Shown here piece by piece: positions 1 to 64,000 of a DNA stretch of 64,000 nucleotides (positions within the stretch are counted from its first letter, which is position 1; every line of letters begins with the position of its first letter). The stretch comes from Glycomyces sp. YM15 (GTDB lineage Bacteria; Actinomycetota; Actinomycetes; Mycobacteriales; Micromonosporaceae), in NCBI RefSeq assembly GCF_016918015.1, contig NZ_JAERMK010000006.1, positions 160,795 through 224,794 on the forward strand, read 5' to 3'. The translations under genes were made by a program, and so were the position numbers. The notes below the pieces were generated by a model. It saw only the letters and a list, made by a program, of their open reading frames with translations. It was not told where the DNA came from and did no database searches.

Positions 1-497
1 GGGACGCCGAGCACCGACCCCAGCGGCACCGCGGAGAAGATCACCGCCGTCGCCCGGCCGACCGCTGCGGGCGGTACGAGCCGGTTCGCGAGGCCGGCCC
101 CGATCGACCAGAAGCCGCCGATGGTGACGCCGACGAGCACCCGGGAGAGGAGCAGCAGCCAGTAGTCCGTGGCCGCCGCCGCGAGGAAGTTGGCCAGGGC
201 CAGCAGCAGGATGAGGGCGCACAGCATCGCGCGCCTGTCGAAGCGCGCCGTCGCGACGGTCACCAGCGGGGCGGCGACGGCGGCCAGGAGGCCCGGCATG
301 GTCATCATCAGCCCGGCCATGCCGTCGGTGATCGCGAATCCGGCGCCGATGGAGGTCAGCAGGCCGATCGGCAGGATCTCGGTGGTGACGATGGCGAAGA
401 TGCCGGTCGCCACCGAGACCACGGCCGGCCATGGGGCGGGGCCGGAGCGGTTCGCCGGCTCGGTCGTCCTCGTGTGTCCTGGAGCGGTGGTGTGCAT
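1..497 (-). CDS. MFS transporter, N-terminal part (runs off the window)
   Basis: The ATG at 497 opens a frame that stays open to the window edge (165 codons visible). After about 25 polar residues it shows alternating hydrophobic segments typical of a major facilitator, with the helix 2-4 signature SRVLVGVTIGGFW and the loop DRRAML after the second helix, where MFS drug/sugar efflux proteins carry their D-R-x-G-R-like motif. It would sit in the inner membrane and export a small molecule; DHA1/arabinose-efflux-like proteins are the closest general class. The substrate cannot be told. The C-terminal half lies outside the window. Confidence 0.8.
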   Translation of the reverse strand, partial: MHTTAPGHTRTTEPANRSGPAPWPAVVSVATGIFAIVTTEILPIGLLTSIGAGFAITDGMAGLMMTMPGLLAAVAAPLVTVATARFDRRAMLCALILLLALANFLAAAATDYWLLLLSRVLVGVTIGGFWSIGAGLANRLVPPAAVGRATAVIFSAVPLGSVLGV

Positions 498-582
498 CGA
501 CGTGCGTCCTGTCCTGGCTGCGGGAAGTGCGTGCGTTCCAGCTCATCAGGCGGCGCAGCGGGATGCTGGCACGATGGCGACG

Positions 583-1110
583 TCAACCCTGGAGGCGCGC
601 TGCCAAGTCCTCGCTGTCGAGGTCGGTGGCGGGGCGCCATTCGGCGGCGTGGACCTCTTCGAGTTGCGGGGCGAGTTCGGGATCGTCGCAGTCGAAGCGG
701 TAGCGCACGTCGAAATGCCGGTGGGCGCCTTCGTCTTTGCGAGGGTTGGCGGGGATCGGGTGGATGTCCACGTGGACGGGGACCGGGTCGGCGAGGGTGA
801 GGGCGGCGGGGTCGATGCCGGTCTCTTCGACGGCTTCGCGCAAGGCGGCCGATGGCAGTGAGTCGTCGGTCGGTTCGACGTGGCCTCCGGGCTGGAGCCA
901 GCGGTCGAGGGACTTGTGGTGGATGAGGAGCACCTCGCCCTTGGGGTTGACGAGGACGGCCGAGGCGGTGACGTGGCCGGTCATGGTCGAGCGGTCGAAC
1001 GCGTCCGGGCCGGTCAGGGCGAGGAGCGGTGCGACGACTTCGAAGTCCTCCGGCCAGCGCACGAGGTAGGCGGCGAGCTGGTCCTTGAGATGAGCGATCG
1101 TGATGGGCAC
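583..1110 (-). CDS. NUDIX hydrolase
   Basis: A 175-residue single-domain NUDIX protein. The Nudix box lies around residues 73-97 (QPGGHVEPTDD then REAVEETGI), giving the metal-binding REVxEExGI core. The leading glutamate of the canonical GX5E part is replaced by Asp, a variation seen in this subfamily. It would hydrolyse a nucleoside diphosphate-linked compound using Mg2+; the substrate is unknown. The ATG at 1110 is the first in-frame start and matches the usual length. It stands alone between the MFS gene and the oxidoreductase, both on the same strand. Confidence 0.88.
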   Translation of the reverse strand: MPITIAHLKDQLAAYLVRWPEDFEVVAPLLALTGPDAFDRSTMTGHVTASAVLVNPKGEVLLIHHKSLDRWLQPGGHVEPTDDSLPSAALREAVEETGIDPAALTLADPVPVHVDIHPIPANPRKDEGAHRHFDVRYRFDCDDPELAPQLEEVHAAEWRPATDLDSEDLAARLQG

Positions 1111-1151
1111 CGCCGTATTCTGCCAGCGCGGGAATGCGGCGGTGCCCTTGC

Positions 1152-2096
1152 CTAGTCGACGGTGATCACGAGCTTGCCGATCGCGCTGCCGGTCGCCATC
1201 GCTTCGTGGGCTTTCACGAAGTCCTCGAGCGGGAACGTCTGGGAGACATGGACTTTGAGTCGCCCGTCGTCGGCGAGGCGGGCGAGGGCCTGCAGGCCGA
1301 CAAGGTCGGGTTCGACGAGCATGAAGTCGGTGCGGATGCCGCGTTCGACCGCTTCGGGGAACTCGGCGTCACGCAGGGAGTAGTAGAGCTGGGCGAGCAC
1401 GCCGCCGTCGCGGATGACCGAGACCGAGCGCTCGGCGTAGTCGCCGGGGAGGGTGGTGAGCGCGACGTCGACGTCCGAGACGACCTCGGCGAAGTCGACC
1501 GAGCGGTAGTCGATCACCTCGTCGGCGCCGAGCGCCCGCACGAAGTCGTGCTTGCCCGCGCTGGCGGTGGCGATGACCCTGGCGCCGATGGATTCGGCGA
1601 TCTGGACGGCGAGGTGGCCGATGCCTCCGGCGGCGGCGTGGATGAGCACGGTCTGGCCGGCGGCGAGTCCGGCGTGGTCCACAAGGGCCTGCCAGGCGGT
1701 GAGTCCGCACAGCGGGAGTCCGGCGGCCTCCACATGCGAGAGCGAGGCGGGCTTGCGGGCGAACTGGCGGCTCGGAGCCGTCACGTACTCGGCGTGCGTT
1801 CCGGCCTGGTGCGGGAAGCGCGGCATCCCGAAGACCTCGTCGCCCGGCTTGAAGCGGGTGACGCCGATGCCGACCTTCTCGACGACGCCGGAGACGTCCC
1901 AACCGAGGATGAACGGCGGCTGTCCGATGTAGAGTCCGATCTCGCGGGCGGCCGGGTCGACGGGGTTGACGCCCGCCGCGCGGACCCGGACCTGGATCTC
2001 GCCGTAGTACGGTTCGGGCCGCTCGACCTCGGTCAGCGCCAGTACTTCCGGCCCACCGAGGCGGGATTGCGTCACGGCGCGCATCATCTCTGGCAC
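1152..2096 (-). CDS. Zinc-free NADP-dependent quinone oxidoreductase (MDR family)
   Basis: About 314 residues of the medium-chain dehydrogenase/reductase family. The N-terminal GroES-like half contains VNPVDPAAR and the GWDVSGVV segment; the Rossmann half has the nucleotide-binding AAAGGIGHLAVQIA and ALGADEVIDY. No zinc-binding cysteines are visible, so it groups with NAD(P)H:quinone reductases (QOR). The frame is open further upstream, but a GTG at 2096 follows AAGGAC by 7 nt and gives the residues VPEMMRAV, the normal N-terminus; ATG codons at 2087 and 2084 are alternatives. It reduces quinones or enones; the substrate is not predictable. Confidence 0.9.
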   Translation of the reverse strand: MPEMMRAVTQSRLGGPEVLALTEVERPEPYYGEIQVRVRAAGVNPVDPAAREIGLYIGQPPFILGWDVSGVVEKVGIGVTRFKPGDEVFGMPRFPHQAGTHAEYVTAPSRQFARKPASLSHVEAAGLPLCGLTAWQALVDHAGLAAGQTVLIHAAAGGIGHLAVQIAESIGARVIATASAGKHDFVRALGADEVIDYRSVDFAEVVSDVDVALTTLPGDYAERSVSVIRDGGVLAQLYYSLRDAEFPEAVERGIRTDFMLVEPDLVGLQALARLADDGRLKVHVSQTFPLEDFVKAHEAMATGSAIGKLVITVD

Positions 2097-2188
2097 GGCG
2101 GGTCCTTGTCTCTCCGAGTACTGACGAGTAGGGCTCGATTCTAGGTCGGACGCGGCGCGGGGCCCGCCGCGGCGGGCCCCGGGCATCG

Positions 2189-3394
2189 TCAGCGTCTGCG
2201 GCCGTAAGTGAGTCGCCGCAGGAGCGTCTCGGCCGGGCCGCGGTGGCCGCGACGGTGCGCCAGGTACGCGGCGACCACCGTGAGCGCCCAGACGGCGAGT
2301 GCGCAGGCCTGCGAGACCAGCAGCGGACTGCCGACCCGCTCGTCCAAGCCGAGGAGGAACGGCGTGGCCAGGACCAGCCAGGCCACGGACTGGAACAGGT
2401 ACCCGCTGAGCGACCGCTGCCCGAGCGCGCTCACGGCCGTCACGATGACCCCCGCGGGCCTGCGGGTGAGGGCGTGGGCGAGGAGGCCGAAGAGGGCCGC
2501 GTAGCCCACGCCGCCGAAGAAGCCCGAGGTCTCGTACAGCAGCTTCATCGCCGCGGCGGTGTCCTCGCCGACGCGCAGGAAACCGCCGCTGAGCAGCGCC
2601 ATCGGCATTCCGGCGGCGACCGCGACGGCCACACCGCCGAACGCGGTCCAGCGCAGCAGCGGCAGGTGGCGTTCGGGCTCCTCGAGGAAGCGGCGGCGGC
2701 CCGCCCACGCGCCGACCCAGACCATGAGGATCATCGGCAGCAGGATCGCGGTGTGCACCGGCCACTCGGCGAGCCGCTCGCCGACCGACGCGAGGTAGGC
2801 CGGCGCTTCGACGGAGGGGAACGGCGACACGGGGATCGCGGCATCGCCCGGCTGGAAGCCCGTCCCCAGCAGTGCGGCGAGGACCAGCACGTAGAGGCCG
2901 CCGACGGCGAGGTACCAGGGCGCGAAGCGGTGCACCCGGTCCGTGCGCTGCAGCAGCAGGAGCGTGAACGCGATGCCGATGAGCCCGTATGCGCCCAGGA
3001 AGTCGCCCGAGTACAGCAGCACGCCGTGGGCGATGCCGAACACGAACAGCCAGCCGTTGCGGCGCAAGAGGACCCGCCGCACTTGGCCGGGCGTCGCGCC
3101 CGCTTCGCTCTGGCGGCGGGCGAGCTGGACGAGGCCGTAGCCGAACATGATCGCGAACAGCGGGAACGCCCTCGCGTGGATGAATTCGACCATGAAGAGG
3201 TTGTAGAAGCGCTCGAACCCGTGAGGATCGGTCTCGACGCCGGGCGCGCTGGCGAGGAAGTAGCCCGCGCTGTTGGCGAGCGCGATGAACAGGAGCATCG
3301 CGCCGCGCGCGAGGTCGGGCGCGAGGGCCCTTTCGGTGGGGCGCACGGGGCCGCGGCGGATGCGCGGTTCGGCGAGGGCGGTTGGAGCGGTCAT
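2189..3394 (-). CDS. DUF418 (YeiB-like) membrane protein
   Basis: A 401-residue polytopic membrane protein with about nine to ten hydrophobic segments. The N-terminal RGAMLLFIALANSAGYF and the HARAFPLFAIMFGYGL segment, plus C-terminal GQRSLSGYLFQS, are characteristic of the YeiB/DUF418 family. The function of this family is unknown, although transport or acyl transfer is suspected. ATG at 3394 follows AAGGA by 5 nt. It is divergent from the TetR gene at 3522, and the shared intergenic region carries a long palindrome, so it is probably the target of that repressor. Confidence 0.88.
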   Translation of the reverse strand: MTAPTALAEPRIRRGPVRPTERALAPDLARGAMLLFIALANSAGYFLASAPGVETDPHGFERFYNLFMVEFIHARAFPLFAIMFGYGLVQLARRQSEAGATPGQVRRVLLRRNGWLFVFGIAHGVLLYSGDFLGAYGLIGIAFTLLLLQRTDRVHRFAPWYLAVGGLYVLVLAALLGTGFQPGDAAIPVSPFPSVEAPAYLASVGERLAEWPVHTAILLPMILMVWVGAWAGRRRFLEEPERHLPLLRWTAFGGVAVAVAAGMPMALLSGGFLRVGEDTAAAMKLLYETSGFFGGVGYAALFGLLAHALTRRPAGVIVTAVSALGQRSLSGYLFQSVAWLVLATPFLLGLDERVGSPLLVSQACALAVWALTVVAAYLAHRRGHRGPAETLLRRLTYGRRR

Positions 3395-3424
3395 GTCGAT
3401 CCTTCGGGGTTCGCGATCGGTGGC

Positions 3425-3461
3425 ATTAATATCTCATAGATACTATCCTAGAGATATTAAT
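3425..3461. promoter_or_regulatory. Palindromic operator between DUF418 and tetR
   Basis: Perfect inverted repeat: ATTAATATCTC (3425-3435) and GAGATATTAAT (3451-3461), separated by 15 nt. It lies in an AT-rich patch in otherwise GC-rich DNA, between the starts of the divergent DUF418 and TetR genes. Its position and symmetry fit a binding site for the adjacent TetR repressor, probably controlling both promoters. The regulator assignment is inference. Confidence 0.65.
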
Positions 3462-3521
3462 AGCATGTGCGATGATGCTTCCGCAAGCCGAGCGGCCAAG
3501 GGACGGAGGTGACCGCAGCGC

Positions 3522-4262
3522 ATGGACGAGGCAGCAGTGCCTGCCGAGCTGGCACGACTGTGGCGGATCTCGTCGGAGTCCCGCCTCGGGCGGCCCGCGA
3601 AGCTCGACGTCGGACAGGTCGTCGACGCCGCCGTCGCACTGGCCGACCGCGAGGGTCTCGCGGCGGCGACACTGCCGAGGGTCGCCGAATCCCTCGGGGT
3701 CACGAAGATGTCGCTCTACCGCCACGTCGGCTCCAAGGACGAGCTGCTGGCCCTCATGCAAGACGCGGCAGCCGGCCCGGTTCCCTCCTCATTGGATGGC
3801 ACCGGGCCGTGGAGGGAACGGCTGCGGCTGTGGGCCGGCGAGCAGCGAGCGCTCTTCACCCGCCACCCGTGGCTCGCGACCGCACCCGTCTCGGGACCGC
3901 CGCAGGGTCCCAACCTGATCGGCTGGTTCGACGCCGCGCTGCGCGCACTCCGGACCACCGGACTCGACTGGGGCGCGAAGGTCGGCACGATCATGCTCGT
4001 GGGCGAGTACGTGCGCGCCAATGCCCAACTGACGCAAGGACTCGAAGCCGGCCGGTCGGACACCGGCAAGGACCAGGCGGCGGCCGAGCAGGCTTACGGC
4101 CGCGCGATGGCGGCCCTCGTCTCCCCCGAGCGGTTCCCGGACGCCGCCGCGCTGTTCGCTTCGGCCGCATTCGAAGACACCGGCGCGGACACCGCGCAGG
4201 CCGACTTCGACTTCGGCCTCGACCTCATCCTCGACGGCGTCGCCGCCGCGATCGGGCGCTAG
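3522..4262 (+). CDS. TetR family transcriptional regulator
   Basis: 246 residues. The N-terminal helix-turn-helix (about residues 25-75) reads VDAAVALADREGLAAATLPRVAESLGVTKMSLYRHVGSKDEL split around the recognition helix, as in TetR/AcrR repressors; the C-terminal ligand domain resembles the TetR_C class. The ATG at 3522 follows GGAGGTGA by 9 nt. The gene is divergent from the DUF418 gene, with a palindrome between them, and it overlaps the convergent LysR gene by 4 nt at its stop. It likely represses itself and the DUF418 gene; the inducer is unknown. Confidence 0.9.
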   Translation: MDEAAVPAELARLWRISSESRLGRPAKLDVGQVVDAAVALADREGLAAATLPRVAESLGVTKMSLYRHVGSKDELLALMQDAAAGPVPSSLDGTGPWRERLRLWAGEQRALFTRHPWLATAPVSGPPQGPNLIGWFDAALRALRTTGLDWGAKVGTIMLVGEYVRANAQLTQGLEAGRSDTGKDQAAAEQAYGRAMAALVSPERFPDAAALFASAAFEDTGADTAQADFDFGLDLILDGVAAAIGR

Positions 4263-5131
4263 GGCCAGTTCCAGTCCGCGATCTGGGCGCGCATGAGGCG
4301 CGCGGCCGCGGGAAGCCGGTCGCTGTTCACCCAGTGGAGACTGAGCGTGCGGCTGCAGTGCGGGTGGTCGATGCCCACCCAGGCCACGCCCGGCTCGGGG
4401 AAGGTGAAGCGGGCGATATGCGGGAAGATGCTCAAGCCCAGACCCGCGCCGACCAGCGTGTACGTGGCGGCGGGCTCGTCGATCTCGCAGACGATGTGCG
4501 GCTGGAGGTTGCGGTCGGCGAAGAGCCAGTCGAGGAGTCGCCGCTGCCACTGGCCCGGCCGGGTGATGACGAACGGCTCGTGGGCGAGGTCCTCCATCGT
4601 CACCTGCGATGCGGCCGCGAGACGGTGGTCCGGCGGCGTGGCGAGCCAGACCTGCTCGACGTGCACGACTTCGGAGGCGACGCAGGGGGCGCTCACCGGC
4701 TGCGACGCGAGGCAGAGGTCCACCTCGTCGGCGCGCAGGGCCTGCTCCATCTCGTGCGGGGCCATCTGCGAGAGCCGCACGTCGACCTCGGGATGCGCGG
4801 CCTTGAACGCGGCGATCGGACCGGTGAGCGGCAGGAACGTCTCCGAGGCGAGCCGCACGCACGCCGCACCGCCGAGCGCGGATTCGGCGACCGCCCGGCG
4901 TCCCGCCTCGAGCTCACCGAGCGCGCGCTCCACATGGTCCCGGAAGACTGCACCGGTCGCGTTGAGCCGCAAGCGGCTCGCGCGGTCGAACAGCGGCGTG
5001 CCGAGCTCGGCTTCGAGGCGTGCGATGGTGCGGCTGAGGGCGGGCTGCGCGACACGGAGCCGCGCCGCCGCTCGACTGAGGTGCTCCTCACGTGCGACCG
5101 CGAGGAACTGATGCAGGGCGTTCAGCTCCAT
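4259..5131 (-). CDS. LysR family transcriptional regulator
   Basis: 290 residues, normal LysR length. The winged helix at residues 1-60 (MELNALHQFLAVAREEHLSRAA, then ALSRTIARLEAELGTPLF) is followed by a periplasmic-binding-protein-like effector domain. It is divergent from the membrane protein/multicopper oxidase pair beginning at 5218, and by the usual LysR arrangement it probably regulates that pair. The effector is unknown. The gene is convergent with, and overlaps by 4 nt, the TetR gene. Confidence 0.92.
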   Translation of the reverse strand: MELNALHQFLAVAREEHLSRAAARLRVAQPALSRTIARLEAELGTPLFDRASRLRLNATGAVFRDHVERALGELEAGRRAVAESALGGAACVRLASETFLPLTGPIAAFKAAHPEVDVRLSQMAPHEMEQALRADEVDLCLASQPVSAPCVASEVVHVEQVWLATPPDHRLAAASQVTMEDLAHEPFVITRPGQWQRRLLDWLFADRNLQPHIVCEIDEPAATYTLVGAGLGLSIFPHIARFTFPEPGVAWVGIDHPHCSRTLSLHWVNSDRLPAAARLMRAQIADWNWP

Positions 5132-5149
5132 TGACGTCCTCTCATGCCA

Positions 5150-5188
5150 TCGGTGTTATAGCACCATAGCGATATTGGTCTTTGCTGA
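5150..5188. promoter_or_regulatory. Candidate LysR operator region
   Basis: The 86-nt gap between lysR and the next operon holds two short dyads: GGTGttatagCACC (about 5151-5164) and an ACCA...TGGT pair with partial inner symmetry just beside it. LysR proteins bind T-N11-A dyads in such divergent gaps. The symmetry is modest, so this is a candidate only. Confidence 0.35.
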
Positions 5189-5217
5189 CTTAACCGCAAG
5201 GTCATAACGTCGTCGCC

Positions 5218-5655
5218 GTGGAACCACAAGCGACCCTCGACGAAGCGCCGCCCGAAGCGCGCACGGCCGCCAGCGGCTGGGTGCTGCGCGCGGCGGCGAC
5301 CCTCCTCCTGATCTGCGGATTCGCCCAGCCGACGTTCGCGGGCGTCTACCTGAGCGGCGACTTCGAGGGCCTCGCCGCGCACGCGATGGGCGCAGACCTG
5401 CTGTCGCTCATCAGCATCGCGCAGGTCGGCGCGGCCGCCGCGGTCTGGATCCGGGTGCGCCGGGCCTGGCCGTTCTGGGCCTCGCTGGCCCTGCTGCTCG
5501 GCGGGATGGCGCAATACCTCGCCGGGATCGAGGGGGCGCTCTGGCTGCACCTCCCACTCGGCGTGGCGCTCATCGCCGGGATCACCGTGACCTTTGCGGC
5601 ACTGTGGATGCGGCCGTTGCCTCGCCGGATGAAGGAGGCGCGGGCCGATGGCTGA
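5218..5655 (+). CDS. Small four-helix membrane protein
   Basis: 145 residues from GTG 5218. Four hydrophobic segments are visible (near residues 22-45, 60-80, 84-104 and 107-127), with an arginine-rich C-terminus predicted inside. I do not recognise the family. The gene overlaps the multicopper oxidase start by 8 nt (stop at 5653-5655, next ATG at 5648), so the two are translationally coupled. A role in oxidase maturation, copper handling or electron transfer is possible, but it is inferred only from position. Confidence 0.75.
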   Translation: MEPQATLDEAPPEARTAASGWVLRAAATLLLICGFAQPTFAGVYLSGDFEGLAAHAMGADLLSLISIAQVGAAAAVWIRVRRAWPFWASLALLLGGMAQYLAGIEGALWLHLPLGVALIAGITVTFAALWMRPLPRRMKEARADG

Positions 5656-7228
5656 GCACGTGTCGCGGCGGCGACTGCTGGGCATCGGCGCGGGAATCGG
5701 CGCCGTCGCCGCCGGAGGCCTGGCGCTCTCGGCCGCCTGGGCCCGCCGTCCCGCTTCCACGGGCGAACAGCTGGTGAGCGAAGTGCCACTGCCCCAGGCG
5801 TTCTGGATGCCCCTGCCGATCCCGGCAGTGCTCGCGCCCGTCGCCTCCACTTCCGAGGGCGACCGGTACGAGATGGTGCAGATGGAGACCGAGGCCGAGA
5901 TCATCCCCGGCCATTCGACTCGACTGTGGACGTACAACGGCGTCTTCCCCGGGCCCACCATCGAATCGCGGCGCGGACGGCATGTGACCGTGGCGCACCG
6001 CAACGAGCTCCCGGTGCCCACCGTGGTCCACCTTCACGGCGGCCGCACTCCGGCCTCCTCCGACGGCTACCCGACCGACCTCGTCCTCCCCGAAGGCTGG
6101 ACCGCGACCGCCGCGCACGGACACGGCGGACACGCCGGGACCGACGACCTCGCCGTCGTCACGAATGTCCAGCGCGAGTACGGCTTCCCGCTCGACCAGC
6201 GCGCCACGATGCTCTGGTACCACGACCACCGCATGGACTTCACCGCCCCGGCGATCTGGCGCGGCCTCGCCGGGCTCCACTTCGTGCGCGACGACATCGA
6301 GGACGCGATCGACCTGCCTCGCGGCGACCACGAGCTCCCGCTGATGATCGCCGACCGCGCCTTCGACGCCGACGGGCAGCTCGCGTACCCGTCGCTCGAT
6401 CCGACCCTGACCGGGGAGATCGGCGTCGAGGAGCGGTTCACCGCGGGCGTCCTCGGCGACGTGATCCTCGTGAACGGCGCTCCCTGGCCCGTGCACGAAG
6501 TGGACACGGGGCTCTATCGTCTGCGGATCCTCAACGGCTCCAACGCGAGGCACTACGAACTCGAAGCGGTCACCGATGTGGGCCGGCGGCTGCCGCTCGT
6601 CCAGATCGGCGCCGACCAGGGCCTCCTCGCCGCCCCGGTGCGCCTCCAGCGGCTCCCGATCGCCCCCGCCGAACGCTATGACCTGCTACTTGATCTCAAC
6701 GGGGTGCCGGTCGGCACGAAAGTGCGCCTCGCCAACCGCCTCGGCTCCGGCCGCACCGGCGACGTCATGGCGTTCCATGTCGTGCGCGAGGGAGCGGGCA
6801 TGCCGATCCCCGAGACGCTCGCCTCCGACCTCCCGGAATGGGACCGCTCAGCGGCGGCCGTGGTGCGCGACCTCGCGTTCCGCACCGGGAGGATGAACGG
6901 CCGCCACGGCTGGCTCATCGACGGACTTCCGTTCGACCCCAATCGAACCGACGTCACCGCAGAACTCGGCGACATCGAGGTCTGGCGCCTCATCGCCGAC
7001 GTCCACCACCCGGTGCACCTCCACCTCGTGGGCTTCCGCGTCCTCGGCCGCGGCAACGGCGGGCCGCTCCCCCACGACGCCGGGCTCAAGGACACGATCG
7101 CCTTGCGCCCCGGCGAGTCCGCGGAGATCATCACCCGCTTCGACGGCTACCGCGGCCGCTACCTCTTCCACTGCCACAACGCCGAACACGAGGACATGGG
7201 GATGATGGCGAACCTCGAGATCATTTAG
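5648..7228 (+). CDS. Multicopper oxidase (CotA/bilirubin-oxidase-like), Tat-exported
   Basis: 526 residues. A twin-arginine signal (SRRRLLGIG, residues 5-13, followed by an Ala/Gly-rich stretch) predicts export of the folded enzyme. All four copper-ligand motifs are present: H128-L-H130, W190-Y-H192-D-H194, H454-P-V-H457-L-H459, and H508-C509-H510 with H514 and Met519. Cys509 is the T1 ligand, with Met519 as probable axial ligand. The enzyme should couple one-electron oxidation of phenolics, bilirubin-like compounds or metal ions to reduction of O2 to water. It is coupled to the upstream membrane-protein gene and probably governed by the divergent LysR. Confidence 0.93.
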   Translation: MAEHVSRRRLLGIGAGIGAVAAGGLALSAAWARRPASTGEQLVSEVPLPQAFWMPLPIPAVLAPVASTSEGDRYEMVQMETEAEIIPGHSTRLWTYNGVFPGPTIESRRGRHVTVAHRNELPVPTVVHLHGGRTPASSDGYPTDLVLPEGWTATAAHGHGGHAGTDDLAVVTNVQREYGFPLDQRATMLWYHDHRMDFTAPAIWRGLAGLHFVRDDIEDAIDLPRGDHELPLMIADRAFDADGQLAYPSLDPTLTGEIGVEERFTAGVLGDVILVNGAPWPVHEVDTGLYRLRILNGSNARHYELEAVTDVGRRLPLVQIGADQGLLAAPVRLQRLPIAPAERYDLLLDLNGVPVGTKVRLANRLGSGRTGDVMAFHVVREGAGMPIPETLASDLPEWDRSAAAVVRDLAFRTGRMNGRHGWLIDGLPFDPNRTDVTAELGDIEVWRLIADVHHPVHLHLVGFRVLGRGNGGPLPHDAGLKDTIALRPGESAEIITRFDGYRGRYLFHCHNAEHEDMGMMANLEII

Positions 7229-7472
7229 CCGAGCAGGAATGCGAGGCGGCGGATGCCCGGGACGTTCACCGGCGAGCTCGGAACGCCGCCGCGCTCGTCG
7301 CGCCCGTTGAAGGTGGGGTGGACACCGTCACCCGACTACTGATCGCGGGACTGCGCCGACAGGACTGACCCGCCGGACCGAAGACGAGCAGGCGCCGATC
7401 GGCGGCCAGTCGGTCGATCGCCCTGAAGCGGGCCGGATTCCGTGCGCGTCCGCAATCGGCTCGAGCGGAATA

Positions 7473-8354
7473 GTGAAGCGCGCCGAGAACGTTGCCACAC
7501 ACATGTGGAACAGCGAGGACTTCGACCTTGACGCGTATCTCGAATTCCTGCACTTTGAGGGCGACCGCGCTCCGACTCTGGAGACCCTCCGGGCCCTGCA
7601 GCGCGCGCATGTGCTGACCGTGAGATGGGACACCATCGACGGATTCCTGTACCAGAAGGTCCGGCTTGACCTCGCCACGTTGCAGGACAAGCTGATGCGT
7701 CGCGGCCGCGGCGGCTACTGCTACGAACACGTCACGCTCTTCGCCGCGGCCCTGGAGCGGCTGGGCTTCCGCTTCACGGCGGTCTCGGGCCGGGTGCAGC
7801 TGGGTGCGGACAAGCCGCGCCCGGCGACGCACGCGATGCTGCTCGTGGAGGTGGACGGCGCACGCTGGCTGGCCGACGTCGGTTTCGGCGCCAGTCCGCT
7901 GGAGCCCATCGCGCTGGTCGACGGCGCAAAGAGCGAGGCGGGGCCGTGGCCGTACCTGCTGCGCTGGCAGAAGATCACTTACGGCTCATCGGGTTGGGCC
8001 GTGCACCAGCTGCGGGACAGAGCCAATCCCCAGGAGGGCTGGGAGATCCGGCAGGTCTTCACCGAGAACCCGCAGTACCCGGTCGATTTCGCAGTCGGGA
8101 ACCACTTCGTGGCCTCGAATGACCGCTCCCCGTTCGTCATCCGCCCCTTCGTGCAGCGCATGCGCACCGACCGGTACGACACGCTCGACGCGCTCGCCTG
8201 GACGACTGAGCGGGCAGGCGCGGCAGCGACCAAGGAGACGGTCAAGCCGCACGACGTGCCCGAGCTCCTCGACGACGTCTTCGGCATCCGCACGGACCCC
8301 GACGAGGCCGACCTGCTGGTGCGCAGGCTCACCGCCCTGTCCGAACAAGACTGA
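7473..8354 (+). CDS. Arylamine N-acetyltransferase (NAT), copy 1
   Basis: NAT fold with the catalytic triad visible: Cys83 in GRGGYCYE, His120 in ATHAML and Asp135 in LADVGFG (numbering from GTG 7473). The enzyme transfers acetyl or another acyl group from acyl-CoA to arylamines or hydrazines; in actinomycetes NAT homologues also release or cyclise natural products. The GTG at 7473 has a GAGCGGA 5 nt upstream; an ATG at 7503 is an alternative that matches the usual N-terminus better. It is convergent with the TfuA gene, 51 nt away, so membership of the peptide cluster is possible but unproven. A second complete copy lies at 50055. Confidence 0.92.
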   Translation: MKRAENVATHMWNSEDFDLDAYLEFLHFEGDRAPTLETLRALQRAHVLTVRWDTIDGFLYQKVRLDLATLQDKLMRRGRGGYCYEHVTLFAAALERLGFRFTAVSGRVQLGADKPRPATHAMLLVEVDGARWLADVGFGASPLEPIALVDGAKSEAGPWPYLLRWQKITYGSSGWAVHQLRDRANPQEGWEIRQVFTENPQYPVDFAVGNHFVASNDRSPFVIRPFVQRMRTDRYDTLDALAWTTERAGAAATKETVKPHDVPELLDDVFGIRTDPDEADLLVRRLTALSEQD

Positions 8355-8405
8355 CGTCGGCGTCGTGAAGAACCTGGCCGAACGCCTCGGCTCGCGGCCA
8401 TCGGC

Positions 8406-9827
8406 TCAAACCTGACCGGGCGTCTCGGCTTCTTCTGCCGTTCCTGATGCCGCGTCCACTCGGAGATCTACGAGATCTGGGTTGTACTTGGCCAGAAGGT
8501 AGTACGGTCGCGCGGCTGCCACCAGGACGTCCAGGGAGGCGATGCCCCTGTCGAGCGCACGCAGTTCCAGGTCCTCCGGTTCAGTGCCCCACCGCCCGGC
8601 TAGGAATGACAGGATGCGGTCCGCCGACAGCGAGTGGATGTCGAAGTCGTCCTGGAGCTGCCGCGCCTGCTCGTTCATCTGCGCGGCAGCGCTGACGACC
8701 CGCGCCGCCTTCGCTGCCAACGGCTGGGAGCGGAGCCTGTCGAGCGCGAGGCCCTCCGGGGGTATGCCGGGCGCGATCTGGAAGCTGCGGACCAGGAACA
8801 CGGCGAGCCGGTCGCGTACCGAACGCCTGGTCCGCTCGGCCGGGGTGAGCCACGGGTCGAGGAAGTCCAGGTCCCCAGGTTCGAGTGATCGAAGGTCGGG
8901 GATGACGCCGCGGTGCTGCGCGTGCGCCAAGGCCGCGTCGAGCAGATCGAGCGCGTCGCTCCGACCGCAGGTCTCAGTACATTCGCGAGCCAGCGCATCG
9001 AAAACCAGCTCACGTTGGAAGGCGGGGTAGTCGCTTGCGAAGAGCTGGCAGGCCCGCAGGACGCTCATCTCGGCGACCGGGCCGTCGGCGGTGTCGATGG
9101 AGCGCGCACCCAGCCGCCAGCGGTGCAGGAAGACGGTGGGCGCCCGGTTCACGCGCGGCCGGGCGGCGCCCGGCCGGTCGTCGCCGAGCCTGCGCACAAC
9201 ACCGATGAGCCGCAGAGCGTCCTCACGTTTGCGATTGACGGCCCGGGTCGCGAACACCGCCCGCAGCCGCTCGAGAGTCGCATCCGGCACGTTCGCCCGG
9301 CGAGCCAGGTGGAGCGCGTCCGGGTAGGAGCGCAGCCGGTACGGCCGGTGGGCCAGCGCGGTGACGAGTCCTTCTGCGGTGGCCGTGTCGAGGACGCCTT
9401 CCCGAATGCAGAGGTCCAGCGTCGCCCGGATGTTGACCAGGGGCTCCGAGACCGCCGGGTACCCTTCGTCCGCGGGCCCGTGCACCAGCGCGACCTCATC
9501 GTCGGCGATCAGCTCGCCGAGCCGGTAGGCGCGGTAGATCCCGCCGATGCCTCCCATGCCGAGGACGTCGAGTTCGGCGGCGCGCAGCGCCCCCATGCTG
9601 GAGGCCCCCAGGACCGTCACGCCGGCATCGAGCAGGTCGAGGATCTCCTTGTGCCGCACGGACCTCGTTTGGTGGAAGTACCCGTCGACGATGCCGACCA
9701 CGTCCCCGGGGCGCGCTCCGAGCCGCAGCAGGTCGCCAGCCGCCACCGGTGGGCGCACGACGATGTCGTTCCCGGTGAGGAGGGCGGCGTCGGGCAGGCT
9801 CGGTCCGACGAAGAGGTAGCGGGTCAT
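8406..9827 (-). CDS. TfuA-domain protein, YcaO partner
   Basis: 473 residues. The N-terminal third is a TfuA domain: FVGPSLP at the start, the central GIVDGYFHQTRSVRHKEIL, then GASSMGALRAAEL and GMGGIGGIYRAYR. The C-terminal 250 residues are helical, with no motif I recognise. TfuA proteins partner YcaO proteins to install backbone thioamides, as established for methyl-coenzyme M reductase and for thioviridamide-type peptides. The ATG at 9827 is 7 nt downstream of the ycaO stop, so the two form an operon. The presence of TfuA makes thioamide formation more likely than azoline formation. Confidence 0.88.
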   Translation of the reverse strand: MTRYLFVGPSLPDAALLTGNDIVVRPPVAAGDLLRLGARPGDVVGIVDGYFHQTRSVRHKEILDLLDAGVTVLGASSMGALRAAELDVLGMGGIGGIYRAYRLGELIADDEVALVHGPADEGYPAVSEPLVNIRATLDLCIREGVLDTATAEGLVTALAHRPYRLRSYPDALHLARRANVPDATLERLRAVFATRAVNRKREDALRLIGVVRRLGDDRPGAARPRVNRAPTVFLHRWRLGARSIDTADGPVAEMSVLRACQLFASDYPAFQRELVFDALARECTETCGRSDALDLLDAALAHAQHRGVIPDLRSLEPGDLDFLDPWLTPAERTRRSVRDRLAVFLVRSFQIAPGIPPEGLALDRLRSQPLAAKAARVVSAAAQMNEQARQLQDDFDIHSLSADRILSFLAGRWGTEPEDLELRALDRGIASLDVLVAAARPYYLLAKYNPDLVDLRVDAASGTAEEAETPGQV

Positions 9828-9834
9828 CGGTTCC

Positions 9835-11031
9835 TCACAGGATCACCGGATCGCACAGCAATCCGGGGGCGACGACGCGCACGACCGGGATGCCGACTTC
9901 GTCGATGGTGTGGTCGGCGACGAGCGGGGACCGGCCGGTCACGGCCATCACCCCGGCGACGGCGTCGCGGACGTCTTCGGCGAGGCTCGTGTTCCGGACG
10001 GAGGGGATCGGGTCGTACCCGACCATGTCGGCCTGCGGCGGCGGCGCCGGTTTCGGGGTGCGTCCGGTGCGGGCGCGCCGATAGGAGCCCGAGCTGAGGT
10101 CGTCCCGGGCGGCGGCGATCTCGGTGACGCGGGACTGGGCCGCCTCGGTCAGAGCGCGGCACAGAGCGACATCCCGGTCCAGATGCGCTCCGGCCCCGGC
10201 GAACAACACCGGGAACATCTCGCTCCAGATCGTGGCGCGGAAGCAGGCGAGGCCGGTCGGGGACGGCAGGACTTCGACGCGCACGTCGATCTCGGCCGCG
10301 GCCAACTGCTCCAGCACTCCGGCCGCAGACCCGTCCACAGTGGCAAGGTCGAGGAAGCGGGGCTCGGCGGTCTCGGCGCGACTCAGCGCGTCCCGTTCGA
10401 TCACCTCGTACAGCCCGTGCAGGGCCGCTTCTGTGAACGTGTTGCCGCTTGCGAGGCCGTTGCTGTTCAACATAAACAGCGGAGGCGTCCATGTCGGACG
10501 GACCCGGCCGTCCAACTGCAGGAGGTCGCTGGGCAGGAAGGCGTCCGCATCGCCGTCGAGCCGTCTCGCCCGGGTCCATCGCAGTTTCAGGCCCGGTCGC
10601 AGGACGTGTCGCGGCTCCAGAGTCAGGTCGCTGACGCGGTAGCCGCACTCGCGCTCCATGTCGGCCACGGTGGCGACCGTGTCGCCGGGCTGCGCGCGCT
10701 CGGCGTGCCAGGACTCGATCGACTCCATCGCGGCGGAGATCTTGGCCAGTTCGGCCGTCAGGCCCTTGCCCTGGCTCACCGAAAGCGTCCATGAGTCGGG
10801 CCGCACCGCCTGGTAGATGGGGATGCCGATCTCGTCGAGCCAGGTGACGTCGGCCAGGCGGGTGATGCCGAAGACCGGGAAGAGCGGCTCGATCTCGCGC
10901 AGGGTCTCCGCAGGGGCCAGGGCCCGGTGCGTGCCCGACCAGCACGCCTTCGGGGCGTCGTCAGGTACGGCGTCCACTGCCGGACCGCCGCCGGGATCGG
11001 CGACGGCCCGGAGCTTCAATCCGTCGGTCAC
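9835..11031 (-). CDS. YcaO-domain protein (probable thioamide synthetase)
   Basis: 398 residues. It carries the YcaO ATP/Mg-binding elements: SQGKGLTAELAKISAAMESIE near residues 83-103 (read as two adjoining parts), NSNGLASGNTFTEAALHG and YEVIERDA near the middle, and a later RALTEAAQSR helix. YcaO enzymes activate a backbone amide with ATP and attack it with a nucleophile; together with TfuA the nucleophile is sulfide, giving a thioamide. The GTG start at 11031 overlaps the stop of the short peptide gene upstream (GTGA, 11028-11031), which ties this enzyme tightly to that peptide as its substrate. Confidence 0.88.
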   Translation of the reverse strand: MTDGLKLRAVADPGGGPAVDAVPDDAPKACWSGTHRALAPAETLREIEPLFPVFGITRLADVTWLDEIGIPIYQAVRPDSWTLSVSQGKGLTAELAKISAAMESIESWHAERAQPGDTVATVADMERECGYRVSDLTLEPRHVLRPGLKLRWTRARRLDGDADAFLPSDLLQLDGRVRPTWTPPLFMLNSNGLASGNTFTEAALHGLYEVIERDALSRAETAEPRFLDLATVDGSAAGVLEQLAAAEIDVRVEVLPSPTGLACFRATIWSEMFPVLFAGAGAHLDRDVALCRALTEAAQSRVTEIAAARDDLSSGSYRRARTGRTPKPAPPPQADMVGYDPIPSVRNTSLAEDVRDAVAGVMAVTGRSPLVADHTIDEVGIPVVRVVAPGLLCDPVIL

Positions 11032-11186
11032 GCGCCGTGCACGTCGGCAGGGTCGACCTCCGCGGCCTGGGAGAACTGGAAGGCCCAGGACGAGTCCTTG
11101 CGGGTCGCCGCGGCGTCCAGGTAGTCGGTCGCGCGCTTTTCGAGTTCGGCGCGAAGTTCCTCGTCGGTGGGAAGAATGAAAGCCAT
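11028..11186 (-). CDS. Putative RiPP precursor peptide (52 aa)
   Basis: Short frame ATG 11186 to TGA 11028, missed by length cut-offs. It has a strong ribosome-binding site, AGGAG 6 nt before the ATG, and its stop overlaps the ycaO GTG (GTGA). The N-terminal half is a charged helix (MAFILPTDEELRAELEK, then RATDYLDAAATRKDSS), as expected of a leader; the second half is WAFQFSQAAEVDPADVHGA, less charged and aromatic at its start. There is no cysteine and only a few Ser/Thr, arguing against azoles and lanthionine and fitting thioamidation, which needs no special side chain. A single His lies three residues from the C-terminus, of note because an EgtD-like methyltransferase is encoded upstream. 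The core boundaries are unknown. Confidence 0.75.
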   Translation of the reverse strand: MAFILPTDEELRAELEKRATDYLDAAATRKDSSWAFQFSQAAEVDPADVHGA

Positions 11187-11238
11187 GTCAAGCTCCTATC
11201 GTCAGCCGGCCTCACCGAGACGAGCCCGGGTAGGCCGA

Positions 11239-11267
11239 ATCCTACGGGATCGTGTTGCGCGACACCA
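11239..11267 (-). promoter_or_regulatory. Candidate promoter of the peptide-ycaO-tfuA operon
   Basis: On the minus strand a TAGGAT -10 element (11239-11244) lies 17 nt after TGGTGT (11262-11267), a weak -35. The gap of 122 nt between the methyltransferase stop and the peptide start holds no gene, so a separate promoter here would allow the precursor operon to be expressed independently of the methyltransferase. Confidence 0.4.
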
Positions 11268-11308
11268 GACTTGCGTTCTGACCACCGACAGTGTACGGAC
11301 GCGGCTCG

Positions 11309-12346
11309 TCAGTCCGTCCTCGTTCGCTCCGCCAGTGTTGCGGCGACCAGCACCACCTGGCCGGACTCGCCCTGTTCGAGCAGGCGCACAGCGAAGCCGC
11401 TGCGGGTCAGCTGGTCTACGAGCGCCGAACGGTCGACGTACAGGTATCGCCAAACGACCACGGTGTCGCCCGCCCTGAATGAGATGGTCCTTTGACGACC
11501 GTCCATTGTGACGTTCACGGCGACCGGTTCGCTGAACCGCACCCGGACGAACACCTCGCTGCGCTCGGGGTCGTAGCCGGTCTCAGGCACGTACCAGGAC
11601 CGGTCGATGCCCAGCAGATCAAGCCCGGCCAGCTGCTGCGGCTTGTACGGCCCGCCGACGCTGACCCGGTCCATGAACGGGGGGCGGTCGACGCCGGTGT
11701 CGATGCGCAACGTCAGCAGCAGCACGTCCCCCTCGCGCATCGCCTCGCCGACATGGCGGAGCACCCGACCGGGGTCTGCGAAGTTGTAGAGGGTCCCGCC
11801 CGCCAGGACGACGAACCGGGCCGGACCGAGGTCATCGCGGTGCGGGTCCGCGGCGGAAAGGACCTGGGCCAGATCAGAGCCGGTGAAATCCCCGCGGCGC
11901 AGATCGAAACCCTCGGCGCGCTCGGGGAACTCGGCGACAAGGTTCTCACGTGCCAGCGCAAGCAGCTCAGCACTGATGTCGATCGCCCGGTACCCCTCCA
12001 GCCGGGACCGGTCCAGCAGACGCCGCAACAGCCCGCGCACCGGACGGGTCGTACCCGGCCCGAGGTCAACGATCCGTACCGACCAGGACGCCGGCGCCAG
12101 GGCGAGCAGCTCTTCGGCATACCGCGTCAGGAGCGTGTCCATGTCGCCGAGCACCGGCGTGTTGTCGCTGTTGGACACCGTCTCACCGTTGTGCCACAGC
12201 CGGCTGCCGCCGCCGAGATACGTCAACTCGTAAGGGAATTCGGCGCGCTCGCTCAGCGCCGCGACGACGGCCTTGACCTGCGCCGCCGTATACGTCCGAT
12301 AGAACTCTTCGCCCGGCGACACCATGCGCTGCTCGATTTCCGCCAC
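11309..12346 (-). CDS. EgtD-like SAM-dependent methyltransferase in the RiPP locus
   Basis: 345 residues, related to L-histidine N-alpha-methyltransferase (Methyltransf_33, EgtD of ergothioneine synthesis). The SAM site is VDLGPGTTRP, and the later segment VVLAGGTLYNFADP corresponds to EgtD's GGTIGN region, keeping the Asn that contacts the histidine amine. No other ergothioneine gene (egtA, B, C or E) is nearby. It is directly upstream of the peptide-ycaO-tfuA genes on the same strand, so it may methylate the peptide, perhaps its His or a freed amino terminus. Start: GTG 12346 with TAGAGT 7 nt upstream suggests a leaderless transcript; ATG 12325 is an alternative. Confidence 0.82.
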   Translation of the reverse strand: MAEIEQRMVSPGEEFYRTYTAAQVKAVVAALSERAEFPYELTYLGGGSRLWHNGETVSNSDNTPVLGDMDTLLTRYAEELLALAPASWSVRIVDLGPGTTRPVRGLLRRLLDRSRLEGYRAIDISAELLALARENLVAEFPERAEGFDLRRGDFTGSDLAQVLSAADPHRDDLGPARFVVLAGGTLYNFADPGRVLRHVGEAMREGDVLLLTLRIDTGVDRPPFMDRVSVGGPYKPQQLAGLDLLGIDRSWYVPETGYDPERSEVFVRVRFSEPVAVNVTMDGRQRTISFRAGDTVVVWRYLYVDRSALVDQLTRSGFAVRLLEQGESGQVVLVAATLAERTRTD

Positions 12347-12456
12347 GCTCAGACTCTACCGACGCCCCCCTGCCGAGGCGAACACCGCTTCCGGCATCCC
12401 TCCACCCGCAATTGTCTTCTATTCTCTTGCGTCACAACGAAAGCCACCCGGCCGAC

Positions 12457-12867
12457 TCAGTGCACGCGCGACCGCGGATCCAGGTCTTCCCGAGAATGGA
12501 CGTCCGTCCCCTGGGTCCGGTTCACCGGGACCGTCATGGTCGGCGATCGCGGCGGGGCCTCGGGATCGGCCCGGTCGATGCGGGAGACGACGCCGATGAC
12601 GAGTGCGCCCAGGGAGCCGGCGGCGGCGCAGATGCCGATCGCGGCCGAAGGCGAGATCGCCGAAGCCAGCACGCCGCCGATGGCAATGCCCAGGCCCCGC
12701 GCGGTCTGGAGGCCCGCCGCGGCGAAACCGATGGCGCGCGAACGCATGCCGTCAGGGATGAACTGCGCGAACCGCACCTGCGCGAGCACGATGTACGCGT
12801 GGAAGACGCCCACGAGCATCCACAGTAGGACGGTGTGCCACAGGGGCGGCGCCGCCGCCGTCGCCAT
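12457..12867 (-). pseudogene. MFS transporter, C-terminal fragment
   Basis: An open frame of 136 codons that contains only the last three or four transmembrane helices of a major facilitator: the loop DGMRSRAIGFAAAGLQTARGLG and a final AAAGSLGALVIG helix, with a polar tail. The frame continues upstream to about 12937 without a start or MFS-like sequence, so the first two thirds are missing. It points the same way as the methyltransferase, 110 nt away. It may once have been the exporter of the peptide cluster, cut when the island to the right was acquired; that link is inference. Confidence 0.65.
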
Positions 12868-12951
12868 GAGCGGAACGCCGACCGCGCCGGGCGCTCGCGG
12901 CTGCCAATGACCTGGAGAACCTCGACCTTTCGCTCCCTTCCTTCAGCGACC

Positions 12952-14382
12952 TCAGTCGGTAAGCCGTTTATAGCCGGTGCTCTTGCCGCGGCCTCCGATC
13001 TGTTCGATCAGCCCGTCGGCTCGCAGGTTGCGCAGTGCGTGCCGAATTGTCGGAGGCTGCAGTCCCAGCTCGGCTTCGAGTTGGGCCACTGTCTTCAGCT
13101 CGGTGGAGAGTGCGTCGTAGACCTTGGCGGCGGTACCCTTCAGCTTCGCCCTCGGAGCCGTGCGCGCTCGGGGCAACACGGCCATGAACCGAATCGCGGT
13201 GTCGGTGTAGCGCGCATCGGGCAGGCCGGCTTCAGCCAGGGCCTGGGCGACAGTCGGTATGCCGGTGGCCAGAGCCTCGACGATACGTCCGTTGGCGGGA
13301 GTTCGGAGATACTGGCAGATGTTGAGGAGTCGGGCGTTGCGGGCCGAGCTCACCGCTTCCCTACCCAGCCTTTCGACCGTGATGCCGTACAGCCCACCAG
13401 GATTGGACACGATGAGTCGGTCCGGCCGGAGGCGTACTTCCGTAGCCATGCCGGTGGACCATGGGGACAAATCGCGGTGTATCAGCGCGTTTGCCACCAA
13501 CTCGCGGAAGGCGATGAGCGGGTAGGCGGTCTGGTCGACCACCGATCCATCGGCACCCGCCACGATGTCGGTGGCGAAGTTGGTCCTGGCCCACTCCATC
13601 GCTTGATCGAGGAGGCGCGGTATCGGTCCTGTGATCAGCCTCTGATCGCGGGCTCGCACCCCTTTCGCGCCACCTTGACCGGTATCGACGGCAGCCTGAA
13701 TGGCGAAGCGCGGGAACCACTGTTGGGGATAAGCGCCGAGAGCCAGCACTCCGGCGACCGTCGGGACGCCATGAGTGTCAAGGACGCCTGAACGCCGCAG
13801 CAGTTCATCACGATCCGTAAAGCGTCCGAGTCCCTGTGGATCACGTTCGCGGACGGTGCGAACGTATGACTCGGTAAGGACCTCATCAAGATCCTGGAAA
13901 GTCGCTCCGGTACAAGCCTGACGGTCGGAGACCGGAGCGGTTCGCTGGGCAAGGAACGCCTGCTCCTCCAGAGCGGACATTCGATAGTCGCCATCCCAGC
14001 CTCGAAGGTATGCCGCTCCGGACTTGGCGGCACGGCATGGTTTGGCGGACGGGTCGCACTCATGAACACGCGCCAGTACCACCGGAGATCCTTCAATCAC
14101 GGCGTCTTCGAAGGTCAGCCGGACCGGTGGCTCGAAGTGCCGAGCCTTCGAAGCCAGCGCCTGCTTGAGTTCTTGAGGGTCCGACAGGGCTACAGGACGG
14201 AACCCCGCGCGCTCATCGAGACCCAGAATGATCAACCCGCCTCCAGGCAGGTTCGCAAGCGCGCTCAGCGTAGACATCAGGGAATCGGGCAGCCCACCCG
14301 CAGCGGCCTTGACCTCGATGGACGCGGTGCCCCCGCCCGCCTCGCGGAGTTCGTTCAGGATGCTTTCGATGTCCTCTGCCAT
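12952..14382 (-). CDS. AlbA_2/Schlafen-type ATP-binding regulator with winged-helix C-terminus
   Basis: 476 residues from ATG 14382. The N-terminal AlbA_2 domain (ESILNELREAGGG, EVKAAAGGLP, GGGLIILGLDE) is followed by the characteristic helicase-like GHKL region (FRELVANALIHRDLSPWS, then RLIVSNPGGLYG) and a C-terminal winged helix (LKTVAQLEAELGLQPPTIRHAL split across the HTH). Such proteins are common in mobile islands and act as transcriptional regulators. No Shine-Dalgarno precedes the ATG; the promoter palindrome lies immediately upstream, so a leaderless, autoregulated transcript is likely. Lower-case alternatives up to 14400 add only six residues. Confidence 0.85.
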   Translation of the reverse strand: MAEDIESILNELREAGGGTASIEVKAAAGGLPDSLMSTLSALANLPGGGLIILGLDERAGFRPVALSDPQELKQALASKARHFEPPVRLTFEDAVIEGSPVVLARVHECDPSAKPCRAAKSGAAYLRGWDGDYRMSALEEQAFLAQRTAPVSDRQACTGATFQDLDEVLTESYVRTVRERDPQGLGRFTDRDELLRRSGVLDTHGVPTVAGVLALGAYPQQWFPRFAIQAAVDTGQGGAKGVRARDQRLITGPIPRLLDQAMEWARTNFATDIVAGADGSVVDQTAYPLIAFRELVANALIHRDLSPWSTGMATEVRLRPDRLIVSNPGGLYGITVERLGREAVSSARNARLLNICQYLRTPANGRIVEALATGIPTVAQALAEAGLPDARYTDTAIRFMAVLPRARTAPRAKLKGTAAKVYDALSTELKTVAQLEAELGLQPPTIRHALRNLRADGLIEQIGGRGKSTGYKRLTD

Positions 14383-14387
14383 GCAGT

Positions 14388-14436
14388 AAATGTAAACCAC
14401 ATAGGTTTACATTTCCGGGCATGACATTTACATTTA
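14388..14436. promoter_or_regulatory. Three-half-site operator upstream of the AlbA_2 regulator
   Basis: A perfect inverted repeat, AAATGTAAACC (14388-14398) and GGTTTACATTT (14404-14414), with a 5-nt spacer, is followed by a third half-site ATTTACATTT at about 14426-14435. It overlaps the expected promoter of the regulator gene and starts 6 nt before its ATG. The AT-rich symmetry in GC-rich DNA strongly suggests binding by the adjacent winged-helix regulator. Confidence 0.7.
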
Positions 14437-14492
14437 ATCGCTCTGCGGCGAGCCGTCCAGAGAACATGGAGGAGATGATCGAGGACGACAAA

Positions 14493-14513
14493 CGGGCCCG
14501 CTTCGCGGACCCG
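14493..14513. terminator. GC-rich stem-loop
   Basis: CGGGCCCGC (14493-14501), a 3-nt loop, then GCGGACCCG (14505-14513); one G-U type mismatch. It precedes the integrase relic and may be an old terminator; no U-tract follows. Confidence 0.35.
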
Positions 14514-14520
14514 ATGTTCG

Positions 14521-14649
14521 GATGGAGATCTACTTGCTGGCCTGTTGGAGACGTACGGGCACTTATACCCCCAGGTACAGGCCCTGCACGCCCGCCTCAC
14601 AACACCCCTCACCGCCGAGACCGACTCCGCCGCAACGGGAAGGCGGTGA
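14521..14649 (+). pseudogene. Tyrosine-recombinase (integrase) C-terminal relic
   Basis: In frame from 14521 to the TGA at 14647-14649 the translation reads DGDLLAGLLETYGHLYP followed by about 25 residues (QVQALHARLTTP...). LLETYGHLYP is the catalytic-tyrosine end motif of phage-type tyrosine integrases (compare the usual L-D-T-Y-x-H-L-F-P), including the nucleophilic Tyr. No catalytic Arg or His boxes are found upstream; the sequence there belongs to an operator and a stem-loop. This is therefore the last 40 codons of a deleted integrase, marking the edge of an older integrated element. Confidence 0.6.
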
Positions 14650-14657
14650 GAAGCGGC

Positions 14658-15554
14658 ATGTGCGCGAAGCGGATCCCAGGTACGAACAAGGGCGACTTCA
14701 ACGAGATAACCAACCGCCTGACCAGGCGAGACTTTGACATCCTCAAAGCCCTGGAGAAGCACAAGATCATGACCGCCGGCATGATCGAGGCGATCTTCTT
14801 CCCCTCCCGCCACCAAGCCGGAGCCCGCCTCCTCACGCTCCACGAGCTAGGGCTCCTCGAACGCTGGCGAAACCCGGAGAGCAAGGCGTACCGCTACGTC
14901 CTCGCCTGGAGAGGCCAGTGCGTCCTCGCCCTGATCAAGGGCGAGAAACCCCCGACGAAGCAAGCGGCCACCTTCACGGCCCAACACCAGTTCCTATCCC
15001 GGAACCGACCCCACACCGAAGGCATCAACGCCTTCTTCAGCCGCCTGCACTACTCAGCGCGGAACCACTCCGACATCAGCGTCAGCAGGCTCGAGAAGGA
15101 CCACTGGATCACGGGGATCGAACCCGACGGCAAGGGCGAGATCGCTTGGGGCGACGGCACGACGCTCCCCTTCTGGCTCGAACACGACCGAGGAACCGAG
15201 ACCCTCGCCTACCTCGCCCGCAAGATCAAGAGCTACAGGGATCGAACCATCCGCAACCCAGACCTTCGAGATTCGGTCCTGCTGATAGAGCTCCCCAGCG
15301 AGCGCCGCCTCCGCAACTTCCTACCCGTCGGCACCGAGGTCTGGAAGGCAGATCTCCCCGATTGGGAGAACCCAACACTGGCGGTCGCCGTCTGCGCTTC
15401 GACACCAAACGAGCGCACCTTCACCCACCCAGAGGAATTCCCAGACGCCTTCACCGACCGCCGCTGGAACATCCTCGGCTGGACCGGCATCCACAACCTC
15501 CTCGAACTCCCTGCCGTAGCGCGGGAGATCCGAAGCCCGAACACCGCCAACTAA
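14658..15554 (+). CDS. Replication-relaxation family protein
   Basis: 298 residues from ATG 14658. The N-terminal winged helix (RLTRRDFDILKALEKHKIM, then IEAIFFPSRHQAGARLLTLHELGLLER) and the following nuclease-like core match the replication-relaxation (MobC-like/relaxase accessory) family found in actinobacterial integrative elements and plasmids. The open frame extends to 14421, but that extension runs through the operator, stem-loop and integrase relic and is not coding-like. The gene follows the integrase relic by 8 nt. It probably served mobilisation or replication of the element. Confidence 0.75.
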   Translation: MCAKRIPGTNKGDFNEITNRLTRRDFDILKALEKHKIMTAGMIEAIFFPSRHQAGARLLTLHELGLLERWRNPESKAYRYVLAWRGQCVLALIKGEKPPTKQAATFTAQHQFLSRNRPHTEGINAFFSRLHYSARNHSDISVSRLEKDHWITGIEPDGKGEIAWGDGTTLPFWLEHDRGTETLAYLARKIKSYRDRTIRNPDLRDSVLLIELPSERRLRNFLPVGTEVWKADLPDWENPTLAVAVCASTPNERTFTHPEEFPDAFTDRRWNILGWTGIHNLLELPAVAREIRSPNTAN

Positions 15555-15646
15555 CCCCAGGGGGTCGGCCGCACAAGATCGGCCCCCACCCAACCCCACG
15601 CACAACCCCCACCCGTCAGCCACACAGGCGAAACCGCAGTTTCCGC

Positions 15647-17118
15647 AGCTTGACTACCGTAAGTAGGCGTGACGGATTGCCGACAGTTGATCACAAACGT
15701 TGCAGCGCAACGGCATTCGGATTCCGTCCGGCCCAGGTTGGCGGTGGCGCTGGGGCCGGTGTCTGGGTAGCTTCTGATCATGGTGGGTGCGGTAGCGGAA
15801 ATTGAGGCTGCTGAGGTGGCCTCGTGGCGGGATCGCCTGGGCGAATGGTTCGGACTCATCGCCGATGACTTCTTCCGGTTCGAGACCCGCAGGCATGCCA
15901 GGGAGTACCTGACGGCGCTGCTCGCACCGGTCGAGCGGAAGAACGGCTGGCAGATCGCCGAAGCGGTCGGACATGCCAGGCCCGATACGGTGCAGAACTT
16001 CCTGATGCGGGCGCTGTGGGATGCCGACCTGGTGCGTGACCGGCTCGCCCGGGCGGTCTCGGACACCATCGGCGGGGCCGATGCGGTGCTGGTCGTCGAC
16101 GACACCGGGTTCCTCAAGCAAGGCCGCTATTCGGTTGGGGTGCAACGGCAGTACACCGGAACTTCAGGGAAAGTGGACAACTGCCAGATCGGGGTGTTCG
16201 CGGCGTTGGTCAGTCCCCGCGGGCGGGCGTTGGTCGACCGGGAACTGTACCTGCCGGCCTCCTGGATAGGTGACCCCGACCGGTGCCGCCGGGCCGGTGT
16301 CCCCCAGGCGCGCCTGGACCAAGGCCTCGTCACCAAGCCCAGTACCGCCCGGCGCATGATCGCCCGGCTGCGCGATGCGGGCCTGGCCTTCGGGTGGGTG
16401 GCCGCCGACTCGGCCTACGGCTCAGACCACCTCACGCGCCGCAGCCTCGAGGAGGCGCGCATTTCCTATGTGCTGGAAGTGAAATGCAGCCAGGTCGTCG
16501 CCGACGCCGAGGGTCGGAAGCGGGAGATCGCCAACCTCATCGCCGAGGCACCGGCGGCGGCGTGGACGCGGCTGTCGCAAGGCGAGGGCGAACGCGGCCC
16601 GCGTGAATACGACTGGGCCTGGGGCCTGCTGCCGCCCGGCGGCGAGCTGCGGGCCGGCTATGCCCGTTCGGTGCTGGCCCGCCGGTCGATCGCTGACCCC
16701 GCCGACATCGCCTACTACCTGTGCTTCGCGCCCGAGGGCACCGGCAAGCAGCAGCTCATCCGCATCGCCGGTGCTCGGTGGGGCATCGAGACCTGTTTCG
16801 CCGAAGCCAAGGGGCAGTGCGGGATGGACCACTACCAGGTGCGGACCTGGACCTCGTGGCACCGGCATGTCACCTTGGCGATGTTCGCGCACGCGTTCCT
16901 GCAGACCACCGCCGCGACCGACCCAAAAGAAGCAGCGGACGCGATCGCCTCAGCGCACCGGTCATCCGGCATCTACTGGGCCTGATCCTCCCCACCGCCC
17001 GCTCCCTAACCGAGACACTCGCCGCTGTCAACTGGCAACGCCGCTGCCGCGAAAAGGTCAGACAAGCTCACTACCAGCGGAAACAACGACCACCCTGAGA
17101 ACTTACGGTAGTCAAGCT
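15647..17118 (+). mobile_element. IS701-family insertion sequence
   Basis: A 1,472-bp element bounded by perfect 18-bp inverted repeats: AGCTTGACTACCGTAAGT at 15647-15664 and its exact reverse complement at 17101-17118. It contains one transposase gene of the IS701 class. I could not find a clear target-site duplication: the four bases outside are CCGC and AGGC. It lies between the replication-relaxation gene and the low-GC HEPN-like genes. Confidence 0.88.
15780..16985 (+). CDS. IS701-family transposase, C-terminus frameshifted
   Basis: 401 residues of a DDE transposase. The catalytic acids are in VVDDTGFLKQG, AADSAYGSD and CFAEAKGQCG, in the order and spacing of IS701. The frame ends early at GIYWA. 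In the -1 frame beyond about 16955 the sequence continues with APVIRHLLGLILPTARSL and ends QRRCREKVRQAHYQRKQ (stop near 17098), the basic tail normally found in this family. A one-base deletion near 16955-16965 (or, less likely, a programmed -1 shift) therefore removed about 45 residues; the catalytic core is intact. Confidence 0.88.
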   Translation: MVGAVAEIEAAEVASWRDRLGEWFGLIADDFFRFETRRHAREYLTALLAPVERKNGWQIAEAVGHARPDTVQNFLMRALWDADLVRDRLARAVSDTIGGADAVLVVDDTGFLKQGRYSVGVQRQYTGTSGKVDNCQIGVFAALVSPRGRALVDRELYLPASWIGDPDRCRRAGVPQARLDQGLVTKPSTARRMIARLRDAGLAFGWVAADSAYGSDHLTRRSLEEARISYVLEVKCSQVVADAEGRKREIANLIAEAPAAAWTRLSQGEGERGPREYDWAWGLLPPGGELRAGYARSVLARRSIADPADIAYYLCFAPEGTGKQQLIRIAGARWGIETCFAEAKGQCGMDHYQVRTWTSWHRHVTLAMFAHAFLQTTAATDPKEAADAIASAHRSSGIYWA

Positions 17119-17232
17119 AGGCACGATAACCATGCACAGCCCGGAACCCCGAATACTTACTCCCAGGGCGAGAGATTCTGAAATCCTACGCACCCGGGTC
17201 ATCAATTCAGGAACTCATAGATTTCGACATTT

Positions 17233-18582
17233 CTACACAGTCGTTAATTTTGTCCAGGGCACTTGCGCCACGTCGCCCGCCCAGCCGTCAAGTTTCCGCA
17301 TGTCACGGTACGAACCGCTGTATCCCAATGAATGGAGGATGAGTAGCGCAAGATAATGGCGTGTACAACACCAGACTTCTCTGAGAAGGCTTTTATTTCG
17401 ATACACCGCTTCTTGCGAACCCTTCGGATGAACCAATTTGTTGCGAATCCGTGTTATAACTTCGGGACCATCCAAAACCTCATCACCGTCGCCCTCGGAG
17501 TACTCGAACATAGCCGGTGACAAGATTTCATCGACAGCCGTTGATATATTCGCTTCACGGAGAAGCAAACGAAGACGGCCTGCCGCATTCATCTTGATCC
17601 CAAGATAGCAGATCTCCTGCCGATACTTCGTCTTGCTCATTCGGCCACTAAGCGCCAATTCCTGCCATTCTAGATGCTCCAAACCCGCAGCCCCGTTAAT
17701 GATCCTTTGCTCCACGAAGCTTTGATCATTGATCGATGTGATAGCAAGCATCAACTGCAATCGAAGCTGGGCCAGCTTGTCGGGATTTGCAGTTTCCGGG
17801 ATTATTCTGCTCAAGAGGTTGTCCAGAGAATCAAGATCTCGGTCGAACCACCACCCTGACGAAATGCTTCTAACGGGATCGCAGTGCCTCACACCCCACT
17901 CCATCCAGACTGTTTCTTCCGTAGCATCTTGTCCCACCGAGAGCATCGGCGCAGCCCAACGGCCCAAGGCAAACGAGATCCCGATATGCAAAGCCTCAAG
18001 GACCGGTTGAGCTTCAATAGCCGTGAACTTTCTGTCTTCCGTTCGACGCAATTCCATAACATGTGTCATCAAATACGATTGGGAGCGCTGGGTTTCCTTC
18101 AGCACTTGACTAAGATTCGGCCTGGAGTCAAATACGATCATCCATCCATTAGATTCCATTTCAAATCGGCCAAGCCACCACCATTCCTGGCCTTCCACTT
18201 CAGTTGTCAATTTGCCCCGGCCAATCCAGTTCGGAAGATTGAACCAATGAACGACCATGCGGTCAAGCAGTGCATCATCCGGACCATGCGACATACCATT
18301 CGAGATTCCACGATCGGGGCTAAGCCAAAATCCCGCCAGTCTCACATCCCCCGAGGGTTTCCGTAGATACAGTTCTACGTCGGACTCATTCAGATCTCTC
18401 AAAGGGCTACTAGTATTGATATTCCACTCGATACCTGGCCGCGGCGAGCAGACAAGTTGCACTTTTCCGTCGATGTCCGCATCTTGGACACCCCCGATCA
18501 AACCGTCAAATAGAATGACTGGCTCGCCTGGCCTGTTAAAGGGATAAACGGGCACCAGGGGTGTAGCTGCTCCAATACTCAT
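17233..18582 (-). CDS. Unknown protein with C-terminal HEPN-like RNKLVH motif
   Basis: 449 residues from ATG 18582 (a TTG at 18609 is possible). I do not recognise the family. The N-terminal half is beta-rich and Trp-rich (GQEWWWLGRFEME); the C-terminal half is helical and contains R380-N-K-L-V-H385 in IRNKLVHPKG, the RxxxxH active-site pattern of HEPN ribonucleases. No membrane segment or signal is seen. Base composition is clearly more AT-rich than the surrounding genes and codon use is relaxed, indicating recent transfer. It is divergent from a second HEPN-like gene at 18868; the pair may be a defence or toxin system, by inference only. Confidence 0.6.
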   Translation of the reverse strand: MSIGAATPLVPVYPFNRPGEPVILFDGLIGGVQDADIDGKVQLVCSPRPGIEWNINTSSPLRDLNESDVELYLRKPSGDVRLAGFWLSPDRGISNGMSHGPDDALLDRMVVHWFNLPNWIGRGKLTTEVEGQEWWWLGRFEMESNGWMIVFDSRPNLSQVLKETQRSQSYLMTHVMELRRTEDRKFTAIEAQPVLEALHIGISFALGRWAAPMLSVGQDATEETVWMEWGVRHCDPVRSISSGWWFDRDLDSLDNLLSRIIPETANPDKLAQLRLQLMLAITSINDQSFVEQRIINGAAGLEHLEWQELALSGRMSKTKYRQEICYLGIKMNAAGRLRLLLREANISTAVDEILSPAMFEYSEGDGDEVLDGPEVITRIRNKLVHPKGSQEAVYRNKSLLREVWCCTRHYLALLILHSLGYSGSYRDMRKLDGWAGDVAQVPWTKLTTV

Positions 18583-18867
18583 GGGTCGATAATCCCAGCT
18601 TCGAAGCAAGCGCGCGACCCCATTCGCCAGATTGCCAGATACGTCAATGGCGGGCGTAAGTCAATTTGCCGGATTTATGTTAGTGTGCTACACCGTTTCC
18701 CTCGTCTGCCCCGCACCCGGACCGTCAATGTGACGCTGCCAGTCATCGACACCGGACAAGCACTGCACTCGGTCGCAATGGCTTGTCCCTCGGCGAGGCC
18801 GATGGGTTCCACTAGCCCGCTCAAACCGGGTCGACGCAGCGGACCTGAAACCAGATACGCTCTGACC

Positions 18868-19992
18868 ATGGCCACACCCCTGAGAACTGCAGAATGGCCC
18901 GTAGACGCGGCCGCCCAGCGCGGAATGGCCACGCGATTCATCATTGCTCAAGACGCGCGATGGGTTCAGGATGTTGTCTATTCGGCGCGTAAATCAAGGG
19001 AGGCTAGTGCCTACACCGCCCTACTTCTGGGCCACCACTTCGTACGGATCGCGTACGAAGGGGCCGCAGCAATTCGGTCTGGTAATCCTCAGGTCGGCAT
19101 CCCAGTGCTGGCCGATATACTCAAGGAGCGGTTCCAGTCAATCACCGCGCGAGCCCGTCACATGGCCAAGCTTCTCGACGACAAAAAGAAGACAAATGAG
19201 GATATTCTTGCGGCGATCGAGCTTGCGCTGGAGCGTATGCGTGGCGTGTTTACAGGAAGAGTGCCACGATGGTTGCGCTGGATGGAGACAGACCTCGGAA
19301 TATATCAAATCGGACATTCAATTGTCGGGACGTCAATTTCAGCCGCCTACCGACTAGGTCTTGATGGAGCCAATGAAAGGTCAATGTTCGGCGAGGCTAT
19401 CAGCGACGTGACAGATGAGTGGGCCAGTACTATGGCAGTTCTCATGGGGGCGGACCTGCAGCTACCCGAGCCGCAGGCCTCGCTTCATCTTTCTGCTCAC
19501 AAAGTTATCGGGAAGAATAGGCGTTCAGATCGCTTTCTCGCCAGTCGCTATGAACCGAAATTCCCGGATAGGCTCAAATTGCTCCTCCTCATGATCGAGG
19601 GTGATCTGAATTGCACAAGGCTCTTCCTGCCGCAGACAGCTAAGGGACATGAGGATTCTGTCTTTAGAGCACGAGTTGTAACACTATATCATTCGCTAAC
19701 CGCTCTAAAAGAAGTTTCAAAACGACATCTGTCGCTGGACTCGTCAGCCATGCGTAACATTCGAGTACTCTTGGAGAGCGAATCAACACAGCGTCTTCTT
19801 TCTCAAGGCGGCACGCGGATTCGAAATCGATGCATGCACTACGAGATCCCAAAAAGTGTAATCCCGATCGATCCGGATCGCCCGTTCTTCGGAATCGTTG
19901 AGGCTGTCTATCCTGGGGCGACTTTCGAGGGCTTTGACAGAGACGTTGCCGATGTGACAGAACGGCTGGCAAAGGTATTCAGCACCTGGTGA
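18868..19992 (+). CDS. Unknown helical protein with HEPN-like RNRCMH motif
   Basis: 374 residues from ATG 18868. The frame is open to a GTG at 18685, but the extra 61 residues are not protein-like. The protein is largely helical and of unknown family; near the C-terminus it has R319-N-R-C-M-H324 in IRNRCMHYEIP, again matching the HEPN RNxxxH pattern. No Shine-Dalgarno is visible; TACGCT about 7-12 nt before the ATG would fit a leaderless transcript. Like its divergent neighbour it is AT-richer than flanking DNA. ATG 18925 is an alternative start. Confidence 0.6.
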   Translation: MATPLRTAEWPVDAAAQRGMATRFIIAQDARWVQDVVYSARKSREASAYTALLLGHHFVRIAYEGAAAIRSGNPQVGIPVLADILKERFQSITARARHMAKLLDDKKKTNEDILAAIELALERMRGVFTGRVPRWLRWMETDLGIYQIGHSIVGTSISAAYRLGLDGANERSMFGEAISDVTDEWASTMAVLMGADLQLPEPQASLHLSAHKVIGKNRRSDRFLASRYEPKFPDRLKLLLLMIEGDLNCTRLFLPQTAKGHEDSVFRARVVTLYHSLTALKEVSKRHLSLDSSAMRNIRVLLESESTQRLLSQGGTRIRNRCMHYEIPKSVIPIDPDRPFFGIVEAVYPGATFEGFDRDVADVTERLAKVFSTW

Positions 19993-20076
19993 GGTTTCCG
20001 AACCTGAAGCTGATCTTACGAAGAGCGCAAACCACGCGTCCTGCCTCTAACCATAGTCGCTTGGCAATCTCGCATA

Positions 20077-20556
20077 TTAAGTTCGTTTTGCCCCACTAGG
20101 CCAGATGATCGTTACGGGGATTCCGCGGGTCTGGGCCTGGGCTACTGCGTCGGCGGTCCCGCCCCTGGCTGCTGGGAGTTGGCCGTCCCAGACGGCGAAA
20201 AGGTGGTCGATCGAGGTGAGGATGTGATCGTTGGATGCTGCGTAGGCTTCTCGTCCGCCGGTCTCGAAGGACATTGCATTGACCTCGGCGGCTTGTGAGA
20301 GCAGGCGATCGTAGGCGGGCTGGTCCTCTGGGTCGACCTTCTTGTCGCGGTAGTCCGCGGAGGATACGACCACTGTCAGCTTGCCGCCGGCGTCGAGGAC
20401 TGCTTGGGCGAAGATCGAGTCCGCGCCTGCTGCGAGGCAACTGAATCCGACCAGGTTTCCGTCCTGGAACTCCTCGAGCGCTTCGCTGATGGCGGCTCGC
20501 ACCAGGTCAACGGTTTCCGGGGAGAGGTTCATGTGCCCGGTGATGCCGATCCGCAA
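20077..20556 (-). CDS. SLOG/DprA-like Rossmann protein
   Basis: 159 residues from TTG 20556, which follows AAGGAG by 7 nt; the longer open frame lacks a comparable signal. The N-terminal GITGHMNLSPE and the GFSCLAAGADSIFAQ segment are typical of the SLOG superfamily (LOG/DprA/YspA-like), whose members bind nucleotide-derived ligands and often act in nucleotide-signal defence or toxin systems. C-terminal FAVWDGQ and VTIIWPSG fit the Rossmann core. It is 22 nt downstream of the XRE-TPR gene on the same strand, so the two are probably co-transcribed. Its ligand is unknown. Confidence 0.75.
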   Translation of the reverse strand: MRIGITGHMNLSPETVDLVRAAISEALEEFQDGNLVGFSCLAAGADSIFAQAVLDAGGKLTVVVSSADYRDKKVDPEDQPAYDRLLSQAAEVNAMSFETGGREAYAASNDHILTSIDHLFAVWDGQLPAARGGTADAVAQAQTRGIPVTIIWPSGAKRT

Positions 20557-20578
20557 TTGGTGCTCCTTATGGATGAGG

Positions 20579-21769
20579 TCAGGCTGCCAAGGCCGTGTCG
20601 ATGTGGTCTCGGAGTTCTGCGACGCAGGATTCGTTCTCGTAGGTCGCGGCGAGGGCGCGCAGGTTCTCGAGCTTGGTTCGGACGTGGGAAGAACCAGTCC
20701 TCGTCGCGGTTTCGACTGCTCGGTTGCCTTGCATGCAGGCTTCCTCAAGTTCCCCTTGCAGCATCCGCGCCTGTGCGAGCCCGAGTTGGTCTAGGGCGAG
20801 TGATCGGAGTTTCTGCGGGTCGCGTGCAGTGATGGCGGCTTCGATGGAAGAGGCGGCTTCGGCTGCGAGGCTTCGGTCTTCATGCGCCATCTCGAGGAGT
20901 CGTGCTCCGGTGGTGCCGGCGAACTCGGCCAGGTCGAAGGAGCTTCCACCGTCGTCGTTCGCGTCGGCGAGCAACTCGGCCGCTAGATCAGTGCTTCTGC
21001 GGAACTCGTTGATGTCGCTGAGACTGGACTTCGACCATGCGTGGCGGGTGTATACCTTCGCCATCAGCGCCGCGGAAACATGGCCGGAGGCGCGTTCAAG
21101 CGCACGGCTCGTGAGTTCCTGCGCCTCGCCAGGATTGCCGAGAATGAGTTCCTGGCGGCCCATGCCGACAAGCGCCTTCACCTCGCCGTAGCGATCGCGA
21201 GCCTCAACTGATGCGTGCAGCGCGAATTCGTAGCACCGGCGGGCCTTGCCGTCGTCGCCCGTGTCCCAGAACATCGTGGCCGCCGTCTGCGAAAAGCGGG
21301 CCATGACCTTGAAGGTTCGAGCACGACGGGAGCGGTTTCGGTCGACTTCCGCCAGTTCCGCAAGTTGGACGATCTGAACGAGGACGGCTCGGAGTTGAAG
21401 ACCTCCTCCGGTGCGCTCGTTCCAGTCTCGGTAGTGAGTCGCCAGCGTTTCCAACTGATCGAGCTCGGTGTCGCCGAGGGACTTGAGGCCGTTGTCTGGG
21501 AGGAACGGTGATCCGGCGATGAGACCCGGCACCGCTGCGGCTCCGAGTGAGAGCAAAGCCCTGCGCCGCATGTCGTCCTCCTCGGCAAGTCGTCGACGTT
21601 CCTGACCGACGACTTCGGTATACGCCACTATCACTTCGCTCGGGACAGGGCGCTGATCAGTCTCGTAGAACCCTAGAGCTGCTTTGCTCCAGGGCAAGCG
21701 GCGGGCCATGTCGCCCAAGCTGAGGTCAACAGCGGTTCGCGCCGCTCGCAGTTGTTGTCCTGGGGTCAT
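20579..21769 (-). CDS. XRE family regulator with TPR-like repeats
   Basis: 396 residues from ATG 21769 (start chosen at MTPGQQLRAARTAVDLSLGD, the normal beginning of this class). Residues 1-60 form a Cro/C1-type helix-turn-helix (SLGDMARRLPWSKAALGFYE); the remaining 330 residues are paired helices of TPR type, as in actinobacterial signal-responsive regulators. GTCTACA repeats just upstream could be its own operator. It is followed by the SLOG gene. It may sense a cytosolic signal or peptide; this is inference. Confidence 0.85.
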   Translation of the reverse strand: MTPGQQLRAARTAVDLSLGDMARRLPWSKAALGFYETDQRPVPSEVIVAYTEVVGQERRRLAEEDDMRRRALLSLGAAAVPGLIAGSPFLPDNGLKSLGDTELDQLETLATHYRDWNERTGGGLQLRAVLVQIVQLAELAEVDRNRSRRARTFKVMARFSQTAATMFWDTGDDGKARRCYEFALHASVEARDRYGEVKALVGMGRQELILGNPGEAQELTSRALERASGHVSAALMAKVYTRHAWSKSSLSDINEFRRSTDLAAELLADANDDGGSSFDLAEFAGTTGARLLEMAHEDRSLAAEAASSIEAAITARDPQKLRSLALDQLGLAQARMLQGELEEACMQGNRAVETATRTGSSHVRTKLENLRALAATYENESCVAELRDHIDTALAA

Positions 21770-21770
21770 C

Positions 21771-21822
21771 TGTAGACACCTTGTAGACGGTTTGGGTCTT
21801 CCTGTCGGCTTCGCAGTAGACG
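21771..21822. promoter_or_regulatory. Repeated GTAGAC boxes upstream of the XRE gene
   Basis: TGTAGAC occurs at 21771-21777 and 21782-21788 (11-bp period, one helical turn), with a further GTAGAC at about 21817-21822. They lie directly before the XRE start on the minus strand. Helically phased direct repeats suggest an autoregulatory site. Confidence 0.45.
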
Positions 21823-21905
21823 ATGCTACAAGCATGGCTCCCGAGAGTCATCCACCGCTTACACATGGGCCCTGGCTGCTCAGGCGGTGCGCAAGCCAGT
21901 GTTGT

Positions 21906-21943
21906 GCGGCCCGCCTTCGGGTTCCAAGCTTCGGGCGGGCCGC
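21906..21943. terminator. GC-rich hairpin
   Basis: GCGGCCCGCC (21906-21915) and GGCGGGCCGC (21934-21943) form a perfect 10-bp stem with an 18-nt loop. It sits 25 nt before the start of the next gene, so it could block read-through or attenuate that gene. Confidence 0.5.
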
Positions 21944-21968
21944 CTCACCAGATCCGCCAAAGGGAGAA

Positions 21969-22565
21969 ATGGTGACGGCTCAGAGACTACGAGTCAGAGA
22001 CGAGAAGGGCAACCGTGCGATGCCTGAAATCCTCGGCTCATGGCTGACAGGTCGGGGTAACAAGCTCACGGTCATGGCGCGGCGGGGCACCGGCTATGCA
22101 TCCGTGTGGCTCAACCAGCAAGGGACACCGGTGAAGATCGGGTACGCGCTGCACGCGGGCGGTGTCGTCCGTGAAGTCCGGTGGGAAGAGCCGTGGCGGG
22201 AGCAGACCGACACCTGGAAGTCGCAGCAGCGGAGCCAGATTGCCGCGCTCGTTGCCGCCTGGCACGCAGACCGTCCGGAGCCACGCGAACCCGAGCCGCT
22301 TCCGAACAGTGTGGTCGGAACGTTCGAGATCGACGGCTTCCGCTTCGCCGTCGAGCCCGTCACGGCCGCTGAGCATGTGGTGCTCTGTCTCGTCAATGCG
22401 ATGAACGAGCTGACTCCCATCGCCGATCTCCTCCATGAGAGCGGTCGAATCTGCGGGATGGTCACCCGTCCCAGATGGAAAGCCACTCCCGAAGAACGGC
22501 GGCGCCAATGGCGAGCCGAAGTGGAGGCGATCCTCCTTCGTGCCGTCGAACGCGGCGCGCTCTGA
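21969..22565 (+). CDS. Hypothetical protein next to XRE/SLOG genes
   Basis: 198 residues from ATG 21969, or GTG 21972, which is better spaced from GGGAG. I do not recognise a family. The N-terminal 70 residues look like a small beta-rich domain (NKLTVMARRGTGYASVWL), and the C-terminal 70 residues are helical and charged (KATPEERRRQWRAEVEAILL). It is divergent from the XRE gene and starts a co-directional run with the dioxygenase and NUDIX genes, but a strong hairpin follows its stop. Confidence 0.65.
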   Translation: MVTAQRLRVRDEKGNRAMPEILGSWLTGRGNKLTVMARRGTGYASVWLNQQGTPVKIGYALHAGGVVREVRWEEPWREQTDTWKSQQRSQIAALVAAWHADRPEPREPEPLPNSVVGTFEIDGFRFAVEPVTAAEHVVLCLVNAMNELTPIADLLHESGRICGMVTRPRWKATPEERRRQWRAEVEAILLRAVERGAL

Positions 22566-22577
22566 CCCTTCTCCCCC

Positions 22578-22607
22578 GCGGAGCCACCGGGTGGGCGGTG
22601 GCTCCGC
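22578..22607. terminator. Stem-loop terminator
   Basis: GCGGAGCCACC (22578-22588) pairs perfectly with GGTGGCTCCGC (22597-22607) around an 8-nt loop, 12 nt after the stop of the upstream gene. A short pyrimidine-rich run follows. Confidence 0.65.
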
Positions 22608-22639
22608 ACCCCAGACTTCCTCTTGATTTGGAGATCATT

Positions 22640-23323
22640 GTGCAGTCTGTCGCCGTCGACCTCGATGAGATAGTTCTGGACTTGAATGTTCGCGGATACG
22701 CCCTCATCCGCTCCGAGGCGAATCCGCATTCGCTCACGGAGGCGGCGGTCCGGTTCGGTGCGCACGTCGGTGCTGCATGGGTGGGGGTTCGTGTGCTGGA
22801 AGCGCATGGTTCCCAGGAATGGCTGCCTCGCCACACCGAGCAGCTGGACGATCCTGAACCTTTGCGGTACTTCGCGCTCGGATGCCTGTCCGCGTCGGCC
22901 AGTGGCGGTGCGACCTGCCTCTACGACGGCCGGATTGCTGCCCGTGCTCTGCTGGAGTCGCGACCGGAGATGGCTCAGGTCCGCATCGCATACTCAACCG
23001 CCTGGCGGCCGACGTCCGCGACTCAGCCCCTGATCGTTGAGACCCCCGAGCATGGGCTGGCCCTGCGGTTTCGATCTGCACTTGAGACCAATACGGTCTG
23101 CGGACCGCTACCGCCTTCTCTATCGGAAGCGGCGATGTACACCGAGGTGGAAGCTGCTCTGTCCGAAGCGATCGCGGTAGTGCATCGGTGGCGCCCTGGT
23201 GACCTGCTTGTCGTGGACAACCGGGCAATGATCCATGCCCGTGAGCCATTCACCGGCGCGCGCCGGATGATCCGCTACCGCTACGACGACCCGCACTTCA
23301 GGACCGTCATAATCGCCCGATGA
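22640..23323 (+). CDS. TauD/TfdA-like Fe(II)/2-oxoglutarate dioxygenase
   Basis: 227 residues from GTG 22640, which follows GGAG by 6 nt. The non-haem iron triad appears as H-x-E in LPRHTEQLDD (near residue 72) and a distal His in NRAMIHAREPF, followed by the Arg of RRMIRYRYDD that would hold 2-oxoglutarate. GGATCLYDG in the middle is typical of TauD/clavaminate-synthase-like enzymes. The protein is shorter than TauD (about 280). Its stop overlaps the NUDIX start (ATGA), so the two products probably act on one pathway. The substrate is unknown. Confidence 0.75.
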   Translation: MQSVAVDLDEIVLDLNVRGYALIRSEANPHSLTEAAVRFGAHVGAAWVGVRVLEAHGSQEWLPRHTEQLDDPEPLRYFALGCLSASASGGATCLYDGRIAARALLESRPEMAQVRIAYSTAWRPTSATQPLIVETPEHGLALRFRSALETNTVCGPLPPSLSEAAMYTEVEAALSEAIAVVHRWRPGDLLVVDNRAMIHAREPFTGARRMIRYRYDDPHFRTVIIAR

Positions 23324-23793
23324 GACACATCCGCCTACCCGCCCCGATCCTCCGCGCGGTCGCGCCGGGGATGCGGCTGTGGTGGAGGGTCCGCAAGCCG
23401 GCGACGTTCGGAGTGAAGGCCCTTCTAGTGCATCCAGACGGATCGGGTCGGTTCCTCGTGGTCCGCCACTCCTACAGCGATCCCACCCGTTGGGGCCTCC
23501 CCGGCGGCGGCTACAAACCCGCCGGAGAGACACCCGAGCAAGCCATCTCTCGGGAGGTAGCTGAGGAGCTTTCGCTCTCGCTCCCGACACAAGACTTTAT
23601 GGTCCTGAACACGGTGACGACAACCCTGGAGGGCAAACGAGACACCTTGACGATCCTGCGCGCAGTCGCTCCGGACGAGGAGGTTTCTCTCTCTCCTGAA
23701 CTGGCTGAGGCACGATGGATCAAAGACGTGCGTCAGCTTGGCCCAGCACCTGTCTCACGGTGGCTCATCGCTGCGGTATCTCACGCAGACTGA
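23320..23793 (+). CDS. NUDIX hydrolase coupled to the dioxygenase
   Basis: 157 residues. Nudix box GGGYKPAGETPEQAISREV then AEELSL matches GX5EX7REUXEE, with Ser in place of the final Gly. An N-terminal segment of about 30 residues is hydrophobic and basic. ATG 23320 overlaps the stop of the dioxygenase (ATGA), showing translational coupling. It may sanitise or activate a nucleotide-linked product used by the same pathway; the substrate cannot be deduced. Confidence 0.85.
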   Translation: MRHIRLPAPILRAVAPGMRLWWRVRKPATFGVKALLVHPDGSGRFLVVRHSYSDPTRWGLPGGGYKPAGETPEQAISREVAEELSLSLPTQDFMVLNTVTTTLEGKRDTLTILRAVAPDEEVSLSPELAEARWIKDVRQLGPAPVSRWLIAAVSHAD

Positions 23794-23796
23794 TGA

Positions 23797-23945
23797 ACAC
23801 GATTGCGGCCAAGACCTCCCGATCACCGATCCGTTGGATGCCGCCATCCTGCGCGCTTCGGCACCGCCGATGCCAGGGCTCGGCGATCTCCCACAGTCCA
23901 TCGGCCACAAGGTGTCTCGTGAACTCGTCCAAGCATGATCTGGAC
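23797..23945 (-). pseudogene. IS5-type transposase N-terminal relic
   Basis: On the minus strand the frame reads LDEFTRHLVADGLWEIAEP, then GGIQRIGDREVLAAIVFIS. This is the N-terminal pattern of IS5-family transposases (L-V-x-D-x-L-W-x-x-x-E-P-L ... D-R-x-V-L-A-A-I-V-F-V-L). After AIVFIS the frame shifts relative to the expected SGCAWRxLP and stops within a few codons; nothing of the DDE core follows. It is a decayed fragment of about 50 codons. Confidence 0.5.
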
Positions 23946-23970
23946 GGAATCCTTGAGAGCCGGGCAGCGG

Positions 23971-24501
23971 TCAGCCAGCTACCACATCGGGGTCATCGCC
24001 CGGCCAACCCTTGGGCATGCCCCCAATGGTGAAGTCTTTGCGGTAGAGCGCGGCAAGGAAATCTACGACGCCTATCGCATACTCCGACCAGTCGCCGTTC
24101 TCACCCGAGACCACGACCGACCAGTCGTCGGGGGATTCCGACCAGGTTCGCCAGTAAAAGGTGTCTCCTACATCTGACGACGCCCAGTGCAGCAATCCAC
24201 TAGGTTCTGGAAACGGGACGTACCATGCGGCGTAACCCTGATTGCGCCAATCATCGAGGATCTCGGCCGCTTGCCGATGGGCCGCAACGAAAAGCGACTC
24301 TTTCCCAGGCTCGGGCAACTCGAGGTAGAGAAAATTCTCCAACACCAGCGCTGGATAAGCCTCCGCCAAAGCGCGGAAGTCGGAGGGAAGCTCTACCCCC
24401 AGCTCTTCGTGCAGCACCTCCCAGCGCACGCCACGCGGCTCGGCGGCACGAAACTGCACCATTGCAGGGATCGCGGACTCCAGTCTCTTGATCGCGGACA
24501 T
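23971..24501 (-). CDS. SMI1/KNR4 (SUKH) family protein
   Basis: 176 residues from ATG 24501 with GAAGGAG 6 nt upstream. SUKH features: VRWEVLHEELGVELPSDFRAL near residues 23-44 (in two parts), YVPFPEPSGLLHWA, and WSESPDDWSVVVSGENGDW. Bacterial SUKH proteins are mostly immunity proteins that neutralise secreted nuclease or deaminase toxins. No toxin gene is found next to it, so it is an orphan here, perhaps collected on the island as protection against neighbours. Confidence 0.8.
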   Translation of the reverse strand: MSAIKRLESAIPAMVQFRAAEPRGVRWEVLHEELGVELPSDFRALAEAYPALVLENFLYLELPEPGKESLFVAAHRQAAEILDDWRNQGYAAWYVPFPEPSGLLHWASSDVGDTFYWRTWSESPDDWSVVVSGENGDWSEYAIGVVDFLAALYRKDFTIGGMPKGWPGDDPDVVAG

Positions 24502-24620
24502 GGCGTCTCCTTCGAAGTTCTGTTCATGATCGCTGTTTGGAACAACCGTCCGTCCCTCGTGTCGGCCGTCGTAGAGATGTTCGCACCTGTCTCAAGAACC
24601 TCGCCAACCGAGACATGCAT

Positions 24621-25202
24621 CTAGCGTGCCGGAAGCATGTTCTCTGGCAGCCGTGCCCGCAGCTTTGCCAGCGCGCGGAGCAGGTCTTCGCGGTTCTTGC
24701 CGGACTTGATCCAGGCTGGGAGCCTGCTCGCGATGGTGCGGTTGAACGGGCTGACGTCCCGCACCCCGGCGGCGACGTAGGCCTCCAGGAAGCTCAGGTG
24801 CTGATCGTTCCGCGCCCACAGCGACTTACCGCGAAAATCTGTCTCGAGCCAGAGCTGCGGCCACTGATTCCGCTTCGGAGCCGCCCACGGGCGGTTAGCG
24901 GCCGGTTCCTTGGCCCAGCCGCAGCCTCGGCAGCGCAGTCGCTGCAGCCGCAGGTCGGATCTATAGGTGCCGACATAGCGGTTGCACTCAGGGCACATGA
25001 CGATCTGGGGTGGCTCCACCGGCTTGGCCTTGGGCTCTCGCCGAAGCCTGTCCGTGAACGCGCATGACCCGCAAGTCACGTGGCACTGTCGGCGAATCGC
25101 CATGTCGTCGCATCGCGGGCAGTGCACCAGCGCGTAGTCGAAGCCGCCCATGTACTTGACAGGCTGATCCGCCTCGACGAACTTCGTCAGGTTGCGTCCC
25201 AT
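24621..25202 (-). CDS. Zinc-ribbon protein of unknown function
   Basis: 193 residues from ATG 25202 (GGAGA upstream). Four Cys pairs are seen in the first 100 residues: CPRC, CGSC, CPEC and CRGC, enough for two zinc ribbons. The second half is helical and basic (SLWARNDQHLSFLEAYVAAG). Zinc ribbons of this type usually bind nucleic acid or mediate protein contacts. The gene follows the serine recombinase region in the opposite direction and precedes the SUKH gene. I do not recognise a named family. Confidence 0.7.
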   Translation of the reverse strand: MGRNLTKFVEADQPVKYMGGFDYALVHCPRCDDMAIRRQCHVTCGSCAFTDRLRREPKAKPVEPPQIVMCPECNRYVGTYRSDLRLQRLRCRGCGWAKEPAANRPWAAPKRNQWPQLWLETDFRGKSLWARNDQHLSFLEAYVAAGVRDVSPFNRTIASRLPAWIKSGKNREDLLRALAKLRARLPENMLPAR

Positions 25203-25543
25203 GCGCTGTCTCCTTTCCTATGTGGCTGACCGAGCGTAGCGATCGAGTTGAGCTCCTGTCGCCTCGGTTTCTGTCCGCGATCGGAGACGCTTGACCTTGT
25301 GCCGTTATCTGGGCAAACGGTAAAATTGTTAGGTCCAGGTCATATCGATCGATGCGGCGAGACATCCCGCTTGATCGTTCTTTTGCTGTTTGCTGAAGGC
25401 GTCGTTCTTGGTGCCCTTCTCGGAGTTCCTCCTGACTGCGTGAAGCCTTTCCGTGCTCCGGAGTTGGATAGTTCGCGTCGCTCGACGTTGCCGCGAAGCG
25501 GGTCTATCTTGACATTGACCTGCTGTTTTGCCTTGGCGGGGCG
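25203..25543. other. Intergenic stretch upstream of the recombinase genes
   Basis: 341 bp without a convincing gene. A moderately AT-rich patch near 25305-25335 contains TTGTGC, 18 nt, TAAAAT, a possible promoter for the small gene and recombinase downstream. An open frame from 25248 ends on the GTG of the next gene, but its composition is not protein-like. Confidence 0.4.
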
Positions 25544-25738
25544 GTGAGCCTCATGGGTGGCAGAGAGGTCCGCGTGCGGGTGACCGGGGCGCTTCGGGAT
25601 GACGTTGATGTGCGGCTGATCGTGGAGAGTTTGATCGATGCCGTGCTGGAGTCGGAGCGGAGTGCTGGGGTCGAGCCTGAGCGGGCGGACGCGGCGGGTC
25701 GGACCGAATCATCCAGTCGGAAGGCCGATCAATCATGA
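25544..25738 (+). CDS. Small protein coupled to the serine recombinase
   Basis: 64 residues from GTG 25544. It begins with a short beta segment (GGREVRVRVTG), then a helix (VDVRLIVESLIDAVLESERS) and a polar tail. Its stop overlaps the recombinase start (ATGA, 25735-25738), so it is translationally coupled to it. I do not recognise it; a recombination directionality factor or accessory protein is an obvious possibility, but there is no motif to prove it. Confidence 0.55.
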   Translation: MSLMGGREVRVRVTGALRDDVDVRLIVESLIDAVLESERSAGVEPERADAAGRTESSSRKADQS

Positions 25739-27576
25739 GTCAGGAAGTCAGGGCGAAGCGTGCCGTTCTCTATCTGCGGGTGTCCTCGCGGGGACAGTTG
25801 GAGACGGACTACGACCCGGAGGGGAACTCGATTCCAGCGCAGCGGAAGGCGTGCCAGCGCCGGGCCGAGGAGCTTGGAATGGAGGTCGTGGGCGAGTACG
25901 TCGAGCCGGGGAAGTCCGGCATGACGGTCGACGGGCGGCCGAAGTTCCTGGAGATGATGGCGCGCATCCGGAACGAGAAGGATGTCGGGGCGATCGTCGT
26001 TTACGCGCGGTCGCGGATGCATCGGGATGCGGCGGATGCAGCGCTCACCAGGCGGGATCTCAAAAAGCTTGGTGTGCAGCTCATCTCGATCATGGACTAC
26101 ACCGAGGACACCTACATCGGCGATCTCGTGGCCACGATCCTCGATGGGGTCAACGAGTACCAGTCGCGCGCGTCAGGCGCGGATGTGGCCTACAAGATGG
26201 GTGCGAAGGCCGCCAACGGCGGAACTCCGCACCAGGCACCAATCGGGTACCGGAATGTCGGGGAGACCATCGAGGGCCGCGAGGTCCGGACCGTGGTCGT
26301 GGACGAGGAGCGAGCTCCCTTCATCCGGATGATGTTCGAGCTGTACGCGAGCGGGACGTACTCGCTCAAGGAGCTGCAGCGGGCCGTCACCGATGCGGGG
26401 CTTCGAACTCGGCCGAGCAAGCGGTGCCCCGCAGGGCGGGAGATCCCGATGTACACCGTCGGAACGATCCTGCGGAACCGCTACTACCTCGGGCGGGTCA
26501 CCTTCAAGGGCATCGAGCACCAGGGACGGCACGAGCCGCTGGTGAGTCAGGAACTGTTCGACCGGGTGCAGGATGTGCTGCGACAGACCAACGGTGGGAT
26601 CCGGAAGCGGGTGTACGACCACCCGTTGAAGGGCGTCATCTGGTGCGCGCGTTGCCGGACTCGGTTCTACCTCGACACCGTGACGAACGGCCGCGGAGTC
26701 AAGTACTCGTACTTCGTCTGCAGCGGCCGGGCAGACAAGACCTGCCGCAGCGAGCGGGTCCCGGTGGCGGTCATGGAAGCCGAAGTGCGGGCGCACTACG
26801 GCAGGCTTCGGATTCCGCCGGCCTTGGCGGCTGAGCTTCGGATGCAGATCGAGCAGGCAGTGGTCGATCGCCAGCGCGTCGATGAGGAGCTTCGGACTCA
26901 GTTGTCGAGCGAGCGTGAGCGACTGGGACGTCAGCAGGATCAGCTCTTGGAGCTGGTCGGTGAACCTGACTGGCCGCGAGCTCGGCTGAACGAGAAGGTT
27001 CGGGACCTCCGGGACCAGCTCGCTCGGATCGGCGAGCAGCTTGAGCGGGTCGGGAGCGCTGGACTGGAGACCGCCAGGCGGGCGGTGGACCTCGTGTTGG
27101 AGTTGTTGGAGGATCCTCGGCGGTTCCTGGAGGTGCTGCCGGAGGCACACCATCGGGCGGTTCATACCGGGTTCTTCGGGCGGCTCTTCGTCACAGTCGA
27201 GGACGGGGATCGGGTGCCTCGGGTTATTGATAACCAAGTCGCTGAGCTGCTGGAGCCGCTGGTTTCGGCGACTCGGAGTCGCGCGGGAGTTGATCGGGGC
27301 AAAACAAAAGGCCCGCTCAGCGGGCCTGTCTGTTTGGATAAGACGAAATTGGCTGGGGTACCTGGACTCGAACCAAGAACAACTGAACCAGAATCAGCCG
27401 TGTTGCCAATTACACCATACCCCAATGGTGTCTTGACGCCTCGAAGCTTGTGGCGCCGACGGGATGTAACTGTACCGGATGCGCCCGCGCCCCTCCAAAC
27501 GGGTTCCTGTGATCGACGCAACGCGGGTGAACTCGGGCGGGCCCGGGCAACCCCGGGGTCGGTTCCCGCGTATTAG
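25735..27576 (+). CDS. Large serine recombinase/integrase with read-through C-terminus
   Basis: 613-codon frame. The resolvase domain starts with AVLYLRVSSRGQ (catalytic Ser17, preceded by Arg15) and includes YARSRMHRDAADA and GDLVATILDGVNEYQS; a recombinase domain (GYRNVG, then TVGTILRNRYYLGRV), a zinc ribbon (CARCRTRFY ... FVCSG) and a coiled coil (residues about 370-450) follow. Homology ends near residue 520. The last 90 codons run through a terminator and the antisense of tRNA-Gln, so the native stop has been lost and the C-terminus belongs to the flanking chromosome. It probably integrated this element; attachment is likely at 27290-27310. Confidence 0.85.
   Translation: MSQEVRAKRAVLYLRVSSRGQLETDYDPEGNSIPAQRKACQRRAEELGMEVVGEYVEPGKSGMTVDGRPKFLEMMARIRNEKDVGAIVVYARSRMHRDAADAALTRRDLKKLGVQLISIMDYTEDTYIGDLVATILDGVNEYQSRASGADVAYKMGAKAANGGTPHQAPIGYRNVGETIEGREVRTVVVDEERAPFIRMMFELYASGTYSLKELQRAVTDAGLRTRPSKRCPAGREIPMYTVGTILRNRYYLGRVTFKGIEHQGRHEPLVSQELFDRVQDVLRQTNGGIRKRVYDHPLKGVIWCARCRTRFYLDTVTNGRGVKYSYFVCSGRADKTCRSERVPVAVMEAEVRAHYGRLRIPPALAAELRMQIEQAVVDRQRVDEELRTQLSSERERLGRQQDQLLELVGEPDWPRARLNEKVRDLRDQLARIGEQLERVGSAGLETARRAVDLVLELLEDPRRFLEVLPEAHHRAVHTGFFGRLFVTVEDGDRVPRVIDNQVAELLEPLVSATRSRAGVDRGKTKGPLSGPVCLDKTKLAGVPGLEPRTTEPESAVLPITPYPNGVLTPRSLWRRRDVTVPDAPAPLQTGSCDRRNAGELGRARATPGSVPAY
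27309..27327 (-). terminator. Rho-independent terminator of tRNA-Gln
   Basis: AGGCCCG (27309-27315), loop CTCAG, CGGGCCT (27321-27327). Read on the minus strand the stem is followed by TTTTGTTTT, a classical terminator 23 nt after the tRNA 3' end. Confidence 0.8.
27350..27424 (-). tRNA. tRNA-Gln (anticodon CTG), CCA encoded
   Basis: Minus-strand cloverleaf: acceptor TGGGGTA (27424-27418) pairs with TACCCCA (27360-27354), discriminator G, and encoded CCA (27352-27350). The anticodon arm is GCTGA-TTCTGGT-TCAGT with anticodon CTG (Gln, CAG codons), and the T loop is GGTTCGAGTCC. The tRNA is complete and followed by its terminator, so integration of the neighbouring element left it functional. 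Confidence 0.92.
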
Positions 27577-27648
27577 GCGTGTCGGGCCGCTCCGAATCCA
27601 CCACGCCGCGGCCGGCCCGGCTCCGACCCGTCACCCGAAAGAGGCCCC

Positions 27649-28161
27649 GTGAAGTCCGAGGAGCAGCAAGAGGCCGAGTTCCGATCCTTCGCCATCGCCC
27701 AGCGCGAGAGCCTGCGCAGGTACGCGTACATGCTGTGCGGAGACTGGTATGAGGCCGACGACATCGTGCAGAAAGCGCTGACGAAGATGTTCGCGGCCTG
27801 GCGGCGCGTCGAGCCGGGCGGCGCTCCGGCGTACGTCCGCAAGATCGTCACCAACGTGTTCATCTCCCATCGGCGCCTGGCCTGGGTCCGCCGTGAGCGA
27901 GCCAGTCCCGAACTGCCCGTTCAGGAAGTCGATCGTCCGCAAGAGGCTGTCGACGTGCGGATGGAACTGGTGGCGGCGCTGAAGCTGCTGCCCGCCAGGC
28001 AACGCGCGACGCTCGTGCTCCGGTACTGGGAGCAACTGTCCGTCGACGAGACCGCGACCGCCATGAGCTGTTCGACGGGAACCGTGAAGAGCCAGTCCGC
28101 CAAGGGCCTGCGCAAGCTGAAAGAGCTCCTCAACGATTCCCAAGTCCTGGCCCGGGTCTAG
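27649..28161 (+). CDS. SigE-like ECF RNA polymerase sigma factor
   Basis: 170 residues from GTG 27649. Region 2 (RRYAYMLCGDWYEADDIVQKAL, split at the helix) and region 4 (LVLRYWEQLSVDETATAMSCSTGTVKSQ) are clear, giving the SigE family of actinobacterial ECF factors. The following gene encodes a one-pass membrane protein 19 nt downstream, the usual partner arrangement. It probably directs a stress or envelope regulon; its signal is unknown. Confidence 0.9.
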   Translation: MKSEEQQEAEFRSFAIAQRESLRRYAYMLCGDWYEADDIVQKALTKMFAAWRRVEPGGAPAYVRKIVTNVFISHRRLAWVRRERASPELPVQEVDRPQEAVDVRMELVAALKLLPARQRATLVLRYWEQLSVDETATAMSCSTGTVKSQSAKGLRKLKELLNDSQVLARV

Positions 28162-28180
28162 CGGAAGGAAGCGAATACCG

Positions 28181-29644
28181 ATGAACCTGCAAGACGATCC
28201 CAAGGCGTTGTTCCGCACCGCCCTGCCCGAAGCCCCGCCCTCCGAGTTCGACCTCGACCGGATCGTGCACGACGGCTACCGCGTGCGCCGCCGCCGGCGC
28301 GCCTTGGTGGGCGGGGCCGCCGCGACCGGCGTCGCCGCCATCGCCGCGGTTCTCGCCCTGACCGTGGTCGGGCTGCCCGGTGCCGACCGGGACGCGAATC
28401 CGCCCGCTGAAGCGGTCGATGAGACCGCGATGGCCGGTTACCCCTATGCACTCTCTGAGGGGTTCGGCACCGACGAGGAGCGGGAGTTCCTCGAAGAGAA
28501 CGCTGTGGGGGCCTTCCAGCCGCTGCTCGACCGGGCGGGGGTGGTCCAGACTGACGGTGAGCCGTTCCGGTTCGTGCCCCGCCAGTCGCCCGGCAATTAC
28601 GGCCAGACCTGGCTGCGCAGCTTTGTGGCCAGCGCTTCCTCGCTCGAAGACGACGGCAATGTCGAACCGGTGCTCAGCGTCGAGGCGCTGCTGCCCGGCG
28701 GCTGGACCGCCGAGCCGGGGCCGGTCACCGAGCAGCTCTTTCCGCAACATGTGATCAGCGCCAGCGGCAGTCCCTGGTACGAGGATGCCGACTGGACCGA
28801 CGAGCTCGAAACCACCGATCTCGACGGCGGCCGCACGCTCACCACTGTGAATCACGAGTGCGCGTATGAAGCCCTGCTGACCTATCCCGACGGCAGCGGT
28901 CTGTACGCCGTGTGGGACATGGGCTGCGGGGAGGGGTCGCAGGAGTTCGCGATCGCCTTCGACGACTTCACCGCGGCCGTGGCGTCGATGCCCGAGGTGG
29001 CCTTCGACACGAGCGAGCTGCGTCCCGTTGATGAGCTGGTGGAGGTCCCGACCGGCTGGCTCTACGACGCCGAATGGGAAGGGTCGGCTCAGGGGTCGGC
29101 ACAGGCCTCGGCCGATGCGGCGCGCTTCTTGATCCAGGCCGAGATGCCCGGCTCCTCGCTCGGCGAGGGCACGGCCGAGTACCTGGGAAGCTCGAATCAC
29201 GGCTCGGTCGTCGAGCGCCGCTACCACGCGTCGGGGGTCATGGTGTTCGCCGACGGCGGCGGCGAGGCCCCGTTCGACCTGAACTACACGCTGCCGGGCG
29301 GTTGGCTTCCGGGCATCGCCGAGTCGCCCGAGTTCGGCCCGGAGCTGCACCGCTGCTTGGACGGTGCCGTCTGCGAGTCGGAGACGGAGGACGACGGGAC
29401 GGTCTGGACGTTCGAAGAGATCATCGAACCGCAGGAGTCTCCCGAGGGCGCATCGGATCCCGATGAGTACACCAACCACCAATTCGAGGTCACCCGGTTC
29501 GACCCCGACGGCTGGGCCGTCGCGATCTCGGTGCGGTGGACAGGCAGCGTCCCGTTCGAGCGGGAGGAACTCACCGACGTCCTGAGCGCGCTGCCCGCTC
29601 CGGTGTACGACGCCGCGGCGGAGCCGCAGATCCCGGAGAACTAG
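28181..29644 (+). CDS. One-pass membrane protein, probable anti-sigma partner
   Basis: 487 residues. The N-terminal 45 residues are cytosolic (LFRTALPEAPPSEFDLDRIV, a motif common in proteins paired with SigE-type factors, then an RRRRR stop), followed by one transmembrane helix (about residues 46-68) and a large extracellular, acidic, Trp/Tyr-rich domain of about 415 residues that I cannot assign. Position behind the sigma gene suggests it holds the sigma factor at the membrane; no zinc anti-sigma motif is seen. Confidence 0.72.
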   Translation: MNLQDDPKALFRTALPEAPPSEFDLDRIVHDGYRVRRRRRALVGGAAATGVAAIAAVLALTVVGLPGADRDANPPAEAVDETAMAGYPYALSEGFGTDEEREFLEENAVGAFQPLLDRAGVVQTDGEPFRFVPRQSPGNYGQTWLRSFVASASSLEDDGNVEPVLSVEALLPGGWTAEPGPVTEQLFPQHVISASGSPWYEDADWTDELETTDLDGGRTLTTVNHECAYEALLTYPDGSGLYAVWDMGCGEGSQEFAIAFDDFTAAVASMPEVAFDTSELRPVDELVEVPTGWLYDAEWEGSAQGSAQASADAARFLIQAEMPGSSLGEGTAEYLGSSNHGSVVERRYHASGVMVFADGGGEAPFDLNYTLPGGWLPGIAESPEFGPELHRCLDGAVCESETEDDGTVWTFEEIIEPQESPEGASDPDEYTNHQFEVTRFDPDGWAVAISVRWTGSVPFEREELTDVLSALPAPVYDAAAEPQIPEN

Positions 29645-29670
29645 CGCCGCAACGTGATCTGAAGCAGCGA

Positions 29671-29706
29671 GACGCGGGCCCGACTCCGTCGAGTCGGGCC
29701 CGCGTC
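29671..29706. terminator. Bidirectional terminator between convergent genes
   Basis: GACGCGGGCCCGACT (29671-29685) and AGTCGGGCCCGCGTC (29692-29706) form a perfect 15-bp stem with a 6-nt loop, between the stop of the anti-sigma-like gene and the end of ectD. It would end both transcripts. Confidence 0.85.
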
Positions 29707-29732
29707 ATCCCCCGTCGGGGCGGCAGGGCCGC

Positions 29733-30620
29733 CTAGCGCAGGACCTGCCAGTCGCGGGAGCCGAGGTATTCCGGGCGGTGCTTCTCGGCCGCGAACGGCG
29801 CTTCCAGAGCGTTCTCGACGCTGTTGAACACGATGAACAGGTTCGAGCGCGGGAATGGCGTGATGTTCCCGTTCGAGCCGTGCATGCAGTTCGAGTCGAA
29901 CCAGATCGCCGAGCCGGCGGGGCCGGTGAACTGGTGGATGCCGTGCTTGTCGGCGAGCATCCGCAGCGAATCGTGGTCGGGCGTGCCGACCTCCTGCTTC
30001 ACCAGGGACGCCTTGTGGTTGTCCTCCGGGGTGGCGCCGACGCACGAGACGAACGTCTGGTGCGAGCCCGGCATGATCATCAGCGAACCGTTGAAGTGGT
30101 AGTTCTCGGTCAGCGCCAGGGAGAGGCTGACCGCGCGCATGCGCGGCATCCCGTCCTCGGCGTGCCAGGTCTCGAAGTCCGAGTGCCATTCGAACGGGGC
30201 GCCGCCGAAACCGGGCTTGTAGTTGACGCGGCTCTGGTGCACGTACACGTCGGATCCCAGGATCTGGCGGGCGATCCCGGCGATCCGCTCGTCGCGGATG
30301 AGCTCGGCGAAGTGGGACGAGAGGCGGTGCACGTCGAAGACCGAGCGGATCTCGTCGGTGCTCCGCTCGCGGATCACGCGCTCGTCGCCGTCGAGGGACC
30401 GGTCCTGCAGGAGATGGTTGAGTTCGGTCTGGGCCGCGGCGAGCTCGTCGGGTTCGAGCAGCTGCTCGATGGCGGTGAAGCCGTCGAGTTCATGCGTGCC
30501 GAGCTGCTCTTCGGTGAGCGGCCCGTCGCCGGGGCGGCCCCACACGGCGGGGTCTTCGGTGCGGTAGACCAGGCGCGGTTCCTTGAAGCGCCGTGTGGGG
30601 TAGAGGTCGGTGGACTGCAT
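29733..30620 (-). CDS. ectD: Ectoine hydroxylase
   Basis: 295 residues, normal length for EctD. This Fe(II)/2-oxoglutarate dioxygenase converts ectoine to 5-hydroxyectoine. Iron ligands are visible in FEWHSDFETWH (H-x-D) and in DSNCMHGSN (distal His), with the RSNLFIVFNSVEN segment at the 2-oxoglutarate site. It is the last gene of the ect operon, 48 nt after ectC, with a hairpin in between that may lower or stabilise its mRNA. Hydroxyectoine protects against desiccation and heat as well as salt. Confidence 0.96.
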   Translation of the reverse strand: MQSTDLYPTRRFKEPRLVYRTEDPAVWGRPGDGPLTEEQLGTHELDGFTAIEQLLEPDELAAAQTELNHLLQDRSLDGDERVIRERSTDEIRSVFDVHRLSSHFAELIRDERIAGIARQILGSDVYVHQSRVNYKPGFGGAPFEWHSDFETWHAEDGMPRMRAVSLSLALTENYHFNGSLMIMPGSHQTFVSCVGATPEDNHKASLVKQEVGTPDHDSLRMLADKHGIHQFTGPAGSAIWFDSNCMHGSNGNITPFPRSNLFIVFNSVENALEAPFAAEKHRPEYLGSRDWQVLR

Positions 30621-30637
30621 TGTCGTTCGCTCCTCAC

Positions 30638-30660
30638 TGCGCCGCAGGGCATGCGGCGCA
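30638..30660. promoter_or_regulatory. Hairpin between ectC and ectD
   Basis: TGCGCCGC (30638-30645) pairs perfectly with GCGGCGCA (30653-30660) around a 7-nt loop in the 48-nt ectC-ectD gap. There is no U-tract, so it more likely tunes ectD level or mRNA stability than ends the transcript. Confidence 0.5.
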
Positions 30661-30668
30661 CAGATCGG

Positions 30669-31082
30669 CTAGTCGTCTTCGGTGAGCAGGGGGTAGGTGC
30701 CGTCGGCGTCGTGGACCTCGCGGCCGGTGACCGGCGGGTTGAACACGCACACGCAGCGGAGGTCCTGCTCGACGTCGAGCGTGTGCCGCTCACCGCCGTT
30801 GAGCAGGTACATGGTGCCCGGAGTGAGGGCGTGGACGTCGCCGGTCTCGAGGTCGCGGAGCTTGCCCGAGCCTTCGATGACGTACACGGCCTCCACGTGG
30901 TTGGCGTACCGCATGGTGGTGGAGGTCCCGGCGAACAGGACCGTGTCGTGCAGCGAGAAGCCGACCTTGTCGCGGGCGAGCAGGAGGCGCCGGGAGCGCC
31001 ACGTGCCCTTGGCCTGGTCGCGGTCGTGCCCTTCGACATCGAACTCGGTGCCGATGAGGTCTTCGAGTCTTCTGACGATCAT
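30669..31082 (-). CDS. ectC: L-ectoine synthase
   Basis: 137 residues of the cupin-type EctC, which closes N-gamma-acetyl-diaminobutyrate to ectoine. Conserved segments include [46 protein letters not shown] and [12 protein letters not shown], with the metal-binding acidic and His residues of the cupin core. ATG 31082 overlaps the ectB stop (ATGA), typical for this operon. Confidence 0.97.
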
Positions 31083-32353
31083 GCGGCCCCCTTCGCGGCG
31101 GCTTCCTTCTCGACCGTGGCGACGGCTTCGCGCACGATGTCGACGCCTTCCTCGAAGTCGGCGCGGCTGGTGGTGAGCGGCGGGAGGAACTTGACGACTT
31201 CGTCCTCGGCGCCGGAGGTCTCCATGAGCAGGCCGTTCGCGAAGGCCTCCTTGCAGACCTGACCCGCGTGCTCGGGGTTCTCGAAGACCATGCCGCGGGC
31301 GAGGCCGCGGCCGCGGGTGGTGATGCCGAGTCCGGCGTGGCTGGCGGCGATGTCGGAGAGTTCACCGTCGAGCCAGGCGGCGTTCGCGTCGACCTGGGCG
31401 GTGAAGTCGTCGTTGCGCCAGAACGTCTCGAGCGCGGCGGTGGCGGTGACGAACGCGGGCGCGAACCCGCGGAAGGTCCCGTTGTGCTCCCCCGGGTCCC
31501 ACACGTCCAGGTGGGGTTTCATGAGGGTGAGCGCGAACGGCAATCCCATGCCGGACAGAGACTTCGAGAGCGTCACGATGTCCGGGTAGATCCCCGAGCG
31601 CTCGAACGAGAAGAACGGACCCGTTCGACCGCAGCCCATCTGGATGTCGTCGACGATGAACAGCATGCCGTGCTCGCGGCACACCTCCTGGAGCCCGCGC
31701 AGCCATTCGTGCGTGGCGACGTTGATGCCGCCCTCGCCCTGCACGGTCTCCACGATGACCGCGGCGGGCTGGTCGAGACCGGAGCCCGAGTCCTCCAAGA
31801 GGCTGCGCAACCACAGGAAGTCGGGCGTCTGGCCGTCCATGTAGTTGTCGTAGGGCATGGTCGCGGCGTTGTTGAGCGGCACGCCCGCGCCGCCGCGCTT
31901 CATCGAGTTCCCGGTGACCGCGAGGGCCCCCAGGGTCATGCCGTGGAAGCCGTTCGTGAAGGACACGACGGTCTCGCGACCGGTGTACTTGCGCGCCAGT
32001 TTGAGTGCGGCCTCGACCGCGTTGTTCCCGGCGGGGCCCGGGAACTGGACCTTGTATTCGAGGTTCCTGGGCGCGAGTACGACGTCGCGGAAGGTCTCCA
32101 GGAAGGTGCGCTTCGCCCCCGAGTAGGTGTCGAGGGTGTGGACGACGTTGTCCTCGGCGAGGTAGGCCAGGAGGGCCTCCTTGAGCACGGGGTGGTTGTG
32201 CCCGTAGTTGAGCGAACCCGCACCGGCGAAGAAGTCGATGTACGACCTTCCCTGCTCGTCGTCGATGCGGCTGCCCTTCGCGGTGGTGAACACCGTGGGC
32301 CAGTTGCGGCAGTAGGAGCGGACTTCTGATTCGACCTGTTCGAAAACCTGCAT
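31079..32353 (-). CDS. ectB: Diaminobutyrate-2-oxoglutarate transaminase
   Basis: 424 residues from ATG 32353 ([16 protein letters not shown], the family N-terminus); the open frame extends upstream but the extension is ectA-intergenic sequence. A class III PLP aminotransferase: [11 protein letters not shown] carries the cofactor Asp, and the PLP lysine is in [11 protein letters not shown]. It makes L-2,4-diaminobutyrate from aspartate semialdehyde, the first step to ectoine. It lies between ectA and ectC, all on one transcript. Confidence 0.97.
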
Positions 32354-32465
32354 GATCTCTTCTGGGTCGGCCTGTTGGCTGTTCTCCGCTTCCCGGCGGC
32401 CGTGGGCACGGCCTGACCGGGCGCATACCCGGGCCGGCTCAATTCGGTGCCCGGGTAGGGCTGGC

Positions 32466-33092
32466 TCAGTCCGGCAGCGCGCCGTCGTGCGGCTTCGCCG
32501 CACTGGTGAACGGTCCACTGTGCTCCTTGATCGGGTGCGCAAGCGGCCCGATGCGGTGAAGCACCTCCGGCTCATGGCCGGAGCCGAGCTCTCGCTCAGA
32601 GAACAGCACGTCGCGCGTCAGGTCCGCGCCGTTCGCTTCCGCGAACGACTCGAACAGGCGCATCGACGCTTTGTTGTCCGGAGTCACCGTCGTCTCGACG
32701 AATCGGACTCCGTTGGAGCGCATGCGAACGACCGCGTGGTCGAGCATGGTCCGAGCCAATCCCCGGCGGCGGAAGCCGGGTGCGACCGCGACCTGCCAGA
32801 CGAAGTACACGTCCGGCGCTTCGGGCCTGCGGTAGCCGGTGATGAAGCCCGCGATCGTTCCTCTCGGATCGCGGGCGACGACGCTCGTGGCCGCGAAATC
32901 ACGGCACCACAGCAGGTACGCGTACCTGCTGTTGACATCGAGGTTCCCCGCCTCGCTGGCGAGGTTCCACAGTTCGGCCCCTTCGGCGGGGGTGGGCGAG
33001 CCGAAGCTCAGGTCTCCGCTGGGGTCGATTCGTCCTCTGACCTGGGTGGCCGGGCCTTGCGAGCCGCTGTCACTTGCGTCACCGGATGGCAT
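32466..33092 (-). CDS. ectA: L-2,4-diaminobutyrate acetyltransferase
   Basis: 208 residues from ATG 33092. GNAT fold: VYFVWQVAVAPGFRRRGLAR contains the acetyl-CoA-binding R/Q-x-x-G-x-G/A loop, and TTVTPDNKASMRLFESFA the C-terminal part. It acetylates diaminobutyrate, the second ectoine step. A longer frame to 33164 adds a hydrophobic, unlikely segment. A consensus-like promoter ends just before the ATG, suggesting a leaderless mRNA. First gene of ectABCD. Confidence 0.95.
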   Translation of the reverse strand: MPSGDASDSGSQGPATQVRGRIDPSGDLSFGSPTPAEGAELWNLASEAGNLDVNSRYAYLLWCRDFAATSVVARDPRGTIAGFITGYRRPEAPDVYFVWQVAVAPGFRRRGLARTMLDHAVVRMRSNGVRFVETTVTPDNKASMRLFESFAEANGADLTRDVLFSERELGSGHEPEVLHRIGPLAHPIKEHSGPFTSAAKPHDGALPD

Positions 33093-33099
33093 GGGAACG

Positions 33100-33128
33100 A
33101 CCGTAGCAAAGAAAACGGCGATTGTTAA
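33100..33128 (-). promoter_or_regulatory. Promoter of the ectABCD operon
   Basis: On the minus strand TTAACA (33123-33128) is followed after 17 nt by TACGGT (33100-33105). Transcription would begin about 7 nt further on, at or next to the ectA ATG (33092), giving a leaderless message. The surrounding DNA is AT-rich compared with the coding regions. Confidence 0.55.
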
Positions 33129-33167
33129 GGCTACGAGAACGATATTGTGAAGTTGTGATTGCATGAT

Positions 33168-34115
33168 CTAGCGCTCGATCGCCTCCGCGACGTGTCCCTG
33201 CGGGTCGAGGCGTTCGAGCCCGGCCCGCTCGGTGATCGACTTGCGCAACGCCAGCTCGGGATCGACCCCGGCCGCCCGCGCGGCGGCCACGGCGGCGAGC
33301 AGGAAGTCGCCCACCTCGTCCGCTTCGAGTTTGAGGCCGTCGGGCAGTTCCGGCAGCTCGAGCGGCTCGCCCTGGTCGTGGAAGCGCTCGATGACCTTGG
33401 CGGCCAGCGACAGCGACGGCAATTGGCGGGAGACGCCGTCGGCCGGATGGTCGCGTTCCGGCTTCTCGGCGGCCTTGGCCTCGTTCCAGTGCTCGTAGAG
33501 GTCGTCCGGGTCGGCGTCGCCCCACACGTGCGGGTGGCGGCGGATGATCTTCTCGACCAGGTCGCCCGCGACGTCGTCGATGTCGAAGTCCTCGGCGAGC
33601 GCGGCGTGCAGCAGCGGCTGGAACAGCAGGTCGCCGAGCTCCTCGCGGAGCTCCTCGGCGTCGCCGTTCGCGATTGCGTCGAGGACCTCGTAGGACTCCT
33701 CGAGCAGGTACGGCCCGAGCGTCTCGTGCGTCTGCTCGAGATGCCACGGGCAGCCGTCCTCGGCGCGCAGCCGGGCCACCGCCTCGACCAGGTCGAGCAG
33801 CCTCGCACCGGGCGGATCCCAAGAGCCGTAGACGATCTCGAGCTCGATCTCACCGCCCGCAACGTATTCGGCGAGGGCCTCGCGCAGTTCCTCGTCGCCG
33901 TCCTCGCCGACGATCCAGACGCCGCCGGTCTCGATGAACTCGGCGGCGTCCTCGACCAGCTCGACGTCGATCCCGGCGCCGCGCACGGCCTCGACGGTCG
34001 GGCTCTCGAAGAACGCGGCCACGGCCTCGGCGTCCTGCAGGGCGTCCCAGGCCTCGACGGTGAGCAGCCCGGCGGGGATGCGCGGCGAGGTCAGGAGCCA
34101 GATGATGTCGCTCAA
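33168..34115 (-). CDS. mazG: MazG-family nucleoside triphosphate pyrophosphohydrolase
   Basis: 315 residues. The MazG motifs are clear in the middle: LLEESYEVLDAI and EELREELGDLLFQ (EExxE ... ExxD), which bind Mg2+ to hydrolyse dNTP/NTP to the monophosphate. The first 100 residues form the N-terminal extension found in mycobacterial-type MazG. The TTG at 34115 overlaps the stop of the upstream lipoprotein gene (TTGA), so the start is set by coupling; the longer frame to 34259 translates arginine-rich shadow sequence. It cleans the nucleotide pool of oxidised or non-canonical nucleotides. Confidence 0.9.
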   Translation of the reverse strand: MSDIIWLLTSPRIPAGLLTVEAWDALQDAEAVAAFFESPTVEAVRGAGIDVELVEDAAEFIETGGVWIVGEDGDEELREALAEYVAGGEIELEIVYGSWDPPGARLLDLVEAVARLRAEDGCPWHLEQTHETLGPYLLEESYEVLDAIANGDAEELREELGDLLFQPLLHAALAEDFDIDDVAGDLVEKIIRRHPHVWGDADPDDLYEHWNEAKAAEKPERDHPADGVSRQLPSLSLAAKVIERFHDQGEPLELPELPDGLKLEADEVGDFLLAAVAAARAAGVDPELALRKSITERAGLERLDPQGHVAEAIER

Positions 34116-34798
34116 CGCTGCGGCACCTCGACGGTGAACACGCCGACGAGCGGGCTGATGTCGAGCGCGCCGTAACGCGGGTTCACGGCGATGTCGTACT
34201 CGTCGACGTACTCGTTGAGGTCGTCGGCGAACCCGGCCTGCTGCTCGCCCCAGCGCCACACGGCCTCCTGGACCACCGTCGGGTCGGCCTGGGCGGCCAT
34301 GTTGAACTCCATGAGCTCCTGCTCGGTGAGCCCCTCCGAGGCGATCCAGCCCTCCACCGCGCGCTGCAGCAGGTTCTGGTCGCCCGAGACCGCCGTGTTC
34401 AGCGCCTCGAGCTCCGCGTCGGTCATCTCGCGGGGCTCGGCCGCCGCGGCGATGTCGTCGTAGTACTTGGCGGCCTCCATGTACTGGGCCTCGAACTCGT
34501 TCGCGGCGTTGTTCGTGTCGGGGGCCTCCAAGTCCATGGCCTGCCCCAATTCGGCGAAGAGCACGATGAACGCGGCCTTCTGGCGGCTGTCCGCGTAGCT
34601 GATCTCCTCGATCGTCGCGCCCTGCTCGAGGTACGAGCTGACCTCGCCGTCGACATAGCTGTCGAGCGTGGCCTCCGTGACGCGCTGGTCGCCGACGAAC
34701 ATCGCGGCCCCTTGCTCACTTCCGCAGGCCCCCAAGGCCAAGAGCCCGACCGACGCCACCGTGACAAGCCTCAGTATGCGCACAGCACTTCCCTTCAC
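34112..34798 (-). CDS. SurA-N-like lipoprotein
   Basis: 228 residues. Signal peptide with lipobox LLALGAC (Cys25), so it is a lipoprotein on the outer face of the membrane. The following region (FVGDQRVTEATLDSYVDGEV) resembles the SurA/PpiC chaperone N-terminal domain; no peptidyl-prolyl isomerase domain is seen. It precedes mazG in the order found in related actinobacteria. A periplasm-equivalent folding role is inferred. The start could also be the GTG at 34783. Confidence 0.78.
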   Translation of the reverse strand: MKGSAVRILRLVTVASVGLLALGACGSEQGAAMFVGDQRVTEATLDSYVDGEVSSYLEQGATIEEISYADSRQKAAFIVLFAELGQAMDLEAPDTNNAANEFEAQYMEAAKYYDDIAAAAEPREMTDAELEALNTAVSGDQNLLQRAVEGWIASEGLTEQELMEFNMAAQADPTVVQEAVWRWGEQQAGFADDLNEYVDEYDIAVNPRYGALDISPLVGVFTVEVPQR

Positions 34799-34886
34799 TC
34801 GACTGCCCCTGTGACCTTAGCCTCACCAAGGATTCCTCCACAATCCGCCCACCTGAGACGCGGACGGCAGCGGCCGGGGCCGGGTC

Positions 34887-35387
34887 TCAGCGTTCGCCGC
34901 GGGGTTCGGATTTCGATGACGATCGATCTCGCGGCCATGCGTCGACGAAGCGTTCGAGCAGCTCGGCGAAGGTCCGCACCTCGCCATCGGTGAACTCGGC
35001 GAGAGCTTCTGCGACGCTCCCGCGACGGCCGGCGCGGACGCGGTCGACGAGGCCCTGGCCCTCGGCGGCGAGTCGGATGCGGGCGTAACGGGAGTCGCCC
35101 GGGGCGGTCTCACGTTCGATCAGGCCGTCGGCGAGCAGTTCCGCGGTGAGGCGACTGGCGCGCGGCCGGTCCACGTCGATCGCGTCGGCGATCTGCGAGA
35201 TGGACAGGCCCTGCCCGTTCCCGTCGAGGGCGTCGAGGTAGCGGAAACGGGCGGCACTCGCCGCGGATGCCGCAGCCGGATCGCCTCCGGCCGTGCGGCG
35301 CTGGAGGCGCCGGGACTGCTGGTCGCGCCTGATGCGGACGAGAGCCCGCTCGATCACCTCGTCAGGCTCTGGCTCGCGACCGCTCAT
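34887..35387 (-). CDS. MarR family transcriptional regulator
   Basis: 166 residues from ATG 35387 (AGGAT upstream). MarR winged helix: FRYLDALDGNGQGLSISQIADAI, DRPRASRLTAELLADGLIER and the wing GDSRYARIRLAAEG. It is divergent from the small membrane-protein gene at 35444 and the 56-bp gap holds a pair of CAACNGTTG dyads, its probable operators. It likely represses itself and the neighbour. Confidence 0.88.
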   Translation of the reverse strand: MSGREPEPDEVIERALVRIRRDQQSRRLQRRTAGGDPAAASAASAARFRYLDALDGNGQGLSISQIADAIDVDRPRASRLTAELLADGLIERETAPGDSRYARIRLAAEGQGLVDRVRAGRRGSVAEALAEFTDGEVRTFAELLERFVDAWPRDRSSSKSEPRGER

Positions 35388-35400
35388 AGATGCCATCCTA

Positions 35401-35456
35401 CAACAGTTGCACTTTGACAACTGTTGATCCTAGAATCAGTTGCATGATTACAACTG
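35401..35456. promoter_or_regulatory. Paired CAACNGTTG operators
   Basis: CAACAGTTG (35401-35409) and its reverse complement CAACTGTTG (35418-35426) are each near-perfect dyads; further half-sites CAGTTG and CAACTG follow at about 35438 and 35451, around the ATG of the next gene. The repeated symmetry in the shared promoter region suggests binding of the divergent MarR. Confidence 0.65.
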
Positions 35457-35869
35457 CTTTGGCGTCGGTGTGGCGGCGAATCCTGCTGGGGGCGATCGCG
35501 ATCGTCGGCTACGGGATCGTCGCGGCCACCGGTGCCTTCCTCATCCCCGAGCGTGCTTGGCCCGCAATCGGCGACGACCAGTACTCCTCGGCACAGGCGA
35601 CGATCGTGCCGGCACTGAACGTCTTCGCGTTGGCCATGCTGTGCTTCGCAATCGCGGCACCCCTGGTTCCTCGGGCCATCCAGGTCGCGTTCAACCTGGC
35701 CGCCGCGGTCGTCGCCGCAGTAGCCGGACCGCTGCTGGCTCGCTTTGCCGATGCCCGCACCGGCATCGACTTGCTCACTCCCGGCACCGCCGCGCTCCTC
35801 GCCACCGGGATCCTGGTCGGCCTCACCCTGATCTGGGCCACCGATCGACTGAAACCGCGACCTCACTGA
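35444..35869 (+). CDS. Four-helix membrane protein (DUF6069-like)
   Basis: 141 residues from ATG 35444 with four hydrophobic segments (about residues 12-33, 54-72, 77-97 and 113-131) and no catalytic motif. The arrangement resembles the DUF6069 group of actinobacterial membrane proteins; function is unknown. Divergent from the MarR regulator, whose presumed operators cover its promoter and start. Confidence 0.7.
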   Translation: MITTALASVWRRILLGAIAIVGYGIVAATGAFLIPERAWPAIGDDQYSSAQATIVPALNVFALAMLCFAIAAPLVPRAIQVAFNLAAAVVAAVAGPLLARFADARTGIDLLTPGTAALLATGILVGLTLIWATDRLKPRPH

Positions 35870-35982
35870 CGGGCAATGCCAAGCGGCGAGGCGGGCCGAC
35901 CGATCCCCCACCAGGATCGGTCGGCCCTCGGCGGGGCGCTCGCACGGCTCGGACCTGGAGCTTCACCGAGCCGGGGCGCTCC

Positions 35983-36246
35983 CTATCGGTTGCGCTTCTT
36001 CACGACCTTGCGCGTTTCGGCGACAATCCACGGGCACCACTTGTCACTGTTCCACGCGCCGTGCCAGTACGGCGACTCGTTGATGCCCTCTTCGAAAGTG
36101 GCGCAAGGGTTCGGGCCGCCGCCGCTGTCGCGGCAGTCGACCCGGTAGACGCTCGGGTCGGTCGAGGTCTGGAAGACGGTGAAGAAGGCCGGCCCGCGCT
36201 GGAACTCGCCGAGGTACACGCCCTGCTTGTGCTTGGCTTCAGCCAT
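35983..36246 (-). CDS. Small Cys-containing hypothetical protein
   Basis: 87 residues from ATG 36246. Contains three to four Cys (VDCRDSGGGPNPCATFEEG and KWCPW), several Trp/Tyr and a basic C-terminus (RKVVKKRNR). No signal peptide or known domain. Its start overlaps the end of the next upstream gene by 8 nt, so both are probably co-translated. Confidence 0.6.
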   Translation of the reverse strand: MAEAKHKQGVYLGEFQRGPAFFTVFQTSTDPSVYRVDCRDSGGGPNPCATFEEGINESPYWHGAWNSDKWCPWIVAETRKVVKKRNR

Positions 36247-36553
36247 TGCAGACACGGACCTTTCCGAGTGTCGGCGGCCGGCCGTCGTAGAAGACCATGA
36301 AGGCCTGGTCCTTGAACCACGACTTCCACTCCTCACTGGACGAGCGCCATCCGTCTCCCCAGGTGGCTCTCAGATTCCAGCTCGCCAGGCCGGACACGAT
36401 CACCACGACGTCCGCCCGATTGGCCCCCGAGAACACCTGGAACGAGTCCGGCGCTCTTGAAGCGCGGACCGTGAATTGGCGCTGCCCGTCACTGAACCGG
36501 CCCCGCACAAGGGGGTCCGGAACGGCATCCGGCGCGGTCGATGGCTCTCGCAT
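36239..36553 (-). CDS. Small hypothetical protein coupled to the previous one
   Basis: 104 residues from ATG 36553, which has an excellent GGAGGAG 8 nt upstream. It looks like a compact beta-rich domain (GQRQFTVRASR, DVVVIVSGLASWN) with Trp-rich loops (SEEWKSWFKDQ). Not recognised. The pair 36553-35983 diverges from the XRE-DUF397 pair at 36770, and could be controlled by it. Confidence 0.6.
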   Translation of the reverse strand: MREPSTAPDAVPDPLVRGRFSDGQRQFTVRASRAPDSFQVFSGANRADVVVIVSGLASWNLRATWGDGWRSSSEEWKSWFKDQAFMVFYDGRPPTLGKVRVCNG

Positions 36554-36769
36554 CTCTCGTTCTCCTCCCATCCGCTTCTGCGGTATTGAGTCGAGAGTAG
36601 GGAGAAGCGGGCTCTGTCTCAAGGCGAAACACCAGGTCGGACTGTTGGCAATCCGACAGATGAGATTTGTTGGGCCATAAGAATATGGCAGTTGGGCCTG
36701 CCAAACTGCCATCCGGAATCCAGCGGTTCTTGAGGTTGCACAATCTGTTGTGATTGCGATACTGAGTTG

Positions 36770-37576
36770 ATGTCGACGGCATCTGAACTTCGCAGGCAGG
36801 TCGGGCGTGAGCTTGAGGCGCAACGAGAACTGGCCGGGATCAAAGTCACCGATCAAGAGGCTGCGGCGATCGTGGGATCGACTCGGACGCTGAAGCGGCT
36901 CGAAGCCGGAGTCAAAGTGCGGGTGACCTTCGTGGTCATCGGCAGGCTCGCGGAGTATTACGGAGCACCAAGGCAGACGAGGTTCGAGCTGGAGCGCATC
37001 TGGCGCTTTGTGGATGATGAGATCTGGGCGCAGCCTAGCCACGCGGTCGAGAACTCGGGCTGGGATGTCTACCTAGAGTTCGAGCGACTGGCAGTGGGCT
37101 TGAAGAAGTTTGAAACCATGTTCGTGCCAGGCGAGATCCAGACCGAGCGGACCATGCGGCGGCTCTTTCAGCGCGGCGATGTCTCCCCAGAGCGGATCCC
37201 AGTGCTGATCGAGGATCGACTTGCCAGGCAGGAAACGCTGTCGAGCCGACTTGAGTCGATCAAGTTGCAGTATCTGCTTACTGAGATGGTCCTGCGCTGC
37301 GGCTGCGATGAAGAACAGCTCGATCGATTGCTCGAAATCGAGGAGCATCCGAACGTGACCATCGAGTACTTGCCGTTCTCTGGCGGGCCATATCCAATGC
37401 TTGATGTCCCCTTCTACGTACTATCCTTCAGAGATCACGAGGATCCCAGCATCGTCTATCTGGAGAGCCCCTTCGAGCGCCGGTTCTACGAGAACAGCGA
37501 TGCCGTGGGCAAGTATCACCAGATCTTCGAAGGAGGGCTCCGACAAGCCAAGTCTCTGAAGGAGTTCCAGCGATGA
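36770..37576 (+). CDS. XRE/DUF5753 regulator
   Basis: 268 residues from ATG 36770. An N-terminal helix-turn-helix (LRRQVGRELEAQRELAGIKV, then EAAAIVGSTRTLKRLEAG) is followed by a DUF5753 domain (MFVPGEIQTERTMRRLF, HPNVTIEYLPFSGG, VYLESPFERRFYEN). Such genes are hallmarks of streptomycete-type actinobacteria and work with a DUF397 partner in developmental or antibiotic control. The stop overlaps the DUF397 ATG (ATGA). Confidence 0.9.
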   Translation: MSTASELRRQVGRELEAQRELAGIKVTDQEAAAIVGSTRTLKRLEAGVKVRVTFVVIGRLAEYYGAPRQTRFELERIWRFVDDEIWAQPSHAVENSGWDVYLEFERLAVGLKKFETMFVPGEIQTERTMRRLFQRGDVSPERIPVLIEDRLARQETLSSRLESIKLQYLLTEMVLRCGCDEEQLDRLLEIEEHPNVTIEYLPFSGGPYPMLDVPFYVLSFRDHEDPSIVYLESPFERRFYENSDAVGKYHQIFEGGLRQAKSLKEFQR

Positions 37577-37821
37577 GCCAGGATGGGTGGCGCAAGTCGA
37601 GCCGGAGCCAGGGCACCGCGAACAGCGACTACGTGGAGCTAAGGGTCTCCCCGTGGCGCAAGTCGAGCCGGAGCAACGGCGCAGAAAACAGCGCCTGCGT
37701 GGAAGCCCGCCCGGCAGCTACCGGCTTCCAGGTTCGTGACAGCAAGCTTGGCGATGACTCCCCGATCTTCGAGCTGAAGACCGCCGACTTCACCGCGCTG
37801 CTCCAGCGAGCCGACCGGTAG
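37573..37821 (+). CDS. DUF397 protein with duplicated N-terminal motif
   Basis: 82 residues. The typical DUF397 start WRKSSRS occurs twice, at residues 6-12 and 28-34: the first copy is only about 20 residues, the second is a full domain ending ADFTALLQ. This looks like an internal partial duplication. DUF397 proteins partner XRE/DUF5753 regulators in a toxin-antitoxin-like or signalling pair; here the genes are coupled by ATGA. Confidence 0.88.
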   Translation: MSQDGWRKSSRSQGTANSDYVELRVSPWRKSSRSNGAENSACVEARPAATGFQVRDSKLGDDSPIFELKTADFTALLQRADR

Positions 37822-37885
37822 TCCGACCCAGAACACAGCTCGGCCCCGCCACCTCGGCGGGGCCGTTCCGCATTTCGCGGTTGTC

Positions 37886-38611
37886 TCACTTGTCGTGGCC
37901 GCAGCAGCCGTCGTCGCTGGCCGATTCGGCCTTGGCATCATCGGCGAACGCGGCCGCCACCGGAGTGCAGCAGTTGTCGCCCTTCCACGCTTCGATGCCC
38001 TCTCTCACCGCAACCGCGGCGATGCCAAGGGCCGCAATCGGGTCGGCCCAGGACCAGCCGAACAGGCTGTTGAGCGCGAGGCCGACGAGCAGCACCGCCG
38101 ACAGGTAAGTGCACAGCAGCGTCTGCTTGGAGTCGGCTACGGCAGTTGCCGACCCGAGTTCCCTTCCGGCCCTGCGCTGTGCGGCCGAGAGGATCGGCAT
38201 GACCAGCACCGAGACCCCGGCGAGGATGAGGCCGACCGTGGAGTGCTCGGCCTCGGCACCACTGATGAGTCCTCGGATCGACTCGAACGTGACGTAGGCG
38301 GCGAGGGCGAAGAACGAGAACGCGATGATGCGCAGCGCCCGGTGCTCGCGCGCTTCGCGAACTTCGGGGTCCGTTGCGGAGAACTGCCAGGCGACTGCCG
38401 CGGCCGAAGCGACTTCGATGATCGAGTCGAGCCCGAATCCGATGAGCGCCGTCGAGGACGCGATCGTTCCGGCGGTGATGGCGACGACGGCTTCGATGAC
38501 GTTGTAGGCGATGGTGCCAGCGACCAGGAACCGGATAATCCGCGTGAGTTGGGCGCGGCGTTCGGGGGTGGGGCCGGTCGGCTTGAGCGAGAGTGAGATC
38601 GGGGCGGCCAT
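37886..38611 (-). CDS. Cation diffusion facilitator-type metal exporter
   Basis: 241 residues from ATG 38611, about six membrane helices (GFGLDSIIEVASA carries the intramembrane metal-site Asp). The C-terminus is Cys/His rich (NCCTP, then DGCCGHDK), suiting a soft or borderline metal. Its start overlaps the last base of the cmtR-like stop (TGATG), so metal sensing and export are coupled. It likely pumps Cd, Pb or Zn out in exchange for protons. Confidence 0.85.
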   Translation of the reverse strand: MAAPISLSLKPTGPTPERRAQLTRIIRFLVAGTIAYNVIEAVVAITAGTIASSTALIGFGLDSIIEVASAAAVAWQFSATDPEVREAREHRALRIIAFSFFALAAYVTFESIRGLISGAEAEHSTVGLILAGVSVLVMPILSAAQRRAGRELGSATAVADSKQTLLCTYLSAVLLVGLALNSLFGWSWADPIAALGIAAVAVREGIEAWKGDNCCTPVAAAFADDAKAESASDDGCCGHDK

Positions 38612-38940
38612 CAGCAGCAGTCCTTCTCGTCGGTCGCGTCGCAGGCCTGCGGGTCGACCGAGAGGACGACGCCGAGGAGGTCGCCCAAGGCGTGCGCGAG
38701 TCGGGGGTCTGCCAGCTCGTAGCGGGTGCGGCGGCCTTCGGGGACGGCGACGACCAGGCCGCACCCACGCAGGCACGCGAGGTGGTTGGACAGGGACTGA
38801 CGCGAGACGCCGAGGGTCTCGGCCAGGTCCGCGGGGTAGCCCGGGGCTTCGCGCAGCGCTAGGAGCAGCCGCGAGCGGGTCGGGTCGGACAGCGCATGGC
38901 CGAAGCGGGCCAGGACTTGTCCGTAGGTCAGGGTCTCCAC
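38611..38940 (-). CDS. cmtR: ArsR/SmtB metal sensor, CmtR type
   Basis: 109 residues from GTG 38940. It closely follows mycobacterial CmtR: SLSNHLACLRGCGLVVA keeps the two recognition-helix cysteines (Cys57/Cys61 of CmtR), and a C-terminal Cys in DPQACDATDE replaces Cys102, giving the Cd(II)/Pb(II) trigonal site. A further CC pair ends the protein. It should repress its own operon, with the CDF exporter, until Cd or Pb binds. A 16-bp palindrome overlaps its promoter. Confidence 0.85.
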   Translation of the reverse strand: METLTYGQVLARFGHALSDPTRSRLLLALREAPGYPADLAETLGVSRQSLSNHLACLRGCGLVVAVPEGRRTRYELADPRLAHALGDLLGVVLSVDPQACDATDEKDCC

Positions 38941-38951
38941 GACGCCAATAG

Positions 38952-38967
38952 TACACGGAATCGTGTA
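38952..38967. promoter_or_regulatory. CmtR-type operator
   Basis: TACACG (38952-38957), GAAT, CGTGTA (38962-38967): a perfect 6-bp dyad 12 nt upstream of the cmtR GTG, placed to block its promoter. This is the typical position for ArsR-family operators. Confidence 0.65.
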
Positions 38968-39029
38968 TTCATCGAACCATGTACCAAAGAAGGGTTTCGC
39001 CAGGGATCAAATCCGGTTGGACCCCTTCG

Positions 39030-39620
39030 TCAGTCGGCGTCGGCTTCATTGGGGTCGTGGGCGATGCGGGGCCGGCGGCGGGGACGCGGCCGGGGGCGCA
39101 TGCCCTGGATCTGGTCGATCTCGTAGCGCACGTACCAGGGTTCCCAGCCGCCTTGGCGGAACCATCGGCGGGCGCTGCGGGCGGCGAGGCCGCCGAGGAC
39201 GCACAGGCCGATGAATATCCACAGTGGTGCGACGATGAGGGCGAAGACCTCGCCGTAGGTGCGCACCACGGCGGTCATGCCGATGATCACGTTCAGCGGG
39301 ACGATCACGACCGCGGCGGCGCGGGCCCATTTGCGGCCGAGGCCGAGGGCCAGGACCACCATGACGTAGGGAACGGTGTAGATGACGAGGGCCGGGACGA
39401 CCGCCGCGATCGGGTAGCCGCTGCCGATCTCGATGGCGCCCTCGATGTCGGAGAGCAGCGGGACGTTCTCGGTCTCGTCCTTGAACCAGTTGAAGACCCG
39501 GGGCCCGACGCCGACGCTCACGCTGACCAGCATGAAGTACTGGAACACCATCATCACCTGCGCGAGGTCGACCGAGTGCGGCTTGTCGTACAGCGCTTCC
39601 GAATCGAACTGGGTGCTCAT
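39030..39620 (-). CDS. Four-helix membrane protein
   Basis: 196 residues from ATG 39620 (MSTQFDSEALYDKP). Four transmembrane segments are clear, with aromatic-rich linkers and a basic proline-rich cytosolic tail (RPRPRPRRRPR). No family recognised. The larger open frame upstream to 40265 is a shadow of the MerR gene on the other strand. Confidence 0.75.
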   Translation of the reverse strand: MSTQFDSEALYDKPHSVDLAQVMMVFQYFMLVSVSVGVGPRVFNWFKDETENVPLLSDIEGAIEIGSGYPIAAVVPALVIYTVPYVMVVLALGLGRKWARAAAVVIVPLNVIIGMTAVVRTYGEVFALIVAPLWIFIGLCVLGGLAARSARRWFRQGGWEPWYVRYEIDQIQGMRPRPRPRRRPRIAHDPNEADAD

Positions 39621-39728
39621 GGCGGGGCTCCAAGCTGCCGGGTCCTCAAGCGTACGGCCGCAATGCCCCTGAGGGGAACCGCGAAGCGGCGATCGCGGCA
39701 GGCGCGGTTCGGTTAGGGTCTTCGAACA

Positions 39729-40427
39729 GTGGACACCTTGCGACCTTCCGACCTCGCCCGCGAGCACGGACTCTCGACCCAGGCGGTGCGCAACTACGAG
39801 CGGGACGGCTTCATTCCGGCGGCGTCGCGCACGCGCAGCGGGTACCGGGTCTACACCGAGGCGCACGCCGCGGCGCTGCGGGCGTTCCTGGCGCTGATCC
39901 CGGCGCACGGGCACGCGACGGCGGGCCGGATCATGAACGCCCTCAATGCGGGAGACACCGAGGGCGCGCTGGCCTTGATCGATCGCGGGCACCTGCGGCT
40001 GCTGCGCGACCGGGAGACGCTCGACGCCGTGCGCGCCGCGATCGGGCACCTCACGGCCGTGCCCGCGCCCGCGCGGTTCACCGGGCCGCCGCTCACCGTG
40101 GGGGAACTCGCGCGGCGGCTCGAGGTCACGGCCGCGACCATCCGGAACTGGGAGCAGGCCGGGATCCTCGCCCCTGAACGCGAACCGGTGACCGGGTACC
40201 GGTTGTTCCGGCAGGAGGACGTGCGCGACGCCGAGCTCGCCCATCTGCTCAGGCGCGGCGACCATCCGCTGGAGCGCATCGCCGTGGTCGTGCGGCAGGT
40301 CCGGACCGCCGGCGGTACCGAGGAGCTGGCCGGGGCGCTCGAGGGCTGGGGCCGGAGGCTCACGGAGCGCGGGGTCGCGATGCTCGACGCCGCCGCGCAG
40401 GTGAGCCGGTACCTGCGGCTCATCTGA
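39729..40427 (+). CDS. TioE-type MerR regulator with two HTH domains
   Basis: 232 residues from GTG 39729. Two MerR DNA-binding domains are present: RPSDLAREHGLSTQAVRNYE at the start and TVGELARRLEVTAATIRNWE around residues 125-145, each followed by its GYRVY/GYRLF wing. This tandem form is the TioE family, first seen in thiocoraline biosynthesis. Target genes are not evident; the secreted xylanase follows. Confidence 0.88.
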   Translation: MDTLRPSDLAREHGLSTQAVRNYERDGFIPAASRTRSGYRVYTEAHAAALRAFLALIPAHGHATAGRIMNALNAGDTEGALALIDRGHLRLLRDRETLDAVRAAIGHLTAVPAPARFTGPPLTVGELARRLEVTAATIRNWEQAGILAPEREPVTGYRLFRQEDVRDAELAHLLRRGDHPLERIAVVVRQVRTAGGTEELAGALEGWGRRLTERGVAMLDAAAQVSRYLRLI

Positions 40428-40439
40428 TGAACTCGCTGA

Positions 40440-40523
40440 TTGACAAGTGTTGATATCCCACTTACCATGGCACGGTCATTCTCGGAAAGTTTCATGAAAC
40501 TTGTCGAAACTTCCGAAGCTTCG
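40440..40523 (+). promoter_or_regulatory. Xylanase promoter and palindromic control sites
   Basis: TTGACA (40440-40445) and TACCAT (40463-40468) are spaced 17 nt. Just downstream lie two palindromes: AAGTTTCATGAAACTT (40487-40502) and CGAAGCTTCG (40514-40523), linked by CGAAACTTC. Streptomycete xylanase genes are known to carry GAAA/TTTC-type palindromes bound by LacI-like repressors, so catabolite or xylan control is likely here. Confidence 0.65.
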
Positions 40524-40555
40524 TTTTCCCTCCTCCGCAATGGAGTCGCAAAGCC

Positions 40556-42889
40556 ATGGAACGTCAACCCCGACCTGGGCGCCTGCGCGCCCTCGCCGCC
40601 GGAGCCGGAGCGCTGGTCCTCCCCGCCGCGCTCGCCTTCGGCCAACCCGCCGCCGCCCAAGACGAGGGCACCGTCGTCTACGCCGCCGACTTCGAGGACG
40701 GCACCGTCGGCGACTGGGCCCCGCGCGGCCCTGTCACCCTCGCCGTCGAGGACGGCGCCCTCCTCACCACCGGCCGCACCGCCGACTGGAACGGCCCCGC
40801 GCTCGACCTCACCGACCACATCACCGCCGGTGGCGTGTACGAGATCTCACTGGACGTCCGCTTCGCCGCCGAAAGCGCCGGAAGCCAGATCAGCGCCACC
40901 GTCCAGCGCGAAGCCGGCGGCGAGACCGCCTACGACAGCCTCGTCTACCAGGCCGCCGTCGGCGGCGAATGGGCCACGCTCAGCGGCGAGTACAGCATCG
41001 CCTCCGCCGCCGACGCCCTCACGTTCTATGTGGAGTCCCCGACCCCCGACGCCTCGTACCTGATCGACGATTTCCAGATCACCGAGATCGCCCCGCCCGG
41101 CGTCGACCTGAGCATCCCGTCGCTCAAGGACGTGCTCGCCGACTCGTTCCCCTTCGGCGCGGCGATCGACCCCCGGGACCTCGACGGCCCCAACGGCGAA
41201 CTGCTGAACAAGCACTTCAACCAGGTCACCGCCGAGAACCACATGAAGGTCGAAGCGATCCAGCCGACCGAGGGCACCTTCACCTTCGACGCCGCCGACG
41301 ACATCGTCGAGCACGCCGAAGCGAACGGCATGGAGGTCTACGGCCACACGTTCCTGTGGCACAGCCAGACCCCCGACTGGTGGTTCACCTACCCCGCCGA
41401 TCACCCCAATGCCGGTGAGCCCCTTGGCAGCTCCGCAGAAGACCAGCAGATCATGCTCGACCGCCTCGAAGCGCACATCGGTGCCATCGCCGCGCACTAC
41501 GGCGACCGCGTCTGGGCCTGGGACGTCGTCAACGAGGTCATCAGCGACAACGCCGCCGAGGTCCACCGCAACAGCCGCTGGTTCCAGATCTTCGAAGGCC
41601 CCGAGTACATCTCGCACGCCTTCCGCATCGCCCGCGAGCAGCTCGACGCCGTCGGCGCCACCGACGTGAAGCTCTTCATCAACGACTACGGCACCGACAA
41701 CCCGGCCAAGCGCGACAACCTCTACAACCTCGTCGCCGACATGCTCGCCGACGGCGTCCCGGTCGACGGCGTGGGCCACCAGACTCACATCAGCCTCAAC
41801 ACCCCCCTCAGCAACATCGAGGCGAGCATCGACAAGTTCGCCGGACTCGGCGTCCTCCAAGCGGTGACCGAGCTCGACGTCGCCATCGGCGCCCCCGTCG
41901 AAGGCGTGGAGTTCCCCGAGTACGAGGCCCGCATCGTCCAGCAGGGCCACTACTACCGCGACCTGTTCGCCATGCTCCGCGAGAAGGACCTCGCATCCGT
42001 GACCGCCTGGGGCGTGCACGACGGCCGCTCCTGGCTGCGCGGCTTCAACGGCACCCGCCCGCTGGAGTCCCCGCTGCCCTTCGACGACGACCTCCAGGCC
42101 AAATGGGCCTACTGGGGCATCGTCGACCCCAGCCACCTCCCCGAGATCCCCGAGGAACCGGTGCCCGACTACGCCCGCGTGCAGGTGCCGCAGGCCAAGA
42201 CCGCCCCGGTGATCGACGGCGACAAGGACAAGGCCTGGAAGAAGGCCGCCACGGTCGCCACGGACGTGCTCGTCGAAGGCGGCGCCGACGGCGCCACGGC
42301 CGACGTCTCGCTGATGTGGGACGAGCACGCGATCTACACCCTGTTCGAGGTCACCGACCCGACTCTGGACGAGAGCAGCGCCAACCCCTGGGAGCAGGAC
42401 TCCGTCGAGGTGTTCCTCAACCCCGGCAACACCAAGCAGGGCGGCTACGGCGACGCCGACGGCCAGTACCGCGTGAGCTTCACCAACGTGGTCACCTTGG
42501 GCGGCAACGGACCCGAAGCGGGCGAGATCACCAGCGCCGCCGCGGTCACGAGCACCGGCTACACCGTCGAGATCGCGATCGCGCTGGCCGAGGGCCAGGG
42601 CGCGGTCGGCGCCGAGCACGGCCTGGACCTCCAGGTCAACGACGCCACCGACGGTGTCCGCACCGCCGCGCACACCTGGTACGACCCGACGGGCCAGTCC
42701 TGGAGCACCAACAAGAACTGGGGCATCGCCGAACTGGTCGAAAAGGTCAAGAACGACAACGGGGGCGGCGGCAAGCTGCCGATCACCGGTGCCGGTCTGT
42801 CCGTCGCCATCGTCTCGGCCGCGGTCCTCGCGGTCGGCGGCACCATGCTGGTCCTGCGGCAGCGCCGCGCCGCCGCCTGGGGCGAGTGA
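40556..42889 (+). CDS. Secreted GH10 endo-xylanase with CBMs and LPxTG-like anchor
   Basis: 777 residues. Sec signal (residues 1-35), a CBM4_9/CBM22-like domain (about 38-180), GH10 catalytic domain (about 185-530) with acid/base Glu327 in WDVVNEV and nucleophile Glu439 in TELDVA, a C-terminal CBM9-like/DOMON domain (about 545-730), and a sorting signal LPITG (741-745), hydrophobic helix and RQRR tail. The enzyme should be anchored to the cell wall by a sortase and cut xylan outside the cell. Operator-like palindromes precede the gene. Confidence 0.93.
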   Translation: MERQPRPGRLRALAAGAGALVLPAALAFGQPAAAQDEGTVVYAADFEDGTVGDWAPRGPVTLAVEDGALLTTGRTADWNGPALDLTDHITAGGVYEISLDVRFAAESAGSQISATVQREAGGETAYDSLVYQAAVGGEWATLSGEYSIASAADALTFYVESPTPDASYLIDDFQITEIAPPGVDLSIPSLKDVLADSFPFGAAIDPRDLDGPNGELLNKHFNQVTAENHMKVEAIQPTEGTFTFDAADDIVEHAEANGMEVYGHTFLWHSQTPDWWFTYPADHPNAGEPLGSSAEDQQIMLDRLEAHIGAIAAHYGDRVWAWDVVNEVISDNAAEVHRNSRWFQIFEGPEYISHAFRIAREQLDAVGATDVKLFINDYGTDNPAKRDNLYNLVADMLADGVPVDGVGHQTHISLNTPLSNIEASIDKFAGLGVLQAVTELDVAIGAPVEGVEFPEYEARIVQQGHYYRDLFAMLREKDLASVTAWGVHDGRSWLRGFNGTRPLESPLPFDDDLQAKWAYWGIVDPSHLPEIPEEPVPDYARVQVPQAKTAPVIDGDKDKAWKKAATVATDVLVEGGADGATADVSLMWDEHAIYTLFEVTDPTLDESSANPWEQDSVEVFLNPGNTKQGGYGDADGQYRVSFTNVVTLGGNGPEAGEITSAAAVTSTGYTVEIAIALAEGQGAVGAEHGLDLQVNDATDGVRTAAHTWYDPTGQSWSTNKNWGIAELVEKVKNDNGGGGKLPITGAGLSVAIVSAAVLAVGGTMLVLRQRRAAAWGE

Positions 42890-42905
42890 CGGGATGAGCG
42901 CATGA

Positions 42906-42933
42906 GAGGGCGGGACCGCGAGGTCCCGCCCTC
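42906..42933. terminator. Terminator after the xylanase gene
   Basis: GAGGGCGGGACC (42906-42917), loop GCGA, GGTCCCGCCCTC (42922-42933): a perfect 12-bp stem 17 nt after the xylanase stop. Confidence 0.8.
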
Positions 42934-42978
42934 GTGCGCATCCGGTGCGATGTCGTCCCCGCGTGCCACCATGGGGGT

Positions 42979-43248
<270 letters not shown>

Positions 43249-43318
43249 GACCGGTCCGAGGAATTCCCCGCGGAGTCCTCGGTGGGAAGCTGAGACTTCC
43301 ACATGTGAGGAGGTCGTC

Positions 43319-44041
43319 ATGCGGTTCGAAGGGTATCGGGTGGTCGTGACCGGGGCCGGTCGCGGTTTCGGGCGGAGCCTGGCGGTCTCGCTGGGGCGGG
43401 ACGGCGCCGAACTGTTCCTCTCCGCCCGCGATTTCCAGGCGGTGGAGGCGGTCGCGGAGGAAGTGCGGCACGTCGGCGGGCGGGCGCACGCGTTCGAATG
43501 CGACCTGGCCGACCCCGAGTCGGTGCGCGAGTTCGCCGCGGCCGCGGGCGAGGTGGCCGACCGGATCGACGTGCTCTTCAACAACGGCGCCCCGTACCTG
43601 GACGCGGGCGGGTTCCTCGAAGCCGACGACGCGCAGGTGGTCGCCACGATCAACGCCGGGGCGACCGGGACCGTGCTGGCGACCAAGGCGTTCCTGCCGC
43701 TGCTGCTGCGCAGCGGCAGGCCGGACATCGTGACGATGGTGTCGGGCTGCGGCGAGCACGGCAACCACCGGTCGGAGGCGCACGAGGCGTTCTACGCCGC
43801 GAAGGCCGCCCAGGCCGGGTTCACCGATGTGCTGTCGAAGCGGCTGCGTCCCAAAGGGGTCCGAGTGATCTCGCTGTACCCGCCGGACTTCGACAACCCC
43901 GACCCGCTCGGCCCCGCATGGGAGTCCGAGCGCGGCGACGGGGACGCCCTGTCGGCGCGTTCGCTGGTCGACTGCGTCCGCTTCGCCATCGGGCAGCCGC
44001 GCGACTGCTTCATCAAGTCGTTCTACTTCGAGCAGGCGTGA
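43319..44041 (+). CDS. Short-chain dehydrogenase/reductase
   Basis: 240 residues. NAD(P) motif TGAGRGFGRS (TGxxxGxG), FNNGAP in place of NNAG, and the active site with Tyr in AFYAAKAAQ (YxxxK) and the expected Ser before it in MVSGCGEHG. A typical classical SDR of unknown substrate. ATG 43319 has GAGGAGG 6 nt upstream. Confidence 0.9.
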   Translation: MRFEGYRVVVTGAGRGFGRSLAVSLGRDGAELFLSARDFQAVEAVAEEVRHVGGRAHAFECDLADPESVREFAAAAGEVADRIDVLFNNGAPYLDAGGFLEADDAQVVATINAGATGTVLATKAFLPLLLRSGRPDIVTMVSGCGEHGNHRSEAHEAFYAAKAAQAGFTDVLSKRLRPKGVRVISLYPPDFDNPDPLGPAWESERGDGDALSARSLVDCVRFAIGQPRDCFIKSFYFEQA

Positions 44042-44053
44042 AGGGCCGGGAGG

Positions 44054-45193
44054 TCAGCTGCGGGGCAGGTGCAGTGCGACCGCGCGGCTGATGTCGCTCG
44101 GGGTGACGATGCCGACGAGCCGGTCGCCGCTGAAGACCAGGGCGCGCCGGTCGGCGGCTGCGGAGAGGCGCGGCAGCAGGTCGGTCACCGGTTCGCCGGG
44201 GTCGGCGACCGGCACCTCGCCGGGCGGGCAGGCGGCCTCCCGGAGGGTCGTGGTCGGGCGTTCTCGGGCGGGGACGGCGATCAGGCGGTCGAACGTGATG
44301 AGCCCTTCGAAGCGGCCCCGCTCGTCGAGCAGCGGGAACGAGGAATGGCGGCGGACCAGGGTGTAGTCGTGCAGGAACGCCTCGACCGGGAGGTCGCCGG
44401 AGGCGGTGTCGGGGTCCTGGGTCATGACGTCGCGTACCCGCAGACCCGCCAGGGCCGCCCCCGTCTGGGCCTGCCGTTCTTCGGCTCCGGCCATGAGCAG
44501 GATGAACAGGCCGAGCATCAGCCACCACAGGCCGGCACTGTAGCCGAACAGGAACTCCATGCCGCCCAGGAGGAGCAGGAACATGCCGAAGCCGCGGCCC
44601 GCTCGCGCCGCCCAGACGGCCGCGCTCACGCGGTCGCCGCGCGCGGCCCAGAGCGCGGCCCGGAGGATGCGGCCGCCGTCGAGCGGCGCGGCCGGGATGA
44701 GGTTGAAGGCGGCGAGCAGGACGTTGATGACGGCCAGGTACGAGGCGACCGCGACCCAGAGAGGGCCGGCCCCGATGAACGCCAGGAACCAGGCGAGGGC
44801 GGCGAAGACCAGGGCGGACGCGAGGCTGGCCGCTGGCCCGACGATGGCGATCGCGAAATCGGCGCGGGGACGGGAGGCCTCGCCGCGGATGCTGGAGACC
44901 CCGCCGAGCAGCCACAACGTGATGCCCTCGACCTCGAGGCCCTGGCGTTTCGCGACCACCGCATGGGCGATCTCGTGGGTGAACAGGGAGGCCATGAACA
45001 GCACCGCGGCGACGAGCCCGGAGGCGACATGCGCGACGGTCGACTGGTCGGGGTAGGCGTGCGCGAGACCGGAGGTGACCAGGGCGAACAAGAGGACCAC
45101 GGTGCCGAGCGCGCTCCAGTGCACGCCGATCTTGACTCCGGCGACGGTCCCGAGCTTCAAGGTCGCGCCCATGCTCGGGGGTACCCCCGGCAT
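44054..45193 (-). CDS. Site-2-type intramembrane metalloprotease with CBS domains
   Basis: 379 residues. The zinc site HEIAH and the second ligand segment FNLIPAAPLDGGRILRA (the N-x-x-P-x-x-P-L-D-G motif of M50B proteases) sit in six predicted helices; two CBS domains form the last 130 residues (RVRDVMTQDP, then GIVTPSDISRA). It probably cuts a membrane-bound anti-sigma or signalling protein, with nucleotide control through CBS. The start could also be ATG 45172. Confidence 0.9.
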   Translation of the reverse strand: MPGVPPSMGATLKLGTVAGVKIGVHWSALGTVVLLFALVTSGLAHAYPDQSTVAHVASGLVAAVLFMASLFTHEIAHAVVAKRQGLEVEGITLWLLGGVSSIRGEASRPRADFAIAIVGPAASLASALVFAALAWFLAFIGAGPLWVAVASYLAVINVLLAAFNLIPAAPLDGGRILRAALWAARGDRVSAAVWAARAGRGFGMFLLLLGGMEFLFGYSAGLWWLMLGLFILLMAGAEERQAQTGAALAGLRVRDVMTQDPDTASGDLPVEAFLHDYTLVRRHSSFPLLDERGRFEGLITFDRLIAVPARERPTTTLREAACPPGEVPVADPGEPVTDLLPRLSAAADRRALVFSGDRLVGIVTPSDISRAVALHLPRS

Positions 45194-45317
45194 CGCGCCG
45201 TGTAACGGCCGCGACCGGGAAGTTCAGTCCGTAACGGGCGAAGCCGGCGCCGGACGCGCGCGTGGAGCCCGGCTTCGGGTGCAGCGCCGAGTCGAAGACG
45301 ACCGGCTCGGCGTCCGC

Positions 45318-48300
45318 TCAGGCCGCCTCGGGGATGATGTCGTTGACCAGGTCGGCGCACCACTGCAGGAGCGCCAGGCCCTCCAAGGGCTTGCCGCCGA
45401 TCTTCGACGTGGTCGGGCGCGGGACGCTGATGAGGCCCGCGGCCTCCTTGTAGTGCGCGTCCGGGTAGTGCCGGCCGAGGCGCAGCTGCTTCGAGTCCGG
45501 CAGCTCCACGGTGGAGAACCGGAGGTTCTTGCCCTGCAAGGCGACGTCGGTCAAGCCGTGGTTCCTGGCGAGGAGGCGGAAGCGCGCCAGGTGGAACAGC
45601 GTCTGCACCTGGTCGGGCGCGGGACCGTACCGGTCCTCCATCTCCTCGCGCACCTCGTCGAGCTCGGCCTCGCTGTGGACCTCGGAGATCTTGCGGTACA
45701 TCTCCAGGCGCAGGCGCTCGACCTCCACGTAGTCGAACGGGATGTTGGCATCCAGCGGAAGCTCCACTTTGACCGGTGCGGGCGGCTCCTCCGCCCCGCC
45801 CTTGAAGGACGCCACCGCCTCGCCGACCATGCGGAGGTACAGGTCGAAGCCGACGTCGGCGATGTGCCCGGACTGCTCGGCCCCGAGGAGGTTGCCCGCG
45901 CCGCGGATCTCCAGGTCCTTCATCGCCACGTACATGCCCGCGCCGAGCTCGGAGTGCTGGGCGATCGTCGCCAGGCGCTCGTGCGCGGTCTCCGAGAGCG
46001 GCTGCTCCGGCGGGTACAGGAAGTACGCGTACGCGCGCTCGCGGCTGCGGCCCACGCGGCCCCGGATCTGGTGCAGCTGCGAAAGGCCGAGCAGGTCGGC
46101 GCGCTCGACGATGAGCGTGTTCGCGTTCGGGATGTCGATGCCGGACTCGATGATCGTGGTCGAGACGAGCACGTCGTACTCGCCCTCCCAGAAGCCCTGC
46201 ATGATCTGCTCGAGCTGTGTCTCGGTCATCTTGCCGTGGGCCACCGCGACCCTCGCCTCCGGGACGAGTTCGCGCAGGCGCGTGGCGGCCCGGTCGATGG
46301 ACTCGACGCGGTTGTGGAGGTAGAAGGCCTGCCCGTCGCGCAGCAGCTCGCGGCGGATCGCGGCGGCGACCTGCTTGGCCTCCCAAGCGCCCACATAGGT
46401 CAGCACCGGGTGGCGCTCCTCGGGCGGGGTCGCGATCGTCGACATCTCGCGGATGCCCGTGACCGCCATCTCGAGGGTGCGCGGGATCGGTGTGGCGGAC
46501 ATGGTGAGCACGTCCACGGCGGTGCGCAGGGCCTTCAGCTTCTCCTTGTGCTCCACGCCGAACCGCTGCTCCTCGTCCACGATGATCAGACCCAGGTCCT
46601 TGAAGCGGGTCTCGGCCTGGAGGAGCCGGTGCGTGCCGACGAGGATGTCGACCTCGCCCGCCGCGATGCCCTTCTGGATCTCCGCGGCCTCACGCGTCGA
46701 CTGGAACCGCGAGAGCTGCTTGATCTTCACCGGGAACTGGCCCATGCGCTCCACGAACGTGCCGTAGTGCTGGCTCGCGAGGAGCGTGGTCGGCACGAGC
46801 ACGGCCACCTGCTTGCCGTCCTGCACGGCCTTGAACGCGGCGCGCACGGCGACCTCGGTCTTGCCGTAGCCCACGTCGCCCATGACGAGGCGGTCCATCG
46901 GGACGCGCGCCTCCATGTCAGCCTTGGTGTCCATGATGGCCGACATCTGGTCGGGGGTCTCGATGTACGGGAAGGCGTCCTCGAGCTCGCGCTGCCACGG
47001 CGTGTCCGGGCTGAACGCGTGCCCTTGGGCCGCCTGCCGGGCCGCATAGAGCTGGATCAGCTCGGCCGCGATCTCGCGCACCGCCTTGCGGGCGCGGCGC
47101 TTCGTCTTCTGCCAGTCCGCGCCGCCGAGCTTGTGCACCGAGGGCTGCTCGCCGCCGACGTAGCGGGTGAGCTGGTCGAGCGAGTCGGTCGGCACGAACA
47201 GACGGTCGCCGGGCTGGCCGCGCTTCGAGGCGGCGTACTCGATCACCAGGTACTCGCGCTCGGCCCCGCCGATCGCGCGGCGCACCATCTCGACGTACTT
47301 GCCCACACCGTGCGAGTCGTGCACCACGAAGTCCCCAGGGGACAGTTCGAGGGGGTTGACCATGCCGCGCCGCTTGGTCGCCTTGCCCTTCCGCGGCTTC
47401 TGGGCCGCGAGGGCCTTGCCGCCCGCGATGTCCGCGGCCGTCACGACCACCAGACCCGAAGCGGCATCGGCGAACCCGAGCGCGAGCGTGCCGGTGCAGG
47501 CGACGACCTCGCCGGAACGGAACTCCTGCGGCACGGACTCCAGATGCGCGCCGATCCCCTCGGCCCTCAGTTGCTCGGCGGCGCGCTCGGCCCCGCCGAG
47601 GGCCGGGTAGACCACGGCGACGGCGCGGCCCTCGCGGGTCCAGGCCTGCATGTCGGCCACGAGCTGCGGCGTGTTGCCGTGGTAGCGCGGGGTCTCGGTG
47701 ATGCCGAGGTCCACGGTGACCGACTCGTCCGCCTGCACCGATCCATAGTGGATCGGCTCGCCGGTGATGGCCGCGAGTTCCGCGGCGATCGCGTCCTGCT
47801 CGGCCTCCTCCGGGGCGACGGCGAACGGCGAGACCGTCCACCAGCGCTGGCCCTTGGCGAGCGCGGCGGTGCGCGCCTCGGCGAGGTCGTGGAACGTGCC
47901 GGCCCCCAAGTCGACGGGCGCTTCGGCGCCGACCGCGGCGGCCGCCCACGAGGCCTCGAGGAACTCGTTCGAGGTGGCGACGAGGTCGAGCGCGCGGGTG
48001 CGGATGCGCTCGGGCTCGATCGCGACGACGAGGGCGTCCCGTGGCAGGACCTCTTGGAACAGTTGCAGCTCTTCGGGTCCGGCGAGCGCGGGCAGTAGCG
48101 ACTCCATGCCCTCGACCGGGATGCCCTGGGCGAGTTTGGCGCACATCTCGGCGAGCCCGGGATAGGACTCGCCGAGGGCGGCGGCCTTCTCGCGGACCTC
48201 GTCGGTGAGGAGCAGTTCGCGGCAGGCGACGGCGCGGAGCTCGGGGGCCTCGTCGAGGGAGCGCTGGTCGGCGACCGAGAACTCGCGGATGGAGTCGACC

Positions 48301-48923
48301 TCGTCGCCGAAGAACTCGAGGCGCAGCGGGTGCTGCGCGGTGGGCGGGAACACGTCGAGGATGCCGCCGCGCACGGCGAACTCGCCGCGCTTCTCGACGA
48401 GGTCGACCCGCTCGTAGGCGAGGTCGACGAGATGGGCGGCGAGGTCGAACAGGTCGGTCTCGTCGCCGCGCCGCAACCGCACGGGCTCGCGTTCGCCGAG
48501 GCCCTTGAGCTGGGGCTGGAGGGCGCCGCGCACGGGGGTGACGATGACGCGGGGGACGTCGCCGGCGTGGATGCGGTGGAGGAGTTCGAGGCGGGCGCCG
48601 ACGGTGTCGGAGCGCGGGGAGAGTCGCTCGTGCGGCAGCGTCTCCCAGGCGGGGTAGAGCGCGATGTCCTCTTCGCTGATGAAGGAGGCCAGGGATTCGG
48701 CGAGTTCTTCGGCTTCGCGGGAGGTCGCGGTGATCGCGAGCACCGGGCCGCGGGCGTGGGCGGCGGCCTGGGCGAGCGCGAGGGGGCGCGCGCCGGGCAC
48801 GGCGACGACGTCCACGGAGCGGTCGGAGGAGGAGGCGAGCTCGGCGATGCGGGCGAGCTTCGGCGCTGTCGCCGCCAGCGTGAGCAGGCTGGCGAGTTTC
48901 GGAACGGATCGGCCTTCGGACAT
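45318..48923 (-). CDS. mfd: Transcription-repair coupling factor
   Basis: 1,201 residues, the normal length. UvrB-like N-terminal domains, an RNA-polymerase-interaction domain (FVVHDSHGVGKYVEM), then the RecG-type helicase with Walker A GDVGYGKTEVA near residue 680 and DEEQ near residue 780, and the TRCF C-terminal domain. Mfd removes RNA polymerase stalled at DNA lesions and recruits UvrABC. Complete and undisturbed. Confidence 0.97.
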   Translation of the reverse strand: MSEGRSVPKLASLLTLAATAPKLARIAELASSSDRSVDVVAVPGARPLALAQAAAHARGPVLAITATSREAEELAESLASFISEEDIALYPAWETLPHERLSPRSDTVGARLELLHRIHAGDVPRVIVTPVRGALQPQLKGLGEREPVRLRRGDETDLFDLAAHLVDLAYERVDLVEKRGEFAVRGGILDVFPPTAQHPLRLEFFGDEVDSIREFSVADQRSLDEAPELRAVACRELLLTDEVREKAAALGESYPGLAEMCAKLAQGIPVEGMESLLPALAGPEELQLFQEVLPRDALVVAIEPERIRTRALDLVATSNEFLEASWAAAAVGAEAPVDLGAGTFHDLAEARTAALAKGQRWWTVSPFAVAPEEAEQDAIAAELAAITGEPIHYGSVQADESVTVDLGITETPRYHGNTPQLVADMQAWTREGRAVAVVYPALGGAERAAEQLRAEGIGAHLESVPQEFRSGEVVACTGTLALGFADAASGLVVVTAADIAGGKALAAQKPRKGKATKRRGMVNPLELSPGDFVVHDSHGVGKYVEMVRRAIGGAEREYLVIEYAASKRGQPGDRLFVPTDSLDQLTRYVGGEQPSVHKLGGADWQKTKRRARKAVREIAAELIQLYAARQAAQGHAFSPDTPWQRELEDAFPYIETPDQMSAIMDTKADMEARVPMDRLVMGDVGYGKTEVAVRAAFKAVQDGKQVAVLVPTTLLASQHYGTFVERMGQFPVKIKQLSRFQSTREAAEIQKGIAAGEVDILVGTHRLLQAETRFKDLGLIIVDEEQRFGVEHKEKLKALRTAVDVLTMSATPIPRTLEMAVTGIREMSTIATPPEERHPVLTYVGAWEAKQVAAAIRRELLRDGQAFYLHNRVESIDRAATRLRELVPEARVAVAHGKMTETQLEQIMQGFWEGEYDVLVSTTIIESGIDIPNANTLIVERADLLGLSQLHQIRGRVGRSRERAYAYFLYPPEQPLSETAHERLATIAQHSELGAGMYVAMKDLEIRGAGNLLGAEQSGHIADVGFDLYLRMVGEAVASFKGGAEEPPAPVKVELPLDANIPFDYVEVERLRLEMYRKISEVHSEAELDEVREEMEDRYGPAPDQVQTLFHLARFRLLARNHGLTDVALQGKNLRFSTVELPDSKQLRLGRHYPDAHYKEAAGLISVPRPTTSKIGGKPLEGLALLQWCADLVNDIIPEAA

Positions 48924-49050
48924 GCGGACTCCTGCGAGGTTCCGGGTTCGGCTGTGCTCGAGGCACGACGATTGGCCGGAATCCAGGCTCAGGGCCTGGT
49001 TCCGGCAACCGGTCGAGTCTACCTCGCGGGTTCCGCCGGACGGACCGAGA

Positions 49051-49875
49051 TTATTCGGTGGCGCCCACGCCGGGACCGCGGTCGAAGAGGAAGTCCTGGA
49101 CCTCGGGCAGGAAGTAGATCATGCCGAGGACCGTGAGCACGGTGAGCGCCGGCAGGAGGACGCGGGTCTCCTCCGGGCCGCCGGCTTTGATGCCGTGGCC
49201 GCCGCCCACATCGAACCAGCGCTTCTTCTGGATCGGGAGCGGGAAGAACAGGGGCGAGCCCATCTTGGTGATGATGTCGCCGAGGACGTGGATGAAGCAG
49301 CCGATGCCCATGGCGAGGCCGATGATCCAGTACGAGCGCCGTTCGTCGAGCAGGTGGAACATGCCGTAGGCGAGCGCGATGGAGGCGCCGGTGGTGACGA
49401 CCCAGCCGTACTTCCTGACGGTCTCGCCCATGAGCCCCCGCACCGCGAGCCCGGTGAGGATGAACAGGATGGCGATGACGGCGTACTTGCCGACGTACGC
49501 GCCCAAGAGGCCCGCTCCGACGCCGACGATGCCCGCGTGCAAGGCGGTGTGCGTGAACGTGCGGTGCCCGTTCTTCCGCTTCTTGTCCTTCTTGGATTTC
49601 GTGATCAGATAGAACCAGTAGCAGAGGCGTTCGACCACCTCGGCGACCATCAGGGAGGCGACGCCGAATGATCGGGCCACAGTGGACCCGCCCTTGTTCT
49701 CGGTGACCTTGCCGGCGCAGTCGATGTCGGGGTAGAGGGCGGCGCCGGCACAGGCGACCGTGCCGACGGCGAGTTCCGCGGCGGTCTGATCGATGCCGAA
49801 CGCGGTCGCGGCTACGGCCGAGCCCGCGAGCCACAGGGCGGCACCGGACATGGCGTGGGTCGGGCCCATGACCAT
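49051..49875 (-). CDS. YdjM-type membrane-bound metal-dependent hydrolase
   Basis: 274 residues with AAGGAG 8 nt before ATG 49875. The PTHAMSGAALWLAG start, YPDIDCAGKVTENKGG, NGHRTFTHTALHAGI and HVLGDIITKMG are the motifs of the YdjM/LexA-regulated (DUF457) family: His and Asp residues that may bind metal among several membrane helices. Cellular role unknown; in some bacteria it is DNA-damage inducible, and here it is near mfd. Confidence 0.88.
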   Translation of the reverse strand: MVMGPTHAMSGAALWLAGSAVAATAFGIDQTAAELAVGTVACAGAALYPDIDCAGKVTENKGGSTVARSFGVASLMVAEVVERLCYWFYLITKSKKDKKRKNGHRTFTHTALHAGIVGVGAGLLGAYVGKYAVIAILFILTGLAVRGLMGETVRKYGWVVTTGASIALAYGMFHLLDERRSYWIIGLAMGIGCFIHVLGDIITKMGSPLFFPLPIQKKRWFDVGGGHGIKAGGPEETRVLLPALTVLTVLGMIYFLPEVQDFLFDRGPGVGATE

Positions 49876-50048
49876 AGTGGGGACTCCTTCAAGGGCGGTA
49901 TAGGGAGCAGAGTCTGAAAGCTGTGGAGACTATCCCACACGCGCACGACATGCCCGGTCCCAGGCGTGACGAACCTTCAGCCCCGCAACATCATTCCCAT
50001 ATCGGAACCATCACGACGCCTGCCCGCCGCGGGGTCTCGCGCTATGGT

Positions 50049-50069
50049 CGAGGAGTGTTCGACTCCTCG
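50049..50069 (+). promoter_or_regulatory. Hairpin hiding the NAT-2 start codon
   Basis: CGAGGAGT (50049-50056) pairs perfectly with ACTCCTCG (50062-50069) around a 5-nt loop; the stem and loop include the AGGAG and the GTG start at 50055-50057. In mRNA this would hide the ribosome-binding region. Confidence 0.5.
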
Positions 50070-50918
50070 CAGCTCGCGGCTTATCTCAAGCGCGTCGGGA
50101 TCAGGGCCCCGAGGCGCCCGACGCTGCACGCGCTGCGCCGGATCCACCGCGCCCACATCGACGCGATCCCGTACGAGAACCTCGACATCCAGCTCGGCAG
50201 ACCGATCCGGCTCGACGCGGACGCGCTGTACGACAAGCTCGTCGAACGCGGCCGCGGCGGGTACTGCTACGAGCACAACGGGGTCCTGGCACATGCCTTG
50301 GAGGCCATGGGCTTCGACGTGCGCCGCGTCCTCGGCGGCGTGGCCCGCGAGACCGAAGGCGACGGCAACTGGTGGAACCACATGCCGCTCGTGGTGCGGT
50401 TCGCCGGGGGCGACGAGTACCTGGCCGACGCGGGCATCGGGACGGGCTTCCGCGACCCGCTGCCGATCCGCAACGGCAGCTATCGGGTCGGCCCCTTCAA
50501 CTTCGGGATCTGGAGCCTCGGCGACCACGAATGGCGCTGCTCGATCGACCCGCGAGTGGCGAACCTGACCTTCGACTTCACGCTCGACCGCCGCGAAGCG
50601 GCCGAGTTCGAAGCGAAGTGCACAGAGCTCTCGACCGCACCGGACTCGCCGTTCGTGAAGACCCTCACGGTCCAGAACCCCGGCGAGACCGACATCTGGG
50701 TCCTGCGCGCCCGAACCCTCACGGTCTACGATCCCAAACAGCCCGAAGGGAAGACCGCACGCGTCATCGCCGACTCGGCCGACTTCGCGGCCGTGTTGCG
50801 GGGCCGGTTCAACCTCACCCTCGCCGACGCCGAGATCCAGACGCTGTGGACGAAGGCCGCCGAGCAGCACGAACGCAGGCTTGCCGACGACGCAGCCGCC
50901 AAACAGGCCCCGGTCTAG
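50055..50918 (+). CDS. Arylamine N-acetyltransferase (NAT), copy 2
   Basis: 287 residues from GTG 50055 (VFDSSQLAAYLKRVGI); an open frame further upstream is not NAT-like. Catalytic triad: Cys71 in GRGGYCYE, His109 in WNHMPL, Asp125 in LADAGIG. Same chemistry as copy 1 (7473): acyl transfer from CoA to arylamines or hydrazines. A degraded C-terminal copy lies at 52320-52430. The start codon lies in a hairpin. Confidence 0.9.
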   Translation: MFDSSQLAAYLKRVGIRAPRRPTLHALRRIHRAHIDAIPYENLDIQLGRPIRLDADALYDKLVERGRGGYCYEHNGVLAHALEAMGFDVRRVLGGVARETEGDGNWWNHMPLVVRFAGGDEYLADAGIGTGFRDPLPIRNGSYRVGPFNFGIWSLGDHEWRCSIDPRVANLTFDFTLDRREAAEFEAKCTELSTAPDSPFVKTLTVQNPGETDIWVLRARTLTVYDPKQPEGKTARVIADSADFAAVLRGRFNLTLADAEIQTLWTKAAEQHERRLADDAAAKQAPV

Positions 50919-51539
50919 TCAGTCCCGGCGACAGAGCCGGACCCCGACCAGCGACCAGACCAGCCCGGCCTGCCCCTCGGTAGCGGCCCAGGTGACGAAC
51001 CCTGAGGCCGGCTCACCCAAGCTCAAACCGGCAGCGACACCGAGGACCAGCAAAGGCAGGCTTGCGATCATCAGGACCGCTGCGGGAAGCGGACCTGATC
51101 GCTTCCGCAAGCACGCCATGCCGAGCACCGTCGCACCTATATAGACCAGATGCGAAAGAACCCAGGCGGGCACACCCGCCAGCCCCACCATCCCCTCGGC
51201 CCCGCCCGGCACCAGCGGCCCGACCGCGTTCGCCAGGAAGCCGACCGCCGTCGCCACGAGCCCGGCCATCACCAGGCCGCGCCCCCAGGACCCGAGCCGC
51301 CCCGATGCCGCGCGATGACGGATCCCGAACACCCGGAACCCCGCGAACACCAGGAGCACTCCTGCCAACCCCGCCCAGTTGGTCGACTGCGGCAGTGCCG
51401 CACCGACCCCCGGAAACCCGGTGGCGGCGAATACGATCGCGCCGCCGCACATCGCGGCACCGAAGGCCGGTGCACGGCGAGGCGTCGAACCGGTCGCCGA
51501 CAAGTCATTGCCGGCCAAGGGATCGATAAGCGCAGTCAT
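50919..51539 (-). CDS. Six-helix membrane protein
   Basis: 206 residues from ATG 51539, with GGAGG 4 nt upstream. About six hydrophobic segments rich in Ala/Gly/Val; no charged active-site motif. Not recognised. Its end is adjacent to the NAT stop (convergent). Confidence 0.75.
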   Translation of the reverse strand: MTALIDPLAGNDLSATGSTPRRAPAFGAAMCGGAIVFAATGFPGVGAALPQSTNWAGLAGVLLVFAGFRVFGIRHRAASGRLGSWGRGLVMAGLVATAVGFLANAVGPLVPGGAEGMVGLAGVPAWVLSHLVYIGATVLGMACLRKRSGPLPAAVLMIASLPLLVLGVAAGLSLGEPASGFVTWAATEGQAGLVWSLVGVRLCRRD

Positions 51540-52319
51540 GTGTCCTCCCATGCTCAGGTGGTGGTGCCCGCCGAACAGCGGGTTCGAATCCATGGTCGCT
51601 ACCAGCGGTGCTCGCGAACTCCCCTTCGAGGGTGAGCGTGTTCCCCCGCCAGAGTGAGCGAGAGCCGCGATCAGCGCGACCGGAGTCGCCTCCCTTCCTT
51701 TCGTCTTCTCCCGATGCGCTTGCCCGGGAGGTGGTTCCGATCCCGGGAATCGTGAGTCAAGACCAGGGATGTTGCGTTGCCTCGCATGGAGGAATGGGTA
51801 GACCGGGTCCTTGTTGCCCGGCCGTCATTGCCGATCATGCTGGCGGTCTTACCGGTGTGCGCCTCGTTCTGGACACTGCCTCCGGTCGAGGTGATCCCGA
51901 CCGGCGATCTCCCACCCAGCACGTCCCAAGGAAGGGCCGTGGTCCGCTGTGGATCCCGATAGCACGCGGGGACTGAGCGCGATGCCCTGAGAAGGAGCGT
52001 CGGCTCGGAATCGGTCCGGTTTGGGTTTCGGCCAGAGGCTTGGCTTAGTCTGCTTGCACCTAATCGCCACCTGTACGTTTTCCGTATCCCTGTGCGTACA
52101 TCAATCATCCCTCACGCAGCCCCTGACTGTCATCACCCACAGGGATAGAGGGATCTCATGTTTTGCCCCAACCTCACTGTGCGCCAAAGGAACCGACCGC
52201 GCCGACCCCCGCGGCCGGGAGTGTCGCCCACCCCGAAACGCCACCCGCCACCCGCCAACCAACCCCACCCCGAATCCCACCTCTCCGTCGCCGCCCGCCT
52301 GAACCGCAAGCCGAAGCGA
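51540..52319. other. Intergenic stretch without a recognisable gene
   Basis: About 780 bp. Open frames exist on both strands, but their translations are low-complexity, Arg/Pro/Ser-rich and resemble nothing I know. The right part leads into the NAT relic, so the region may be decayed sequence left after a duplication. Confidence 0.5.
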
Positions 52320-52430
52320 CCTTGGAGCAATCCGAGATCCAGGCACTGTGGATACACGCGGCAAAGCAGCACGAGCAGAACCCTCGCCGACGACGAGACC
52401 ACCGAGCGGGCGAACAAGACCTCTGCCTGA
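52320..52430 (+). pseudogene. NAT C-terminal relic (third NAT copy)
   Basis: The translation SEIQALWIHAAKQHEQN closely matches the C-terminus of NAT copy 2 (AEIQTLWTKAAEQHERR). One extra C at about 52381-52383 then shifts the frame, and the continuation LADDETTERANKTSA matches the LADDAAAKQAP tail in the other frame. Upstream similarity fades quickly. It is a truncated, frameshifted duplicate, probably from a tandem duplication 1.4 kb away. Confidence 0.65.
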
Positions 52431-52481
52431 GCGGCTGCGACAATCGGAGTCCTCAACCGCCCGACGGCCAGGGGACGAACG

Positions 52482-53195
52482 ATGACGCCCGAGTCCAAAG
52501 CCCGCGAACACGAGGTCGAAGTGGCCGAACGGGTGCGCCCTCGCGACGCGGTCCTGTTCGCGATTGCAGTTGCGGCAATGGCCGCCTCGCCGTGGGCGTT
52601 CTCGAGCGCGGGCACCGAACTCGTCACCTATGAGGACTCGAGTGGCTCCGAGAGCGAAGCGCCGGCGTGGGTCGGGGTGCTGGTCCCCCTCGTGCCGCTC
52701 CTGCTCTGGTCGGGGTTCAAGGCCTACCACCTGCTGCGGCGACCGGCCGCCGCGATAGTGGGGCCGCACGGCATCCGCCTGTTCTCCGAGGCCTTCACCG
52801 GCATGTACATGCGGCACGAAGAGCCGGACGTCGACCTCCCCTGGGAGGAGGTCGCCCGGATCGTGTTGTGGCGCATGCCCTGCAGAGTGCTGTGGCTGAT
52901 CCCGGCCTGGGAGGCGCGCATCGGTGTCGAGAAGACCAACGACTGGTACGGGGTCTCGCAGCGCGAGCCGACCGAGAAGCAGCTGCGGAGCCGCGAGGCC
53001 CGACCGGACGGCTCACCGGTACGACTGGGGGCCATGCTCAACTCGCGCAGCGTCCGCCTCTCCCCGCGCAGGGCGGTCCCGATCGCCGAGGCCGCGGCGC
53101 GTTTCGCACCGCGGGTCGAAGTCGTCGACGAACGGTTCCTCGGGAAGCGGGCGACCATCACGCCGAAGCCCGCCCGTCGCGGCGGGACCTACTGA
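52482..53195 (+). CDS. Two-helix membrane protein
   Basis: 237 residues. Two hydrophobic segments (residues about 24-42 and 62-80) followed by a soluble domain with GPHGIRLFSEAFTG and DLPWEEVARIVLWR, resembling the PH-like bPH domains of actinobacterial membrane proteins. Function unknown. The GGGGAC 6 nt upstream of ATG 52482 supports the start. Confidence 0.7.
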   Translation: MTPESKAREHEVEVAERVRPRDAVLFAIAVAAMAASPWAFSSAGTELVTYEDSSGSESEAPAWVGVLVPLVPLLLWSGFKAYHLLRRPAAAIVGPHGIRLFSEAFTGMYMRHEEPDVDLPWEEVARIVLWRMPCRVLWLIPAWEARIGVEKTNDWYGVSQREPTEKQLRSREARPDGSPVRLGAMLNSRSVRLSPRRAVPIAEAAARFAPRVEVVDERFLGKRATITPKPARRGGTY

Positions 53196-53237
53196 CCGGT
53201 GCCGTCGAGACCGGCGGACCCGGGCCGCTCAGATCGT

Positions 53238-54059
53238 TCAGGCGGTGCGCTGGCGGGCGGCCTCGTAGAGGGCCACTGATCCCGCGTTGGCGGCGTTCAG
53301 CGACGAGGCGGCCTTGGGCGACATGGGGATCCGGGCCGTGGCGTCGGCGAGTTCGAACCAGGACTTCGACATGCCGGTGGTCTCGTTGCCGACCACGAGC
53401 AGGGTCGGGCCGCGCAGGTCGTGCGCGGACAATGCCAGCTCGCCCCGCTCGTCGGTGCCGACGATCGCGGGCGCGTGCTCCTGCTTCCGCGCCCATTCCA
53501 CGACCTCGTGCGCCGAGGCGGCGCTGACCACGGGCATCGCGAAGAGGCTTCCGGTCGAGGCGCGGACCGCCTTGGGGTCGTAGGGATCGGCGGCGTTGCG
53601 GCCGGTGATGATCACGGCGTCGGCGCCGAACGCGTCGGCCGAGCGGATGAGCGAGCCGACGTTCCCGGGGCTGGTCGGGCGGTCGATCACGATGCCGAGC
53701 CAGTCGGGACGGAACGGGAGGTCGGCGAGCTTGCGGTGCGGGATCGCGACCTGGGCGAGGAGTTCGGGCGGGTTGTCGTCCTCCTTCTCCCCCAGCTCGG
53801 CCAGCAGCGGGGCGGCTACGGCGGCCTGCTCGAGGTGCGGCCGTTCGAGGAGCCCGCGGGCCCAGTCGGAGAGGCGCGGGCGGTCGGCGTCGTAGAGCAG
53901 GGCCTCGATGTTCCAGCCGTGCTCGACCGCGAGCGAGATCGGCCGGACCCCCTGGACGAGGAACGATCCGGCGCGGTGTCGCTTGGTGCGGTTGCGCAGC
54001 AGGGTCTCCCACTGTTGGAAGCGGGCGTTTCGGACGCTTACCTGCAGGACTCTCGCCAT
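53238..54059 (-). CDS. TrmH/SpoU family RNA 2'-O-methyltransferase
   Basis: 273 residues. An N-terminal substrate-binding domain (FLVQGVRPISLA) precedes the SPOUT knot with its three motifs: DRPTSPGNVGSLIRSADAFG, LLVVGNETTGMS and IPMSPKAASSLNAANAGSVAL. It methylates ribose 2'-OH of rRNA or tRNA; exact site unknown. Confidence 0.93.
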   Translation of the reverse strand: MARVLQVSVRNARFQQWETLLRNRTKRHRAGSFLVQGVRPISLAVEHGWNIEALLYDADRPRLSDWARGLLERPHLEQAAVAAPLLAELGEKEDDNPPELLAQVAIPHRKLADLPFRPDWLGIVIDRPTSPGNVGSLIRSADAFGADAVIITGRNAADPYDPKAVRASTGSLFAMPVVSAASAHEVVEWARKQEHAPAIVGTDERGELALSAHDLRGPTLLVVGNETTGMSKSWFELADATARIPMSPKAASSLNAANAGSVALYEAARQRTA

Positions 54060-54164
54060 GGCCTCCGCGTTTCGGGTAGTGGGGACAAGTGCGCAGAACC
54101 TACCACGCGTGGCCGGGCGGGCACCGCCGAGAAATCCAGGCTGTGCGCGGGCCCGCGCAGCGGC

Positions 54165-54746
54165 TCACGCCGCGAGCAGGCGCCGCAGGCTGGTTTCAAA
54201 CGCCTCGGTCGCGGCGTCGACCGTCATTCGCCCCTCGTCCCGAGCTTCGGCGGCAGTGTGGGCCAAGGCGATGGTCGCCGACGCCAGCCACGCGGCCGGC
54301 AGTTCGTCGTCGAATTCGCCTTCGCGTTGGCCCCGTTGAATGACGCGGGCGATCCTGTCGGTCAGCGGCGCGTGCCGTTCGCGATCGGCCGCGGGGTCTG
54401 CGGGCAGGGCGCTGAGCGTCGCGAGCAGCACCGGGTGGCGCCGGGCGGCCCGGGTGGCGGCGTCGAGCATCCGCAGCAGGGTGTCGGTGGCGGGCCCCGG
54501 CTCGTCCTCGGCCGCGTCCATGGCGGCGGCGGCCGATTCGGTGATCCGGTCGGCGATCGCACGCAGCAGCCGCTCGCGGGTAGCGAAGTGGGCGTAGACG
54601 GTCTGGCGCGTCACACCTGCGGCGGCGGCCACGGCCGTGAGGCCCGCGTCCGGGTCGTCGTCGAGGGTGCGGACGGCGGCGTCGAGGATGGCCGCTCGGC
54701 TGCGGACGGCGTCGGCGCGCCGGTTGCGGGCGGGGGCTTCACTCAA
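54165..54746 (-). CDS. TetR family transcriptional regulator
   Basis: 193 residues. HTH near residues 15-60 (ILDAAVRTLDDDPDAGLTAV, then AAAGVTRQTVYAHFATRERLL). Divergent from the SnoaL-like gene at 54829 across an AT-rich 82-bp gap containing TTGACA and several TGTnnA/TnnACA half-dyads, likely its operator region. Confidence 0.9.
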   Translation of the reverse strand: MSEAPARNRRADAVRSRAAILDAAVRTLDDDPDAGLTAVAAAAGVTRQTVYAHFATRERLLRAIADRITESAAAAMDAAEDEPGPATDTLLRMLDAATRAARRHPVLLATLSALPADPAADRERHAPLTDRIARVIQRGQREGEFDDELPAAWLASATIALAHTAAEARDEGRMTVDAATEAFETSLRRLLAA

Positions 54747-54828
54747 TGTTTACACCTTGACAAACTTATTGATCGATGAAACTCTTACAGACTGTCAAAT
54801 ATTGTAGTACCACCGCGAAGGGAACACC

Positions 54829-55227
54829 ATGAGCCCGTTCGACCGGACCGACCCGAAGCAGTTCATCGCCGACTTCTTCACCGGCTTTCACGAGGCCCTG
54901 CTGTCGAGCGACGAGGAGGCCGCGGCCGTCGTCGACCGCTTCCACACCCCGGACGTCGTGCAGATCGCCGACGGCGTCCGCATCGACCGGGAGCGGCTCA
55001 TCGCGCACACCCGGCCGGTGCGCAAGAAGCGGCCGAACGGCCGCTGGGAGGTGCACGAGGCCGTCGCCGACGGCGACCGCATCGCCGCCCGGTACACGCT
55101 GCACGCCGTCCAGCAGGGCAAGGACCTCGCGATCGAGGTGCACTTCTTCGGCCGCTTCACGCCCGACGGGCGGATGCGCGAGGGGCGGATGCTGACGCGG
55201 ACCCTGCCCGACCCCGAACGCAGCTGA
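54829..55227 (+). CDS. SnoaL-like/NTF2-fold protein
   Basis: 132 residues with the NTF2-like cone fold pattern: FIADFFTGFHEALLS helix, DRFHTPDVVQIADGVRIDRE and RIAARYTLHAVQQGKD. Such proteins are often small isomerases, cyclases or detoxifying enzymes. Likely repressed by the divergent TetR; the ligand is unknown. Confidence 0.8.
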   Translation: MSPFDRTDPKQFIADFFTGFHEALLSSDEEAAAVVDRFHTPDVVQIADGVRIDRERLIAHTRPVRKKRPNGRWEVHEAVADGDRIAARYTLHAVQQGKDLAIEVHFFGRFTPDGRMREGRMLTRTLPDPERS

Positions 55228-55307
55228 TACGGGAGGCCCCGGGTACCCGCCCGATCCCACCTTCACCACTACCAGTGAAAATGACACCCTCCCACACGGG
55301 TACGACA

Positions 55308-55342
55308 AAGGCCCGCCACCTGCGGAAACAGGTGCGGGCCTT
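55308..55342. terminator. Terminator downstream of ppc
   Basis: AAGGCCCGC with one bulged C, ACCTG, a 6-nt loop, CAGGT and GCGGGCCTT form a 14-bp stem just past the ppc stop (minus strand) and after the SnoaL-like gene; it can serve both strands. Confidence 0.75.
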
Positions 55343-55395
55343 CGAAGTGGTCGGATCGGCCGCGACTCGGCTCACGATGTCGAAGCCGTGGCGGA

Positions 55396-58152
<2,757 letters not shown>

Positions 58153-58507
58153 GGAGGTCTCCACTGGTGGTCTGGGCAAACCCGAGGGGTTGGCCGCGCC
58201 GACGTCCTTGTCCGCGGTCACTGCTGCACTGGTCGGGCCCGCCGGGCGGTCGCGTTCAGCGCCGTCAGCGCCCGCTTGCGTAGCCGTAGTCAAGCACTCA
58301 CGGCATCCGCTTGCGCAGCCGTGAATGAGCTCCGTCAGCGTAACTTACCGGTAATGGCTGCGCCACTTTCTCAGTCCGCCATGCGGGACGATCCGGTTCA
58401 TAAGCGCACGGCGCGGGTGGTGCGAGTGACGGACCCGTGGCATACGCTGGTGCGACCGAAAACGATGACGCCCCGCCCGAAGCACTGCGAAGGGATCCCG
58501 ACCGCCG

Positions 58508-60052
58508 ATGTCTGACTGGGTACTGCCCGATGAGATCCTCGCCGAGGCGCCGAGCCACACCCCCTTGCCGCACGAACTCGCCGACCTTGAACTGCTGCTC
58601 TACGGCGCGTACGCGCCCCTGCGCGGGTTCATGGGCGAGGCGGAGGCGCGGGCGGTGACGCGCACCGGGGTGCTCCCTGACGGGACGGCGTGGCCGGTCC
58701 CGGTGACGCTGGACGTGCCGATCGCGACCGCCCGGCTGCTCGACAACCCCGACCCGAAGCGTCGTGTGCTTCGCATCACGGACCCGGAGGGGGCACCGGT
58801 CGCGGCGGTCGAGTGCCACAGCCTCGACGCGCTCGGGCCGGACATGGTCCGCGTCGGCGGCCCGGTGCGGCGCATCGCCGACGCCGCGCACGGCGTGTTC
58901 ACGGGACTGCGCGCGACTCCGGAGCAGGCGAAGACGACGTACACGAAGCCGCGGGTGCTCGCGCTCGTGGCCGACCGGCCGCTGCACCGCCCCCAGCTGG
59001 CGCAGCTCGCGCGCGCCGCGCACAATCTGGCCGCGCACGTGCTCGTCATGATCCCCACCGGCGACGAGACGAACGGCGACCGGGAACTGCGGCTGCCGAC
59101 CGCGGCGCTGGTGCGCTCGGTGCTGGCCGCGAAGGACCGGCTGCCGACCGCCACGGTGCTGACCGTGCCGCTGTCGAAGCGCGGCGACAAGCTCCGCGAC
59201 GGACTCCTCACGGCGAAGGTCGCGGCGGCCTACGGCGCGACCCACATCATGACCGGCCGCGACGGGCTCGGCGGCGGCGACGGCGTGCGCTCGATGGTGC
59301 CGCGCGAGCTGGCGTACGACACGCGCGACGGCCAGTGGCGTCCGATCGAGGACATCGAGCCGCCGTTCCGGCGCAACGCGTTGAGCGACGCCGAGATCGC
59401 CGACATGCTCGACCGCGGTTTCGGCCTCCCCGAATGGCACACGCCGCCGAGCGTGGCCGCGGAGCTGCGCAAGGCGCGGCCGCCGCGCCGCCAGCGCGGG
59501 CTGGTGCTGTTCTTCACGGGCCTCTCGGGTTCGGGCAAGTCCACGATCTCGCGCGGGGTCTACGAGGCGCTGCTGGAGGACGGGACGCGCACGGTGTCGC
59601 TGTTCGACGGCGACGTGGTGCGGCGGCTCCTCTCCAGCGGGCTCGGGTTCTCGCGCGCGGACCGGTCGGTGAACATCCGCCGGATCGGGTTCGTGGCGGC
59701 CGAGGTGGCGCGGCACGGCGGCATCGGCATGGCGGCCCCGATCGCGCCGTACGAGGCGGATCGGGCCGAGGCGCGGCGCATGGCCGAGGCGGCGGGCGCC
59801 GACTTCGTGCTCGTGCACGTGGCGACGCCGCTCGAGGTGTGCGAGTCGCGGGACCGCAAGGGGCTGTATGCGAAGGCGCGTGCGGGGCAGATCGCGGAGT
59901 TCACCGGGATCTCGGATCCGTACGAGGAGCCGCCCGCGGCGGAGCTGACGATCGACACGAGCGAGATCACCATCGGGGAAGGGGTCGAGCAGGTGCTCGA
60001 ATTCCTTTCGGACGGCGGCTGGCTGGAGCCGACCGGGCTGCGGCTGGGTTAG
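58508..60052 (+). CDS. cysC: APS kinase with degenerate ATP-sulfurylase-like N-terminal domain
   Basis: 514 residues. The C-terminal 190 residues are an intact adenylylsulfate kinase: P-loop GLSGSGKST, LFDGDVVRRLLSSGLGFS and the lid with KGLYAKARAG, making PAPS from APS. The N-terminal 320 residues resemble ATP sulfurylase (GAYAPLRGFM) but the catalytic QTRNPLHRAH is reduced to VADRPLHRPQ and GRDHAG to GRDGLG, so that domain is probably inactive or regulatory. The fused order sulfurylase-then-kinase is known in bacteria. Confidence 0.9.
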   Translation: MSDWVLPDEILAEAPSHTPLPHELADLELLLYGAYAPLRGFMGEAEARAVTRTGVLPDGTAWPVPVTLDVPIATARLLDNPDPKRRVLRITDPEGAPVAAVECHSLDALGPDMVRVGGPVRRIADAAHGVFTGLRATPEQAKTTYTKPRVLALVADRPLHRPQLAQLARAAHNLAAHVLVMIPTGDETNGDRELRLPTAALVRSVLAAKDRLPTATVLTVPLSKRGDKLRDGLLTAKVAAAYGATHIMTGRDGLGGGDGVRSMVPRELAYDTRDGQWRPIEDIEPPFRRNALSDAEIADMLDRGFGLPEWHTPPSVAAELRKARPPRRQRGLVLFFTGLSGSGKSTISRGVYEALLEDGTRTVSLFDGDVVRRLLSSGLGFSRADRSVNIRRIGFVAAEVARHGGIGMAAPIAPYEADRAEARRMAEAAGADFVLVHVATPLEVCESRDRKGLYAKARAGQIAEFTGISDPYEEPPAAELTIDTSEITIGEGVEQVLEFLSDGGWLEPTGLRLG

Positions 60053-60061
60053 GACCATGGG

Positions 60062-60091
60062 GAAGGCCCCGGGCTCGTGCCCGGGGCCTTC
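60062..60091. terminator. Terminator between cysC and VKOR genes
   Basis: GAAGGCCCCGGGC (60062-60074), loop TCGT, GCCCGGGGCCTTC (60079-60091): perfect 13-bp stem between convergent genes. Confidence 0.85.
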
Positions 60092-60101
60092 GTCGTGCTC
60101 G

Positions 60102-60770
60102 CTAGAAGAGGGTGGACCAGTAGTCCCAGAAGCCGGTGCCGACGATCATGACGACCGCGGCGTAGAGCAGGGTCAGGCCGATCCAGTGGTAGCGCAGGAG
60201 GTCGTCGACGGCGTCGCGCCAGTCCTGCCCGACCGGGATCGCGCCGGTGCGGAGGTTGCGCACGGTGGAGAACCAGAAGATCGGCAGGACCACCGTCCAC
60301 ACCGCCATGCACCAGGGGCAGAGCACGCCGATCCGGTACACGGACTGGTAGATCAGCCACGACACGAAGACGAGCCCACCGAGGGTGCCGAGGTTGAAGG
60401 CGAGCGCGATCCAGCGGGGCAGGGAGACCTTCGACAGGAGCAGGACGCCCGTGAAGACCACGAGTGGGAACGCGACGAGGCCGATCATCGGGTTCGGGAA
60501 CCCGAACACGGAGGCCTGCCAGGTGTTCATCACGGTGCCGCAGGACAGCACCGGGTTGAAGTCGCAGGAGATCGCGTGCTCGGGGTCGATGAGCGAGGCG
60601 ATGCGCTCGTACGTCAGGTCGAAGGCGGCGGCCAGGCCGACCAGCCCGCCCAGGAGCAGTACGAGGCCGGTGACCGTGCGCCCCCGGATCTCGAGTGTGC
60701 TCTCCCCGAATGCCTCGTCCATCCGCGATTCCTCCGTCTCGGCCGATACGGCCGGTGCAATCATGCCCAT
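60102..60770 (-). CDS. Vitamin K epoxide reductase (VKOR) family protein
   Basis: 222 residues from ATG 60770 (ATG 60722 possible). About five helices with the loop pair CDFNPVLSCG (Cys-x6-7-Cys) and the membrane CPWC motif, the electron path of VKOR. In actinobacteria VKOR reoxidises DsbA-like proteins to support disulfide formation in secreted proteins, passing electrons to menaquinone. No DsbA gene is adjacent. Confidence 0.93.
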   Translation of the reverse strand: MGMIAPAVSAETEESRMDEAFGESTLEIRGRTVTGLVLLLGGLVGLAAAFDLTYERIASLIDPEHAISCDFNPVLSCGTVMNTWQASVFGFPNPMIGLVAFPLVVFTGVLLLSKVSLPRWIALAFNLGTLGGLVFVSWLIYQSVYRIGVLCPWCMAVWTVVLPIFWFSTVRNLRTGAIPVGQDWRDAVDDLLRYHWIGLTLLYAAVVMIVGTGFWDYWSTLF

Positions 60771-60840
60771 GCGAATCTAACGACACCGGCAAGGCGGAAG
60801 TTGCGGACCTACGTCCCGACTTGTCCCGCCTTGCAGCGGT

Positions 60841-61755
60841 TCAGGCCCGGAGCGACTTGCCGCCGTCGACGACGAGGGTCTGCCCCGTGATGTACGAAGC
60901 CGAAGGCGCGCAGAAGAACACGGCGGCCGCGGCGACCTCCTCGGGGCTGCCGGGGCGGCCCATCGGGCCGTCGAGGCCCTTCTGGAGTTCGGGGACGGTG
61001 GAGGAGCCGGTGCGGATGAGGCCCGGCGCGATCGCGTTCACGGTGACGCCGTCGGCGACGACCTCGGTGGCGAGGGCCTTGGTGAGGCCGGTGACCCCGG
61101 CTTTGGCGGCTGCGTAGGCGGCCTCGGCGGGGACGGCGTTGACGACCCCGGTGGTGGCCGCGACGTTCACGATCCGGCCCCAGCCGCGCTCGGCCATCGA
61201 CTGCACGAAGGCGCGCGAGACGAGGAACGCGGTGTCGAGGTTGCGGGTCAGCTCCGTCTGCCAGTCCGCATAGGACAGTTGCGCGACGGGTTTCACCACG
61301 GTCGGATCGGACTTCGAGGTGAGCCCGGCGTTGTTCACGAGGATGTCGACCTCCCCGAGCGCTTCGACGACCGCATCGGCGAGCCCGCCCACCTCGGCCT
61401 CGTCGGCGAGGTCGGCGACGAAACCGATCGCGCCGATCTCCTCGGCGCGTTCGTGGATCCGCTTGGTGGTGGAGACGATCGCGACCGCCGCACCCGCGAG
61501 CCGCAGCCGCGTGGCGATGGCGAACCCGATACCGTCCGGCGAGCCCGCACCGGTGACCAGCGCGATCTTCCCGGCGAGCGAGTCGAGTTCCTGCAGCCGC
61601 CCGCGAGCGGGCTGCGTCGCCTGCGACCCGCCGTTCGACGGCAGGTCGATCACTTCGGCGAGGCCCTGATCGACGGTGGCGTACGCGTCACCGTCGTAAG
61701 CGGCGCGGTCGAAGGACGAGTCGAATGCGTCGGCGCTCGTGCGCGGTTCACTCAT
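60841..61755 (-). CDS. Short-chain dehydrogenase/reductase (FabG-like)
   Basis: 304 residues. A 60-residue polar N-terminal extension precedes a normal SDR: TGAGSPDGIGFAIA, NNAGLT, the active Tyr-x3-Lys in AAYAAAKAGVTGL, and PGLIRTG. Three-oxoacyl-ACP-reductase-like fold; the substrate is uncertain. The extension is unusual and not recognised. Confidence 0.88.
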   Translation of the reverse strand: MSEPRTSADAFDSSFDRAAYDGDAYATVDQGLAEVIDLPSNGGSQATQPARGRLQELDSLAGKIALVTGAGSPDGIGFAIATRLRLAGAAVAIVSTTKRIHERAEEIGAIGFVADLADEAEVGGLADAVVEALGEVDILVNNAGLTSKSDPTVVKPVAQLSYADWQTELTRNLDTAFLVSRAFVQSMAERGWGRIVNVAATTGVVNAVPAEAAYAAAKAGVTGLTKALATEVVADGVTVNAIAPGLIRTGSSTVPELQKGLDGPMGRPGSPEEVAAAAVFFCAPSASYITGQTLVVDGGKSLRA

Positions 61756-62115
61756 TCCCGCAGTCTCTCACGTGACCGTTACCAAACAGATCACCGGCAG
61801 GCCGAACCGCGCCAAACCGCCACCATCGGGTCACCCGCGCCCCGAGAGCCCTGCGAAGACGAAGCGCCGCAGGCGATCGGGGCCCCGCGGACGGCCCTCC
61901 GCAAACCCCCGCCCACCACGAGAGGCGATGCCGTCGGCCCTGCTCACCGGGAACCGCGGGACACCGGCACCAGGACCGACAACCCGACCACCGCCTGAAC
62001 CGAAACCGCATTGGAGCGCGAAGGGTAAGCAGGGCCCCCGGCGACTATCCCGCCGGGTCCGACACGAACGGACATCGGCCGGACCTCGCGTCCCGCCGCA
62101 TGGCACCATCGGTTG
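61756..62115. other. Intergenic stretch
   Basis: 360 bp between the SDR and AMMECR1 genes (divergent). Open frames here are Arg/Pro-rich shadows. GTAACGGT upstream of the SDR gene and GCGGGA before its ATG are the only visible signals. Confidence 0.5.
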
Positions 62116-62775
62116 ATGGACGCGCACCCCGAGTCGGGCCTCGGACCGGTGCTGACCGCGCTGGCGAGCAGCGCGGTCGCGACCTCGTTCGACCCGCGGC
62201 CGCCCGGCGCGGCCACCCTCATCGGCACCGTGCTCGACAGTGCCGTCTGCACGAGCGGCGTCCTCGACAACGCCGCGCCGGAGGCCGCCGCCCACACCGC
62301 CGCGCTCGCGAAACGCGAGGCGACCTTCGTGACCCTCCAACGCGACGGCCGCCTCCGCGGCTGCGTCGGCACCCTGACCGCGCTGCGGCCCTTGGGCATC
62401 GACGTGGTCCGCAACGCCCGCCTCGCCGCGCGCGACCCGCGCCTGCCGCCGGTCGAGGCCGCCGAGGTCGGGTCGCTGCGCATCACCGTCACGATCCTGT
62501 CCCCGTCCGAACCGATCGCCGTGCGGGCCTTCACCACCCTGCTCGACCACCTGCGCCCCGGCCGGGACGGCCTGACCCTCAAGGACACCGGCGGCCGCCG
62601 CGCGACCTTCCTGCCGTCGGTGTGGGCGAGCCTGCCCGAACCCGACCGGTTCGTCACCGCGCTGCTGCGCAAGGGCCGCTGGCCGCGGCACCTGTGGACG
62701 ACCGAACTGCGTTCGGCCGCCTGGCCCGAAGACCTTGCGGCCGAACGCTACGCGGCCCGCGAATTCGCCGCCTGA
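62116..62775 (+). CDS. AMMECR1 domain protein (AmmeMemoRadiSam A-like)
   Basis: 219 residues from ATG 62116. The family hallmark LRGCVGTL is at about residue 80, with FVTLQRDGRL before it and SLRITVTILSPSEPI and LKDTGGRRATFLPSVW after it. AMMECR1 proteins occur in all domains; in bacteria they often sit with Memo and radical-SAM partners, none of which is here. Function unknown. Confidence 0.88.
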   Translation: MDAHPESGLGPVLTALASSAVATSFDPRPPGAATLIGTVLDSAVCTSGVLDNAAPEAAAHTAALAKREATFVTLQRDGRLRGCVGTLTALRPLGIDVVRNARLAARDPRLPPVEAAEVGSLRITVTILSPSEPIAVRAFTTLLDHLRPGRDGLTLKDTGGRRATFLPSVWASLPEPDRFVTALLRKGRWPRHLWTTELRSAAWPEDLAAERYAAREFAA

Positions 62776-62777
62776 AC

Positions 62778-63614
62778 CTAGGGCAGCGTCACCAGCGTGC
62801 CCTCGGCGACCTTCACGGCCGCGCCCGTCACCGAGACCGACACGATCGCGCCGTCCTCGACCACGACCTCGCCGTGCAGCACGGACGGGCGGTCGATCTC
62901 GGCGCCCTGCGCGATCTCATACGCGTGCATGCCGTCGCCGCTGAGCAGCCCCTGGTCGACCAGGTGCACGCCGAGCGCCACGGCCGCCGAACCCGTCGCA
63001 GGGTCCTCCCCGACACCGCGGTGGAACAGGCGCGCGTGGACCGCATGCGAGGCCTCGTCGAAGCTGAACATGTAGACCTTCTCCAGGTGGCCCGGCACGT
63101 CGACCGCGGCGGGCACGTCCTCGTCGGCGAGGCGCACGAAGTTGTGGTCGAGACCGGCGCTGGCGTTCTTCGGGGTGCCGATGATCTTGGCGGGGTCGAG
63201 GCCGATCGCGGCCGCGGCGGTCGCCGGGTCGAGCGCGGGCCCGACCGCGATCGCGGTCGAGGTGAGCTTCGCGGTGCCGCCGTCGACGGCGATCGTCATG
63301 AGACCGGCGCCGCATTCCTGGACGACCGTGCCGTTGTCCGCCTGCACCCGCCCGGACCCGACGGCGGCGATCGCCGCGCCGATCGTGGGGTGCCCGGCGA
63401 ACGGGAGTTCCTCCGCAGGGGTGAAGATCCGCGCGAGATAGTCGGCGCCCGGCGCGGCGGCCGGGAGCACGAACACGGTCTCGGAGAAGTTGAACTCGAG
63501 CGCGATCGCCTGCATCTGGGCCGTGGTGAGGTCCTTGCCGTCGTAGACGACCGCGAGCTGGTTGCCCGCGTAGGCGCGGTCGGAGAACACGTCGTAGATC
63601 GCAAAGGGAAGCAT
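62778..63614 (-). CDS. PhzF family epimerase/isomerase
   Basis: 278 residues with the diaminopimelate-epimerase-like two-lobed fold. Conserved points: FSDRAYAGNQLAVV, LEFNFSETVFVLP (catalytic Glu), PFAGHPTIGAA and GEDPATGSAAVALG. PhzF enzymes catalyse isomerisation in phenazine synthesis; most homologues, like this one, are outside phenazine clusters and of unknown substrate. Confidence 0.92.
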   Translation of the reverse strand: MLPFAIYDVFSDRAYAGNQLAVVYDGKDLTTAQMQAIALEFNFSETVFVLPAAAPGADYLARIFTPAEELPFAGHPTIGAAIAAVGSGRVQADNGTVVQECGAGLMTIAVDGGTAKLTSTAIAVGPALDPATAAAAIGLDPAKIIGTPKNASAGLDHNFVRLADEDVPAAVDVPGHLEKVYMFSFDEASHAVHARLFHRGVGEDPATGSAAVALGVHLVDQGLLSGDGMHAYEIAQGAEIDRPSVLHGEVVVEDGAIVSVSVTGAAVKVAEGTLVTLP

Positions 63615-63680
63615 GGGCCAGTTATAGCGCGGCGCGGTCGCGGCGGGCGGGACCTCGGGTGCGGTAAGGCTACGCTCACA

Positions 63681-63708
63681 TTGGCGAACCGAATTGCGTG
63701 GTTACGAT
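63681..63708 (+). promoter_or_regulatory. Promoter of the Mrp-like gene
   Basis: TTGGCG (63681-63686), 16 nt, TACGAT (63703-63708). Transcription would start near the ATG at 63715, so the message is probably leaderless. Confidence 0.45.
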
Positions 63709-63714
63709 TGAGTC

Positions 63715-64000
63715 ATGTCTGACAACGCTGCCGTCGTCGAGGCCGTGCACGAAGCACTCTCGCACGTCAACGACCCCGAGATCCGCCGCCCGATCACCGA
63801 GCTGGGCATGGTCGACACCGTCGATGTCGACGGCGGTCGACTGTCGCTCAAGATCCTCCTGACCGTCGCGGGCTGCCCCATGCGCGACACGCTGCAACGC
63901 GACATCGCCGGCGCCGTCGACGGCGTCGACGGCGTCTCCGAACTCGAACTCGAATTCGGCGTGATGAGCGAGCAGCAGCGCGCCGACCTGCAGACGAAAC
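63715..64000 (+). CDS. Mrp/ApbC-type iron-sulfur carrier, N-terminal part (runs off the window)
   Basis: 95 codons visible from ATG 63715. The segment VNDPEIRRPITELGMVDTVDV and LLTVAGCPMRDTLQRD form a MIP18/DUF59 domain, which in Mrp proteins precedes the P-loop NTPase. The rest lies outside the window. Such proteins carry [4Fe-4S] clusters to apo-enzymes. Confidence 0.85.
   Translation, partial: MSDNAAVVEAVHEALSHVNDPEIRRPITELGMVDTVDVDGGRLSLKILLTVAGCPMRDTLQRDIAGAVDGVDGVSELELEFGVMSEQQRADLQTK

Follow-up and report, generated by a model that had tools for sequence, protein, structure and literature searches.

The stretch of DNA analysed here (the window, 64,000 nucleotides from Glycomyces sp. 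YM15) carries a cassette of four genes, all on the reverse strand. In reading order, these encode a SAM methyltransferase of EgtD fold with a changed side-chain pocket (11309-12346; 345 aa, Pfam Methyltransf_33), a short putative precursor peptide (11028-11186; 52 aa, ATG start), a YcaO protein (9835-11031; 398 aa, GTG start) and a TfuA protein (8406-9827; 473 aa). All four open reading frames, proposed in an earlier note on this DNA, were confirmed at these coordinates, as was the Shine-Dalgarno sequence AGGAG ahead of the short frame (11197-11193, reverse strand), which is spaced 6 nt from the ATG. A gap of 122 nt separates the methyltransferase gene from the precursor gene downstream of it. 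The TGA of the short frame overlaps the GTG of ycaO as GTGA. This overlap, also described earlier, holds for the window but is not a general trait: among the nine loci of the YcaO clade introduced below, it was found at the two Glycomyces loci only, whereas at the other seven the precursor frame stops before the ycaO start, which outside the Glycomyces loci is a gene-caller prediction.

An arylamine N-acetyltransferase gene (7473-8354) lies convergent to the cassette. By eye, neither this gene nor those beyond the cassette recurred at other clade loci, except for some cassette neighbours common to the two most similar Nonomuraea-type genomes. Moreover, no transporter, protease or self-resistance gene recurred beside the cassette (by eye, with Pfam on eight neighbours only), and a separate RRE gene was not seen.

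The short gene upstream of ycaO

In a YcaO tree of 34 sequences drawn from a longer list, the window protein belongs to a clade with 100/100 support, whose members come from four named families. The nine loci of this clade include two from Glycomyces as well as loci from Actinoallomurus, Nonomuraea and Streptomyces. Homologues of the short gene, 46-54 codons in length, lie directly upstream of ycaO-tfuA at all nine loci, one of them broken, bearing out the earlier proposal of a hidden 52-codon precursor before ycaO. An HMM built from six precursor copies picked up the peptide at every one of the nine clade loci and gave a best match of E = 2.3 outside the clade, among 92 locus records in which clade loci were entered repeatedly. 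We also scanned 338 genomes from the family of the Nonomuraea genome, independently of ycaO, scoring at most 20 candidates per genome. Six genomes matched, the same six that possess the clade ycaO, and the peptide adjoined ycaO each time; no match lay away from the clade loci in these 338 and three other genomes. In the loci and genomes searched, homologous peptides thus occurred only beside homologous ycaO-tfuA pairs, the linkage on which the earlier note had staked its proposal. We found no precursor peptide in viral contigs, and the plasmid matches listed (15 of 293 and 5 of 171 records) were more distant YcaO loci only. The best of the five listed among the 171, a ycaO from Nonomuraea gerenzanensis with 48% identity, came without the peptide.

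No Pfam or NCBIfam model matched the window precursor. The NHLP leader model TIGR03793 gave no NCBIfam match to the window peptide or to two homologues; a precursor-like frame at a distant locus (L009) matched it weakly, under the cut-off. The ten intact copies share the leader consensus [LFM]P[TS]xx[EQK]LRx[ED], represented in the window by LPTDEELRAE (11145-11174, reverse strand), and a C-terminal end [VL][DE]PADV, in which P, A, D and V are invariant in all ten. In the window this end belongs to the block VDPADVHGA (11031-11057, reverse strand), a proposed thioamidation region or follower. A third segment, [KR]D[ST]xW (KDSSW at 11085-11099, reverse strand), is a proposed core site linked to the methyltransferase, and the residue before its Trp can be S, C, G or V. 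The earlier description of the peptide as free of Cys applies to the window peptide and four others but not to the family. Five of the ten intact copies contain one Cys, located within a [KR]DTCW variant, and a Cys-free class was rejected.

We then considered whether the short frame evolves as a protein. As the Actinoallomurus frame is broken, it entered neither the precursor alignment nor the substitution counts. Across the ten intact copies, the alignment gaps (6, 9, 12 and 15 nt) are all multiples of three. The whole-frame pN/pS was often near or above 1, compared with 0.24-0.76 for the genes alongside, an outcome of the fast-evolving middle of the frame: pN exceeded pS in 10 of 11 pairs for the middle block, while for the leader block pN was the lower in six pairs and the higher in five. 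The last ten codons were constrained according to the substitution counts, and the very low synonymous difference at this 3' end may reflect codon bias. A protein-like pattern, as the earlier note had anticipated, was seen in the last ten codons and in the gap lengths but not over the whole frame, nor clearly in the leader. In the absence of clear purifying selection we dropped whole-frame dN/dS as proof of coding and based the claim on gap lengths and residue conservation instead. Judged by sequence comparison, the 52-codon frame is a real, conserved gene, and its pattern is that of a RiPP-like precursor.

This reading competes with two others. A translated upstream frame that merely couples or controls ycaO translation might account for the GTGA overlap in the two Glycomyces loci and for the palindromic or hairpin-prone DNA seen by eye ahead of the start at several loci. 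We regard it as highly improbable, given that the frame ends ahead of the predicted ycaO start at seven of nine loci, that residues are kept at both ends with gaps in threes, and that the Nonomuraea and Streptomyces loci contain tandem precursors, the additional complete copy starting about 360-460 bases upstream.

The other possibility is that the peptide serves YcaO-TfuA as a carrier, scaffold or recognition partner in the modification of some other protein, as when McrA is thioamidated. The tandem copies fit a substrate better, as do the fast-evolving middle and the repeated core region in Actinoallomurus, where a 75-nt repeat (counted by eye) spans the KDSxW region and a second, leaderless copy retains KDSHW. 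The PADV part lies outside this repeat. Moreover, a similar leader motif precedes different cores at two of 40 distant loci (L086 and L089), again as expected of a substrate. In these 40 non-clade loci the motif occurred in 2 of 185 upstream frames as opposed to 0 of 2879 others (p = 0.0036), a count that omits about 20 further non-clade loci, mostly non-actinobacterial. The search pattern itself fits eight of the nine clade loci, as Glycomyces harbinensis carries K for E/Q. By eye, no residue-adding ligase recurs nearby. Conservation at both precursor ends, strongest at the C-terminus, and the resemblance of the YcaO protein to the McrA-modifying type would suit a scaffold, an explanation that we nevertheless consider unlikely.

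The YcaO, TfuA and methyltransferase proteins

The cassette contains adjacent ycaO and tfuA genes of thioamidation-type families. For the YcaO protein (alignment of 10 rows), the McrA thioamidation (McrA-glycine) model outscored the azole model, albeit with both below their cut-offs, and the best solved relative was MJ1094. Residues 1-218 of the TfuA protein fit the solved TfuA of Methanosarcina acetivorans (6xp8; Z 27.2, 2.2 Å over 213 residues) and retain a candidate Ser-Lys pair, S77/K200; Ser-Lys chemistry is described in PMC13185837. Unlike 6xp8, the window TfuA has about 240 extra, mostly helical residues, modelled as a helical extension at about 219-460, which are common to the other aligned actinobacterial TfuA proteins (34 of about 70 rows found; one clade member, G828, was left out because its gene runs past the contig end). 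With Foldseek and VIA-align 2, none of the matches listed was confined to this extension, which was folded within the longer chain only. From homology, the two proteins would be of the thioamidation type.

Alternatively, YcaO could modify the peptide to give an azoline or another YcaO product, with TfuA having drifted in its role. The sub-threshold score against the thioamidation model is compatible with this, and suitable residues exist: Cys in five of the ten intact precursors and Ser/Thr in all nine that carry [KR]D[ST]xW. However, the position before Trp is variable, by eye the set has neither a recurrent dehydrogenase nor a recurrent E1-like partner, the scores favour thioamidation over azole formation, and TfuA still shows the 6xp8 fold together with the candidate pair S77/K200. 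We accordingly give an azoline-type product little credence and prefer thioamidation.

The methyltransferase gene is present directly upstream of the precursor at seven of the nine clade loci, in at least three named families, and its homologues in the other six share 65-68% identity with that of the window. We found that its resemblance to EgtD, pointed out earlier, lies in the fold and not in the identity of the enzyme. The protein scored 33.1 bits against the EgtD model TIGR03438 (cut-off 290.9), and another gene in the genome passed with 306.6 bits. EgtD residues M252, E282 and S284, which we take to line the histidine pocket, are replaced by V265, W299 and Y301, and N166 is retained as N188 (EgtD numbering as set by the 4pip variant). 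The predicted model (mean pLDDT 78, from eight sequences; alignment of eight rows) is nonetheless alike to EgtD (4pio, 4uy6, 4pip) over nearly the whole chain, with Z 28.6 and 3.3 Å over 299 residues. A true EgtD was ruled out on the score, the pocket changes and the separate gene over the cut-off.

Glycomyces harbinensis and Actinoallomurus lack the methyltransferase. The earlier proposal of a precursor-YcaO-TfuA set with an EgtD-like enzyme is supported for its core, the methyltransferase not being essential to it. The [KR]D[ST]xW segment is present in all nine intact precursors that occur with the enzyme and absent from the single intact one without it, a tie based on one clean co-loss (Glycomyces harbinensis) and one damaged locus (Actinoallomurus). 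Could the enzyme be an unrelated neighbour, for example one acting on a free amino acid, with the cassette being precursor-YcaO-TfuA? Its absence from two loci would allow this, as would the 122-nt distance to a precursor that may have its own promoter (by eye). Its position directly before the precursor at seven loci and the loss of the segment together with the enzyme argue against it. Furthermore, among 317 genomes the family at E <= 1e-30 was almost confined to the clade (four clade genomes and one 29% relative; G828, which has the enzyme at its locus, was absent from these matches and was taken as outside the sample). We hold an unrelated neighbour to be rather doubtful and favour a part for the enzyme in the pathway.

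A proposed pathway

The cassette very probably yields a product with a sulfur-altered backbone and possible methylation by a reshaped relative of the ergothioneine enzyme. As a specific formulation, we consider it likely that the product is a backbone-thioamidated, probably methylated RiPP. Sequence comparison supports the first step, a precursor of 46-54 aa encoded just upstream of YcaO-TfuA. The LP[TS]xxELRxE stretch, from its conservation, would be the leader read by this YcaO-TfuA branch, and the C-terminal extension of TfuA is a candidate binder. By homology, a ThiS thiocarboxylate, whose gene lies elsewhere, would be the source from which TfuA frees sulfide, and YcaO with ATP would convert at least one backbone amide to a thioamide. 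The thioamide would most likely reside in or near the [VL][DE]PADV block, which persists even where the methyltransferase is lost. The absence of the PADV part from the Actinoallomurus repeat would be consistent with PADV acting as a follower and not as the core that is thioamidated. The co-loss suggests that the EgtD-fold enzyme N-methylates the peptide instead of free histidine, either at the [KR]D[ST]xW segment or on account of it. Finally, as a guess, a protease whose gene lies outside the cassette would do the trimming of the product.

A more daring and rather unlikely version is that the EgtD-family enzyme has been re-tooled to methylate, after thioamidation and trimming, the N-terminus exposed at [KR]D[ST]xW, giving a thioamidated peptide betaine. 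By analogy, methylation might possibly fall on Trp itself, as suggested by an engineered EgtD variant crystallised with Trp. If true, such a betaine, thioamidated in its backbone, would add a new class to the known RiPP modifications. Because the four-gene cassette is very small, its precursor has a recognisable leader, carriers are named (Glycomyces harbinensis, Nonomuraea roseoviolacea and Streptomyces sp. NEAU-Y11) and natural variants exist with and without the methyltransferase, leader recognition by YcaO-TfuA where no RRE gene is present and the shift in substrate of an EgtD-fold enzyme can both be tested directly.

Comparison with known systems

Thioviridamide-like thioamitides likewise use a YcaO-TfuA pair on a RiPP precursor, although their precursor and further tailoring genes are presumably different from those of the window. 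We found no paper joining EgtD, YcaO and RiPP, and none joining Methyltransf_33 with 'ribosomally synthesized'; for EgtD-like peptide methylation, PMC11193748 and PMC13245600 give passing mentions only. The main text of PMC8120280 does not mention Glycomyces, Actinoallomurus or histidine, and that of PMC6511847 does not mention Glycomyces, Nonomuraea or EgtD, though the supplement of either may still list the family.

Thiovarsolin-type and other actinobacterial YcaO-TfuA RiPPs (RiPPER, PMC6511847) share with the window a short precursor gene beside ycaO-tfuA. As set out there, thioamidation may be possible without any specific side chain, the precursors have often escaped annotation, and the precursor type tracks the TfuA tree. 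Compared with those clusters, the cassette adds the EgtD-fold methyltransferase and a precursor without a Pfam or NCBIfam model, which may already stand in the supplementary lists. The std cluster of Streptomyces thermodiastaticus similarly combines a short precursor bearing a conserved C-terminal motif with YcaO-TfuA, which thioamidates its precursor and for which Asn can be the site (PMC13174530). Unlike the cassette described here, it includes an MNIO with an RRE partner and a protease-carbamoyltransferase (PMC13174530). Its SNKEWQE motif is absent from the clade precursors. As summarised in PMC13174530, characterised YcaO-TfuA RiPPs comprise four classes and that of std itself, and genome mining has returned hundreds of precursor families, for the majority of which no product is known. 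The cassette probably represents a new precursor family and a new architecture within this known YcaO-TfuA kind of RiPP.

The YcaO clade and its genomic setting

All four genes of the cassette lie on the minus strand, in the transcription order methyltransferase (12346-11309), 52-codon candidate precursor ORF (11186-11028), ycaO (11031-9835) and tfuA (9827-8406). The enzymes matched Pfam families (YcaO, E = 1.6e-60; TfuA, 8.9e-43; Methyltransf_33, 7e-14); the 52-codon ORF matched no family in Pfam or NCBIfam. The genome holds a single copy of the cassette YcaO and is close to Glycomyces, its closest named relative being G. harbinensis (YcaO identity 79-80%).

The YcaO identities of relatives to the window protein split in two, 68-80% versus at most about 53%. 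The upper group consists of nine loci (the window, G. harbinensis, Actinoallomurus purpureus, Nonomuraea roseoviolacea, Streptomyces sp. NEAU-Y11 and genomes G752, G758, G872 and G828), which form a clade with 100/100 support in the tree. This clade is rare among the genomes sampled. It was present in 6/341 genomes of the family of the Nonomuraea genome (nine above the cut-off, three of them at only 51-55% identity), in 1/392 of the genus of the Streptomyces genome (three above the cut-off, two at 52-53%) and, within a class sample of 394 genomes, only in the window's own (two above the cut-off, one at 52%). YcaO matches at E <= 1e-20 occurred in 40 of 200 genomes of the window's own family, the only clade members among them being the window and, at 80%, G049, whose contig is that of G. 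harbinensis.

An arylamine N-acetyltransferase gene (7473-8354) is convergent with tfuA; it probably lies outside the cassette because none was seen at the other clade loci. The stretch 12457-28158, from the cassette to an ECF-type sigma gene, contains a short MFS-like frame, an AlbA_2/HATPase protein, a Replic_Relax gene, a DDE transposase and a large serine recombinase, and may be a mobile element adjoining the cassette. By eye, a look-alike sigma gene in G. harbinensis is separated from the precursor by about 5.5 kb that include transposase-like frames.

Linkage and evolution of the short ORF

The earlier note had proposed that the short ORF encodes a precursor tied to ycaO-tfuA, and this linkage was borne out. 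A peptide profile built from six copies matched directly upstream of ycaO in all nine clade loci; the best match outside the clade, in 92 locus records, had E = 2.3. A scan blind to ycaO detected the peptide in 6/338 genomes of the Nonomuraea genome's family, the same six that carry the clade ycaO, with the peptide start at most about 460 bases upstream of ycaO. In each of the three clade genomes outside this family, the peptide was found at the clade locus and nowhere else in the genome.

Ten intact precursors of 46-54 codons were recovered from eight loci, with two copies each in Nonomuraea and Streptomyces. All ten share M1, P6, L11, R12, P46, A47, D48 and V49 (window numbering), and gaps in their nucleotide alignment are 6, 9, 12 and 15 long only. 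Between the two Glycomyces species, pS/pN was 0.18/0.14 in codons 2-17, 0.20/0.39 in the middle and 0.20/0.11 in the last ten codons, with pN exceeding pS over the entire frame. Among the 11 precursor pairs counted, pN was above pS in ten for the middle block, in five for the leader block (below it in the other six) and in none for the last ten codons; the C-terminus is therefore held and the middle fast-changing. Key leader residues are kept, although the substitution counts do not clearly show conservation of the leader. For the YcaO, TfuA and methyltransferase genes, pN/pS was 0.24-0.76. The protein-like substitution expected by the earlier note held for the last ten codons, was mixed in the leader and was not clear over the whole frame. 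The pattern fits a RiPP precursor but lacks the signature classically expected of a conserved protein.

The Actinoallomurus precursor is broken by a stop at the conserved Trp position, and a 75-nt unit, counted by eye, is tandemly repeated across its KDSxW region. Also by eye, a palindrome (GATCTTY-N4-GAAGATC) recurs upstream of the precursor start in locus records L081, L082, L083 and L084, and a GCCGGT...ACCGG hairpin lies nearer to the start in L081 and L082 and at each of the two Nonomuraea copies (L033). These could possibly be operator or RNA elements.

Enzymes and proposed mechanism

The window YcaO passed the cut-off of neither the McrA-glycine thioamidation model (189.8 bits, cut-off 365) nor the azole model (75.4 bits, cut-off 219.25); its best solved relative is MJ1094. 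TfuA residues 1-218 superposed on 6xp8, the solved Methanosarcina acetivorans TfuA, with Z 27.2 and 2.2 A over 213 residues. S77 and K200 both have identical counterparts in the alignment with 6xp8; of the TfuA proteins aligned, 32/34 carry S77 and at least 90% carry K200. They are candidates for the Ser-Lys pair reported to hydrolyse the ThiS thiocarboxylate (PMC13185837). A long extension follows (residues 219-473; 8409-9173, minus strand), confidently predicted as mostly helical up to about residue 460 and carrying nearly invariant W326, W413 and D426-R427-G428 in aligned actinobacterial proteins. The structural comparison listed no match past residue 218, a region that it barely probed.

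The methyltransferase model (mean pLDDT 78, from 8 sequences; weak at 54-65, 167-171 and 219-232) has the predicted fold of EgtD: it matched 4uy6 with Z 28.6 and 3.3 A over 299 residues, and the next-best fold scored Z 17.9. In the alignment, EgtD N166 is retained as N188, and M252, E282 and S284 are replaced by V265, W299 and Y301; by its entry title, 4pip is an EgtD variant with M252V and E282A crystallised with Trp. A separate gene in the window genome exceeds the EgtD cut-off (306.6 vs 290.9 bits).

The methyltransferase gene stands upstream of the precursor in seven of the nine clade loci. A scan at E <= 1e-30 of 317 genomes from the family of the Nonomuraea genome found it only in four clade genomes, plus one 29% relative. 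The gene is absent from the G. harbinensis locus, with just a 26% match elsewhere in that genome, and from Actinoallomurus, where the best match was 38% over 82 residues. All nine intact precursors from the seven methyltransferase-bearing loci contain [KR]D[ST]xW. The intact G. harbinensis precursor lacks this segment but retains leader and C-terminus; beside the damaged Actinoallomurus precursor, a second, leaderless copy retains KDSHW. This co-occurrence, on one or two events only, suggests a link between the methyltransferase and the segment. Most likely, YcaO-TfuA would read the leader, the C-terminal part would be thioamidated (a thioamide by homology), and the methyltransferase would act on [KR]D[ST]xW or on an N-terminus created there.

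Distant loci and known families

The leader pattern M-x(1-8)-[LIVMF]P[TS]xx[EQ]L, derived from the clade, fits eight of its nine loci. At 40 more distant YcaO loci, it occurred in 2/185 upstream frames versus 0/2879 other frames (Fisher p = 0.0036); in both cases (L086 and L089), a short ORF upstream of ycaO opens with the pattern and continues with different sequence. A similar ORF in the sister branch (L085) has IPEGAEL, falls outside the pattern and so was uncounted. Several other distant loci have longer precursor-like ORFs, one of which, when checked, weakly matched the NHLP leader model, below its cut-off. Two further arrangements precede ycaO-tfuA pairs: in L087 (4762-5160), three tandem ORFs of 36-38 aa, all beginning MEILKLQA and ending Thr/Val-rich, are a candidate for another precursor family, and in L090 (4605-4994), a 129-aa ORF, in which four imperfect repeats around NHN were seen by eye, is a candidate multi-core precursor.

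Genome mining of Actinobacteria has described 74 peptide networks beside tfuA (PMC6511847), and 797 precursor peptide families have been reported overall (PMC8120280). Glycomyces is absent from the main texts of both, as is EgtD from that of PMC6511847. We found no literature combining EgtD, YcaO and RiPP, or Methyltransf_33 with ribosomally synthesized. The std paper recounts four earlier YcaO-TfuA RiPP classes besides its own (PMC13174530). Based on these literature negatives and the earlier mining surveys, and with the precursor possibly listed in supplementary material, we judge the cassette, by the main texts, to be new within the known kind of YcaO-TfuA RiPPs.
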